Shown piece by piece: positions 1-64,000 of a stretch of 64,000 nucleotides of DNA (position 1 is its first letter; each line of letters opens with the position of its first letter). A program made the translations under genes and the position numbers. Under the pieces are notes generated by a model that saw only the letters and a list, made by a program, of their open reading frames with translations, had not been told where the DNA came from and did not search any database. Source of the stretch: Anastatus disparis. Lineage: Eukaryota > Arthropoda > Insecta > Hymenoptera > Eupelmidae. The stretch is taken from NCBI GenBank assembly GCA_017163975.1, contig JAFFSR010000344.1, positions 2,108,001-2,172,000 on the forward strand, read 5' to 3'.

Positions 1-99
1 GTCTTGAGTGGTATTCTTCCCTCAGATTTTCAAAATCTTAAACCTGCTATTTATGCTGTACTTGCTGCACTTAATAATAGCATCTCGATGGATAACATT

Positions 100-2275
100 A
101 TTTCTAAATCTTAAACTTGATAATTATGCAGTACTTGCTACACTTGATAATGACATCTCGGTGGATAAAATAATTTCTGTTAGAAATGATGTTATCCTCT
201 GCGTCGCTGGAACGGCCTCACTACTTCTACAGGCAGTCATGATGATGCAGCACTAGCTCTTACGCCAAACATAGCCTCTGACTTTGCTCCCTCAGCAGCA
301 GCCGCATCCACTCCATTGATCAAAAAAACGGTGCCACTCCTCGTTAAGCTTAAAAGTGCGTCTATTGTCAAATCACTGATCTGCAGAGTTACAGGACAGC
401 ACGAGACAATGCTCACACACATATTGAAACTGCCAAACTTACGTACTTTTACAATAGATTATCTTGACTTACTGACTCACAACAAATCTGGAAGGAGCTC
501 AAGAATCTTGGTGTTTGTTTGGAAAGGAGTAACACAGCACATGGTTTTTCTGTAGACGAATCAAATGTTTATTTCAGTAGGGTATCATTTGACCCTTTCG
601 TATCTTCAGTAAACGATTATCTTAGTAGCCTAACTGATATCAATGATTACAGACCCTTTTTTTAACTTCAAAGAGGTTATGACTGAGGAAATTGTACTTG
701 CAATTCATAATTCTACCTCTCAAGCTAGAAGGTTTGATGGCATCCCACGATCCTTTATTCTTGCTGCCTGTCGTGCAATTGGGCATATCATTTGCAATAT
801 ACTTAATGACTCTATTAAATTTTTTTTTTCCAACCGTCTGGAAGGAGTCACTGGTAACCGCAATTAGTAAGATTTCCTCTCCTCGCTCCTTGAACGATAT
901 GTGACCAATTTCGTTTCTTTTTTTTGTCCAAGTTTCTTGAACGCCTTGTACACCAACAACTTTATGACTACCTCAATACTCGACAGCTGCTTGACCCCCT
1001 CCAGACCGGTTTTAGGACGCTACACAGTACTCAGACTACCTTACTAAAACTAACATCAGACAGGACATGGATAGGCTTTGGGTCACTTTGCTTCTTCTGT
1101 TTGATTTCAGCAAGGCATTTGACTCAATTCGTCATGTGACACTCCTTAGGAAGTAGGTTGGTCTTGATTGTTCTGCAAGTGTGGTCAGATGATTTGCCTC
1201 CTATTTAACTAATAGGCAGCAGGCTGTCTTGGGTCCTGGTGACGCGAGATCTGCTTTTTGCGATCTTAATAAGGAGGTCCCTTAAGGTTCAGTCCTTGGT
1301 CCCCTACTTTTTTCTCTATATATTAATGATATTGCCAATGGACTTGACACAGGAGTTTCTCACATCATCTATGATGATGATCTTCAGATTTGTCTGAGCT
1401 TTTCCCTCTCTGAGTCGAATAGATTCTCTGAGTTGATGGGTAGGCAGGCTGAGAGAAATTATGAGTGGGCTAATACTAATAATTTACGCCTTAATGTTGG
1501 CAAAATTAAAGCAATACTCCTGGATTCTTATTTTTATATCAATAAGTTATCTGAATTGCTATATTCTGGTGTACCTTCCTATGGTACTATAATTCATTTT
1601 GAGACTTCTGCTCGTAGTCTAGAAGTTTGGCTGGATTATAAATTAAACTGAAAATCGCATGTCTCTTACAGTTGCAGAAGGCAAATTCCTTAATTTATCA
1701 ATTCAACTATTTCCGTAAGAGCACTAATTTCAGACTACGTAAACATCTTATTCAAGCCCGTCTATTTCCTGTAATCGACTACTACTGCCTTGTGTATTCT
1801 GATTTTTCCTGCTAATTGGACGTCAAACTCCAATGGGTCGTCAATTCTGGCATTCGTTACGTCTATGGTGTAAGAAGGCATGAGCGTATCTCTCCTTACA
1901 GGTTATTCCTTGGCTGGTTCTCAACTGGTAGTAGAAGAAACTTTTTTTTATATACTGTTTTTTGTAATAAAGCTCCATCTTATGTTTTTGATAGGTACAG
2001 TTGGAACCGCTCAGAAAGAGCTCAAAGAGATGATGTGAGGCCGCTGATTATTTCTCATTCTTCAACAGACTATCACTAGAAGTCTTTCGTTGCTTTCTCC
2101 TCTCGCCTCTGGAACGGTTTACCATCCTCCATAAGAACATCATGATCAATCACCTCATTTAAATGATCATTATTTATTCACTTCTTTTCCTTGAAGAGAG
2201 AACAAACTCAACCGTAAAGGGCCATGTTTGTAAGGCCTTCTGTACTATGCTCACTTGTAATTTTCCTCTTTAATC
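100..2275 (+). pseudogene. Decayed non-LTR retrotransposon reverse transcriptase (Jockey/CR1-like group)
   Basis: The translation, followed across several frameshifts and stops, shows the usual order of a LINE reverse transcriptase. A linker with IWKELKNLGV lies near 480-520. SQARRFDGIP (about 720-750) comes next, then [16 protein letters not shown] (about 925-970). [12 protein letters not shown] near 1100-1135 is motif A, with its Asp. QGSVLGP-like sequence sits near 1275-1300. YDDDLQ near 1370-1385 replaces the usual YADD. After it come LRLNVGK and GIRYVYGVRRHERISPYR (about 1840-1895), as in the C-terminal domain. The endonuclease domain is not recognisable. Family level (Jockey versus CR1) is inferred; the LINE identity is firm. 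No intact frame remains, so this is a dead copy. Positions 60-180 also contain a ~70-bp diverged tandem duplication. The 3' part after 2130 is AT-rich, like a UTR. Confidence 0.85.
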
Positions 2276-2935
2276 AAAACTATGTTTATTTTTGTATTTT
2301 TATGTTACTTTTTATATTATTTTATATTTTATGTACAACAGAATGTAAAAATAAAAAACCATTATCTATATATCTCTTGCTTGATTGAGAGACGTGATGT
2401 CGCCAGCACAGTTCTCCTTGTTGCCTTAGGTTTAAGTTATGCAACCGTAAACTGTCCAATACTCTTCATATAATTACTATAATATAGATAACAAGGATCG
2501 CGGAGGTGCGGGTGTAAGCCATGGAAATCAGACTATATACAACATATACGCTTGCAAAATAAATAAAAATGATAGCACGTTTCAATAGTAGATTAAAATG
2601 ATTTATTGTAAGAAAAGTGATTATAATAATATAATAAAGAATATTGAAATAAGGTATTGAAATTAACGTGTTGATGAATAAATTAGATTTAACTATAAAA
2701 TATATACAAATAGAAAGAGATATAAACAAGGGAGGATGCAATGCGAGCTAAATTTCATTAAAATATAAAAATGGCTGCTCGCGCTTTTAAACAAGAACAG
2801 TTTTTTCGAGGCAGGAAACTTTCAATTAGAGCAAAATATACGAACTACTTACGACGACGCGTAGAAGCTTTCTTTTTCTCAAAACAGTGAAATCGCTCAC
2901 GCGTTGGCCAAACCTGCTGAAAAAAACTTACATGC
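2276..2935. other. AT-rich DNA without recognisable gene
   Basis: Only short open frames of biased composition occur (63 and 91 codons). They are rich in Ile, Tyr and Phe and have no motif. I see no repeat boundary or RNA gene. Confidence 0.5.
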
Positions 2936-3115
2936 AAATTTCGTGATAATCATATAATAAAAAAGTGATACTATAGGGAAAATCATATGAAAATCACATA
3001 ATGATCATGGCGGATTTTGTGGGGATGATTACATAGAAATCATATGATCATCATATGATCATATGATAATCATGGGATAATCACATGATAATTACATGAT
3101 ATTCATGAAAGTATA
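2936..3115. repeat. CATATGAT-rich palindromic simple repeat
   Basis: Short interleaved words such as ATCATATGAT, ATAATCAT and CACATGATAAT recur many times, mostly self-complementary around CATATG and CATG. They give a cluster of small inverted repeats. Origin unknown; it may be the remains of a MITE end. Confidence 0.5.
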
Positions 3116-3359
3116 TAATGATTCAAATAGAACTTGTAAATATCATTTCATTAAAATTAAAAAAAAATTAATTCATTAGTAGAATACTTTAAGTATCAAT
3201 AGATAAGGAGTGAACGAAATTACATTACTTACATATAGATAAATGATATTGGACGGTAATTCACTATCTTATGATAAAAATTTTTATTTCTTAAAAATTA
3301 AATGCGTTTAGTATATAAATCCGGATAAAATAATAAGACTGATGTTCTTACAGGAGTAT

Positions 3360-4519
3360 GCATGCGTGAAATGTGAATAGTCAATAGTTATGTTAAAATT
3401 ATTTTTAAACACGCTGAAAATGTTTATTGTTGACGTCAATTACAACATGGAAAATTTAAAGCAATAAGTTTATCTTTGCGTAGACTTTCATATGTATTTT
3501 CGTTAATGTACATAGATTTAAGAATATGCAATTATTTAATATTTTTAAGTAATCTCCAACGCATCACGTAGAAATAAGCATATGCAGGTATACGTGAAGA
3601 TTTTGGCGGATACTTTTGAAGAAATCGAAAGTATTCCGCGATACGACTGCGTCAGACTTTCACAGAATTTTCCGTGTGCAAACGTGTTCGTGAGTTAGAT
3701 TGCATGGACGTAATCGTAAGAGAGAGTGGATGCCGTATAATATTTTTTAACACCTACGAAGATCGAAATAATTTTCACACTGATTGATAATTAAGTGGCA
3801 TGTATTTGAAATTAATTTGAATCAAGGCATATTTTTGTTAGTTTATCTTCACGTATGCAAACTGATGCTTTTTTGTAAATACATATTTATTTAGGACTGT
3901 ATATTTATCTTTTATTTTACGTCCATCCCAAATGTAATACATAGAATTAAACATGTACATGCTTATGTGAAGATTTTGGCGGGTATTTTTGAAACAATCG
4001 AAGTTATCCCGCTATACAAGTGCGCAGGTCTTTCGGAATTTTCTGGCGTGAGCAGCCGTATTTTTTAGATGAATTGGATGTTACAGAATACTTTTAAGTA
4101 CTTTCGAAGGTCAAAATAATGTTTATATCGTCTGATAATTGAGTTGCGTGTTTTTGAAATTAATTTGAATCAAGGCATATTTTTGTTGATTTATCTTCGT
4201 AAATGCTTTTAGATGCTTTCTTACTTACATAAATATACTTAAAAATGTAAAGTAATATTTTATTTTATGTTAATACTCGATGTATTACATTGAAATAAGC
4301 GTGTGCATGAACGCGTGAAAATTTGTTCGGATATTTTCAATAAAATCGTATGCGTAAAGTATTTTGCAGTATGGCTCCGCAGGCTTTTCACGAAATTTTC
4401 CGACGTGTCCGGTCGTATTTGTGTAATAGATTGGATGTTGTAGAATACTTTTGAACCCTTCTGATGGTCAAACTATAATGCTCCTACCAACTTATAAGTG
4501 AGTGTTTTTTGAAATTAAC
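3360..4519 (+). repeat. Diverged ~350-370 bp tandem repeat (satellite-like)
   Basis: The phrase GTGAAGATTTTGGCGG recurs at 3594 and 3967, and a diverged version at 4314, giving periods of about 373 and 347 bp. Each unit continues in the same order. First come a TTTTGAA..AATCGAA segment and a CACAGAATTTTCCG-like segment. Then come a GTATTT.TTAGAT.GATTGGATG segment, TTTGAAATTAATTTGAATCAAGGC and ATTTATCTTC. A partial unit precedes the first full one. The third copy stops near 4519, where an unrelated inverted-repeat arm begins. Related single copies lie at about 10011-10150 and 11262-11605. No coding potential. Confidence 0.75.
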
Positions 4520-4793
4520 ATCACTGTGAAGTGGGATGAAATTTGAAAATAAATAAATTGACTTTATGTATCTATTTATAAAATCATCGTATTAATGATA
4601 AGTTAAAAAAATCTTATAATTGTTTAAGAAAGTGCATTTCCATGTTTTTAATATACATTTATTGTAATAAAAGTGAAAATAATTTTGAAGACTGTTATGG
4701 ACGAACGTAGAAGTGATAAATATATTTAATGGGGAATTTGATTTTTACAAACTCAAAAAATATGGTATATCAATACATCCAAAACTGACATGA
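4520..4793. repeat. Left arm of a ~280 bp inverted repeat (partner 9169-9446)
   Basis: Read on the opposite strand, this matches 9169-9446 with few differences. Shared landmarks are CACTGTGAAGTGGGAT, GAAAGTGCATTTCCATG, GGACGAACGTAGAAGTGA and ACATCCAAAACTGACATGAG. The arms enclose about 4.4 kb of mixed repeats. They could be the terminal inverted repeats of a large DNA transposon, or two MITE copies in opposite orientation. No transposase is seen between them. Confidence 0.8.
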
Positions 4794-5617
4794 GTTTTAA
4801 TTTAATTTATTAATCATAACGAAAATTTAGATTGGACAAGAACAGAGCTATACGGCCTCCTCTTAAAATAGCCACCACTTTTCCATATAACATGCTGCCT
4901 CCATGTATATATACTCGAAGTCTATGAATTCGTGCCTAAGGTTCGGAGTGATAAACGTAACTCAAATAACGGTTGTATCATCTATCTTTTTTTTATCATG
5001 ACAGAGACAAAGACAGAATTAGTTTTGAATAACCATTGTTACTTGAGTTGTATCTATCGATTTGAGCTTAAGAATTTTCCCTCATGAGAATTTCGAAACT
5101 TGTATATATAGTCACGCCGTTGCCATTATAAATATATAGTTTGTATAGTTTGTATAAAAAATATTTATTATAAATATATAGTTTGTAAAAACATTTATTA
5201 TAAATATAAAGTATCATGTAAACAATATTACGTCGATAGTATTATTTTAATAAAATATATGTACTTTAACATGATCATCAAAATTTTATTCTTATTATTA
5301 TTTGTTTCACTTTAATCTGAAAATTAGGTAAACATTCTGTTTAATTTCATCAATTGTAGAATATTGTAAATCTTATTATTTGAAATTTTTGACTGGATAT
5401 GTCTATTTTTAGGCACGACCGCTATACGGAAGTGTCTTATATTTTCGACATCGCGAAAAATGTAACCCTTTAAAATATGTTATTTTATAATAAAAAAATT
5501 ATTTTTATAGCAAAATAAGACTATTACGAGGCTTCCTTAAAATGTATGTATGGATGTGTGTGTGTGAGAAATCAAGTTTATGAATTTTCTTGATGAGTTT
5601 CTATCTGATCTGAATAA
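4794..5617. other. AT-rich DNA without recognisable gene
   Basis: No reading frame, RNA gene or clear repeat boundary. A short local tandem duplication of ATAAATATATAGTTTGTA occurs around 5130-5190. Confidence 0.45.
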
Positions 5618-6118
5618 TTCAAACGTGGAATTGTTTCAAATAATAACACAAGTAAACGTTCCTATTTTTAAAAAAATCGTTGGAAGCGTTTTTAAATAGG
5701 CGCCTTTTAAATGGTCAAAAAAATGGATTTTTGGTAATAACTTGAAAAATACAATTTTTTTCAAAAAGTATATAGAATAAAAGTTATAAAACATAAAAAA
5801 ATTAATCTTTTTTATATTATACATTTTTCTCTAAAAATAATATTTTCAAATTGCTCATGAAAAATGTTGAAATTAATGGCTTTTTAATGATAATTTGATA
5901 AATATTATTTAAAAAAAAATATATATATGATATTAAAAAGATGTATCTTATTTTTTTTTATAAATTTTATTTAATATATTTTTTTTAAATTCGCTTTTTT
6001 CAAGTTATCCCAAAAAAATCATTTTTTTAACCTCTAAAGGGATAACTATTTTAAAACCGCTCGAACGATTTTTTTATAAACTGACAATATTTCTTTGTAT
6101 TATTGTTTTGAATCATCC
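5618..6118. repeat. ~500 bp fold-back element with diverged arms
   Basis: The outer ~125 bp on each side are inverted copies of each other. On the left, GTTTTTAAATAGGCGCC and ATAACTTGAAAAATACAA appear. On the right, read on the other strand, the matching order holds AAAAAAATCGTTCGAGCGGTTTT and GGGATAACTTGAAAAAAGCGA. The centre is A/T homopolymer-rich. The structure resembles an old MITE. I see no clear target duplication. Confidence 0.6.
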
Positions 6119-6483
6119 CCCGTCGGAATGATTCAGACCAAATAAAAACTTTATACAAAACTTTACTTTTAAGCTACTGAACTATAAAATAATTTTTTTT
6201 TTTCTTATAACTTTTGATAGATTATCTTATCCAAAACTTTTAAAAAGTATACATTAATGAAAATATATCTTTTTCACATAACATAAATTTTTTCAAAATC
6301 AATCAACTTAATTCACAAAAAAACTTTAAATAATTATAAATTTTTTTTTTCGATACAATAAACTCTAACCTCCTGTTGGAAGATGCGGTAAAAAATACAA
6401 TAAAAAAAAGAAATAAGACTAACTTTTAAGGCTTTTGCGTTCGTAAATGATTTGTTTTAATATTCTTTAAATATTAAATAGCG
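6119..6483. other. AT-rich spacer
   Basis: Poly-A and poly-T runs with no frame or motif I can assign. It may be the body of the Helitron whose 3' end follows. Confidence 0.35.
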
Positions 6484-6655
6484 AGCGCGAAGCGCGAGCG
6501 TTTTTGGTCGTGCCTTACATGCAAGAAGCGGAGCTTTTTGCATGCCTTGCATCGCGAAGCGATGCAAGGGCCAAGGGCATTTCAGAGCTGAGCGAAGCTC
6601 TGAAAGAACCGAGGTGCGAGTCACAGCGGCCCAAAGGGCCGCTGTGGCGAGCTAG
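6484..6655 (+). mobile_element. Helitron 3' terminus with four GC-rich hairpins
   Basis: Four hairpins follow one another in a GC-rich island. The first is GCGC-GAA-GCGC. The second has an 11-bp stem, CCTTGCATCGC-GAA-GCGATGCAAGG. The third is TTTCAGAGCT...AGCTCTGAAA. The fourth has an 11-bp stem with an AAA loop (6622-6646). Five bases after the last stem comes CTAG (6652-6655), followed by T. A hairpin just before CTRR with a T on the host side is the known 3' signature of Helitrons. The 5' end and any helicase of this copy are not visible, so it is presumably non-autonomous or truncated. The short frame across the hairpins (6504-6701) is a by-product. Confidence 0.7.
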
Positions 6656-6689
6656 TTCTCTATCAGATAAAGTTTCTATAAAACTCATT

Positions 6690-7240
6690 AAAAAAGATTG
6701 AAGAGTTAGATTTTAGATATCCTGATTATAAAATAATCATAGTTGGTGATTCTAATTTACCAAATATGATATGGACTGATGATCCTTTATATGTCAGATT
6801 TTCTTCAGAGATAAATTTATGCAGATTAGGTAAGACAGATGTGGCGTATGAAACCTACTCTCAAGTCGAATATGAACAAGTATATCCTGTATTGGATTCT
6901 AAGGGTTATTCTCTGGATTTGTTATTTGCTCCAAGAGGATGTGTTGTACGTCAAATGTTCAATAGCTTTTTTATGAAAACTAATAAACAACACTTGGCGC
7001 AACTGTTTAGTATTTCATCACCAAATACGTGTCAGTTTTGTAATAGATTTCATAATGTTGTTTTGCATTTCAATTTTTCAAAAATAAATTTCAAGAATTA
7101 AAATTCCTTTTTTAATAAAATAAATTTAAAAAATAGTTTTAATGATGTTGATATAGATGTAAATGTTGATAAGTTTTATAATAAATTAAGTTTTATATAC
7201 AAATATTCCTCATTTTATGAAGCGTCCCAATAAGTAACGG
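6690..7240 (+). pseudogene. AP-endonuclease fragment of a non-LTR retrotransposon
   Basis: The translation from about 6690 reads ..YPDYKIIIVGDSNLPNMIW.. and continues through an open frame to 7101. The GD(S/F)NLP..W signature, followed later by LDLLFAP, is that of the APE-type endonuclease of Jockey/I-like LINEs; GDFNLP is more usual. After a stop the other frame resumes (..NVDKFYNKLSFIYKYSSF.., about 7155-7220), typical of the linker before the RT. No RT follows. The fragment begins just right of the Helitron end at 6655, so the Helitron may have inserted into this element. The relation to the RT relic at the left edge is unknown. Confidence 0.65.
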
Positions 7241-7497
7241 CTTTGGTATTATAGGAGATTATAGGATGCCATTAGATTGTAAAAATACTATTATTTTTGA
7301 AAAAATATAAATGTCTTCAATTTCATATTCAGTATAAAAAAAAGAGACATTACTGTACAGCACTGTGCAGAAAGGGCTTAGATGGCTTGCTTTTTAATTC
7401 ACAAATAATCATTTCCATATTTTTACAACTGTTATTGATGTTTGTTTGGTATGTATTAAGTGCAATATAATTATATTTTCAAGATAAAAAGGATCGC

Positions 7498-8037
7498 TTA
7501 AGAGGCGGTCGGGTCTATTCGCCGCTACATATAGGGTGGCGCTGCGGTCAGGTGAGAGAAATCTATTGAATATTTTTTATACAGCTATTTACAATTTTCT
7601 GAGACGACAATATACTTTTAATGTTGTCATTTCCTCTAGCCATCTATATGTAGAATAATTATTAATACTTATCTTGTTTGAAAAGTCTAAAATATTGTTG
7701 TAAAGCGAAAAATGCGATGCGACGTAGGACCGATGTAAACATGCGTACACCTTCCCTTAGTGCGACAGAGAGAGCAATACTAAAGAATGATGTATGCTAA
7801 TGTTTACGTCGGCTCTACCTCGCGTCGCATTTTTCGCTTTATAACAATATTTTAGACTTTTCAAACAAGATTAATATTAATAATTATTCTACATATATAT
7901 GGCTAGAGGAAATGACAACATTAAAAGTATATTATTGTTTCAGTAAATTTTAAATTGCTGTATAAAAAATATTTTATATTTTTCTCTCACCTGACCGCAG
8001 CACCACCAAGCGGCGAATGGTTCCGACCGCCTCTTAA
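7498..8037. mobile_element. MITE with TTAA target duplication, family GAGGCGGTCGG (copy 1)
   Basis: The element at 7502-8033 is flanked by TTAA on both sides and begins GAGGCGGTCGG, ending CCGACCGCCTC. Almost the entire sequence is palindromic: the two halves share AGCGAAAAATGCGA, TGACAACATTAAAAGTAT and CTCTCACCTGACCGCAG in inverted order. TTAA duplication is a piggyBac hallmark; assignment to that superfamily is inferred. No coding capacity. A second copy lies at 41106-41542. Confidence 0.85.
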
Positions 8038-8240
8038 GGCTTTATCTTAACTTTGCATTTAAAATGGAAAAGTATGAATCAATGCATGTATTCAAATGTT
8101 ATTACGGTGTTAGGAACTTTTTATATTATTTTATATTTATATAAATCATTAAAAGGTATTGTTTATTATGTGATATATAATGTCTGTAAAATAGTGAGCT
8201 TCACAAATCTAAGTGAGCTTGAAAGCTTTGTGGAACTCAA

Positions 8241-8643
8241 TACCCTGTTAAAAAAATTCTTATGAATTTTTATATGAATTTTCAATATAAATTTTTCATA
8301 TGGATTATTCATATATTCAATATGCATTTTTGTTTCATTTTTATACATTAAAAAGTTAATATGAAAAATTTACATAAAAAATTCAAATTAAAAATTGATG
8401 TGAAAAATTCATATGAAAAATTCATATGAAAAATTTAAATGAATAATAATCACGGTGATCATCTCATTATTTTTATATGGGAAAAATATGAAGAAACTTC
8501 GAAATCCAACCTGCAATTTTTTATATAAATTTTTAATGTAAAAAAATGAAACAAAAATATGTATTGAATATATTAAAAGTTCATATAAAAAATTCAGGTT
8601 GAGAATTCATATAAAAATTCATATGAATTTTTTCAACAGGGTA
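8241..8643. mobile_element. 399 bp MITE with TA duplication, ends CCCTGTT(A/G)AAAAAATTC
   Basis: The element runs 8243-8641 between TA dinucleotides. The left end CCCTGTTAAAAAAATTC matches the right end read backwards, with one change. Inverted similarity continues into the interior through repeated ATTCATATGAA words. The TA duplication and size suit a Tc1/mariner-type MITE. It encodes nothing. Confidence 0.8.
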
Positions 8644-9168
8644 CTTTAAAACATGTATGAATGTATATCCTGACAAATTTGTTTGAAATAATGGTTGATA
8701 CTTTGTAATAACTTTTTTTTTATTACAAGTTATAAATAGTGTAATTCAGGGTGAGTGAGCATTCTATTTATAACAGTACAGATGAATAATATAAATGTGA
8801 ATAACAGGAAAATGATCATATTCTTTCATAGACTTAGCGGATGACAGACACTGACTTGAATTTTATTTCTCGAGACTTGTTGAAATTAAAGTACTTGTGA
8901 TAAATATTCTTAAGTTCAGTTTTAAAAAATGATTGATTCTCATTCTTCCTGTATTTTTTTTTAGAGTAGCTTATTATATTCACATTGGTAAATAATATTC
9001 TCATTTTATGAAAATTGATTTTCATTTTAATTTGAATTCATCCAATGATGTGACAGCAATAATTGAATGTAATCATGTATAAAAACTTGGTATATATTAA
9101 TATTGGTATATATTAATATTGGTATATATTAATATTAAATTTATTTATTTTCATTGTCAGTGATATAC
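8644..9168. other. AT-rich DNA with a small tandem repeat
   Basis: Three near-perfect copies of TTGGTATATATTAATA, period 16, lie at about 9088-9138. The rest has no feature I can name. The 63-codon minus frame (8834-9025) is Lys/Asn/Phe-rich and motifless. Confidence 0.6.
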
Positions 9169-9446
9169 GATGAAACTCATGTCAGTTTTGGATGTATTGA
9201 TATATCATATTTTTTTAGTTTGTACAAATCGAAATCCCCATAAAATATATATTCATCACTTCTACGTTCGTCCATAACAATCTTCAAAATTATTTTCACT
9301 TTCATTACAATAAATGTATACTAAAAACATGGAAATGCACTTTCTTAAACAATTATAAGATTTTTTTAACTTATCATTGATACGATGATTTCATAAATAG
9401 ACACATAAAGTCAATTTATTTATTTTCAACTTTTATCCCACTTCAC
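9169..9446. repeat. Right arm of the ~280 bp inverted repeat (partner 4520-4793)
   Basis: Inverted partner of 4520-4793. It starts at AAACTCATGTCAGTTTTGG and ends at ATCCCACTTCACAG. Confidence 0.8.
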
Positions 9447-10010
9447 AGATTTCAATAATTCTGAAATTGAGTGATAAATTCTATAAAAAGAAGTGAATCA
9501 ACTAATGTTAATATAACTTGCGTAGTTCCATTTTGCAAATTATTTTGAAATAATTTCAAGTTTAAAATTTAAGAAATTCAACTAAAAATCACATTTTTCA
9601 TTATTTTTAATAAATTTTTATTTTTTTTGAGGGATCGCCAAGGATTTCCGCTCTGAAATTTTTAGGATATATTATCTACTTCGATGAGTTTTGTGGACAT
9701 GGGATCATGGTTCAAAACCTTGAAAAGTGGTATTTCAATGTTTTAAATGACCTCAGCTTAGGGAATGGCTACATTAGCACTTATGTATTACTTTTTTCTC
9801 AAAATTTAGAATATTTTGTACAAAAAAGTTTCTCAGTAATGTATTCTTAAAACGCAATCCAACTGAGTAATTTAAGCCTAAAATTGGTCAAAAATGTCAA
9901 AAATATGGTTTTAGCCCAACTTTGAATCTTTGTAGCTCTAAAACTATGTACTAAAGAGATCTATAGAAATTCTGAGTGGTCCATAATATGAAAAAGAACT
10001 ATTTTACTTA
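9447..10010. other. Non-coding DNA, nothing assigned
   Basis: Less AT-rich than its surroundings around 9640-9960 (TTGTGGACATGGGATCATGG and so on). No frame or repeat boundary found. It may be an old transposon remnant. Confidence 0.35.
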
Positions 10011-10150
10011 TTTCTACGCAGGCCTTACACAGAATTTTTCGGCGTGCGCAGCCGTATCTGGAAGATTAAATGGATGCTATTCTCTGGAAGCGTTCACGAT
10101 TATTATTAGTTACGAAGTATGTTTCTAAAATTTAGTAGGACGCTTTATTA
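10011..10150 (+). repeat. Partial copy of the ~350 bp repeat
   Basis: TACGCAGGCCTTACACAG, TTTTTCGGCGTGCGCAGCCG and TGGATGCTATTCT match the middle of the units at 3967 and 4314. Confidence 0.6.
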
Positions 10151-10257
10151 TTGACTTAAATACAGACTACATTATATTATAATATTTTGTTTATAATAAT
10201 AAGTTATACATGTAAAACTGTGAAAAAAATCATTAATTATTTCAATATTCTTTTCTT

Positions 10258-11105
10258 TTTACACGCTTTTATTAAGCTTGCTTTAACGTCTGTCTGTCTG
10301 TAATTAAATCTTGCACACTCGATTTGAGGTCCTTTCGTCGAGAGAAATTTCTGAAATTTTACACAGGGCTTGGTATCTGATGACAATGCAATAATCCGTT
10401 GTCAGGTCGGCGATCACGGGTGTGCAAAGTCATCTCTGAGGAAGTTTAAGTGGGGAGGCTATCTTCGGGTGGAGTCGAGTTGATAGAATGTTGTTGAGTT
10501 GATAGTTGTAGAAAATGCATAGGGTATAGGGGCACGCATGGGGGTATGCGAATGTATAGGGGAATATAGGGAGTAGGGGAATATATAGAAGATATGAGAA
10601 TGTATAGGGATAGGGAAATATATAGGGGATAGGGGAATATATGGGATAGGGGAATGTATAGGGGATAGGGAAATATATAAGAGATAGCGGAATGTCTAGG
10701 GAACACAATTAAATAAAAGCTTTTTAAAAAAATTACTCATAGAAAATTTAATTCTAACTAAAAAGTAAAAAATTAAAAATTGAAAAAAAAATTTTCTTTA
10801 ACACGCTTTTATAATGGAGAAAATACACTAAAAAGTATTAAATAAATTAATTTGCTTTCCCGAAATTACTTTTATACAGTTCATTGCGATAATTCAAAGA
10901 AAATTCCACAACAAAAAATTAGAAATAAAAGTGTGGGCGCTAAAATTATTCACTAAAATTAGCGCCCACACTTTTCCTTTTAAATGTTGGTTGTAAAATT
11001 TTCTTTTAACTATGGCAATGAACTATATAAAAGTAATTTCAAGGAAGTAAATTAATTTATTTAATACTTTTTAGTGTATTTTCTCCATTATAAAAACATG
11101 TTTTT
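10258..11105 (+). mobile_element. ~850 bp composite repeat element, copy 1 (GTCTGTCTGTC module, GGGATA minisatellite, palindrome)
   Basis: Three modules occur in fixed order. The first (10265-10445) contains GTCTGTCTGTCTGTAATTAAA, GCACACTCGATTTGAGG and ACAATGCAATAATCCG. The second is a purine-rich minisatellite with the word ATAGGGGAATATATAGGGG (10505-10700). The third is a ~310-bp palindrome (10796-11105). Its arms share ACACTAAAAAGTATTAAATAAATTAATTT, and its centre is a GTGTGGGCGCTAAA hairpin. The outer ends resemble each other as inverted ACACGCTTTTAT. The same three modules recur inverted at 29953-30742, so this is one mobile unit. Class unknown. The overlapping minus frames (10430-10708) are read from the minisatellite. 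Confidence 0.75.
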
Positions 11106-11261
11106 CAAATGTTTTTTCAAAAATTTTTTATTTGCAATAATTGCTATTAACGTTCTTAAATCAATGTGAATTAAAATGATCGTAAGATAATGGGGTTATG
11201 TTATCGGTAGAGCAACACAGATAGACGCTTGCGTCTATCTTCGTTGATTAGAGTGAATATG

Positions 11262-11605
11262 TTTTCATGAACACTTTTAGGCTCTTCTAGAGGTCGAAAT
11301 AATGTTCCTACCGACTTGTAATTTAAGTGCGTGTTTTGGATCTAACTTTAATTACGGTATTTGTTGGTTCAATCTTCGTGAATGCCTTCACATGCTTGTT
11401 TAAAAATATATATAGATTTGAGAATGTGCATTTGTCCATAATTTCATGTTCATTACCAAAGCGCTGCGTCGTGGTGAGCGTGCACATGTATATGTGAGGA
11501 TTTCTGCGGGTATTTTCAAGTAACTGAAAATATCTAGTGATACAGGTGCGCGGGCTCTGCACGGTATTTTCCGGCGTGCGCTGGTAACTGAGTGATTGTT
11601 ACAAT
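11262..11605 (+). repeat. Isolated copy of the ~350 bp repeat
   Basis: CGAAATAATGTTCCTACCGACTT, GTGCGTGTTTTGGAT, TATAGATTTGAGAATGTGCA and GGTATTTTCCGGCGTGCG follow the order of the unit at 3594-4519. Confidence 0.7.
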
Positions 11606-11842
11606 TTGCGTATTAATGATAATAGTGCGATGATAGACTTAGCTCTTCAAAGGTGACTGTATTAAAATAGTGACAGTAGCCTGTGTGGATGGTTAGTTGA
11701 TTGTGTGTGGTGACTTATAAACGGTTAAGTGATCATGATAAAGTAACTGCAGAATAAAGATAATAATAGTAATGTTTAAGTAGATGCATGATGGTGATAA
11801 CGTGCACGAAGAAAGGAAAATACCTGAAAATAATGTACTAAC
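11606..11842. other. Short spacer, nothing seen
   Basis: No repeat or frame recognised. Confidence 0.3.
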
Positions 11843-12232
11843 TTAAGAGGAGGTCACGTATCTCTGTCCTTTTCTAATAAAAAAATTGAGTTTTTTACAG
11901 AAACTAATAACTTGAGCAAAAAATGAAGAGAAAGCCGCATCTCGTATCAAAAAAAGCAATATTTTCTTTGATAAGAAAGAATTAATTTTATTGCTTCGTT
12001 TTCTAGAAAACCTTGAAAAACTTAAATCATAGAGGTTAGGGTGGACGATTTGGTTTTTCAAGGTTTTCTTGAGAATGAAGCAATAAAATTAATTTTTTTC
12101 TTATCAAAGAAAACATTGCTTTTTTCCATACAAGGTGCGGCTTTCTCTTCATTTTTTGCTAAAGTTATTAGTTTTTGTAAAAAAATCATTTCTTTGATTA
12201 GAAAAGGACAGAGATACACGACCCCCTCTTAA
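11843..12232. mobile_element. MITE with TTAA duplication, family GAGGAGGTC (copy 1)
   Basis: TTAA flanks a palindromic element (11847-12228) with ends GAGGAGGTCACGTATCTCTG and its complement GAGATACACGACCCCCTC. The halves share TCCTTTTCTAAT, AATAAC...GAAGAGAAAGCCGC and AACCTTGAAAAA. The two frames at 11843-12061 (minus) and 12041-12232 (plus) are mirror images generated by the palindrome, not genes. Two more copies occur, at 14586-14836 and 51405-52718. Confidence 0.85.
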
Positions 12233-12369
12233 GTCAGTACTAACATTACCAGTCGTTTTTTAGTTGATACTCAGTATATATTTTAAGACGACCTATATTT
12301 GTACATTTTTAACGTGACTTGTCCCAAGAAATATTTGGTATGGTTATGAATTTTCCCGTACTACAGGAC

Positions 12370-12485
12370 TAAATTATCCTATATTATATTAAAGTGAAAC
12401 CACTTTTTTCTCCGTTTCTCCGGTTCTCCGGTTGTCTAGTTCTGCGGTTCCCCAGTTCTCCGCCTTTGTCAAATGTGTCTAATCT
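12370..12485 (+). repeat. Fragment related to the TCCGTCTC arrays at 31-32 kb
   Basis: TATATTATATTAAAGTGAA followed by TCCGTTTCTCCGG-type units copies the junction seen at 31518-31700, in short form. Confidence 0.55.
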
Positions 12486-12539
12486 TTTGGTAATAAGAGT
12501 AGCAATTTTTATTGGGCCCTATATAATTAGTCCTCATTA

Positions 12540-14315
12540 GTCATAAGTATCTTTTTGGGTCATATTTTTCTGGGCTTTATATTTTTTGGGGCCTTATATT
12601 TTCTTGCACCCTATCTTTTTTGGGCCTTATATTTTTTTGGGCCTCATATCTTTCTTTGACTTTATATTTTCTTGGGCTCTATATTTTTTGGGCCCAATAT
12701 TTTTTCGATATTTATATATTATTAGGCTTTATATTTTTTTAGGACCAATATTTTTTAGACCCAAAAGTTTTTCGTAAATTAATATTTTCTTAGGTTTTAT
12801 AATTTTTTTGGGTACTTTTTGGGTATATTTTGCTCAGCTCTATTTTTTGGGCCTTATATTTTCTTGCGCTCTATATTTTTTTGGGCCCAATATTTTTTTT
12901 TTAATTTATATTTTATTGGGTTCTATAATTTTTTTGGGTCCTATATTTTATTTAGCTCTATATTTTTTTGGGCCTTATATTTTTATGGGCCTTATATTTT
13001 TATGGGCCCAATATTTTTTTCGTCTCTATAGTTTTTTAGGCTCTATATTTTTGGGTCTTATGTTTTTTTAGGCCCCAAACTTTTTTTTGACTTTATACTT
13101 TCTTGGGCTCTATATTTTTTGAGCCCAATATTTTTTCGATTCTTATATATTATTGGGCTCTATATTTTTTTATGATCAATATTTTGTTGGGCCCAATTTT
13201 TTCTTAAAATTATTATTGTCTTGGGTTTTATAATTTTTTTGGGTACTATATTTTATTTAGTACTATTTTTCTGGTCCTTATATTTTTCAGGCTCTACATT
13301 TTTTTTAGTCTTATTTTTATTGGGCCTCATATTCTTTTTGGGCCTTATATTTTCTCGGGCTCTATATTTTTTGGGCCCAATATTTTTTCGATTCTTATGC
13401 ATTTTTGGGCTCTAAATTTTTGGGCCTAATATTTATTTAATTCTTATACATTCCTGTGCTCTATATTTTTGGGCCCAATATTTTTTTTGAAATTTATATT
13501 TTCTTGGATTCTATGATTATATTGGGTCCTATATTTTATTTAGTTCTATATTTTCCTGGGCCTTATACTTTTCGAGCCCTACTTTTGTTTGAGTGCTATT
13601 TTCTTTGGGCCTTATATTGTCTTGGGTTCTAATTTTTTTGAGCCAAATATTTTCTCGATTCTTATATGTTCTCTGGCTCTATATTTTTTTGAAATTCATA
13701 TTTTTTTGGGTTCTATAATTTTTTTGGGTCCTATATTTTATTTAGCTCTATTTTTCTGGGCCTTATATTTTTTAGGTTCTACATTTTTTTGTGTCTTATT
13801 TTTTTTAGACCTCATTATTTTCGGCCTCTTATTTCTTGGCTTCCATATCTTTTTTGGTCCTATATTTCTCGAGGCCTTATATTTTTTTGGACCTACTTTT
13901 TTTTAAGTCATTTTCTTTGGGCCTCATTTTGTTAAGCCTTTAATTTTTTTGGGCCATTTATTTTTCTGGGCCTTATTGTTTTTTAACTTTTTTTTGGGTT
14001 TTCATTTTTTTTAATCTTCTATTTTTTTGGGCGCAATATTTTTTTTATTATTATATTTTCTTGGTCTCTATTTTTTGGGCCCAATATTTGTCTTTTTTTT
14101 ATCCCAATATTTTTTTTATTCTTATTTTACTTGAGCTCTATATTTTTTTGATTCTTATATTTTCTTGAGCTCTATATTTTTTGGCCCAATATTTCTTCAA
14201 ATATTGTTTTTTTTTTATTTTTATGTATTCTTAGCTCTATATTTTTCTGAGCCTAATATTTTTTGGATTTTTATATATACTTTGGCTCTATATTTTGAGC
14301 TCTAAATTCTGCCAT
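12540..14315 (+). repeat. T-rich degenerate minisatellite (TTTGGGCCCTATATTTTT)
   Basis: About 1.8 kb made of irregular ~16-40 bp units built from TATATTTTTTTGGGCC, TTGGGCTCTATATTTT and GGGCCCAATATTTTTT. Several plus-strand frames rich in Phe, Leu, Ile and Gly (for example 12808-13071 and 13589-13906) arise because T-rich DNA has few stops. They carry no domain. Units drift in length and there is no obvious higher-order period. Confidence 0.85.
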
Positions 14316-14339
14316 AATAAACTAAATTAAACTTAATAT

Positions 14340-15692
14340 TTAATAATGTTCATACGGCTTTCATGTCGTACAATTGATAATGTTTTCCTGAAATCTCCTG
14401 ATGCAATTACAGCTTTACCACCTAAAGGTTGGTTCACATCGCATGAATCTTGAAAAAGATGATCAACTGCTTTAAAAGCAAATTTTGAAGTCATGGATAT
14501 TTTATCCCAAATAATTATTTGTGTTCCCTTATTTTGCTTTCTGCAGAATTAGGCTTAACATTACAAGTTGTACAATCTCTTATATTTAAGAGGACGTTTT
14601 ATCTCTCTATCCTTTTCTAATCGAAAAATGTAGGTTTTTGGAAAAACTAGTAGTTATTACTAGAAATTAATAGTTGTCCGCAACTCGTACTGTAAAAAAC
14701 AATATTTTTTCTACTGAGAACAAATTGATTCTCTAGCCTCACTCATGATTTTGTAAGTATGTCGAACTTTTTTTGAAAACGAAGCATCAAAATAATTTCA
14801 TTATTAATTAATTAATTTACTCCAGTGGCCTCTTAACGGTAGTTCAAATTTTGTATGCACGGTTTTTCCATCGACTAATGAATTTGCTGCTATAGCTGTC
14901 CAAGCTACACAGAAATAATTAATAATTATTAAGATATTTAAAATAAACTATTAAAACGTTAAGTAAATAACTTCTTCCACTTCCACCAGGTCCATCTATA
15001 AAAATATATTTTTCTTTACTTCGGTTGTTTAAACTTTTTATAGTAGAGTTGAATATTTGCCTTTGTTTATCATTTAAAGAATTTATTTTCATTTCTAATT
15101 CATTAAAAATATTATTATGATTTAAAATTGTTTGATTATTATCTTCTATAAATGTGCTTATGTTAGGTAAATTAAAATCATTTAAAGAAAATCCATTGAC
15201 TTGTAAATTATTTTTAATAACATTCAATGCAAGATTTTCCCCTACATTTTTTTCGTATTTAGGATGGTATAACTTATCTTTATATTTTTCAAATGAATTT
15301 CGTGAATTTATAGGATTATGAAAAATGCAAATGAAAGCAAACAATTCATAAAGAATATAAAGGAATTCTGTTGCAGATGCTTCTTCCAAACATCTATCCC
15401 ATTCTTCATCTTCATTAATTAATTGTTTTGCCTTAGCTGCCTCATAAAACGAATTGTACATCACATCATCAACAGTACGCAAAGCTTCAAAAGATGTAGC
15501 TCCTTTAAGATGTAATAGTAATAACCTAATAAAATAACGTTCTCTATTTTTCGGACTTACTAAGTACATTCTACTGAGTATTGGTTTTCTTTTTTTTCTT
15601 TTATTCCACTTTTTCAGTTTTTCATTAAATGTATAGAAATTTGGTATTTCTGAATATAAGTAATTTCGTGCTTCAAAATCTTCTCTTTTCAA
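14340..15692 (-). pseudogene. Helitron helicase domain (PIF1-like SF1B), interrupted
   Basis: Reading on the minus strand, 15692-14919 is a 257-codon frame ending in the Walker A region. The sequence LNDKQRQIFNSTI precedes FIDGPGGSGRSYLLN (K is usual where R stands). The homology continues in 14918-14837 with CVAWTAIAANSLVDGKTVH (motif Ia). It resumes beyond a MITE at 14585-14340: TCNVKPNSAESK, then IIIWDKISMTSKFAFKAVDH (motif II; WDE is usual) and ASGDFRKTLSIV (GDFRQ is usual). This order is that of the helicase half of Helitron replicases. A MITE, at least one frameshift and the substituted motif residues make it non-functional. Motifs beyond III are not seen; the T-rich minisatellite begins there. 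Confidence 0.9.
14586..14836. mobile_element. TTAA-flanked MITE inserted in the Helitron helicase (family GAGGAGGTC, copy 2)
   Basis: Element 14590-14832 lies between TTAA copies. It shares GAGGACGTTTTATCTCTCTATCC and CTTTTCTAATCG with the copy at 11843, but is shorter and more diverged. The helicase reading frame stops at one TTAA and continues after the other (..ELPL / NIRDCTTC..), so insertion came after the Helitron. Confidence 0.8.
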
Positions 15693-15707
15693 TTCAAAAT
15701 ATACTGT

Positions 15708-17192
15708 TCATATTGTTCCCACATTTTTTTGCATGATCATTTCTTTTTTTTCTTCTTTCAAAAATACGTTTTGTTGATTTTCTTCATGAACGCTTAGACG
15801 TTCTATAGTATGTGAAATAACATGTAAAGGATATTCTAATAATCTGTGCATTGCTTTAGGTAAACATAAGTAACAGGTATTAATGTATTGTTGGATTTCG
15901 TCATATTCATATTCAATATTTCCACGATTGATATTTTGAAAAGTGTCTTTATTTTCTGATTGAAAATCCACATTTACTTGATGTATTTTAATGTATGCAC
16001 AATCATGACCTTTATAACAGTATTTGAATAAATATTTAATGCAGTGTACAGTGGAACAAACTTCTACGTATATGTATGCATTATGTTTCAATAATAAGTA
16101 AGATTATAAGGAACAACAAATCCATTATCTGCGATTCTTTCTGTAAATTTATTTTTGAGAATTATTTTGACGCTATCATTTTTACGTTTGTATAGTAAAT
16201 ATCCATTGGATTTAAATGTTGTTGTATTATTAAATTTTCTTGGAAATTTTTCAGTACATTATTTCTTATTTTTATCCATACACGAACAATTTATATTTTG
16301 CATATCACAGGGACCACGTATCATAAATTGTTTAACAATACTATATAATTATGGATAAATATCTCTATTTGGGATTTCTGCACTTATTATTTTATCAATT
16401 TTTTGGGGGAATATCAAATTCATTATTTTTGTCTAAGAGTAAGTTGTTACTAACATACGCATATGCGGTAATCCTCGTTTTTGAAATTCAAAGTCATAAC
16501 TATATGCAACACATTTTTCTAATATTCCCATTTTTATTACTAAATTTTTGAGTTCTTCTACTTTTAATAAAATAGTTTTGTTATAATATCTGGTTTATCT
16601 ATTGCATTTTTATAAATTTTCAAGTTTTCAGTTATTTCTTTTCAATGTGGGTTACAGGTCATAGTTACAAAAAGGTCAGGTTCACCACGATAATTTACAA
16701 GTGTCATTGAGTCAATGTAAAAATTGTTTTAAAATTGTTTTAAAAATCGTGGACTTCCTGTAAAGCTTGACGGTAATATTACCATTTTTCCAATTTTTTA
16801 AGAATCTAATTTTTTTTTTGTTATGTAAATAGTCCATAACATCTTTATAACAATCACTTCTTAATACGTTTTGGTTTGTTTCGGATGAAATATAATCTGG
16901 AAGTTTCAACTTTTTCTAACGCATCATCAATGAACTGTTGAGATAATTTTCCCAAACTAAGAAATGGACTAAATTTATTTTTAACACTAAATCTATAATT
17001 ATGAAATTTCAAATTTGAAATATTAGATTTTCCAAATTTACTTTTCATATTTGGCATCCATCCAAAACCACCATTAGGATGAATAAGCGGACATGTCATA
17101 GGACATGTCATAGGACATGTCCGCTTATTCATACATTTGTATGTTGAATAATCACACTCTCCACAAAATAAGTCAATTGTTAAAAAATCCAA
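15708..17192 (-). pseudogene. Helitron Rep (HUH/Y2 rolling-circle) domain, decayed
   Basis: Four landmarks follow in Rep order on the minus strand. LGKLSQQFIDDALEKVETSR (about 16910-16975) continues into DCYKDVMDYLHNK. GEPDLFVTMTCNPH (about 16645-16690) is the conserved CNP motif. Then FEFQKRGLPHMR (about 16455-16500) is the HUH motif, where the second His is replaced by Arg. Last, IKYLFKYCYKGHD (about 16000-16050), inside the 127-codon frame 15708-16091, is the tyrosine region. Rep nicks and rejoins single strands during rolling-circle transposition. Stops and frameshifts separate the pieces, so this is a relic. Plus-strand frames at 16155-16551 are antisense shadows. Confidence 0.88.
17079..17132. 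repeat. 19-bp perfect inverted repeat with GACATGTCATAG direct repeats
   Basis: ATGAATAAGCGGACATGTC (17079-17097) is inverted at 17114-17132. The loop repeats the arm's GACATGT. It lies in the N-terminal part of the Helitron Rep frame, where it adds CPMTCPMTCP-like sequence. Confidence 0.8.
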
Positions 17193-17237
17193 AGAACAGG
17201 GAGAGAAAGGCCGAAAGAAAAAACAATTAAAATTATA

Positions 17238-17280
17238 TGTTGCAACGTTTCGTCAACATGTTTGGTTGACCTCTTCAGGC
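17238..17280 (-). ncRNA. Hammerhead-ribozyme-like core in the 3' region of the Penelope-like element
   Basis: On the minus strand, CTGAAGA (17272-17278) is followed by a stem formed by GTCAAC and GTTGAC, then by GAAAC. This matches CUGANGA - helix II - GAAA. One extra G at the base of helix II gives a bulge. Helix III would have to use CGTTGCAACA, and I cannot draw a complete helix III plus cleavage triplet. Penelope-like elements are known to carry minimal hammerhead motifs in their terminal repeats, which supports the reading. Activity is not claimed. Confidence 0.4.
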
Positions 17281-17455
17281 TAAAACAAATTTTATTTAAA
17301 CATAAAAATTACGCAAATATATAACAAAAAATATAGTATAAATACAATTGAACACCGATAAGAGAACACATACCGAAACCTAATAAGTAAAAACTATACA
17401 CTGTGAGAGTAACGGCTCACATCGTCAAATGTAAATAAATTTAACAAACCAGTCC

Positions 17456-18019
17456 CTATTTATACTCGCCGCTATGATTCTTAATACATTCAATAAGATG
17501 TTTATATATGCCTGACAAAGCCAATTTATCGGTTTTTAAATTAATCTTATTGTTAACATTATTAATAAATATCATTTCAGAAATTTTTCTCTTTTTATAA
17601 TTAGACTCTCTGTCTAGAATTTTAACATTTTCCCAATCAAAATCATGAGCCAATTCTGAAATATGTTGGGCAACTACAGTATTTTTATTTTTAAAATCCA
17701 TATGCTCTTTAAGACGAGTCTTAAGAGATCTTTTTGACTCACCCACATAACAAGCAGAACATGTTTTGCAATCAAATTTATAGACTATATCAGTAGTATC
17801 CTCTTTTTTCATTTTATCTTTACCCAACTTAATGATATTATTTAGTTTTTTGTTCAGAATTGGTCTAATACTAATGTTAAAGTTCTTTAGAGTCTTTTTA
17901 CATTGATTATATAAACGAGGAACAAACGAAATCGAAACAGAACATAACAAATTACTATTTTCACGTTGGTTTCTGTCAATAATAATATTATTGTTATTCA
18001 AAATATTATTTCTACGCAT
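17456..18019 (-). pseudogene. Penelope-like element: GIY-YIG endonuclease end
   Basis: A 187-codon frame contains IVYKFDCKTCSACYVGESKR, then LKTRLKEHM and VVAQHISELAHDFDW. The layout is Cys-rich linker, the YVG of the GIY-YIG core, R..EH and H..H. This is the usual C-terminal endonuclease of Penelope-like elements, which nicks target DNA for primed reverse transcription. It sits directly downstream (minus strand) of the RT fragment and is separated from it by frameshifts. The first GIY tyrosine is represented by VYKF. The domain looks fairly intact, but without a full RT the copy is dead. Confidence 0.88.
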
Positions 18020-18194
18020 ACGTTGATTAATACATTGGTCGACGAAATCAGATAGATAATTATTATGATACAGTAGATTCTTAATACAATTTAAGTTTTT
18101 TCCCTAAATGAAAAGTCAGTAAGATTGATCGCACGATCAACTAAATTATAAATGATATTACGTTTTAATTGTATCGTATGAAATGAATTAAAAT

Positions 18195-18626
18195 TTAAAA
18201 TGCGATTTGAATTTGTAGGTTTTTGAAACCAATTCGTAATAATAAAGTTTTTTTTTTAATTAAAGTAATATCTAAAAAATTCAATTTGTTATTAATTTCC
18301 ATCTTATGTGTGAATATAAGATTTACATTATAATCATTAAACACTTTTAACACAATATCAACATCATTCCTAAGAATACACGCAACAGAATCATCAACGT
18401 ATCTATAATAAAAAACAGGAGTAATATTGTATACATCTTTTAAGATATTCCAGCAGTCGACTTCCAAGTCATCCATAACCAAGTCAGCAAATAAAAGAGA
18501 TATAGAAGAGCCCATAAGCGTGCCGAAGATCTGTTTATAAATTTTATTATTGCAATTTAATATAGCAATTCCACTATACAATCCCTGTCCTTTAACAATC
18601 AATTTATCTTTCTCAGTCAAAACCAT
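18195..18626 (-). pseudogene. Penelope-like element: reverse transcriptase, 5'-truncated
   Basis: The 143-codon frame holds KQIFGTLMGSSISLLFADLV (GTPMGSSISP is typical) and RYVDDSVACIL with the catalytic YVDD box. LNFLDITLIKKK follows. These are the palm and thumb motifs of Penelope-like RTs. The motifs that should precede them are missing beyond 18626, so the element is 5'-truncated, as is common for this class. Between 18195 and 18019 the reading continues in other frames into the connector. Together with 17456-18019 the element covers roughly 17200-18630 on the minus strand. Confidence 0.88.
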
Positions 18627-18630
18627 TATT

Positions 18631-18866
18631 GAAAATTAAAATTCTTTTAAGAATTTTAATTCATTTCCAATGAACTTTTTCCAAAGATATTCACAAAATA
18701 ATTGTTTTTATATTAACTAATTTAATTTACTGCCTTTTTACTTCAAAAGCTGAAAAATAAAAGAAATTATGAAAAATGCTATGAATTATTTGTTATATGA
18801 TAAATAATAATAATAAAATTTGTAAAAATAATATAACGATAAAAAATAGTTATTTTCAGTAATTAT

Positions 18867-18920
<54 letters not shown>

Positions 18921-19185
18921 GGTCTGTAAAAATCATGCTAATTCTCCTCTTCATTTACAACAAGAAATATTATTATAAATTTCTCTGTAAAACATCAGGA
19001 TTTTCAGAAAAAAAATCATAAAGTTAGAACTTTTCCAAAAATTTTGAAAAATTTTCAAATTTCAAGGATGTATGGCTCTTGATTCTTCCAATCTAAATCC
19101 TTGAAAATTTTTTTACACATTTTGGGTAATAAACAGAATATATTCTCAGAGTTTCAGCGATTTTTATTTTTTTGCTCTTCCAGTT
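18631..19185. repeat. AT-rich spacer with a (TA)n microsatellite
   Basis: A TA run occupies about 18873-18917. The rest is AT-rich with no frame of note. Confidence 0.7.
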
Positions 19186-19241
19186 TGTGTGCAATGTCCC
19201 ATATATATATATATATATATATATATGGGACATTGCACACA
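19186..19241. repeat. Hairpin: 15-bp arms around (AT)13
   Basis: TGTGTGCAATGTCCC (19186-19200) and GGGACATTGCACACA (19227-19241) are exact complements. An AT run between them extends the potential cruciform to the centre. Confidence 0.85.
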
Positions 19242-19566
19242 CAGTGACAGTACACTTGCGCCGATAAATATTGACTATATTTTCATTGTATTTCAAAATT
19301 TTTAATAAAGAGATGCATTAACATATATGTATCACGAAGATTATTCGAGTAAATTTTTAAATAAATCTATTTATTAGTTATTGAGGAGTTTGGGTTCCAA
19401 TATTATTTACTAATATTTTTCTATTTGGAATCAGAAATCTGAATATCTTAAAAACTAATGATTAGAATAATTTAAAAATTTAAATAAATAATCATCATGG
19501 TATATACTACAGTTTGAAAAATTTTCTGGTAAGTATACCAGTTTCCTGTAAATAATTACATGTTTT

Positions 19567-19970
19567 GGCGATGTGAAGTTACATTTATATGTAACTTTAC
19601 ATCGCTGAGCGTAGGTCCTACTATGATCACGGTATTTTCCCCGTGCTTAGCAGTGTGATGTTTCAATATCAACATGGCTGTCCGGTAAAAATACATGACA
19701 TACGTGAACTTTTGCGACAATAGAAACACAATTTAAACACAATAAGAAATATTTTATTCTTATTAATTGATGTTTAACATAAAATTATTAAATAATCTTT
19801 TCAAATTTCATAGTGTCATGAGTAATAAACGTTCAACGTATATTTTTTATTAAATGATATCGAATGCAGGTTAGAAACGATGGATTATGTAATTTTACCG
19901 GTTTTCATGTGTATTTAACACGCTCAGCAAGGGTCTCGATACTTACCATGCTCAGCGATGTAAAGTTCCG
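19567..19970. mobile_element. ~400 bp MITE-like element, ends AACTTTACATCGCTGAGC
   Basis: AACTTTACATCGCTGAGCG near 19593 is inverted as GCTCAGCGATGTAAAGTT at 19950-19967. The left end has a second, inverted copy of the same word (GGCGATGTGAAGTTACAT at 19567), forming a local hairpin. I could not settle the target duplication. Confidence 0.6.
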
Positions 19971-20787
19971 AAAAATTTTTCACTGAGTACAAGTTAATAC
20001 ATTCCTTTTGTGGAAATTCAGAAATAGAATAGAAAGACATCAGTTAAATATGACAGTTAATTTTTATATCTTCTCATAGTAAAATATAATCAAACTTTGA
20101 CAACAAATTCAACATAATAAAATAATTGTACTTTCAATGATCATATTTAATACAAATTTTAGAGTGATATTACAGAATATTATTTTTTTCCGTATTTATA
20201 ATAAATGTTTCGCAAATAACAAGTAAATTTTCTTTTGAAATGTTTACATTTTCAGGGGAAATTTCACTTCCATCTAGACAGTTCATAAATATGAATTCAT
20301 AATTATAGACATAATAAGAAAAAATTATTCATATTTCATATAATTTCAAAGTTTATTTCATAAAAATTATGTTCAAACGATATTAAAAAAAATATTTTTA
20401 TATTATGTAATGATAATTTTTCAAATGAGGTAATTTGATGTATTTTAAAAATTATTATGTTTCTCTTATTAAAAATATTATTGCTTTAATAAAATGAATT
20501 TTAATATATTTAATTGTTAACAATTTTTATATTAATGACAAATTATTTAAATACTAACACGTGTACAAATGAAAATGTAATTGAGGTTAAATGTATGTTA
20601 TTTATAAAAAATTGTTCACAAGTAACTTTTTGAATAATATATTTTCATGAAAACTAATTTAAATACCTTATTTTCTGAATGATCACTAAATAAAATTTTA
20701 ATTTAATAAATTTAGTCATACAATTATAAATATATAATATTTATATAACTGTTCATCAAATAAAATTATTATTTTTTTAATATCTAT
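19971..20787. other. AT-rich DNA without recognisable gene
   Basis: No frame, hairpin or repeat worth naming. Confidence 0.4.
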
Positions 20788-22370
20788 CTATATTATAAAA
20801 GATTTTCGCCGCTGCCGCTGTCAGTCTCTCAAAATCCTCCCTTAACTTCTCCTTTTTACTGATAAATTTAGCTAATTTATGGTGAATTCTACCTAATTTA
20901 TCGTAAATTTCAGCTAATTTATTGTGAATTTTAGCTAAAAATTTCACTTTTTAGCTAATTTTAACTGATTTATTGAGAATTTTAGCTAAAAATTTCATTT
21001 TCTAGCTAATTTTAGCTGATTTATTGAGAATTTAAGCTAATTTATATTAATTTTAGCTAAAATTTTAATTTTTTGCTAAGTTTAACTAATTTATTGTGAA
21101 TTTTAGCTAAAATTTTAATTTTTTATTTTAAATCTGATAAATCAGGTCAATTTGATTTCAATTATTATAAGATTTTTTTTAGCTAATTTTAGCTGATTTA
21201 TTGAGAATTTTAGCTAAAAATTAAATTTTTTAGTTAACAATGAGAGTACTTGACCTGCGGGAAACGGATTCGACTAAAACTGCGGGATATGATTTTTTGA
21301 CGAAAAAAAAATAAACCCGAGTTTTTTCTTTTTTTTGAATGGGCCCCATGGACGAAGATGAAGACATTTTTTCGAAAATATAATAAAAAGGAGCATCTAT
21401 AAGATCTTGAATAACCAAACAACTAAGACTCTTACAAAAAAATGTATGGATAATAAAATAAAGAACAGATGCTATGCTTTAATTTAAGCTTAGTTGCATC
21501 AAAAAGGCTCCTATGGTTTAAAAGTGACAGGCGATTAGAATATTCTAATAAAATAGCGTAAAAAATTGATGATATGTTACGTGCTAAAAATTTAACAAAT
21601 ATGTTGTAATTTTTCATTAGGCACAACTTTTAAACCACAGAGGCTTTTTTAGTACAACAAAGTTTAAATTGAAGCATCTAATCTGTACTTTGTTTTATTT
21701 TCTATATATATTTTTGTAAGAGTCTTAGTTATTTAGTTATTCAAGATCTTGTAAATGCTCCTTTTTATTATATTTTCAAAAAAATGTCTATATCTCCGCA
21801 TATGTGGCCTATTAAAAAAAAGAAAAAACACGGTCTCATTTTTTTTCATTAAAAAATCATATTTTGCAGCTTCAGCCAAATCCGTTATCCGAAGGTCGGG
21901 TATTCTCCTTGTAAGTTTAGCTAATTTATTGTGAATTTTATTTAAAATTTTAATTTTTTTACTCAAAATCTGATAAATGAGGTCAATCTGATTTAAATTA
22001 TCATAAGATTTATTTTTCTTTTTATATTATAAAAGATTTTAGAAATTTACAAAATGAAAATATTTGTTTATGCCAGATAAATGAAATAAGGATTGAGCCT
22101 TTAGAAGTTAGGAGGTGATTCTCGGTGCATAATGCGAAAGAAAGATCGGCTGGAGATGGTGACCATAACAGCGTCTAATATGCGCTGTATAAATAAATAT
22201 TTATATCATATGTTATATTTTATATTATGTGTACATTATTAATTATTCAAATATAAAAAATGTATAAATGTATATAAGTATATGAATATAAAATTATTAC
22301 AAGGGATTATAAACATTATAAAATCTATGTATTAAATTAAAAAGGGGGGTTGGTGAGCGAAGCGAGCAGG
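20788..22370 (+). mobile_element. Non-autonomous Helitron-like element with GCTAATTT tandem repeats
   Basis: It starts TCTATCTATATTATAAAAG followed by GCCGCTGCCGCTGTC. A block of ~55-bp diverged tandem units built on TTTATTGAGAATTTTAGCTA (20865-21230, resumed at 21915) follows. It ends with a GC hairpin, GAGCGAAGCGAGC, near 22352. A TC start with a TATATTATAAAAG context and a short GC hairpin at the end suit Helitrons. Similar starts lie at about 22018, 22377 and 22620. A MITE interrupts it at 21238-21911. It has no helicase, so mobility would need a partner. Confidence 0.55.
21235..21914. mobile_element. 674 bp MITE with TAA duplication, inside the Helitron-like element
   Basis: CAATGAGAGTAC (21238) and GTATTCTCCTTG (ending 21911) are imperfect inverted ends next to TAA on both sides. 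About 195 bp of inverted similarity follows, including ACATTTTTTCGAAAATATAA, AGATCTTGAATAAC and AAGACTCTTAC. A 3-bp TAA duplication suits PIF/Harbinger; that assignment is inferred. The minus-strand frames at 21230-21626 and 21733-21966 derive from it and show no domain. Confidence 0.7.
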
Positions 22371-23060
22371 TGGGTATATATTATAAAAGATTTTGCCGCC
22401 GGCGCTGTCGCTGCCGCTGTATATAGGAATTCGATTTGTCCTTGGTTACCTAGAATTTAGCTAGAATCTAGCTAAAATTAAGTTTAAAGTTAGCTGAAAA
22501 TTAGCTAAAAGTTACCGAAAAGTTAACTAAAAATTAGCTAAAATTTATATTAATTTTAAGCAATTTTAGGTAAATTTTGGTTTGATATCAGCTGAATTTC
22601 AGCTGCATTATTAGATCTATTTATATTATATTCTCTCTTTATTATTGAAAGTATATCGCCGCTGTCATCACTGTTATCGTCAGAAATGTTTGGACTTACA
22701 TCACAGCGTTAAATTTAGAATCTTTTTACTACTAGACTGACATTTGATAAAACTTTAATAAATCAATTACTGACTTGATTCTTTATTTAATATTATAATA
22801 AAACATATACACGTAGCCCTCATAACACAAAATTTAATTATTAATTCTGTCCTGGTATAAAGCTAGGACTTCACAGATGATTAGATTCATTAAAAGATCG
22901 TTGAAGACTTACCTCAAGAAAACTCTTGAATAATTAATAGTATTTAGTATTTTATATAAAAGTTATTAAAAAAATTGCAAATTCTTAAATATTTTTTCAA
23001 AGTTATTAAAGTAAGATGGGGGTTGGCGCGCTTGCGCGCAGGGGGCTTGCCCCCTAGCAT
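22371..23060 (+). mobile_element. Second non-autonomous Helitron-like unit, 3' end CTAG
   Basis: It starts TATATTATAAAAGATTTTGCCG with GCCGGCGCTGTCGCTGCCGCTG, parallel to the start at 20788. It contains AAATTAGCTAAAAGTTA-type repeats and ends with two hairpins, GCGCGCTTGCGCGC and GGGGGCTTGCCCCC, directly followed by TAG, so CTAG is the terminal word. The head-to-tail arrangement with the preceding element suggests repeated insertion or rolling-circle tandem products. Confidence 0.5.
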
Positions 23061-23870
23061 ATATTAAAAAAATAATTATTACAATAGATTGTAGTTAAAT
23101 AAAAATGTTTATTTTAATAATTATAGCGTTGAAATTTATTTTGATGAAAATGTTATTTGATTGACATTTACAGTATTATTTTAACTATATTTGAAAGGTT
23201 ACTTGTCATCAATGAAAAAATATTTAATTATTTAAATTAATAATTTATTAATATCAAGAATTTTCTAAAAATTATAATATTTATGATATGCAAACCTTAC
23301 TTGTGATACATACACTTTGTAATATTTGTATCTCATTAAAATTTTATATTAGATGCAAAAAGTAATTGCAAATAGTTATTTTATTATTCTGAAATATTCA
23401 AATTTAAAATTAACCAAAAATGTGTATTTTAATCTTATGGTTTTTGACTTTAAATTTTGTATTTCATATAGATGAAATACATTTGTGAAGATATTTTTAT
23501 TAGAAATAAACACAGAATTTTTTTTAAGCATGTTTCACGTAAAAATTAATTTCATAATTCAAATTCATGGTCATATATCAAGGTCTGGAAATTATAGTTG
23601 TTACTCAGTTCCCAGTTCTTAGTTTATTTATATCAAATATCGTACTATCTTTGTTTTTCTTATGAAAGTAGATTGAGAAATAGTCACTTGATGAAATAAA
23701 TTATACGCTTTTTTACTTTAAGCACATGTGTACATATATTTTTATATCATGTTTCATCAAATTATTTTTAATTTTATTTAGTACTCAAAATTAATTTAAA
23801 TTAATTAATTCTTATTTGCTTAAAATTAGTCATTTATACATAATAATATAATAAAAGAAAATTCAACCGA
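23061..23870. other. AT-rich DNA without recognisable gene
   Basis: No frame of note. This could be the body of the element that ends at 23901. Confidence 0.35.
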
Positions 23871-23901
23871 GCGACGTTAGGAGCGAGGTATTTTTTGCTA
23901 G
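23871..23901 (+). mobile_element. Further Helitron-like 3' end (GAGCGACGTTAGGAGCGAGG..GCTAG|T)
   Basis: A GC-rich imperfect hairpin is followed within ~10 bases by CTAG and then T. This is the same terminal signature as at 6655. Confidence 0.5.
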
Positions 23902-24535
23902 TTTTATATTAACATAGTACCTATGTAATACTTGCTGCTGCGCTGTCGAGTATGAAACTTCAATAGAACTAATTCATTATAACGTAAAAACCATTAAATT
24001 GTATAACAATTTTTAACAGTTGATAAATATAATATTAATTATGTAATATTTAACAAATTTAAATTACTAATAATTAATTTTTAACTTCAGTTAATCCTTT
24101 TTAAACACAAAGGGGCAGGTGAATTTTTTCGCTACAATAAAAAATATTTGTAAGATTAAATTTGAGTGCAGACAACTCATAAAATCAACCGAAACACTAT
24201 ACATAAAAAGTTATATACAAACTTTCGATGTATAGTATTTTGATGTTAAGTTTGTCGAGCTTGATCTAATTTGCAATCCAAGTTTATGAAAAAACAAGTT
24301 TAAATGATTTTTCATTTTAACAAAAATGATTGTACTAACATAGCTTTAGTGCGAGCAAGTCATATTTATTTAAGAAGATATCAACAAAATAGAAAAAGCA
24401 AAAATCGATTCCTACACCTCCGATATCTAGTCAAGTTGAAAATTTATTATTAGTAGTTTAAAAGGGTTATATATATTATAAAAATGATTTTATAATCATC
24501 AACTTCTAATCCTAGTATAGGAAAATCAGTGCTGT
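23902..24535. other. AT-rich DNA, nothing assigned
   Basis: No coding or RNA feature. ACACTATACATAAAAAGTT and its near-inverse AACTTTCGATGTATAGT lie close together at about 24195-24237 and form a small hairpin. Confidence 0.4.
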
Positions 24536-25200
24536 CGCAAATTAAAGCGATGAGTGTGGGAAACTGTGCGTCAGTAAAACCAGTGGGCGCGGGAAACTGC
24601 GCGTCGGTAAAAAACCGATAAGTGCGGGAAACTGCGCGTCGGGAAAAACCGATGAGCGCGGGAAACTGCGCGTAGGTAAAACCGATGAGCGCGGGAATCT
24701 GCGCGTTGGTCGGATCGATGAGCGCGGGAAACTGCGCGTCGGTGATATTGGTGAGCGCGGGAAACTGCGCGCCGACAGTATCAGCAGACGCGAGATACTA
24801 TGTATCACGTTTTCTTGTTTGTCGCCCCCTCCCTTTCTTCTTTTTGCTTTAAGCTATAAAGGTGGACAGCAACGCACGAGTCAGTTCAGTCATCTCGTGA
24901 TCTCGGGCGCGGACGGAGGTTGTTTGATGGATCCCGTTATGCTTTGGGTTTGAAGCGAGATTGTTCGAAGTTTTGTTGGAGAGGGATGGAACGTGTGTTT
25001 ATTGTAGTTTGTGTTATTGTTCTTTATTCATTTAAGGATAATGTTGTACGATGTAGTATTGTGATTTAGTTCTCTTACGGTATTAAAAATAAAGTTCGGT
25101 TTTCAATTAACAAGTTGTTCTTTTTTGACCTCTCCCTCCAGCTCCCGATTCGTTTTCGTAGATCGAATATACGACAAGTGCCATAGACACTAACAATTAT
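24536..25200 (+). promoter_or_regulatory. LTR-like promoter segment with seven GCGCGGGAAACTGCGCGT repeats, TATA box and poly-A signal
   Basis: Seven ~33-35 bp units lie at 24550-24785, each centred on GCGCGGGAAACTGCGCGT. Five contain GCGGGAAA exactly, which fits the E2F/DP consensus TTTSSCGC read in reverse. A TATA box, CTATAAAGG, follows at 24854, with AGTCAGTTCAGTC about 30 bases beyond (initiator-like). AATAAA stands at 25088. TATA, then a start-like site, then AATAAA ~230 bp further on is how an LTR is built. This could be a solo LTR, but I could not fix its ends or a target duplication. The alternative is a host promoter. The minus frame 24542-24808 is a repeat artefact. Confidence 0.5.
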
Positions 25201-25671
25201 ATTCTCTGCGAAATATTGTTCCTGGATCGGATAGGTGAAATGTCAGTCGTAGTACCGAAAAAATAAGTCCTACGTATCAAAAATTCGTGTACTTAGTTCG
25301 TAATATAGTTTTGTCAACATTAGTAGTTAAAATTTAAAGTATGGTATTTATGAAAATTATACTAACACTTTTTGTTTCAATACTTCATTACAGAAATAAT
25401 ACATACTACGTGTAGTATTAATTTTAACGGTATTTACGTTTTTTTCGTGTGTACTGTTGATGTTAATGCGGTAGACGTGACTTTTGAAACGGTAACTGAT
25501 TGATCAAGTGTTAAAGTTATCATAGTGCTAATTAGCATGACGCATGAAAAAATGTATTCTATCCGTCAGGTAGAATACGAGAAAAGAAGAGACCCGAATG
25601 TTTTTGTTTTCCAAAATATGATAAATTGCAAAAGTTATAGCCGGTATAAGTTAGTACAATTTTGATATATA
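25201..25671. other. Non-coding spacer, nothing assigned
   Basis: No frame or repeat recognised. Confidence 0.35.
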
Positions 25672-27758
25672 TACAGTGCGTCTCATAACTATAGAAACAC
25701 CCAATCATCATATGTCATAAGTACTTTATGTGCTGCAAGAAGGTGTATATGTCGGTAAAACTTTTTTTTATATCTTACAAATGAACGACTCTGATAAATT
25801 TTATTGGTATAAAGCTTTATAAGGCATAAAAATAATAAATTTATTAACTTTATTTAAAAAAATAAAAAATAATTACAAATTTTGCCGTCCCATAAGTATA
25901 GAAACATTTTCGAAAATCTAAATTATTTTCGATGGTAATTTTTTTACCGGTATTTCACATTACTTTTATATGAAATAATACAAATTCTACTGTTTACAAA
26001 ATTATTTCATTAGTTCAAATTACAAAAATTTATTTACTTTAATAAATTTAAAAATTTATTGTTAATTATGCATTTAGATTATTTTACTTAAATAATCACA
26101 AAATTTTTTTGTACAGTTATATTTGAAAGAAATCAGTATATATTCTAGCATGTAATATTTTTATGCAAGAAATTGTTAACTAGTAAAATATTTTCATTAA
26201 TTTTAAGATTTTCAAGCGTGTTTATACTTAAATTTCCCGCCCTCTATGCCCAATTTATACTTGTAACTGATCTTGAGCTTGCGATAGAGTCCGATAGAGT
26301 GCCCTAGAGTAGCAAACTGTAACAGAAGCTAATTCGAATGACTGATTAGTTCTCCACTAATTGAATTTTTTTTGACAGAAGATAGTTTATTTATTAAAAT
26401 AAACAAATAAAAAATGCCCAGAGACAAGTATTTAACTGATAACGAAAAAGGACTAATTCAAGCATATCGTGAGTCTGGATTAAGTCTTAGGAAGAAATCG
26501 CAAAAACTCAAAAGATCAGTAAAAGTTGTATATAGTTTTTTTTTTAAATCCTGATATTTATGCAACTAAAAAAGTAGACGGGCCGAAAAAAAAGATTACG
26601 CTTTGATTGAAACGACAAATTATTAATCTAGCGAGTAATTCTACAAAAAGTTTAAATCAGATAAAATGTCGTTGGCGAATTAACATTTCTAAATCATCTG
26701 TACATCGATTATTGAAACAATCTACGTATATTACACGAAAATAAATGCAAAAAGTACCGAAATTCTCATTACGTCATGAAGTAGCTTGATTAAGTTTTGC
26801 TAAATTGAATATGACTATGAACTGGAAAATGGTAAATTATTTACTTTTTATTCCAAACTGAATTATATTAATTTTTATTTTTTAAGGTAATTTTCTCTGA
26901 TGAAAAAAAGTTCAATCTTGATGGCCCATATGGTAATCATTCATACTGGAGAGATTTACAATACATCTCCCGTAGAAATATTGGTGGCGGAAGTTTAATG
27001 GTGTGAGGAGCTTTTGATTCCCGTGAAACTTTGCCTCTGTCTTTTCCATCTTGCAGAATGAATTCTGCAGAGTATATTCGTATATTAAAAGATAATTTAT
27101 TACCGTTTATGGATAATAATGACTACTTAGAGCTTGTTTTTCAACAAGACAATGCACCGATACATTCTAGTCAAGAAACAAAAAATTGGTTTCTTGAAAA
27201 TAATGAAGTTTTGATTAGGCCTGCGTGTTCCCCAGACATTAACCCTAATGAAAATCTTTGGAGTATTTTTGTTCGCAAAATTGATATCAACAACAAACAA
27301 TATAACTTTGTTGGAGAATTGCAAAACGCGTGAAATTAAGCCAGATACTATTAAAAATTTAGTCGCTAGTACGGAAAGTCGCATTTTTGAACTTATTCAA
27401 GCAAATGGTGGACATACAAAGTATTAAAATATAATTAAAGTTTAATCAATTTGTTAAAATAAACAAAATTTCATGTTTTAAACTGTGAAACAATGTTTTA
27501 AATAGTTAAATTCATGATTTTTGAAAGTGTTTCTATAGTTATGGGATGGCAAAATTTGTAATTATTTATTTTCTTAAATAAAGTTAATAAATACATTATT
27601 TTTATGCCTTATAAAGCTTTATAATAATGAAGTTTATCAGAGTTATTCATTTATAGGATGTAAAGACAAGTTTTACCGAGATATGCACCCTTTTGCAACA
27701 CATAAAGTACTTATGACATATAACGATAGGGTCATTCTATAGTTATGAGACGCACTAT
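25672..27758 (+). mobile_element. Tc1-like transposon with ~235 bp inverted ends
   Basis: AGTGCGTCTCATAACTATAG at 25675 is inverted at the right end (27736-27756). Inverted similarity extends about 235 bp inwards, to CCCATAAGTATAGAAAC on the left and GTTTCTATAGTTATGGG on the right. The left end sits next to TA; the right end has drifted by a base or two. The long ends enclose one transposase gene. Arms and gene have both accumulated mutations, so this is an old copy. Confidence 0.85.
26414..27427 (+). pseudogene. Tc1-family DDE transposase, inactivated, with one apparent intron
   Basis: The N-terminus MPRDKYLTDNEKGLIQAYRE followed by SLRKKSQKLKRSVKVV is a Tc1-type helix-turn-helix. The catalytic domain follows: VIFSDEKKFN (first Asp), FQQDNAPIHSS (second Asp), and 34 residues on SPDINPNENLWS with the Glu, giving a DD34E spacing. 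A GT...AG segment at 26832-26886 splits NWKM from VIFSDE and reads smoothly if removed. Damage includes a frameshift near 26540, stops near 26600, 26745 and 26790, and TGA for Trp at about 27005. The longest open piece is 27031-27333. Transposase would bind the ends and cut at TA sites; this copy cannot. Confidence 0.9.
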
Positions 27759-28640
27759 GGATATAGTATCATAATAAATGACGTCACTAAAGCAAATACT
27801 TTCGTGACGTCAAACAGTTTTAACTGCCTCTATCTCTTTAAATTTTTATTTTTATGAAAAAAAATACGTGCTCTTTATTTTTGCTCTTTATAATGGATTA
27901 AAAAAAAATTTTTATGCAACATTTCAATTGTGATAACAGTGAATAAGAGATACATGTGATCATGCGATATCATGAGTGATAACTGTTATTAATTAAGTGA
28001 TACTGGTTGTGTGATGCTATGATTGAAACTGGCGATTGTGATGAGGACAGCCACCTTGTGACTGTGACAGTTTTGTGGGATGTCAAGACTACAACATACC
28101 GAGCGTGTGTAGAATTGTAGCAAAAATATGTTATAATGGTGATTGCATAAGGGGACTGTGATAGCGATAATATTAATTGCAGCGATACCTTTAGACGGAA
28201 ATGTAGTATAGGCGAGACTATTTAATATCATTTGGTATCTTTGAGGTATTAGGGTATTAATTCCATCATCAAACTTGTTAGGACCTATATGTTTGCTCTC
28301 GCTTGTCGCTGATTCGGGGTCAGGTGGTGATGCCCGAGCGGGGTTTGTGCCTCGTGGCTTGCACGCTGCGGACTCATTGTTTATGATCTGGCGTAGCGGT
28401 GCATACAACAATAATTCAACAAAACAGCAAGACGGATGTGTCCAAAAAACCGAACACTTGTGGCGCATCCGTGCTGTGTACTTTTCGCTTATTACATAAA
28501 CCAGTCTGCGCTATCGTTCTGTGTGGTACCCATACCTGTGTGATAACATTGATAACCGACTATGTAAAACTATACAAAATATCAGATTTAAGATTTGAAA
28601 TTGTAATATGAGATGTAAAAGCATGGGTGTGGGTCCTCAC
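27759..28640. other. Region with an unassigned 159-codon minus-strand frame (27989-28468)
   Basis: The frame contains ACKPRGTNPARASPPDPESA and later FDDGINTLIPQRYQMILN. Composition is more balanced than in the surrounding noise, and local GC is higher (28270-28480). No domain is recognised and overlapping plus-strand frames are equally open. It could be a fragment of a repeat or a chance frame; I would not call it a gene. Confidence 0.25.
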
Positions 28641-29079
28641 GCGGTAATGTGTGGACGTAACTAGGTCACCAAGTGCTGTTGGCGCGCGCGCAGCGTTTCA
28701 GTGGGGTCTTCTTTTGGGTCTATAAGAAGCAGTATATTTACAAGTTAAGATCATGGATAAACAATCACTAACTCTAGATAAAATGACTGGATCCTAGTGC
28801 AGCGCTGCGGACGCACGGTATAGCGGGCTGTAGGAAAACTGCAGAAATGGCTTTCTGATGCGAGTTCATGAGTGCGAATTCCGAGATAGAAATGTTTTCG
28901 AAACACGAAAGTTGAAAAGTCTAAAAATTAAATGTTGGCGATTTCTCGATAATTTCGCGGTTTTACCGTGTATAAATGGTATAAATGAACACTGCGCACA
29001 TACACACACAACTGATTAGAAATTTTAAAACATCTTGTTTCAAATTCAATTTCATTAAGGATCCCATACAACATAAAAA
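28641..29079. other. GC-richer spacer, nothing assigned
   Basis: GTTGGCGCGCGCGCAGCG near 28678 and CTATAAGAAG near 28720 give a promoter-like look, but no gene follows. Confidence 0.3.
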
Positions 29080-29870
29080 ATTACAGCAACCTTTATATGT
29101 CCGTGCTAGAACCTGGTTGGAATATTCCTAAAACCTTGCTGAAATCTTGCAGAAACCTTGCAGAAAATCTTGTAGAAATTTTGCAGGCAATCTTACGGAA
29201 ACCATGCAAGGAACATTGCAGAAACATTTCGAGAAACCCCGCTGAAACCTTTTAGGAAAGGTTGCAGCAACTTTTTTATGTCCACGCTAGAACCTTTCCA
29301 CACAACGTGAAAGATTGCTGCAAGGTTGCTGCAAGGTTTCATTTGTAGAAAATGCAGAAATCAGATTGCAGAAATTTTTATATGCTCGCACTAGAACCCA
29401 GTTGAAATATTCCTGAAAACCTTGCAGAAAATCTTGTAGAAACTTTGCAGGGAATCTTGCTAAAACTATGTAGAAAACATTGCAGAAACGTTTTGGAAAA
29501 CCCCGCTAAAACCTTGCAGAGAATCTCGTAAAAACTTTACAAGAAACCTCGCTCGAAGTTTGCAATAATTTTTGCAGTTACCTTGCACGAAATTTTGCAG
29601 TAACATTTCAAGAAATTTTGCAGCAACTTCCAGGAAATCTCACTAAAACCTGTTAAAAAACCTTGCATAAACCTATAAGGAAAGAACCATTTAAAAAGAC
29701 CACGCTGGAAACTTTGATGAAATCTCGCTGAGAACTCTCATGAATTGTTGTGAAAATTTTACTAAATACCTGGCGAACAATCTTTTGGAAAATCTTGTAA
29801 TAACCTTTTCAGTATACTTGCTAATGCTTTTAAAAATCATACGCGAATCTTTTATGAAACATTACAGAAA
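29080..29870 (+). repeat. Degenerate minisatellite of CTTGCAGAAA(A/C)C words
   Basis: About 800 bp dominated by 12-15 bp units such as AACCTTGCAGAAA, ATCTTGTAGAAA and GAAACCTCGCT. Spacing is irregular and units drift. A ~290-bp superunit is hinted at by the recurrence of TATGTCC..GCTAGAACC at about 29095 and 29276, and again, further diverged, near 29380. The 62-codon frame at its end has no domain. Confidence 0.75.
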
Positions 29871-29952
29871 TCGACGGTTCGTTCGAAAAAAGTTTTTTAA
29901 GCCATTTCTCAATTATCACCTTTTATAGAATAAAAAATTTTAAAAAAACATT

Positions 29953-30742
29953 TTAAGAAGACGTTTTTATAATGAAGAAAATACACTAAAAAGTATTAAA
30001 TAAATTAATTTACTTCCTCTAAATTATTTTTATACAGTTCATTGCAATAATCAAAAGAAAATTTTTGTTGTAAAATTTTCTCTTAATTATTGCAATGAAC
30101 CGTATAAAAGTAATTTTAAGGAAGTAAATTAAGTTATTTAATATTTTTTAGTGTATTTTCTCCATTATAAAAGCGTGTTTTGAAAATGTTTTTTTTTAAA
30201 TTTTTTATTATCTACTTTTTAGTTAAAATTGAATTTTCTATGAGTAATTTTTTTTCAAAACTTGTGCTTAATTGTATTTTGTATACATTCTCCTATCACC
30301 TATACATTTCCCTATTTTATATGTATATATATTACCCTATCCCCTATACATTCCCACACCCCCTATACATTCCCATACCCCCTACATATTCCTACATCCC
30401 CTATGAATCCCTATATACCCTATATATTCCCCTACCCATATACATTCCCCTATCCTCTATATTTTCCCCTATACATTTCCCTATCCCCATGCATTTTCTA
30501 CAACTATCAACTCGCCTCGACCCAAAGATGCCTCCCCACTTAAGCTTTCTCGGAGATGAATTTGCACACCCGTCATCGCTGACATGAAAACGGATTATTG
30601 CATTGTCATCGGAGACCAAGGTCTGTGTAAAATTCCAGAAATTTCAATCGACAAAAAGTGCCTCAAATCGAGCGTGCAAGATTTGATTACAGACAAACTG
30701 ACAGACGTGAAAGCAAGCTTAATAAAACCGTGTAATAAAAAA
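29953..30742 (-). mobile_element. ~790 bp composite repeat element, copy 2 (inverted relative to 10258-11105)
   Basis: It carries the same modules in reverse order and complement. The palindrome (29955-30190) shares GAAAATACACTAAAAAGTAT. The pyrimidine minisatellite (30285-30490) is made of CCCTATACATTCCC units. The last module holds TGACAATGCAATAATCC in inverted form, CTCAAATCGAGCGTGCAAG and CAGACAAACTGACAGACGTG. The hairpin centre present in copy 1 is shorter here. Frames at 30180-30619 come from the minisatellite. Confidence 0.75.
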
Positions 30743-30784
30743 AAGTTGATTTAGCACTTTTTTCCACCGAACCGTCGAAACATT

Positions 30785-32775
30785 ACTATTACTATTATTA
30801 TATCAAAGTAAAAAATAAGGAGTTTTTTTTTCTTACGTGAATATCTTTTGAATTATTGTCAGATACGTACACATACACACGTGCACCTTTAACATACAAA
30901 TGCACACACACACATACATATACACATACACACAAACACACATATACACATATCCATACACATACACACATACTCAATATCCGTCACTCCGTCTCCGTCT
31001 CTTTGTCCTCGTCTCTTCATATCCGTTTCTTTGACTCCGTTTCTCTGTCTCTATGTATCCGTTTTTCCGTCTCTATGTCTCCGCCTCACCGTCTCCGATT
31101 CTCCGACTTCGTTTTTTCGTCTCCGTTTTTCGTCTCCATTTTTTCGTTTCCATCTCCGCCTCTCCTTCTCTCTCCGTCCCCGTTCCTCTGTCTTCGTCTA
31201 TCTGTCTCCGTCTCTCCGTCTCCGTTTCTCCGTCTACGTTACTTCAGCTTCTTCTCTCCATCTCCGTTTCTCTGTCTCCGTTTCGCTCTCTCCGTTTCTC
31301 CGTCATCGTCTCTCTGTCTCCGTTTCTCCGTCATCGACTCTCCGTCTCCGCATCTCCATCTCCGTTTCTCTGACTTCGTCTTCGTCTTTTAGTCTCCACC
31401 TCCGTCTCTCCGTATCACCATCACCGTCTGTCTCTCCGTCATCGTCTCCATCTCTCCGTCTCTTTGTCTTTCCTTGTCTTTGTCTCCGTTTCTACGTCTC
31501 TGTTTCTCCGTAAATACATTACTAATACTACTATTACTACTATTATATTAAAGTGAAGAATCAAGACTTTCTTTTTTCTTACGTGAATATCTTTTGCATT
31601 ATTGTCACATACATACACATACATACGTGCACCATTAACATACACATGCACACATACACAGTATCCGTCACTCCGTCTCCGCTATTGTCTCTTCGTCTCC
31701 GTCTCTCCGTCTCTCCTTCTCCGTCTCTCCGTCTCCGTTTTTCCGTGTCTCCATCTCCGTCTCTCCGTCTCTGTTCCTTCGTTTCTCTATCTCTATGTCT
31801 CCGTCTCTCTGTCTCCGTTCCTTCGACTTCGTTTTTTCGTCTCCGTCTTTTTGTCTCCATCTTTTCGTCTCCATCTCCGTCTCTTCGTCACTGTCTTTCC
31901 GTCTTCATATCTCTATCATCGTCTCTCCGCCTCTGTCTTTCCGTCTCTCCGTCTTTATGTCTCCGTCTCGCCGCCTCAATGTCTTCGTCTCTCCATCTCC
32001 GACTCCGTCTCCGTCTTTCCATCTCTGACTCTTCGTCTCTGTCTCTCCGCCTCCATTTCTCCAACTTTGTCTCTCCGTATCTCCATCACCGTCTCTTCGT
32101 CTCCGTCTCTCCGTCCTCATCTCTCCGTCCCTCTTTCCCCGTCTTTCTTTTTCCGTCTATGTTTCTCTGTCTCCGTTTCTCCGTCTCCGTTTCTCCATTA
32201 TCGTCCCTCCGTCGCCGTCTCTCCATCTCCAAAAATTTTTAACCCATAAAATGAATCTAAGTATTATCAAAGTCGAGGTAGAATAGAGCATATAGATTGG
32301 TCAGATGTAAAGAGTATCCCTCCTTCTGATAATAATGAGAAAAAAGTAATAATAAAACTATTCAAAAACCAGATGAAAAGAAGAATCTTTTAGATGAAAA
32401 AAATATATCTGAAGCTGACACTGAATTTACAAATTTTGTAAATAATACTATTACATGAAAGTTGATTAGTTTCTAAATTATCGACTCGTTCTATTAATAT
32501 TTTTAACAAAAAATTTTAAACTGCATCTTCTCAGTATGTACCAAAAGAATCAAAACTAAACAGTCAAATTGAAAAAATTACTACTATTATATTAAAGTGA
32601 AGAATTAAGACTTTTTTTCTTACGTGAATATCTTTTGCATTATTGACACATACATACACATAGACACGTGCACCCTTAACATACAAATGCACACATACAC
32701 ATACACACATTTGAGAACTTTGAGGATTTTTGAAATATAAAACATTAGCGGGAAAAAAAGAGTGGGATAACAATA
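30785..32775 (+). repeat. Higher-order repeat: ATTAAAGTGAAG..CACATACAC leader plus TCCGTCTC arrays, three repeats
   Basis: A ~180-bp leader is repeated at about 30785, 31518 and 32578. Each copy has TATTATAT(T/C)AAAGT, TTCTTACGTGAATATCTTTTG and CGTGCACC(T/A)TTAACATAC, then CA microsatellite. The first two leaders are followed by pyrimidine arrays of TCCGTCTC/TCCGTTTC (30980-31515 and 31665-32235). The third has lost its array. Long Ser/Leu/Arg-rich frames on the plus strand and Arg/Glu/Asp-rich frames on the minus strand (for example 31031-31513 and 31553-32242) are products of the six-base repeat, not proteins. Confidence 0.8.
32250..32462 (+). pseudogene. Unidentified coding-like fragment between repeat arrays
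   Basis: YQSRGRIEHIDWSDVKSIPP and, after a frameshift, QKPDEKKNLLDEKNISEADT give an acidic, Lys-rich stretch of protein-like composition. It is unlike the repeats on both sides. No family recognised. It may be passenger sequence captured by the repeat unit. Confidence 0.3.
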
Positions 32776-32898
32776 GAAACTGCCACACACCCGCCGAGTG
32801 TGCAGGATACTAAAACAAGAACGGTACTATCGAAGCATATCGCTGCGGACTTTTGAGGCGATTATATTTCGGCGATATAAATACATATATATATATAT

Positions 32899-33382
32899 AT
32901 ATATATGGGTCAGAGCCACGGTGGCTCAGGGGCTAAAACATCCGACTCTCACCCAGAGGGCCGGGGTTCGAGTCCCGGTGAGGGCGGGATTTTTTCCATC
33001 TTTAATTAAAAGTGGAGAATTTTTCGGACTCATTGACACCGTGGTGGACCACCCCCGAATGATTTTCCACGGTTTTAACAAAAACCGCAGATAATTATTC
33101 GAGGGCCGGTAAGGCAAAATGCGACTGCTCCACTACTATAGTTAAGCCGGAACGTTCTGCCGGGTTAGTGTGAGCTCTCGATGCGCTAAAAAGGATGGGT
33201 AGAGCGAGTCTCCTCGCCTGAGTAGGCCTGCACGGGTACGCGAACACCTTGCGGGGTAAAAAGGGATGGTTTCGAACGCGAAAACACCGGAACACACAGG
33301 TGGTCGAGGTGTCCCGTAAACAGATGTAAAAAATCTATACGGGGTAAGGAAAGCAATAGAACAGAACAATATATATGGGTCA
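32899..33382 (+). mobile_element. tRNA-derived SINE with 14-bp target duplications
   Basis: ATATATATGGGTCA occurs at 32899-32912 and again at 33369-33382, flanking a 456-bp insert. The head has an A-box-like TGGCTCAGGGG (32922-32932) and a perfect B box GGTTCGAGTCC (32965-32975) at tRNA-like spacing, so RNA polymerase III transcription would be possible. The body is unrelated to tRNA, and the tail reads AAGCAATAGAACAGAAC, a likely LINE-recognised end. The anticodon region is too changed to name the parent tRNA. Frames within (32798-33417) are incidental. Confidence 0.85.
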
Positions 33383-34105
33383 AAATAATACTTTTTTACA
33401 AAACGTCTGGTGACCATAACACGGATTTTACTGAAACTAAAATATGTTAAAAAAGTATAAGAAATATTAAGCTAGTCAAAATTTCAGATCTTAAAGTGCA
33501 AAGGGAGTGGCGAAACATCTGATTAAAATTGAAAAATGGACCTTTTTTTTATATTTCTCAATATTTTTCAAATGTTTGTGGACAATCGAAAAATTGGTCT
33601 TTTTTGATTCTCAGACCAGCTTTTTTTTCGCCTTCAAACCAGCTTTCTTATGCCGATTACCAATTTCGAAAAACATTGAAGTTTCTTTGCTGAGGTTAAT
33701 TTATGTAAAGGCTAATTTTTGCGATTTTTGTTATTTTTCAAATGGGCGTAAAAGTTACACATTTTCATATTTTTTTGATTCTACGGACAAGATTAGATTT
33801 GTCAAGAAAAGACCTTTAACTTTCATCTTTAAACGTCAAAAAGAACCTAAATTCACCGGAGATACAGTAGTTCAAAGTTTACAAAAATCGTAAAAAATAC
33901 GTTTTTTGACATTTCAAAGTATATTTTTGTAGATGTTCTTTTTCATATTTTTGGCTGAAATTTTCAGGAAAATTTCTTTGAGTATTTTAGGATATTTTCC
34001 AATAGTTTGGGTTACTACTATCAAGTCCTTTTTTACAGTTTTAATGTGCTACTTTTACAAGTTTTTGAGCTTTGTTTTTTTTCATGAGCATAAGGTCTAT
34101 ATATA
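33383..34105. other. AT-rich DNA with a motifless 128-codon frame
   Basis: The frame at 33507-33893 is Phe/Lys/Ser-rich and shows no domain, signal peptide logic or homology that I recognise. I treat it as chance in T-rich sequence. Confidence 0.35.
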
Positions 34106-34116
34106 ATAAATATATA

Positions 34117-34175
<59 letters not shown>
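34117..34175. repeat. (AT)n microsatellite
   Basis: About 58 bp of uninterrupted AT. The Ile-Tyr frames on the minus strand read through it. Confidence 0.9.
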
Positions 34176-34177
<2 letters not shown>

Positions 34178-35170
34178 AAAAAATCAATTCTTTTATGGAA
34201 AAAAAGACAGATAGTATATGTATTTCGTATATTGAAGGAAATAAAGGAGATGATAAGTATAAACTTATTAAAATATAACAAAAATTCATTGAATTTTAAA
34301 GTTAAATATCTACATTATGAGTGTTTTAGGTTGTGGGCGTTCAAAGATCAGAAAAATTTCTATCTTACCCACTTATAAACAAATGTATATGTGTCAAAGT
34401 TCATGTACCTTGTGCGTGAATATAGTTGACTCACCCAACGCTCGTCAAATAGCCCCTAGGCCATGCCGTATTTTTGCCTTTTGTTTTTACTTTCCCAGAA
34501 AAGTGCTGATCACCGTCTATGCATTAGATGACCATAATGTATCTTTAAATTTTGTCTTTTTTACTTACTTGACACTACATCTGAGATTATTAACTTTTTT
34601 TTAATAAGATGAAGCGGTTTTCAACGCTTCAGCTATTATTTTTTTTCAAATTATTTTCGATAACTGAATTAATTAATAATATTTAATTCATAATTCTTTA
34701 ATTAATTTTTAGTTAGAAATATCAATTAGGATTCCAAGTGTACAAAATTTTTTAATCATAATTGAATTTATTGTTTACAAAATAATAAAAAATAAAATTG
34801 AAAATACATAGAATAAAATGAAATAGAATGTTTCTGATTATCGAAACTCGCTATATTGAATATCTTTCATATAGCTTGAGCTTATTTAAAATCGTGCAAT
34901 ATTCGTATAAAAACAATATATATTGTAAACTAAATGAATAAATACCATATGTTTTAGTTGAAGACTTTTGCTCATTATAAATATTTACACTTAAAATGTA
35001 CATAATTTATGTTAATGAATAAACATTTAATAAAACTGATTAAATTATTATCCATTATCCGAATGATTTAAATTTTTTTGATACATCTACGTATTATATT
35101 TAATAGCTATTCCATTTTTTTTCAACTTTATTTCGTTGATTATTGCATCATTTTACAATGTTAACCTGGA
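34176..35170. other. AT-rich DNA, nothing assigned
   Basis: One 95-codon frame (34317-34604) without motif; otherwise no structure seen. Confidence 0.4.
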
Positions 35171-35555
35171 AATTATCCTGATCGGAAATGATAACAGGGC
35201 GCCGGCTTGGCCCCAACTAGTTGCCAAGAAAGCCTAACAGGGCCCTCTCTAGGCAAACTGTAGTGAAGGATGGCGCTGTGTAACGGGGTGCTAGCGAGGC
35301 CCTTGGAAGGCAACGTCTTCTCTGCAGTAAATCTATATCTATATATAGCATAAACTATACAAAGTTAAATTTTGGTAAGGAAAAAAGCAATGTATAGTTT
35401 GTGTTGACGCATGCGCATATCATCGTAAAAAGGCTGGGCCCTGCTTGCGCCGTGTGTTACCCCCGTTACAAAATCAGCGTGGGCCACGCCTGGCGGCCTA
35501 TAGAGGGCCTTGTATGCCATCTTGGCTAGCCACGATATCTTTCCGATCGGGATAT
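35171..35555. mobile_element. ~380 bp GC-richer MITE-like element, ends ATCC(T/C)GATCGGAAA
   Basis: ATCCTGATCGGAAATGATA (35175) is inverted as TATCTTTCCGATCGGGAT (to 35553). Inner parts also pair loosely: TGTAACGGGG with CCCCGTTACA, and AAACTATACA...TGTATAGTTT around 35350-35402. No clear target duplication. Confidence 0.65.
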
Positions 35556-35757
35556 AGAAAGAATTACAATGTATTCAGTTTTTTTGAAAAGGGAATATAT
35601 TCTCCTGATTGTATAAAAGAGTATGCACTGTTGTTCTGTTCCACTATAGGATAGGTATGTGCTTTTTTTAGCTTTGGATATTATTATATTTGAAAAAAAG
35701 GAATTTACGAGGAATATGAAAAAAGCCAAGGTACTATACTCTAACGTTCAATATATG

Positions 35758-36607
35758 TAACGTTCCCTAATCTCATTAATTCCGAAGTTTAAATTACAAT
35801 TATTAAAACCCCTTTTATTCTATTTTTATGTATTTTACACGCGCCACAACGTGAACAAATTGTTGATAGCTAGCGCGCCATGCCTAGCTATTGCGAATTC
35901 TTTAACGTCCACGTTGTTAGTGTACTTCTTTTGGAGGTCAACCTGTAAAATGCATTCATGAAATAGAGTCGTTACAAGCTAGCGCGCCTTGCCTAGCTTA
36001 TGCGGACTCTTGTGTTGGTATCTTTGTTAGTTATTTTTTGTTACAAATCGTTTATAGCGGACGCGCCTTGCTTAGCTGTAGCGGACTTGTTATTTTATAA
36101 GGGGTTAGTAATTTTGGAATATTAGGTAAAGAGCCCGTTGTTGTTAAGAACCAGGTGTCTTAATATTTGGGGCTCAACAAAGGATTGATAGCAAAAGGAA
36201 TGTTAGCTTGGATGAACTCTTTATTCAGAAGGATGAATTTACAAACGTATTACAAAGCACGCTAACACGCGTATTCCATATGCCTTGCTATGAAATGCGA
36301 TGGCCAAGCGCCAGTTGTTGCTCCTAGCAAGGTATGATGCGTCTACTAAAGAGCTGATCCAAGAGTGACGAGAATCACAAGCTCCTCGCACTGCATGCAT
36401 CAACTTTCCCAGGTCTCTCTCCCACTCTTCTATATTAGTAGAAGAGAGGGAGAGCCGCCGTATACTTTCAGCGGTACTTACATATGCAAGTGCGTATACA
36501 TACATACACGCGCTTGCATGTTCAACCACTTTGGTCCTTATGGGTGTTTGCGCGCGCATCTTTCAGTATCGTACGGTTTCAGGGCCGTACATACTTGGGT
36601 GCTCACA
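35758..36607 (-). repeat. Left LTR (3' LTR of the minus-strand element), complete
   Basis: On the plus strand it runs TAACGTTCCCTAATCTC ... GGGTGCTCACA, so on the minus strand it begins TGTGAGCACCC. The purine tract GAGGGGCAA lies just outside at 36608-36620, as a polypurine tract should. The first ~724 bp match 42048-42776 closely; the last ~126 bp are missing from the other LTR. AGCTAGCGCGCC(T/A)TGCCTAGCT recurs as a short motif at 35870, 35978 and, diverged, 36060. Confidence 0.8.
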
Positions 36608-38413
36608 TTGCCCCTCAAAATTAAAATTGATTTTGAATTTTAATTACGTTAAATTTAAAGAAAAAATCTATTTTATTTTTCACTAACGCGACTTATAAAG
36701 ATGCGCGCACAAATACCAAAATACGCACTTAATACTATTCTGGTTGTGGTGTTGTGGTCTGCCCCCAAAATAAAATACGATTTTTTCAAAATGATACAAG
36801 CAAACTATATTCTTATTAATTTCATTTTTACATTTTAAAACGCAATAAATTATCAAATTGTCTTTTTTCTTTTTACTTTTTGTTGAACTTAGAAATGTTA
36901 TTTGTTTTATTTTGCTAAACTTTACCTAGCTTTTATTTTTTACTAGACTTTTACCTTTTGTTCTTCTTTCTCAAAATAAAAAAAATATTCTTTTGTTCTA
37001 TTGTTTTTATGCCACTAAAGATTTTTTGTTTTTTCTTTATTTTCATAAAAAAAATTGTTTTGTTTTAATTTTTATTGAGTTTTAAGTCTTATTTGATATT
37101 AATCATTATAACAAAATTTTCTTCTTTTTCCTTTTTTCCTTCTTCGCCTTTTATTTTGCCCCCCTTTGCAATTTTTAAATTTCTACAGGTTCCATTCTGT
37201 GTTGTAACCTCTACTCCGTCCCCAACCCTGAAAAGGTAGCAGAAAGTGCTCATATGCAAGGAAAAGGATAAGGGAAAAAGGTTTTTTTAAGCTAGACCCG
37301 TTCTTAGTGCAGACGTCATGCTACAACTAGTCCGGGGTCTCTTTGCTTGTATGTTTAGTTATTAGTAAGGGCCTCTTATAAGCCATAAAACTCCAAAGAC
37401 TCATAGTCTTATAAAGAGCATATTTTCCAATTTCGATTTACTAAAATTTAAAGTAATCATTAATTGCTAATACCACTAATACACAAATGAATTTCAAATA
37501 GGTAATAATTAGCTTGAATTTAAATAGTTTAATATACGTTCACTAAAAGACATACAAGTGAATGTATTCATTTAATGCAATTTTCACTGATCATAAAGTA
37601 AATTAATATTAAGCTTGAATTAAAACACTTTAATACATTCACAAAAAGAAATATAGTGAATGTAATATTTAATTAACTCTACCAAAATAAAACTTTGATT
37701 TTAATTAAAGTATTTATATCGTTATTACTGCTACCGGTACGGAGCTGGTGTCTATCCAGCTCCTCGCGGACCTACAGAATAATCGAAAATAATCAACACA
37801 AATACCAAGTATTAAATTTAAATTTGAACTTTATTTAGGGAGAGCTGGCCAAAGAGTGCCGTACAAAATTCATCACGACGACTAGATTGCTTTCGCTTGA
37901 GCCGCCGTCGCCGCTATCTTCCTCCTCTTAGTTTGATTTACATTGTGGGGGAATATCGCGCTAATTTTAGCTCGCGTTTTGCGTGAGTCCAGCGTTTCCA
38001 TATTATCTTTCGTACACGGAGCCTCTCCTCCTCGAATCCTGTGTACTGTCTAAAGAGGGGAGAGATTTTTATTACATATCTATCTTACAATACAGGTGCG
38101 CTTGCATGTGTGCTGGGAATACGTCATCTTTTAGGCGTTTATCAGCACACATAAAAGCGCGTACATATCTTATATTAATTTCTACCTTGCGCGTCGGTAT
38201 AACTTTTAATTGTTACATCGCGCCGACGCGCAAGATAGAAAGAGACACAATTATGATTTTATTCTCTTTACTTTTAACATGAGCATTGAAATTTGAGAGA
38301 GAATAATTTTCATTTTAAGTTTATTTTATTTTATTCTTATTTTCTTATTCTCTCTCAAATTATCAGCAGTTAGTAACTTATTATTCAATTTTTTCTTTCG
38401 TTAATACGTGAGG
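36608..38413. other. Internal non-coding part of the LTR element, with a possible second LTR-like segment
   Basis: 36650-37180 is T-rich. 37720-38290 is GC-richer, with AGCTGGTGTCTATCCAGCT (hairpin), CTTTATTT and CTTGCGCGTCGG...CCGACGCGCAAG (a 12-bp inverted repeat, 38189-38238). Next to it, AATTTGAGAGAGAATAA is inverted at 38349-38365. It looks like an inserted regulatory repeat or solo LTR, but I could not define its ends. Confidence 0.4.
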
Positions 38414-39376
38414 TCATAGTATAATTTTTTGTTCTTGAGATTTAATATATATGGTTGTACGTTTGGTTTTTGGTCCACTATGGCCATAACTTTTCTTGAT
38501 TTCATTTTGTGCATTTCTTATTAATGCATAGGGTATTGTAGCTTTATTTAATGTTGTTTTATCTTCATTTTTGCATAACTTAGATTTTTCATAATTTTTA
38601 GTTAAATAACATTTTAATGCATTTTCGAAAAAATTTTTCGCACCATACTTGTAGTTATTCTCTATTCTTTCATTTGAAGAATAAAGAGGTGCTTTTTTAA
38701 TAGTTTTCGTTCCATCTTTATACGTTGATACTTGAGCAGATACATTGCTAGATACTTTTTTATTTTTAGAAATTATATCTATTGGTTTAATTTCTGGTTT
38801 TGGTGATATTATTTCACCTATATGAATCTCATCATTGGTGAGTTCATAATTATTTTCCTCATGAAATAAATTTTCTTTATTTTTATTCGAGGTGAATCCA
38901 CATGTATATGAGTCATTTTCGCTCTCATGCGATTTAATAGTTTTTACCTGAGTATACTCATTTGATTTGAGTTTTTGCCCAGGATTTTTTAGATTAGCAT
39001 ATTCGCCATCTATGTATAAAAGTATCTTTTCATGTACTCTCCTCAAAATCATGTTTAACATTTACAGAAAACCATGTTTTGTTTTGTACTCTTTAATAAC
39101 ATTTAGGATTTTAAAGTGTACGTTTATTCTTTTTGCATTTATATGTATGTTTAACCTGTTTTGTTTTTTGATTGTTTTGATTAATTTATTTATTGCTTTA
39201 ACGCATTTAACTTTTTTAAGTTTTATTTGGCATTTTTTAAGCTTCTCTAAGTTAGCAAAATACGATTTTTTTGAATTTACAATTTTTTTTATTTTTGGGG
39301 TATTTTTATGAGTTGCAACCTCACCCCTTTTATTGTTTAAATCAGGTACAACTTTTTTCAGTTTTCCTAAGGTGCA
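38414..39376 (-). pseudogene. Unassigned coding-like region downstream of gag in the LTR element
   Basis: Two frames follow each other on the minus strand. About 39365-39075 has GKLKKVVPDLNNKRGEVATH and then a Lys/Ile-rich stretch. 39061-38414 is 215 codons, with LLYIDGEYANLKNPGQKL and IPYALIRNAQNEIKKSYGHS. Composition is hydrophilic, Lys/Asn/Glu-rich. I recognise no retroviral enzyme motif; no DTG, YxDD or DDE. It could be the C-terminal part of a long Gag or a captured gene. Plus-strand frame 38967-39311 is antisense. Confidence 0.4.
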
Positions 39377-40673
39377 TCCATTTCATCATAACATTTTTCT
39401 AAAATTTTCTTATTAACAGGAGCTTTAAGTATTTCTCTTGTGGGATTTTTCTGTTTATTTGGATTTTTATCGATTAATTTTGTTGCATTTATATTTTGAT
39501 TATGGCTATTATTGCTGTTATCATTATAATTTTGATTTTGACAAGTTCTTTTTTTTATTAAAATTATCGTTTTTATCAGATAATTTTTGTTGGCTATTAT
39601 TGCCTCTATAAGATTCATTTCTATCTTGTGTTCTTTTTTCCTGAATCTTATCATCATTATCAAAATTTGATAATATTTTAAATAAAGTGTTTTTCTCTCT
39701 CTTTAGAGAGAATTGCATGGCTTGCCTAACATTTCTACTGAAATGTTTGCTAATTTTCTCAGCTAGTTCTTCTTCAGAATATTGAAGATTTAACTCTTTG
39801 GCGAAACCATATACTTGGGTGGCATAAGCCATACGGCTTAGTTTGCCATTCTCATAGAATTGTCCAAATTCAACTTTTCTTCTTGTTGTTCTTCGGACAT
39901 CTTCGTTCCAATATCTATCAAGGAATAAATTTTCAAATCCTTGATAGGTGATCACATCATCTTTATAGATGTACCACCATTCATTTGCATCTTTTTGCAG
40001 TACAGTATGTAATAATTCGAGGATTTCTTCCTCCTCTAATTTTTTTAAGGCTATATATTTCTCAAATTCATTTAAGAATTTCATAGGCCTTTCTACCTCC
40101 GTGCCCTCATATTTCGGCTAAGGAATTTTTATTTTATTATTATAAGGTTCGGAACCTTGCGTTCGAATCCCATTATTTTTTAGTTTTTCTTTTAACTCAT
40201 TAATTTTTTCTTCTTGCTCTTGAGCAGTATCATCTATTTTTTGAGTTAAATTGTCACGAACTATTTTAATGGCTTCATCATCATTTATTGTCTTTTTTAT
40301 TTAATAAGTTCTTCATTTAAAGATTCATTTTTAGATACTAAATCTTCATTTTCTTTTTTATATTCGTTTAAAAGATTTTTTATAACAATATAATCTTCTA
40401 TTAAGTTTTTTGTTTTGTTTGACAATTCATTTATTTGTTCTTTTAAGTTTATTGTTTCTGCATCTGCGGTTTTTTCTAAATTGAAGACTATAGATTTGTC
40501 TGGACTAGCTGAGATAATTTTTTCATGTAACTATTGTTGTTTATTAAACAACAATGTCAGCTCATATGACACAGCTTTCATCCATCCGTTTTGCTTTGTA
40601 TTTACGTCTTCTTCTATGGTCTTATCAAGATTATCTAATTCTTGCATCAGTATCTCTGATCTTCTTTTCGCCA
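39367..40673 (-). pseudogene. Gag-like protein of the LTR element, broken
   Basis: It probably starts at 40673 with MAKRRSEILMQELDNLDKTI, a coiled-coil-like N-terminus. Stops and frameshifts follow between about 40540 and 40100. The frame 40084-39524 then contains LLHTVLQKDANEWWYIYKDD and FLDRYWNEDVRRTTRRKVEF, the W..Y....I..Y..F...F...YW pattern of retrotransposon Gag capsid-type domains. It ends in an Asn/Lys/Gln-rich tail that passes into the overlapping frame 39663-39367. No CCHC knuckle is seen. Gag would form the particle that packages the RNA. The plus-strand frame 40415-40741 is its shadow. Confidence 0.65.
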
Positions 40674-41105
40674 TCTTGATTTTTATTTTTGTTCGCAATC
40701 ACAATATTTACGTAATTATTATTTACGAAATTGAAATTTAAATATTTCTAATTTTTTATAATTTCTGATTAATAATAATTATTAATGAATTTATCATTAA
40801 TTATATATTAGTGTAAATTATTTAAATTATTCAAAACGAAATATTTCAGTTTTTAATTTCGTTTACATTTGCTTTATTATAATATTCTCATTTATAAATT
40901 TATTTAATTCTATTAATTTGTTTTGATTATTTTAAATTAATTTATTCTAATTCACTATTATTTGAAAACGCATATTTTATTTTATTATAATATTTATTTC
41001 TCATTCGCTTCGAGAATATTTTTTCAAGAATTCCTTTTGTCTCTAACTAGCTTTCGACCTTTTGACTTAACAGTATATCTTCTTTTATAATATTCATGTT
41101 TAGAC

Positions 41106-41542
41106 TTAAGAGGCGGTCGGAACCAAATCGGTGACTTAGTTCGGTGCTTGTAATAAATGCTTATAATAATTTATTGATTTATTAATATGGTAAAAATATA
41201 GTCATTTCTTCTAGTCATGTATATAAAGAATAATTTAAAATAGTTAAAGCCACAAAAATATACAAAATATTGTTATAAAGCGAAAAATGCCACCTAACAA
41301 TCGACACGACAGTTTTTTGCATGCGGTATATGTCAAGTCAGTTTGATATTTGTAATAAATGCTTCTAATAATTTATTTACTTATTCATATGGTAAAAATA
41401 TAGTCATTTCCTCTAGTCATGTATATAAAGAATAATTTGAAATAGTTTAAGCCATAAAAATATACAAAATATTATCGTAAAGCGAAAAATGCTGACTAGA
41501 TATATACCACAAGTCACCGATTTGGTTCCGACCGCCTCTTAA
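41106..41542. mobile_element. MITE with TTAA duplication, family GAGGCGGTCGG (copy 2)
   Basis: Element 41110-41538 sits between TTAA copies. Ends GAGGCGGTCGGAACCAAATC and its complement are near-perfect, and the body is palindromic with AAAGCGAAAAATGC as in copy 1. It also shows two direct repeats of TAATAAATGCTT...TATAAAGAATAATTT. It lies inside the LTR element. Confidence 0.85.
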
Positions 41543-42047
41543 GTTTTGCGCATATATAGCAAAAGATTCTTAAAGAATTTTAGTGGTGTACATTGTAACA
41601 CTAATCTTCTTGCTTTTCTGCGCAACCTTCAAGTCTCTTTCTTTTATCATTAACGAATAATATGTTCGAAAATTTTACATTTAAAACAAAAATTTGGTCG
41701 AATTATTTTAGCCTTTCTTCGAACAAAAGAAATTCTTTTACATTATCATTTTTATTTTCTTATAATATTTTTTTGGTATTTTATATACCATTTTTTGTGC
41801 GTTTTCATGCCCTTTTTTTGGATTTTATTGTTTTATTATTTTTATTTTTGAATTTCTTCAATTTTTGTTATTTTATAAATTTTTTTTTTTTAAGTTTTTA
41901 TTATTTTTTATAATTTTACTTTTCATTTTTATTTTTTGTTTTATTATAATTTTATAAAAATTTTATTATTTAATATTAGTGTTAATACGCGACTCTGCTC
42001 TCGCGTGGGTTTTCTCAACGATGGTTGAGAACCAGTGGGCGCCAATT
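41543..42047 (-). other. 5' leader of the LTR element with primer-binding-site-like sequence
   Basis: T-rich on the plus strand. The 83-codon frame 41662-41913 is a Phe-rich chance frame. TGGCGCCCA on the minus strand, next to the right LTR, matches the start of PBSs complementary to tRNA-Lys-type 3' ends for nine bases only. Confidence 0.5.
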
Positions 42048-42776
42048 TAACGTTCTCTAATCTCATTAATCCCGAAGTTTAAATTGCAATTATTAAAACC
42101 CCTTTTATTCTACCTATTTCTATGTATTTTACACGCGCCACAACGTGAACAAATTGTTGATAGCTAGCGCGCCTTGCCTAGCTATTGCAAATTCTTTAAC
42201 GTCCACGTTGTTAGTGTATTTCTTTTGGCGATCAACCTGTAAAATGCATTTATGAAATAGAGTCGTTACAAGCTAGCGCGCCTTGCCTAGCTTATGCGGA
42301 CTCTTGTGTTGGTATCTTTGTTAGTTATTTTTTGTTACAAATCGTTTATAGCGGACGCGCCTTGCTTAGCTGTAGCGGACTTGTTATTTTATAAGGGGTT
42401 AGTAATTTTGGAATATTAGGTGAAGAGCCTGTTGTTGTTAAGAACCAGGTGTCTTAATATTCGGGGCTAAACAAAGGATTAAGAGGAAAAGGAATGTTAG
42501 CTTGGATAAACTCTTTATTCAGAAGTATGAATTTACAAACTTATTACAAAGCACGCTAACACGCGTATTCCATATGCCTTGCTATGAGCAATGCAATGGC
42601 CAAGCGTCAGAAGGTATGATGCGTCTACTAAAGAGCTGATACAAGAGTGACGAGAGTCACAAGCTCCTCGCACTGCATGCATCAACTCTCCCAGGTCTCT
42701 CTCCCATTTTTCTATCTTAGTAGAAGAGAGGGAGAGCCGCCGTCAGCGATGCCGTACACTTTCAGCGGTACTTACA
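42048..42776 (-). repeat. Right LTR (5' LTR of the minus-strand element), truncated
   Basis: It parallels 35758-36481, including the triple TAGC(G)CGCC motif and AGAGAGGGAGAGCCGCCGT. It stops at CTTACACA, where the hAT-like end CAGCGTTGTTACAG begins. The missing ~126 bp are not found after the other end of that element at 61468, so sequence was lost or rearranged here. Confidence 0.8.
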
Positions 42777-42778
42777 CA

Positions 42779-43919
42779 CAGCGTTGTTACAGAAAAAGTT
42801 TCGACACGGCACCCCCCACTTTTTTCCTTTAGCTATAGTAGAGTGCCAAAGCAATCTAGGGAGTTTTAGTAACTTTTATATTCTGCGCCTTCTGCTACAG
42901 TAGCCGAGTTTTATACGCTACATATGCTAATTTAGGTTGGGTGATATTTTTATTAAAATAAAAAAATCAGTATTTACTCAGAGTATTTATCTCTTTAGAA
43001 TAAACATTAATTAAAGAATATAGATGATACTAAATTTTAATTTAGTGAAATTGAAAATATTTATATTAAAACATGCGATGCCAATAGTGGTAGCGTCAGA
43101 GAGGGAAATTCAAAAATACCCAAAATCGGTCAAAAAAAAGTATTGAAAAAAATATTTTTTATGATTTGATAATTAATAATAGATTAAAAGAAAAAAAGTT
43201 ACTATAATAAAATTAATTATTGCACTTATTTATGATTTTATAAATAATTTGAAAATTGTGCATCGATATAGGATTTCTTTTGTATTTTACGTTATTTCAA
43301 TTGAAAAAACATAAAATACTAACGGATATCGTTATAAATCAATTATATTATAATTATAAAGTACAATAAACAAATAGATATTGTTTTAAATATGGAATTA
43401 GATAATTAAAACTGAAATAATGTTCTTTTATCGACCCTTACCACGAGCGAGACTCACCTTAAGCAAGAAATTTATGCGTAATACTCAAACAATAGACACA
43501 AAAGGTTGAATAAATCAATCGTAAATATTTAAAAGATTACATCCAGCTTTTTGATATCGATTAATTGTTGCATTATTCTATGTAATTTGCTTTTTCATGA
43601 AAATAAAAATTAAAATAATTTAACATAGCGCTTATTCAGTATTATAATTTATGCCATCATTACTGAAATTATTTTTAAAATTAAACATCAAATTAGTTAA
43701 GATTAATTATAAGTCATGCGAAAAATATCCATAATCTAAGGGAAATGAATATTTAATAGAACACGAATGATAATGATAAAAATATTATTCACTCCAGATG
43801 CTGAAAACACAAGAACTTTCAATTTTTTAATAAAAATGTATTAATAAAATTGAATTTCTTTGCTACCAAGCAAAATTATTTCTAATCAACATGGAAATAT
43901 GGTAAATACTGTAACGTGA
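42779..43919 (+). repeat. Left unique arm of the giant palindrome
   Basis: Uninterrupted arm, usable as the reference for the empty sites of both insertions in the right arm. It lacks a ~105-bp stretch present in the right arm at about 51117-51222. No frame of interest. Confidence 0.85.
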
Positions 43920-46900
43920 GATATTGTATTTACAAGATTTTTTTAGACAGTTGCGTGTTTTCATATTTTTCGAGTTCTATCTGACCGAATGAGGTTTTAT
44001 AGGGCTTATTTTTTAGCTTAAGACTAATATAATCAAATGGCAATAGTTAAGTTTACGAAAAATAGCCCAGCTTTAATTGCGATTCTGTAATGTTCAAAAT
44101 TCGTATGAAACGAAAATCAAGAGTCGGGTTCCCTTGAGATTTCTCATACTAAAATGTTAAATAATCACTGAAAAATGCCATAAATTTATAGTTTTTTACT
44201 TCAAAATAAAGCACGATTTTCGTCTTTCACGATATCAATTTTCTAACGTGAATTATTCTATTTACATGGTTTTTTTTAGACAGTTGCGTGTTTTCATATT
44301 TCTTAAGTTCTATCTAACCGAATGAGGTTTTATAGGGCTTATTCTTCGCTTAAGACTTATATAATCAAATCGCAATAGTTAAGTTTACGAAAAATTAGCC
44401 CATCTATAATTGCTATTCTGTAATGTTCAAAATTCATATGAAACGAAAATCAATAGTCGGTTTCCCTTGCGATTTCTCATACTAAAATGTTAAATAATCA
44501 CTGAAAAATGTCTTGAATTTATAGTTTTATACTATGGAATATAGCAGAATTTTCGATTTTTACGATATTTATCTTCTAACATGAAATATTCTATTTACAA
44601 GACTTTTGTTTTATAATTGCGTGTTTTCATATTTCTTGAGTTCTATCTAACCGAATGAGGTTTTATAGGGCTTATTTTTTAGCATAAGACTTATATAATC
44701 AAATCGCAATAGTTAAGATTACGAAAAATTTGCCCATCTATAATTGCAATTCTGTAATGTTCAAAATTCATATGAAACGAAAATCAATAGTCGGTTTCGC
44801 TTGCGATTTCTCATACTAAAATGTTGAATGATCACTGAAAAATGCCAAAAATTTATAGTTTTTCACTATAGAATAAAGCAGAATTTTTGATTTTTACGAT
44901 ATCAATTTTCTAACGTGAATTATTCTATTTACAAGGTTTCTTTCAGACAGTGGCGTGTTTTCATATTTCTCGAGTTCTATCTGACCGAGTGAGGTTTTAT
45001 AGGGCTTTTTTTTTAGCTTAAGACTAATATAATCAAATGGCAATAGTGAAGTTTACGAAAAATAGCCCAGCTTTAATTGCGATTCTGTAATGTTTAAAAT
45101 TCGTATGAAACGCGAAAATCAAGAGCCGGTGCCCATGAGATTTCTCATACTGAAACTTTGAATAATCACTGAAAAATGCCATAAATTTATAGTTTTTTAC
45201 TATAGAATATAGCAGAATTTTCGATTTTTACGATACGAATCTTCCAACCTGAAATATTCTATTTACAAGATTTTTTTATGACAGTTGCGTGTTTTTATAT
45301 TTCTTAAGTTCTATCTAATTGAATAAGGTTTTATAGGGCTTATTTTTTAGCTTAAGACTTATATAATCAAATCACAATAGTTAAGTTTACGAAAAATCAG
45401 CTCATCTATAATTGCGATTCTGTAATGTTCAAAATTCGTATGAAACCTAAATTAAGTGTCGGTTTTACTTGAGATTTCTTATACTAAAATGTTCGAAAAT
45501 CACTGAAAAATGCCATAAATTTATAGTTTTTTTACTATAGAATGAAGCAGAATTTTCGATTTTTACGATATTAATCTTTTAATCTGAAATATTCTATTTA
45601 CAAGACTTTTATTTTATAGTTGCGTGTTTTCATATTTCTCGAGTTCTATCTAACCGAATGAGGTTTTATAGGGCTTTTTTTTTAGCTTAAGACTTATAAA
45701 ATGAAATATTAACAGTGAGGATTACTGGAATTTAGCCCATCTACAATTGCGATTCTGTAATGTTCAAAATTCGTATGAAACCAATATCAAGAGTCGGTTT
45801 CCCTTGAGATTTCTTATACTAAAACGTTAAATGATCACTGAAAAATGCCAAAAATTTATAGTTCTTTACTATAGAATAAAGCAGAATTTTCGATTTTTAC
45901 GATATAAATCTTCTAACCTGAAATATTCTATTTACAAGGTTTCTTTTAGACAGTTACGTGTTTTCATATTTCTTAAGTTCTATCTAACCGAATGAGGTTT
46001 TATAGGGCTTATTCTTCGCTTAAGACTTATATAATCAAATCGCAATAGTTAAGTTTACGAAAAATTAGCCCATCTATAATTGCTATTCTGTAATGTTCAA
46101 AATTCATATGAAACGAAAATCAATAGTCGGTTTCCCTTGCGATTTCTCATACTAAAATGTTAAATAATTACTAAGAAATGCCTCAAATTTATAGTTTTAT
46201 ACTACGGAAAATAGCAGAATTTTCAATTTTTTCTATATTAATCTTCTAACATGAAATATTCTATTTACGAGACTTTTGTTTTATAATTGCGTGTTTCCAT
46301 ATTTTCGAGTTCTATCTAATCGAATGAGGTTTTATAGGGTTTATTTTTGAGCTTAAGACTTATGAAATAAAATATCAACAGTTAGGTTTACTAGAAATTA
46401 GCCCATCTATAATTGCGATTCTGTAATGTTCAAAATTCGTATGAAACCAATATCAAGAGTCGGTTTCCCTTGAGATTTCTCATACTAAAATGTTAAATGA
46501 TCACTGAAAAATGCCAAAAATTTATAGTTTTTCACTATAGAATAAAGCAGAATTTTTGATTTTTACGATATCAATTTTCTAACGTGAATTATTCTATTTA
46601 CAAAGTTTTTTTTAGACAGTTGCGTGTTTTTATATTTCTCGAGTTCTATCTGACCGAATGAGGTTTTATAGGGCTTATTTTTTAGCTTAAGACTAATATA
46701 ATCAAATGGCAATAGTTAAGTTTACGAAAAATAGCCCAGCTTTAATTGCGATTCCGTAATGTTTTTAATTCGTATGAAACGAAAATCAAGAGCCGGTGCC
46801 CATGAGATTTCTCATACTGAAACTTTGAATAATCACTGAAAAATGCCATAAATTTATAGTTTTTTACTATAGAATATAGCAGAATTTTCGATTTTTACGA

Positions 46901-48475
46901 TACGAATCTTCCAACCTGAAATATTCTATTTACAAGTTTTTTTTTATGACAGTTGCGTGTTTTTATATTTCTTAAGTTTTATCTAACCGAATGAGGTTTT
47001 ATAGGGCTTATTTTTTGGCTTAAGACTTATATAATCAAATCACAATAGTTAAGTTTACGAAAAATCAGCTCATCTATAATTGCGATTCTGTAATGTTCAA
47101 AATTCGTATAAAACCAAAATTAAGTGTCGGTTTCACTTGAGATTTCTTATACTAAAATGTTAGAAAATCACTGCAAAATGCAATAAATATATAGTTTTTT
47201 ACTATAGAATAAAGCAGAATTTTCGATTTTTACGATATTAATCTTTTAACCTGAAATACTCTATTTACAAAACTTTTATTTTATAGTTGGGTGTTTTCAC
47301 ATTTCTCGAGTTCTATCTAACCGAGTGAGGTTTTATAGGGCTTTTTTTTGAGCCTAAGACTTATGAAATGAAATATCAACAGTGAGGTTTACTAGAAATT
47401 AGCACATCTATAATTGCGATTCTGTAATGTTCAAAATTCGTATGAAACCAATATCAAGAGTCGGTTTCCCTTGAGATTTCTCATACTAAAATGTTAAATG
47501 ATCACTGAAAAATGCCAAAAGTTTATAGTTCTTGACTATAGAATAAAGCAGAATTTTCGATTTTTACGATATTAATCTTCTAACCTGAAATATTTATTTA
47601 CAAGATTTTTTTCAGGCAGTTGCGTGTTTTCATATTTCTTAAGTTCTATCTAACCGAATGAGGTTTTATAGGGCTCATTTTTTAGCTTAAGACTTATATG
47701 ATCAAATCGCAATAGTTAAGTTTACGAAAAATTAGCCTATCTATAATTGCTATTTTGTAATGTTCAAAATTCATATGAAACGCAAATCAATAGTCGGTTT
47801 CCCTTGCGATTTCTCATACCTAAATGTTAAATAATCACTAAAAAATGCCTTAAATTTATAGTTTTATACTATGGAATATAGCAGAATTTTCAATTTTTAC
47901 GATATTAATCTTCTAACACGAAATATTCTATTTACGAGACTTTTGTTTTATAATTGCGTGTTTCCATATTTCTCGAGTTCTATCTAACCGAATGAGGTTT
48001 TATAGAGCTTATTTTTGAGCTTAAGACTTATGAAATAAAAAATCAACAGTTAGGTTTACTAGAAATCAGCCCATCTATAATTGCGATTCTGTAATGTTCA
48101 AAATTCGTATGAAACCAATATCAAGAGTCGGTTTCCCTTGAGATTTTACGTACTTAAACGTTAAATAATCACTAGAAACTACTATAAATTTATCCCTTTT
48201 TACTTTAAAATAAAGAACGAATATCGATTCATACGATCTCAATTTTATAACGTCAGATATTGTATTTACAAGATTTTCTTTGGACGGAGGCATGTTTTTA
48301 CATTTCTCGAGTTATATCTGACCAAATGAGGTTTTATAGGACTTGTTATTTTGCCTAATATTTATATTATTTAATCGCAATAGTCCACGTAAAATTAACC
48401 AATCCCTGATTGCGATAGTATAATATTCAAAATTCTTATAGAACCAAGATAAATAGTCGCTTTTCCATAAGATTG
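43920..48475 (+). repeat. Satellite array, 14 monomers of ~334 bp, direct orientation
   Basis: The marker GAGGTTTTATAGGGCT recurs at about 43990, 44326, 44658, 44990, 45325, 45659, 45993, 46326, 46660, 46993, 47327, 47660, 47994 and 48328 (slightly changed in the last). Each monomer contains ATTCTATTTACAAG, GTTGCGTGTTTTCATATTTC, GCTTAAGACTTATATAATCA, GATTCTGTAATGTTCAAAAT and CACTGAAAAATGCC. Monomer types repeat every fifth copy: numbers 2, 7 and 12 share ATTGCTATT and CATATGAAACG; 3, 8 and 13 share GACTTTTGTTTTATAATTGC; 4 and 9 share AGCCGGTGCCCATGAG; 5 and 10 share TATGACAGTTGCGTGTTTT. The higher-order period is ~1.67 kb. The last monomer, at the centre of symmetry, is the most diverged. Confidence 0.92.
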
Positions 48476-51080
48476 CTATAAATTTATGGTATTATTCAGT
48501 GATAATTCAACGTTTGAGTATGAACAATCCTATGGAAAACCGAGTTTCAATTATGGTCCAATAAGAAATTTAAAAATAACAAAATCGCAACTATAGATAG
48601 GCTAAATTTTCGTGAATTAAAGAATAGCGATTTGATTGAGTCTTAAGCTATAAAATAAGCCCTATAAAATCTCATTCGGTTAGATAGAACTCGAGAAATA
48701 TGAAAACACGCAACTATAAAATAAAAGTATTGTAAATAGAATATTTCAGGTTAGAAGATTGATATCGTAAAAATCGAAAATTCTGCCATATTCTATAGTA
48801 AAAAACTATAAATTTATGGCATTTTTCAGTGATTATTTAAAATTTTAGTATGAGAAATCTTAAGGTAAACCGAATCTTCATTTTGGTTCCATACGAATCT
48901 TGAACATTACAGAATCGCAATTAGAGATTGGCTAATTTTTCGAAACTACTGCAATTTGATTATATAAGTCTTAAGCTAAAAAATAAGCCCTATAAAACCT
49001 CATTCGGTTAGATATAACTCGAGAAATATGAAAACACGCCACATTAAAAAAAGGCTTGTAAATAGAATATTTCAGGTTAGAAGATTCATATCGTAAGAAT
49101 CGAAAATTCTGCTATATTCTATAGTAAAAAACTATAAATTTATGGTATTTTTCAGTGATTATTTATCATTTTAGTATGAGGAATCTCAAGGAAAACCGAC
49201 TATTGATTTTGGTTTCATACGAATTTTGAACATTACAGAATCGCAATTATAGATGGGCTAATTTTTCGTAAACTTAACTATTGTGATTTGATTATATAAG
49301 TCTTAAGCTAAAAAATAAGCCCTATAAAACCTTATTCGGTTAGATAGAACTTAAGAAATATGAAAACACGCAACTGTGAAAAAAAAATCTTGTAAGTAGA
49401 ATATTTTAGGTTATAAGATTCATATCGTAACAATCGAAAATTCTGCTATATTCTATAGTAAAAAACTAATAATTTATGGCATTTTTCAGTGATTATTTAA
49501 CATTTTAGTATGAGAAATCTCCAGGGAAATCGACTCTTCCTTTTGGTTTCATACGAATTTTGAAAATTACAGAATCGCAATTATAGATGAGCTAATTTTT
49601 CGTAGACTTAACTATAGCCATTTGATTATATTAGTCTTAAGCTAAAAAATAAGCCCTATAAAACCTTATTCAGCTTGATAGAACTTAAGAAATATGAAAA
49701 CACGCAACTGTCTAAAAAAAACTTTGTAAATAGAATAATTCACGTTAGAAAATTGATATCGTAAAAATCAAAAATTCTGCTTTATTCTATAGTGAAAAAC
49801 TATAAATTTTTGGCATTTTTCAGTGATCATTTAACATTTTAGTATGAGAAATCTCAAGGGAAACCGACTCTTGATATTGGTTTCATACGAATTTTGAACA
49901 TTACAGAATCGCAATTATAGATGGGCTAATTTCTAGTAAACCTAACTGTTGATATTTTATTTCATAAGTCTTAAGCTCAAAAATAAACCCTATAAAACCT
50001 CATTCGATTAGATAGAACTCGAAAATATGGAAACACGCAATTATAAAACAAAAGTCTCGTAAATAGAATATTTCATGTTAGAAGATTAATATCGAAAAAA
50101 TTGAAAATTCTGCTATATTCCGTAGTATAAAACTATAAATTTAAGGCATTTCTTAATAATTATTTAACATTTTAGTATGAGAAATCGCAAGGGAAACCGA
50201 CTATTGATTTTCGTTTCATATGAATTTTGAACATTACAGAATAGCAATTATAGATGGGCTAATTTTTCGTAAACTTAACTATTGCGATTTGATTATATAA
50301 GTCTTAAGCGAAGAATAAGCCCTATAAAACCTCATTCGGTTAGATAGAACTTAAGAAATATGAAAACACGTAACTGTCTAAAAGAAACCTTGTAAATAGA
50401 ATATTTCAGGTTAGAAGATTTATATCGTAAAAATCGAAAATTCTGCTTTATTCTATAGTAAAGAACTATAAATTTTTGGCATTTTTCAGTGATCATTTAA
50501 CGTTTTAGTATAAGAAATCTCAAGGGAAACCGACTCTTGATATTGGTTTCATACGAATTTTGAACATTACAGAATCGCAATTGTAGATGGGCTAATTTCT
50601 AGTAAACCTCACTGTTGATATTTCATTTTATAAGTCTTAAGCTAAAAAAAAAGCCCTATAAAACCTCATTCGGTTAGATAGAACTCGAGAAATATGAAAA
50701 CACGCAACTATAAAATAAAAGTCTTGTAAATAGAATATTTCAGATTAAAAGATTAATATCGTAAAAATCGAAAATTCTGCTTAATTTTATAGTAAAAAAA
50801 CTATAAATTTATGGCATTTTTCAGTGATTTTCGAACATTTTAGTATAAGAAATCTCAAGTAAAACCGACACTTAATTTAGGTTTCATACGAATTTTGAAC
50901 ATTACAGAATCGCAATTATAGATGGGCAAATTTTTCGTAATCTTAACTATTGCGATTTGATTATATAAGTCTTAAGCTAAAAAATAAGCCCTATAAAACC
51001 TCATTCGGTTAGATAAAACTTAAGAAATATAAAAACACGCAACTGTCATAAAAAAAAACTTGTAAATACAATATCTCACG
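48476..51080 (-). repeat. Satellite array, 8 monomers, inverted orientation
   Basis: The marker in complement, AGCCCTATAAAA, occurs at about 48658, 48990, 49320, 49652, 49985, 50318, 50652 and 50986. Read on the minus strand from the right, the monomer types follow the same five-step order as the left array. Orientation flips near 48475, so the two arrays could fold on each other over ~2.6 kb. Confidence 0.9.
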
Positions 51081-53494
51081 TTACAGTATTTACCATATTT
51101 CCATGTTGATTAGAAATCATTTTATTTTTTAAATCATCCTTAGTTTCTTGATTTATTATTTCCAACCGGGTTATAAATAATTAAATTTATTATAACAAAA
51201 AATTGGTCACTGTTTGAGCTTGGTAGCAAAGAAATTCAATTTTATTAATACATTTTTATTAAAAAATTGAAAGTTCTTGTGCTATCAGCGTCTGGAGTGA
51301 ATAATATTTTTATCATTAACATTCGTGTTCTATTAAATATTTATTTCCCTCAAATTATGGATATTTTTCGCATGACTTATAATTAATCTTAACTAATTTG
51401 ATGTTTAAGAGCAGGTCGTATATCTCTGTCCTTTTCCAATCAAAGAATTTATTTTTTTGCAAAAACTCATAATTGTAGGAAAAAATAAGGAGTTAGCCCC
51501 ATTTCGTATAATAGAAAGCAAGATTGTCTTTGATGAGGAAAATAGTATATTATGCGTCAAGGCCGCAAAACGTATCATTCTTGGCGAGTGCATGCTGAGG
51601 GGCCGAGCGAAAGCGAGGCCGCTCCAGCTGCAAGAGCAAGAATGATATGTTTGTGGCCGTGACTGCATATACTTTTTTTTGTCCAAAGGCCGCTAAGCGG
51701 AAGCTGGGGCGGAGCCCCCCGCCTATAAAAAAAATAATTCATAATTCTTAAAATATAAAAGAATTTTATATGTATAATATGAATTTTTTTTATTATATAT
51801 TTAATAAAAAATTCAATTATAAATAATAAATAACTAATAATTCTCAAAACACAATAAAAAAATATAATAAAAAAAATTCGATTATAAAAACCACTAATAA
51901 TTGTTAAAATATTAAATTAAAATTAAACAAAAATACAATAAAATATAAAATAAAGCTAAACTATAAATATTATAACTAAAAAATATTTAAGAAAAGAAAG
52001 AAAAAGTTTTAAAAAAATAGAATAAAAAAAAATCGATTATAAAAACAACTAACAATTTTTAAAATATAATATTAAAATTAAACAAAAATAAAACAAAGCT
52101 AAACTATAAAAATTATAATTCAAAATTATTTAAAAAAGAAAAAAATTTTAACACGCGAAACTGGTAACTATGTCTTTCCCTCGCTCTTTCCTTTTCTTTC
52201 ATAATACACATATATTGAGTCTAAGTTATTCGTTAACGAATACCCAGTATAGTATATGTGAGAAAAGGATAACGATATTAAGGAAAGCGAGCAGTTCATT
52301 AAGTTCAATTCCAAGAATCGCGACGTCGAGAACATTTTTCTGCGAACTTTTATTAAAATAAGACATTGGATATACACATCTTTCTTTTGCGACCTAGGAC
52401 AAGAATAAACTATTTTGTGCTCCGTACACAGGACACAAAAATTCATTTTGTGGCCTAAGGACAAAAAATTATTTTTATCGATTCGTTTTGAAGAAAACCT
52501 TGAAAAACTTAAAAAATAGAGGTTCGGATAGACAATTCAGTTTTTCAAGGTTTTCTTAAAAACGAAGCGATAAAAATAATTTTTCCTCATAAAAGAAAAT
52601 CTTGCTTTTTATTACACGAGATGGGGCTTTCTTCTTATTTTTTGCTACAATTATTAATTTTTGTGAAAAAATCAATTTTTTGATTAGAAAAGGACAGATA
52701 TACTCGACCTCCTCTTAATTTTAAAAATAATTTCGGTAATGATGGCATTAATTATAATGCTGAATAAGCGCTATGTTAAATTATTTTAATTTTTATTTTC
52801 ATGAAAAAGCAAATTACGTAGAATAATGCAGCAATTAATCGATATAAAAAAGCTGGATGTAATCTTTTAAATATTTACGATTGATTTATTCAACCTTTTG
52901 TGTCTATTGTTTGAGTATTACGCATAAATTTCTTGCTTAAGGTGAGTCTCGCTCGTGGTAAGGGTCGATAAAAGAACATTATTTCAGTTTTAATTATCTA
53001 ATTCCATATTTAAAACAATATCTATTTGTTTATTGTACTTTATAATTATAATATAATTGATTTATAACGATATCCGTTAGTATTTTATGTTTTTTCAATT
53101 GAAATAACGTAAAATACAAAAGAAATCCTATATCGATGCACAATTTTCAAATTATTTATAAAATCATAAATAAGTGCAATAATTAATTTTATTATAGTAA
53201 CTTTTTTTCTTTTAATTTATTATTAATTATCAAATCATAAAAAATATTTTTTTTAATACTTTTTTTTGACCGATTTTGGGTATTTTTGAATTTCCCTCTC
53301 TGACGCTACCACTATTGGCATCGCATGTTTTAATATAAATATTTTCAATTTCACTAAATTAAAATTTAGTATCATCTATATTCTTTAATTAATGTTTATT
53401 CTAAAGAGATAAATACTCTGAGTAAATACTGATTTTTTTATTTTAATAAAAATATCACCTAACCTAAATTAGCATATGTAGCGTATAAAACTCG
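51081..53494 (-). repeat. Right unique arm of the giant palindrome (inner part, interrupted)
   Basis: It pairs with 43919-42908, except for a ~105-bp segment absent from the left arm (about 51117-51222) and the TTAA MITE at 51405-52718. It ends at CTCG, where the Gypsy element begins. The outermost 130 bp of the arm continue at 61339-61468. Confidence 0.88.
51405..52718. mobile_element. TTAA-flanked MITE (family GAGGAGGTC, copy 3) carrying an internal insertion
   Basis: TTAA at 51405-51408 and 52715-52718 flank ends GAGCAGGTCGTATATCTCTG and its complement. The left arm of the giant palindrome has a single TTAA at the matching place, proving insertion. About 0.9 kb of foreign sequence (roughly 51545-52460) sits between the MITE halves. 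It starts with a GC-rich, hairpin-prone block (51555-51725: CCGC-TAA-GCGG and GGGGC-GGA-GCCCC), reminiscent of Helitron ends, followed by A-rich DNA. At 52220-52250 lies TATTCGTTAACGAATA, a perfect 16-bp palindrome. Frames inside (51405-51847 and 52168-52464) are not recognised. Confidence 0.8.
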
Positions 53495-53789
53495 TGTGGG
53501 CACACAAACATAGAGTATGTATGTATGAATGAGATATACATGTAAGCGTCACGCGCAACCTGTGGTGCGCAAGTAAGCGACTAGAAACGTAACCTATGTG
53601 TTACACGAGAGATCCGAAGTGAGTCAGAGCGTTCTCAACTCCGGAATAGATAAGTATTCTCTCTTCGCTTCGCAGGTGATTTTGTAACGACGACTTGGTA
53701 CAATAAAGACTTTGTAATTCTACTTTCAGTCTTACATATTATTTCATCTCCTCATCCAACCAAGCTTCTCCGTAGTTCAGGGAACTACA
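53495..53789 (+). repeat. 5' LTR of the Gypsy element (295 bp)
   Basis: TGTGGGCACAC ... GGGAACTACA. By eye five substitutions separate it from the 3' LTR. AATAAAGACTTTG at about 53713 is a likely poly-A signal. No strong TATA box. The target duplication CTCG precedes it (53491-53494). Confidence 0.95.
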
Positions 53790-54284
53790 GTGGTCACCCC
53801 GACAGCCGTTCGGGAAGAAGAGGACAGTGCAGCGCAGCTAGCAGCGAAGGTCCGGTGCAGGAAGCCAAGGAAGGCCAGCACGGCGTCGCGAGCAAAGGCG
53901 GCCATTTTGCGAACGCGAGGATTTCATCATAAAGGTTAGACTTATGATTTCTCGCGTCGCGCTGAGTAGAGTACTTGATATTTAAAGAAAAATTTTTGTT
54001 ACAAAGAAATTGTTAATCAATATAAGTAATTAATTTCCTTTTCTTCTTTCTAGTGATATACTCTGTGCGGGAGAGTAGTTACTAACATTATATATATTAA
54101 GTAAATTCGCCGGAAATAGCGTATATATACATATTTAATACTAACAAACATTATAAATAATATCTAAGACGCACAGTTAGTGAGAAGCTGGCTTCTTCCA
54201 GCTACACGTGCGAATAAAATATTTTTGTTGTTGCTTTGTAATAGGGCAATTATGGGTTTGGCGAGGTTTAGAAATGTGTAACCA
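53790..54284 (+). other. 5' untranslated leader of the Gypsy element with PBS
   Basis: TGGTCACCCCGACAGCCG begins at 53791. The priming tRNA is not assigned. The leader is GC-rich to 53930, then AT-rich. Confidence 0.7.
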
Positions 54285-55110
54285 ACTCATTGAATTTGTT
54301 CATCTACTTGGGCACAAATCGAGGCCTTGCCAATTACCTATGGTTGTATTTTGGATAGAGACATAAGTCGCGAAACATCAAGTTTAATAAAAAGATTGAA
54401 ACCGGGTAACAGATATAACGGCTTAAGAAAATATCTTATAGATACGTACGGTCAGTCTCAGGAGGAGAGATTTAATAAGTTATTCAGGAAATGCCGGGCG
54501 CAGGAAGAAAAACCGTCCGATTTTTTAAGAGAAATGATTGACGTGGCCGGTGAAAATATAAAAAGAGAAACTATTTTAAAAGCATGGAAATATTACCTAC
54601 CGCCAAGTATTAAATCGCATGTTATGGGAGAAATAAATTTATCGAACGAAGAAACCGTGGTAAAGAATGCGGACGAATTATATAAAAACAAGTGCGAAGA
54701 AGAGGTCGATAAGACAGTGAGCATTAACGCGGTAAACCAGGATACGGTAAATAAAAATGAATGCAATGAACCACGCGTAGGTAACGTAGAGATCGACGCA
54801 TATATCGAGGCTATTATCAAGAAGACGCTCGGTAAAGTAGGAAACGGATCTAGAAACGATAGAAGATCGTGATATAGCAATTATCAGAATAATAGAACGA
54901 AACGCTACTGTAGATATCACGCTCAGTATGGAATAAAAGCATAGTGTGAACAACCATGCGATTGGACTGACTTTGATAGAAGGCATGAGTCTGTTCCGCC
55001 TAAGCATAGATCGAAATCGCCTGCTCGAGGGATAGAAAGGAGAAATAGCGTTAGAAATGATAAACGACAGACGTCTAACGGTAGAAACCTTAGTAAAGAA
55101 AAAACGCATT
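54285..55110 (+). pseudogene. Gypsy Gag with nucleocapsid knuckle, damaged
   Basis: WAQIEALPITYGCILDRDIS starts the recognisable part; the join of WAQIEA to ITYGC suggests a deletion in the N-terminal capsid region. The 181-codon frame 54327-54872 continues with YLIDTYGQSQEERFNKLFRK, EKPSDFLREMIDVAG and WKYYLPPSIKSHV, the capsid pattern of Gypsy Gags. After a stop at 54872 comes CRYHAQYGIKA, a stop, and CEQPCDW: a Cx2H..C..C knuckle of the CsRn1/Kabuki-like type, followed by a basic Arg/Ser region. Two in-frame stops inactivate it. Minus-strand frames here are shadows. Confidence 0.85.
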
Positions 55111-55149
55111 TAAACTCCCAATCCGGCGGGTAGAGGGGGCAACCTCGTC

Positions 55150-55520
55150 GGACACAGAGAGCATACGCCTCCACGTTATTGACAAAGCAGCGGAAGAAGC
55201 ATTTTTAGTGGATACGGGTGCGGAAGTATCATTAGTTCCGAAAAGAAAAAATAGTAAAAAAAAGCAACGCATGTAAAATTATACGCAGCAAACAATACAC
55301 AAATAGATACGTACGGAATAGTTTACAGGGAATTAGACTTCGGGTTTAAGAACAAGATTAAATGGACATTCATCGTTGCAGATGTACCATATGCGATTTT
55401 AGGCGGCGACGTCATCAAGCACTATCATTTGCTTCCAGATCTAAACCGACGGAAGCTGGTAGATGCAGAGACTGGTGAGTCGGTCGCAGGCACCACTAAG
55501 AAAGTAGCATACGTTCAGAT
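55150..55520 (+). pseudogene. Gypsy aspartic protease
   Basis: FLVDTGAEVSLVPKRK at about 55200-55250 is the active-site DTGA, and FIVADVPYAILGGDVIKHYH at about 55370-55430 is the ILG.D flap-end motif. One frameshift separates them near 55265. The second half shares the frame that continues into the RT (55429-55815). The enzyme would cut the Gag-Pol polyprotein; as it stands it is not translatable as one piece. Confidence 0.88.
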
Positions 55521-56271
55521 GTTAATTGACCCGGAGAATAGATACGCCGATGTAATAAAAAAATTCCCATCCGTCATAGGGCTTGAAAAGCATAAAACAA
55601 AAAGAAATATAGATGTGTATCACCATTTTAAAACAATAGGACCACCAGTCGCACAGAAACCACGGCGTCTGGCGCCTGATAGGCTACAAGCAGCCAAAAG
55701 GGAGTTTGAGAGATGGTGTAAGGAAGACGTTTGCCAACCTTCGAAAAGCCCTTGGGCTACACCTACACGGAGAGAAAAATCATGTTATTTTCTTATGATA
55801 AATTTAACACGTTAAAATTAAATGATTCTTCATGTAAGATTCTCATGAAATCAACTTAATTTAACCAGAATAGATCCTAACTGAAAACGCTATAGGCGCC
55901 ATGATATTATCCTTTGGACAGCAACTATAATTACTAAGAGCGCCAAGTGAATATAACCAGTTAGTCGATCCTGTGATATTCACTTACCGCTCACGGGATT
56001 TTCACGTGGCACTCAATTAAATTCAATGGTGGCGTGACCAACCGAGTAGCGCGTGCTTTGCAGGTAGTGGGGAGAGAGAGAGTAACCAAAATACAATCTT
56101 ATTATGATGGTAAAACAGCAATATATATATTTTTAAAAAATTAATAAATATTAAATTATCAATATTACCTTTGAAACTATTAGGAATAAATTTTAAACTC
56201 AAAATTTAATTATTTTAAACAACTGGAGGACAGATAAGCATGTATCATTTCGCACCAAACATATCTCAAAG

Positions 56272-56343
56272 CAGGTTTAGCCTAGTGCGTAACGTTCGTG
56301 CTTTTCTTTTTGGGTGCGCGAGTTCAACTCTCGGTCAAGACCA
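56272..56343 (+). other. tRNA-like module, left arm
   Basis: TAGCCTAGTGCGTAACG resembles an A box, and GCGAGTTCAACTCTCGGT carries a T-arm-like stem CGAG/CTCG with the seven-base loop TTCAACT (B box). Ends GGTTT and AAGACC could pair as an acceptor stem. The anticodon arm is not convincing, so this is tRNA-derived rather than a working tRNA. Confidence 0.5.
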
Positions 56344-56836
56344 CTTTTTCATTATTTTAATATTTTTATTAATTATTTTATTTATATTTTCTTTTTCTAA
56401 TATTAAAATCTAATTAAATATGCTCATTTTTTTAATTAAAATTTTTTTAAAATAAATTATTTCTTATACGTAATAATTAAAAATATTAATAAATGAATAA
56501 CAATTATATTTATAATACTTCAGTTAAATTTTGTCTTCTTAAATATATATGTGTGTGTATTAATGTATAATATAAACTATAACATAAATGAATTAATACT
56601 ATAGACTAATTTATTTATTATGTCAATTTTATAAATTACATTATGAATAAATTAAATTATAGTATTATAAATCACTATTATTTATTTATTAACTATTTGA
56701 ATTATTACGTATAAGAAATAATTTATTTTAAAAAAATATTAATTAAAAAAATGAGCATACTTAATTTGATTTTAATATTAGAAAAAAGAAAATATAAATT
56801 AAATAATTAATAAAAAATATTAAAATAATAAAAAAA

Positions 56837-56910
56837 GTGGTCTTGACCGAGAGTTGAACTCGCACGCCCAAAAAGAAAAGCACGAACGTTACGCACTAGG
56901 CTAAACCTGC
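56837..56910 (-). other. tRNA-like module, right arm
   Basis: Near-identical inverted copy of 56272-56343 (one or two changes, for example GCACGCCC against GCGCACCC). Confidence 0.5.
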
Positions 56911-57976
56911 TTTCAGATATGTTTGGTGCGAAATGATACATGCTTCTATGCCCCCCCAGTTGTTTAAAATAATTAAATTTTGAGTTTAAAATTTATTCCT
57001 AATAGTTTCAAAGGTAATATTGATAATTTAATATTTATTAATTTTTTAAAAATATATATATTGCTGTTTTACCATCATAATAAGATTGTATTTTGGTTAC
57101 TCTCTCTCTCTCTCCCCACTACCTGCAAAGCACGCGCTACTCGGTTGGTCACGCCACCATTGAATTCACTTGAGTGCCACGTGAAAATCCCGTGAGCCGC
57201 AAGTAATTTTAACATGATGCATTGCTACGTTCATTCTCCTGGCAGCCCACGTAATTTTAAGTTGACCATCAAGAAAAAATAACATCTTTTGTATCTGATT
57301 TTAAAATGGATACCAATCATCTATTAAAAACATGAGTATCATAAAAAAATCACTTGTTTTTTCGATAATATTCGGTGAAGAAATATCATGTAATAATCAC
57401 TTGAAATTTCATGGAATAATAACATGATTTTTCTCTCCGTGTATCCGTATGGTTCCCAAAAAGAATGGTGAGTGGAGGATATGTGGTGATTATAGGAGGT
57501 TGAATACGGTCACAGTACCGGATAAATACCCAATCCCTATCCAGCGATACATAAACCAGGCCGTGGATGATCTGGACTTTGTGTTCGCATTCGTAGATGA
57601 TATCTTGGTTGCATCTTCATCAGACGAGGAGCATCAAGAACATCTTAAGATCGTCCTAGAGAGGTTAGAGAAGTTCCACCTCAAATTGAACATCGAAAAG
57701 TGTCAGTTTGGAGTTAATGAACTCATCTTCTTAGGCCACTTGATCGACAGAAATGGATTCAAACCAGATCCGTCTGAGGTCGAAGCTATAAGAGCCTTCA
57801 AGAAGCCCAAGACTAAAGACGAGACGCGTCGATTCTTGGGAATGGTAAACTTTTACAGGAAAAGCTTGCCAAAAGCCGCTGAAGTGCAGAGACATCTAGT
57901 TGCTATGATTAAGGATATAAAGAAGAAAGATAAACGTCCTGTGGAATGGACCGCAGATCTGCCGTACAAAGTATAA

Positions 57977-58648
57977 AAGTGGTTAACTACATTGGAATCC
58001 CATTGGAGTTAAGGTTTTCTTACTTTGGACGGCAGAGATGCAGAACGAGCTTTCAAGACTATTAAAAAAGAATTAGCGAATATAGCATACCTCGAGTTTC
58101 CGTCTAAAAATGCAGAAGTTAGGTTAGTTACAGACGCGTCAAATTTCGCGATGGGCGCAACGTTAGAGCAGAAAGTAGATAACTCGTGGAAACCACTAGC
58201 ATTTTTTTCAAAAAAATTCACGCCCGCACAATCGAGATACTCTACGTACGATCGCGAATTAATGATCATTTATGAAGCCATCAGATATTTTAACTACTAC
58301 TTGGAGGGTAGAACATTCAAAGTATATACTGACCATGAACCGTTGACTCATGCGTTGAATAAAGGTTTAGATAGCTGCACCGCGTTACAAGCAAGAAAAT
58401 TAGCATACATCGCGGAATTTAATGTAAAAATCTGTTACTTACCAGGCGAAAATAACGTAGTAGCAGACGCGCTATCAAGAGTCGACGATTTCAGGTTTCC
58501 GACAATATTCTCATTAGATGAGATAGCAAAAAAACAGGTGAAAGATCAACAGCTGCAGGAGATCATAAATAACCCGCAGCATCAATTAAAACTGGTTAAG
58601 TTGCAATATGGTGTAGAGAATACGCCATTTTATTGCGAAATCGCGTAA
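57977..58648 (+). pseudogene. Gypsy RNase H domain
   Basis: Frame 58025-58648: VRLVTDASNFAMGATLEQ (first Asp), STYDRELMIIYEAIRYFNYY (Glu), FKVYTDHEPLTHALNK (second Asp) and VVADALSRV (last Asp) are the four catalytic positions of RNase H, all present. The link to the RT (57977-58024) contains two stops. The frame ends in TAA at 58646-58648, and the integrase frame continues in phase directly afterwards, so a single nonsense change splits the polyprotein. Confidence 0.93.
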
Positions 58649-58651
58649 GAT

Positions 58652-60262
58652 GTGCTTAGGCCGTATGTGCCAGAAACACTGAGAGCAGTCATCTTTGAAC
58701 TCTTTCACAATAAAGCACATCCATCTGCTCGATCAACGAGTAAGATGATTAGAAAGCAATATGTGTGGCCGAACATGAACAGGCAAATAACATCTTGGTG
58801 CAGAGCATGCATGGAATGCCAAAGATCCAAGGTTACTAGGGAAAACAAGTTTTTATTTATGAAGTTTAACGAGCCTGGTGCGAGGTTTGCTCGCGTTCAT
58901 GTTGACTTGATAGGTACGTTGCCACTTAGCGATGGTTACAAATATCTTGTGACCATGATAGATAGGTATACTAGGTGGCCGGAGGCGGTGCCCGTTTACG
59001 ACGCATCGGCTCCGACTGTCGCACGCGCTTTTTATGATACGTGGGTGTCACGCTTCGGTGCACCTGTCATCATAACAGCGGATCAAGGCAGGCAGTTTGA
59101 GTCCAGCATGTTCTTAGAATTGCTGCATCTTATAGGTTGTAAAAGGGTGCGCACAACAGCGTATCATCCTGCTGCAAACGGTATAGTGGAGCGATGGCAC
59201 CGTGACCTTAAGGCGGCACTTATGTGTCATATGGAAGGATGCGAATGGACTAGAGTCCTTTCCACAGTTTTATTAGGATTGAGAACGCGCCTAAGGGAAG
59301 ACACGGAGGCCAGTCCAGCTGAGTTCTTATACAGAACGACATTGGCCATACCGGGAGATATGTGTGAGTTCAGAGACACAGATGTGCGAGATCATGCGAT
59401 GTTCCTATCGGAATTTAAGGAATATATGAGAGAGGTTAGGCCGGTGCCGGTAAGGCATAATCGTGCACTGAAAGCATTCGTCTATAAAGACTTACAGAAC
59501 TGCACTCATGTGTTAGAGAGAATAAAGGCAGTGAAACCACCTCTCGTTCAACCGTACACAGGGCCATTTAAGGTAATATCGAGATACGAGAATGGTCGAA
59601 ATTATGTGATAAGAAAGGGAGATAAAGATGTTACGGTGAACGTCGAAAGGCTTAAACCAGCATACCTTTTAGCAAGCGAGATAGAAGATAGTGCAACAGA
59701 GGAGAATCAAACCCAAAATGTCAGTATGGAACCAAGTAGTAGTGGTAATAATGGAGCAAATAATGAAAGCAACGATCAACAGACTGACGATACTTACACA
59801 GTAAGCGAAAAAAATACAGTAGTAGTTGAAGCACAGATCCATGAGGAGGCTTCACCCGCAACAGCAGAAAATTATGATGCACTAGAGGAAGAAAATCATG
59901 CACAAGAGATAGTTAATGAGGAGGTGCATACGAACGACGAGTTAGATAATAACAAGTATGACGTGCCTAACGAAAGGTATTATGACAACACGGGTAGCGT
60001 TAGCAATCCGTGCAACATGACGAATAGTAGGGAAACGGTGTTAAAAAACAATAAATTAAGTTCAAACGTAGTACAAAATGATGATGATATAGAAAAAAAT
60101 AGAAAGAGAGAGAAATTCGTTCCAAATATTTTAAGGCGAAGAAATATAAATAGTATTTTAATACGAGAAAATGTAAGTAGGAGTAATAAAAAGCGTAACG
60201 TAGACGTAAAAAAAGTTAGATTTTGTACACCAGTTTCTCACTATAAAATAAAATGTAATTAG
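58652..60262 (+). CDS. Gypsy integrase with GPY/F module and long acidic tail
   Basis: An open frame of 536 codons, the longest in the window. Residues ~15-60 form the HHCC zinc domain (HNKAHPS.., CRACMEC). The catalytic triad is in FARVHVDLIGTLP (Asp), IITADQGRQFES (Asp) and AANGIVERWHRDLK (Glu). VQPYTGPFKVISRYENGRNY is the GPY/F module. About 190 residues follow that are Asn/Glu/Ser-rich and end basic (RKREKFVPN.., KKVRFCTP). Integrase joins the cDNA to host DNA. In the live element it would be part of Gag-Pol, so the ATG at 58652 is only the first Met after a nonsense codon. Intact as a domain, orphaned in context. Confidence 0.93.
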   Translation: MLRPYVPETLRAVIFELFHNKAHPSARSTSKMIRKQYVWPNMNRQITSWCRACMECQRSKVTRENKFLFMKFNEPGARFARVHVDLIGTLPLSDGYKYLVTMIDRYTRWPEAVPVYDASAPTVARAFYDTWVSRFGAPVIITADQGRQFESSMFLELLHLIGCKRVRTTAYHPAANGIVERWHRDLKAALMCHMEGCEWTRVLSTVLLGLRTRLREDTEASPAEFLYRTTLAIPGDMCEFRDTDVRDHAMFLSEFKEYMREVRPVPVRHNRALKAFVYKDLQNCTHVLERIKAVKPPLVQPYTGPFKVISRYENGRNYVIRKGDKDVTVNVERLKPAYLLASEIEDSATEENQTQNVSMEPSSSGNNGANNESNDQQTDDTYTVSEKNTVVVEAQIHEEASPATAENYDALEEENHAQEIVNEEVHTNDELDNNKYDVPNERYYDNTGSVSNPCNMTNSRETVLKNNKLSSNVVQNDDDIEKNRKREKFVPNILRRRNINSILIRENVSRSNKKRNVDVKKVRFCTPVSHYKIKCN

Positions 60263-61043
60263 TTGTAAGTTTTTGTAGCGAAATTGTATTAATAATGTAT
60301 TTCTTTTGTTATATATAGGTGAAGCTGATTGGGCTCTCCTCTGATATTTGTATCGCTAAAGAGTTCCGTCAACCTAATCAAGATGTTTTTCCTAGAAGAA
60401 TTGGCCAGAGGCTCATTGTATAAGATTTTTTTTTTATTGTTGTAACTGACGTTTGTGTAATATGGTACACATGAATTGTTAAATGTTAAATTTGATTCAC
60501 GAAACTATTATTTATAAAATATAAAAATTGTTATTTAGTATATATTATTAAGGAAAATAAAAATGCAATATGTCAAATAAGCATGGATTCAACGAGATGA
60601 TTACAAGTGAATGTATGCCAGGGTGTAAAAGTACCGGAAAGCGAGTAAAAAAAAAAAAAAAGAAGTTGCTTACATACATAATAATGTAATATAAAACTCA
60701 AGAAAATATGTAATAAAAGTGTAAAAATGTAAATAATTTAGATTCTATGTGCAAAAATGTAAATAATTTAGGTTATATGTGTATTGAGTATAAGCATGTG
60801 TGAGAGTAAATGCATAAGTGCATACAAATGTAAAATCGTATGAGCGAGAGTAATCGCATAAGAATAAATGCATGTAAAGAGTAATTGCTTGAGTAATTAT
60901 GTAACATGTAACACTATTAAAATATCAAAAGTCGCAATTATGTAAAAAGAAATTATATGTAAATAAGTACCCACTGATTATGTAAAAATATGCATATATT
61001 TTTTACGGTAAATAACCATAGGTGATTATTTAGAAGGGAGTAC
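60263..61043 (+). other. 3' untranslated region of the Gypsy element
   Basis: AT-rich, with repeated TGTAAATAATTTAGRTT and GTGTAAAAATG words at 60715-60780, and no envelope-like frame. The purine tract AGAAGGGAG (61032-61040) abuts the 3' LTR. Confidence 0.75.
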
Positions 61044-61338
61044 TGTGGGCACACAGACATAGAGTATGTATGTATGAATGAGATATACATGTAAGCGTCA
61101 CGCGCAACCTGCGGTGCGCAAATAAGTGACTAGAAACGTAACCTATGTGTTACACGAGAGATACGAAGTGAGTCAGAGCGTTCTCAACTCCGGAATAGAT
61201 AAGTATTCTCTCTTCGCTTCGCAGGTGATTTTGTAACGACGACTTGGTACAATAAAGACTTTGTAATTCTACTTTCAGTCTTACATATTATTTCATCTCC
61301 TCATCCAACCAAGCTTCTCCGTAGTTCAGGGAACTACA
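61044..61338 (+). repeat. 3' LTR of the Gypsy element (295 bp)
   Basis: TGTGGGCACAC ... GGGAACTACA, followed by the target duplication CTCG (61339-61342) and then the outer 126 bp of the palindrome arm. Confidence 0.95.
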
Positions 61339-61468
61339 CTCGGCTACTGTAGCAGAAGGCGCAGAATATAAAAGTTACTAAAACTCCCTAGATTGCTTTG
61401 GCACTCTACTATAGCTAAAGGAAAAAAGTGGGAGGTGCCGTGTTGAAACTTTTTCTGTTACAACGCTG

Positions 61469-62422
61469 GCTTCTAGCTATGAATGTTAAAGAACTATAAG
61501 TGCTTGAAAATCTAGTAATTTTTATAGTGCTTTTCTTTTTGCCTAAAAACAGGGAAATATTTAGCGTTAGAGTTTATCCAAAATCATCTTCTAAAGTCTG
61601 AACAAAATTGGCGACCCATCACCTTGATACTTTCCTTGTAAGTTATTAAATACTATGATGCAAAACTCTAGATTTACTAAAAAATTTTCTCTTACCTTTG
61701 GTAATATCATAGACATTGAGAGATAGCTATAGTTCTAGACTATAATTTTAGGATCTCCTTCTCTTTCGCACAGTATAAAAGTGGGGTATAGCGGTATTTC
61801 ATGTCTATGAGAGAGAAAAAATTTGAAATCTTGTACTTCCTAGAGTAATGTTATTTTTTAAAAGTACGCTTCTATAAGCATCTCGTATTGCGTAAATCCT
61901 ACGTACGCACTTACGTCCGTTTTTTAACTCCCCAACGTTCAGTTGATTTTGGAACGTATTAAAAAGTAACGATACATTTTTAAGAAACCGTAGGTTCGAA
62001 TTTATAGTCGACACTCAATACTCAGCACTTAGCGCTCAGATTTTAACGCTCAGATCTGAGTGCTGAGTGTTGAGTGTCGACTATTAATTTGAGCTTTAGG
62101 TTCGTACGACTTGCGGAATACACCTAGATATGATATTTTTGTGTAGTTATATGCAGTGGTGGGTACGTATAAAATTACGTGTTGAATATGTATTTTAAGA
62201 CGTGTCGAATATTACATATTCTACACAACGATTTTCATACTTGTATGTATGATATACACACATTCACATCTACGATCGTGATTCCTAACTTAACCTTATT
62301 TGCTCATGGAAGAGTAAAGTGCGCATGCTTTGTGCTTTTATGTTTCCGCCTTCTTGCCGGTATTTTGTTTTCCTTTTTAATTTCATGTCAGTTTTTACGA
62401 TAATAATTATTCTAAAATACGG
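61469..62422. other. Spacer with a 25-bp-arm hairpin
   Basis: At 62005-62083, TAGTCGACACTCAATACTCAGC is inverted with one mismatch (arms of about 25 bp, core CGCTCAGATTTTAACGCTCAG). The rest is non-coding as far as I can see. Confidence 0.6.
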
Positions 62423-64000
62423 TTGTTAATAAAACATTTAAGTACAATGGATGTTGGTAGGCCAAAACACTCTAACTGGGATACATTAGGATTTAAATCA
62501 AAATCTATAACTAAAAACGATGGTAAAAAAACTAGTGTAGCGTATTGTCTACAATGTGAAAAGTGTTTAACAAATACAGCAGCCATGAGATTACGAATGC
62601 ATCGGTATGTTGTATGTGCATAACACACGAATTATAATAAATTTTTGACTTAATGCTTCTTATAAAATCTATATTTTATGCAAAAATTTGTAATTACAGA
62701 AACGTATGTAAATTAGACCTTATTTAGTTAAAAAATAAAGATGAAAATTCAGAACAAAATCAGAATTTATCAATTATAAATACCGTTTCAATTGATGAGA
62801 GTTCTGAAGAGCCGGAACATCATGTACAAGCTGTCAAAAGAAAAGCTAGCACTAGTTTAAGTAGAGACATTAATGTCAGCATGAAAGATGATAATCTCAT
62901 ATCTGATAATAGTATTAGTTCAGTAAGTAATATTAAAATAATTTTAAGCTAATCTCATGAAGAACAATTATTTGTTTTTTTTTATAAACGTTATAAATAT
63001 AAATCGTATTGTTTTTAGGTTGCTGAAAGAAAAAATGTTAACAAAAAGTTGCTCAAGTCATTGCATAAAACAGAAAAGACACTTACAAATTTTCTAGATC
63101 AAATTGACGATAAAGAATGTGAAAAAATAAATGAAGCATTAATCGAATTATTTATTGTTTTCGATATTAAATTTGAGAATGTAAACTCAAGTTATTTAAA
63201 AAATTTTATACAACTATTGCGACCAGCATATGCATCACGACTACCGAAGGTCGAAAAATTGTCTAGCGACATTTTAACCCAGGTTCACACTAAACATGTT
63301 AATAAAATCAAATTTTGTTCAAATGGCATACTGTTAATTAACAAAAAAGAACCTTTATTTAGTTTAGCTTATGATAAAAATGGAAAAAATATGTTTGTAA
63401 AAAGAATAGAACCATCGAAAGAAGATTTTGAATCATTTGTTCAAAATTCAATTGAAATAGCAAAAAAAAATATGATACTGATATATACGCCGTAATTTCT
63501 GATATGAAAGTCTCACCTATCAATCAAGATCAAAATTGTTATTATTTAACTTGCATTTCAGTGGAATTGCTATCACTAATCGAAACAATTATAGATAATG
63601 AGTTTTTAAATCAAGTAAATTTATTGTTAATAAATTTTTCGACACCGGCTTTACAGGAACAATTTTATAATGACAACAGGATGTCGATAGTGAAATTAAA
63701 TATTGATGATTCAAGATCTTTTTATAGTGCATTTTTGTCGTGCTATAAAAATTTAAAGACGATGCGTAAAATGATAAGAGATGTTTATTCTTTCAGCAAT
63801 GAAATAATTTATTTGCTGTATAATAATTATTTCGAAACTAAATTAAATCAAACTTTACAAATTTTAAAATTTGTTCAAGAAGTGACAGATAAAGGATTAA
63901 AATACTCGCAAGCTGATATGATTGAGGATTGGAATATATTATTGAGTAATATAGAAAATGAAAATTACAAAGAAATAATAATGGAAATAATTTTAAAAAT
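62423..64000 (+). pseudogene. BED-finger hAT-like transposase gene, spliced, partial at the window edge
   Basis: Exon 1 (from 62450 if MDVGRPKHSNWDTLGF is the start; 62423 is the first Met) has YCLQCEKCLTN..RLRMH. Removing GTATGT..TACAG (about 62605-62699) joins it to RNVCKLDLI, completing a C..C..H..C BED-type finger. A stop (TAG near 62725) follows, then an acidic stretch with DESSEEPEHH and VKRKAST. A second intron, GTAAGTA..TTTTTAG, covers about 62922-63019. The next frame has FIQLLRPAYASRLPKVEKLS, then breaks at a run of nine A (63471-63479). It continues in another frame (YAVISDMKV..) open to the end of the window. The layout suits hAT transposases or host genes derived from them. Stop and frameshift argue for a pseudogene unless sequencing or splicing explains them. 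Confidence 0.6.

Follow-up and report, generated by a model that had tools for sequence, protein, structure and literature searches.

Architecture of the palindromic element

The window analysed here, a 64,000-nucleotide stretch of an Anastatus disparis contig (JAFFSR010000344.1), contains at positions 42779-61468 a palindromic element of about 9.5 kb net of later insertions. It starts at 42779 with CAGCGTTGTTACAG and ends at 61468 with the same motif reverse-complemented (one mismatch in 14). Two 1.1-kb arms enclose two arrays of a monomer with a period of 334 bp, 13.4 copies in one orientation and 7.8 in the opposite, around a 91-bp centre. The arms match each other over 780 bp at 98.8%, 191 bp at 96.3% and 131 bp at 97.7%. 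A previous sequence-only reading of this DNA had described a palindromic element of about 9.5 kb with inverted ends and arms, in which monomer orientation flips near 48475; re-measuring gave the same net length, and both the opposed arrays and a centre at 48385-48475 were found. Its monomer length of about 334 bp also stands, and its count of 22 is revised to 21.2 copies, on opposite strands. The features are as follows.

37791..38382, + strand: sequence paralogous to the target site of copy C296 in its uninterrupted form, 82% over the junction
42779..43913, + strand: left arm (terminal inverted repeat), non-coding, beginning with CAGCGTTGTTACAG; matches elsewhere in the genome both to the arm and to the arm probe
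43912..48384, + strand: left satellite array, 13.4 monomers of 334 bp
48385..48475, no strand: palindrome centre, 91 bp, kept in 12 of 12 aligned copies
48476..51083, - strand: right satellite array, 7.8 monomers, reversed relative to the left array
51084..51408, - strand: right arm, inner part
51409..52714, no strand: TTAA-flanked nested insert with inverted ends of its own
52715..53494, - strand: right arm, middle part, 98.8% identical to the left arm
53495..61338, + strand: nested Gypsy-type LTR retrotransposon, from a by-eye reading of its frames; foreign to the palindromic element
61339..61468, - strand: right arm, outer end, closing with the terminal inverted motif (one mismatch in 14)

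The right arm is thus broken by two later insertions. The LTR element is flanked by a 4-bp duplication (CTCG) and its LTRs are 98.3% identical (286 bp compared), while the TTAA-flanked insert measures 1,306 bp and has related pieces at window positions 11847-12228. The left end of the element adjoins an LTR-like repeat that recurs at 35755-36461. The window copy has no 8-bp target duplication, which this repeat may have removed. Elsewhere in the window, two frames have, by eye, the look of a PIF1-type helicase (14919-15707) and a GIY-YIG endonuclease (17456-18103).

A dispersed family with a single centre

The 939-Mb genome was searched with patterns allowing up to three mismatches, and reversed patterns served as controls. 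The 30-bp end gave 92 matches (46 per strand), the arm 65, the centre 22 and the monomer 783. None of the four reversed patterns gave a match, so the structure in the window exceeds chance, and other copies with the same ends, for which the sequence-only reading had proposed a search, are present genome-wide. At least 28 further arms have at least 1,019 matched bases each at 93-97% identity (40 of 1003 candidates scored). Opposed arrays occur at no fewer than 21 loci including the window; in 20 of the 23 other loci fetched, monomers of both orientations lie between arms. Monomers of C295 and C105 are in a single orientation in the part fetched, and C300 has none. The 14 other two-ended copies measure 5.4 to 18.4 kb with nested inserts counted in, and the palindromes of the family 5-16 kb. 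In C222, the palindrome is locally rearranged: a second copy of its left flank, with 748 bp of left arm, lies 2.7 kb upstream and adjoins inverted monomers.

All 12 copies compared could be aligned at the centre over about 210 bp, and each of the 22 genome matches to the centre lies at a locus with a family end. On this basis, the copies are best read as descendants of one founding palindrome. Arm divergence averages 2.27% within a copy (14 copies) versus 3.7-3.8% between copies. The arm tree is mixed: the two arms of the same copy are sisters in C353, the window, C280, C390 and C275, whereas the trio C294b, C225 and C371 retains two separate arm types.

Evidence for mobility

Perfect 8-bp target duplications, another feature that the sequence-only reading had singled out for checking, flank 12 of the 15 two-ended copies; besides the window, where there is none, the duplication is absent or imperfect in C242 and C246a. 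Uninterrupted paralogous sites spanning the junction were inspected for four copies (C296, C371, C222 and C294b), and six of 13 joined-flank queries returned some alignment across the junction. At the C222 site, the alignment is poor at the duplication itself. Copies C294b and C225, 8.3 kb each and located at different sites, are 99.81% identical over 8,312 aligned columns and have different target duplications (ATGGTGGC and ATGACACT, respectively). Such near-identical copies with different duplications and sites make it likely that a transposon carries complete satellite arrays as its cargo. The proposal of a mobile carrier that seeds inverted satellite arrays is supported by copies with the same ends, by target duplications, by variable monomer numbers, by paralogous empty sites and by this near-identical pair.

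The alternative hypothesis, a local palindromic duplication of a satellite edge that spread via segmental duplication and without transposition, had been linked in the sequence-only reading to two expectations, namely that no other copy with these ends exists and that the monomer forms long arrays elsewhere without the arms. The first does not hold. On the second, 18 of the best-listed 100 of 783 monomer matches have no detected end or arm within 40 kb. These monomers are in line with a local origin, as is the local duplication at C222, which takes in its flank. However, the flanks differ among copies, homology ends at the termini, where 8-bp duplications lie in 12 of 15 copies, and uninterrupted paralogous sites exist. 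Given the other copies, the target duplications and the empty paralogous sites, we reject a merely local palindrome and regard its spread by segmental duplication as highly improbable.

Array length and probable exchange between palindrome halves

Monomer numbers vary among copies, as the sequence-only reading had expected of an element; examples are 12+6, 19+6 and 31 on one side. C294b and C225 have 12+6 monomers by BLAST and 12+5 full-length monomers by profile; C371, their near-identical sister, has 19+6. The extra monomers of C371 are repeats of monomers 4-7 at 0-1% divergence, and the outer three and the innermost match one to one. Taken together, the 12+6 pair at 99.81% identity and the 19+6 sister make it likely that arrays move whole and lengthen by block duplication. 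C294a, with 31 monomers on one side and 38 same-side pairs at 1% or less, is largely homogenised. Array length could possibly change at transposition instead of in place. In C390, a 2.57-kb piggyBac insert is present twice (99.8%) in one array, apparently doubled along with neighbouring monomers, which points to duplication in place.

The halves of the palindrome probably exchange sequence at times. In the window copy, monomers recur with a periodicity of five (L02-L05 with L07-L10 at 3.3-7.9%), and a block of three monomers is common to both halves (R02-R04 versus L06-L08, 0-1.2%). Left-right monomer pairs at 2% or less occur in three of 23 copies (window, C227 and C275), and the arms within a copy diverge by 0.27% in C275 and 0.33% in C280.

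Classification and comparison with known systems

The element is of the foldback type with tandem repeats in its arms, and Tetris is structurally the closest known system. Tandem repeats lie within its long inverted terminal repeats, which a short middle separates; target-site duplications occur at dispersed sites (perfect in 12 of 15 two-ended copies, none at the window), and no transposase of its own is visible. Ends of hAT transposons start with CAGNG, and their target duplication consensus is nTnnnnAn. The ends here begin with CAGNG, and target duplications are 8 bp in the carriers as well as in their relatives described below (C135 and the ~31-kb giants). The consensus itself is a weak fit, with T at position 2 in 11 of 16 duplications and A at position 7 in 10 of 16, and only the ends and the duplication length agree with hAT membership. 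Helentrons are a different transposon class, and Galileo duplications are 7 bp long.

The comparison with Tetris, a foldback element of Drosophila virilis, is one of structure by description, not of sequence. The long inverted ends of Tetris include an outer flanking domain, its internal tandem repeats of about 220 bp vary in number, and its target duplications measure 8-10 bp (PMC4079207). It has no coding capacity, has ends in common with the relative DAIBAM, and shows repeat units duplicated between near-identical copies. Tetris had three structurally complete copies, each arm with a few repeats, and its authors propose that transposition is disrupted when arrays are larger. The present family, in contrast, includes a near-identical pair with 12+6 monomers located at different sites, has as many as 31 monomers on one side, and keeps a single founding centre in 22 copies. 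In Xstir, a Xenopus MITE with riding tandem repeats (Hikosaka and Kawahara, as cited in the review PMC12628747), repeats likewise lie in a non-autonomous inverted-repeat element, whereas the arrays of the wasp are opposed and lie inside one palindrome of 5-16 kb. Helentron arrays of Crassostrea gigas are also dispersed, satellite-like and carried by non-autonomous elements (PMC7492417), but the element described here has inverted ends and 8-bp duplications. Galileo, of the P superfamily, shares foldback-like long inverted ends and internal tandem repeats (PMC4168063 and PMC4079207); it differs from the present family, which has 8-bp duplications and no P-type transposase inside two-ended relatives. 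Among open-licence papers, we did not find an element like this one.

Searches for a transposase

The carriers have no visible transposase of their own. Stop-to-stop frames of at least 130 aa lie in nested inserts or flanks, and a few cross an end slightly. The insert in C390 was identified by Pfam match as a piggyBac, whose nearest named proteins are from ants and parasitoid wasps; five frames of the C296 inserts had no Pfam match. A transposase inside the carriers was therefore rejected for these two copies, which the scans covered.

The 13 two-ended intervals of the related end type contained neither a hAT domain (PF05699; 150 of 751 candidates scored) nor a P-type domain (PF21787; 139 of 139 candidates scored). 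A P-type helper was rejected on the latter result. Zisupton elements of the KDZ/Zisupton group have 8-bp duplications (PMC12730594). The KDZ domain PF18758 yielded no candidate here, and control genomes likewise gave none.

Relatives with similar ends

Nearly the same 30-bp end, mostly with one mismatch, bounds other elements too. A relative on C135 measures 3.6 kb; it is a palindrome whose arms are 1.75 kb long, has a perfect 8-bp duplication (ATTCTGAT) and no monomer, and matches the family over about 290 bp of outer arm at 87%. Three giants of 30.9-31.2 kb (C225:9005191-9036430, C237:2600267-2631130 and C328:4745671-4776892) all have perfect 8-bp duplications (ATTGGGAT, AGGGCGAG and GTCGTGGC, in this order). 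They have in common a stretch 1,508-1,509 bp from one end that is about 100% identical over the 2 kb compared. Pieces of this 2-kb stretch jointly match the RFWD3 WD40 family (4.7e-18, over the cut-off, with stops as X), and it also holds a glutamine-rich frame. In the C225 giant, a mid-element sample contains a frame for an Ulp1-type peptidase (3.5e-5, over the cut-off). One interior sample of a ~31-kb element looks non-coding, and protein searches with pieces of a ~31-kb element returned no homologue.

The ~31-kb elements may represent an undescribed lineage of giant transposons. That they are candidate helper elements for the carriers is a guess, made from the approximately 3.4 kb of giant interior that was read. 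It is intriguing to propose, though we would sooner doubt than accept it, that a new and recently active giant lineage with 8-bp duplications, an Ulp1-type protease and captured RFWD3-like sequence powers palindromic parasites, which package opposed arrays, move them intact and regenerate them by exchange between the two halves. If true, the giants and their palindromic parasites would together constitute a satellite-dispersal machine.

A probable carrier of ready-made satellite arrays

We consider it very probable that the family is a multi-copy palindromic element with opposed 334-bp arrays as cargo, presumably a non-autonomous cut-and-paste transposon. Briefly, a transposase acting in trans would recognise the CAGCGTTGTTACAG ends, cut out the whole palindrome and join it into a target with an 8-bp stagger. 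All copies would descend from one founding palindrome, and array length would later change via unequal exchange or slippage of monomer blocks. By pairing as a hairpin or between sisters, one half might at times overwrite the other. The transposase is predicted to come from the ~31-kb elements with similar ends, unless these are fellow passengers.

The family bears on the question of how satellite DNA comes to lie at many sites in the form of ready-made arrays. As the copies described here are near-identical yet differ in place and monomer number, one route becomes testable, in which the array travels first and its length changes later. Hairpin or double-stranded RNA is a further predicted product of long opposed arrays.

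Origin of the satellite

The 24 loci read contain 280 of the 783 genome matches to the 37-bp monomer probe. Places are known for the best-listed 100 matches, 82 of which lie no more than 40 kb from a family end or arm. The 18 listed matches without one are distributed over C218 (seven), C16 (four) and C179 (two), with single matches on C38, C143, C226, C229 and C390. These end-less loci may be decayed elements, escaped arrays or older satellite; decayed or unrecognised elements are conceivable because an arm lies 1 kb from the matches on C72 and at C222:1133915. Monomer matches away from ends and arms allow either that the array was captured from an existing satellite or that copies were shed.

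Free satellite arrays could have existed first and been captured once by a palindromic transposon that now disperses them. The end- and arm-free monomers on C218 and C16 are consistent with such a capture, as is the C135 relative with its similar outer arms and no monomer. Against it, 82 of the 100 listed matches lie near an end or arm, and the end-less loci may represent elements that have decayed or escaped recognition; we place capture somewhat below an even chance. The reverse order, in which the satellite was born inside the element or its giant relative and then escaped, follows the precedent proposed for Tetris (PMC4079207) and comes close to an even chance. In its favour, the monomer is matched perfectly on C46 at a point some 7.4 kb inward of a family end (C46:556902-564310), beside sequence resembling the ~31-kb elements. 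However, the two samples read from the C225 giant (2 kb and 1 kb), a small part of that element, contained no notable monomer or arm match.

An 8-mer, TTCTGTAA, is common to the monomer and the ends. The idea of the monomer as a repeat of binding sites gained no support and was set aside, since the stretch with TTCTGTAA ranks 49th of 320 windows for conservation. The monomer matches on C218 and C16 with no family end or arm detected nearby lie at C218:21086775-21113892 and C16:597534-609041.
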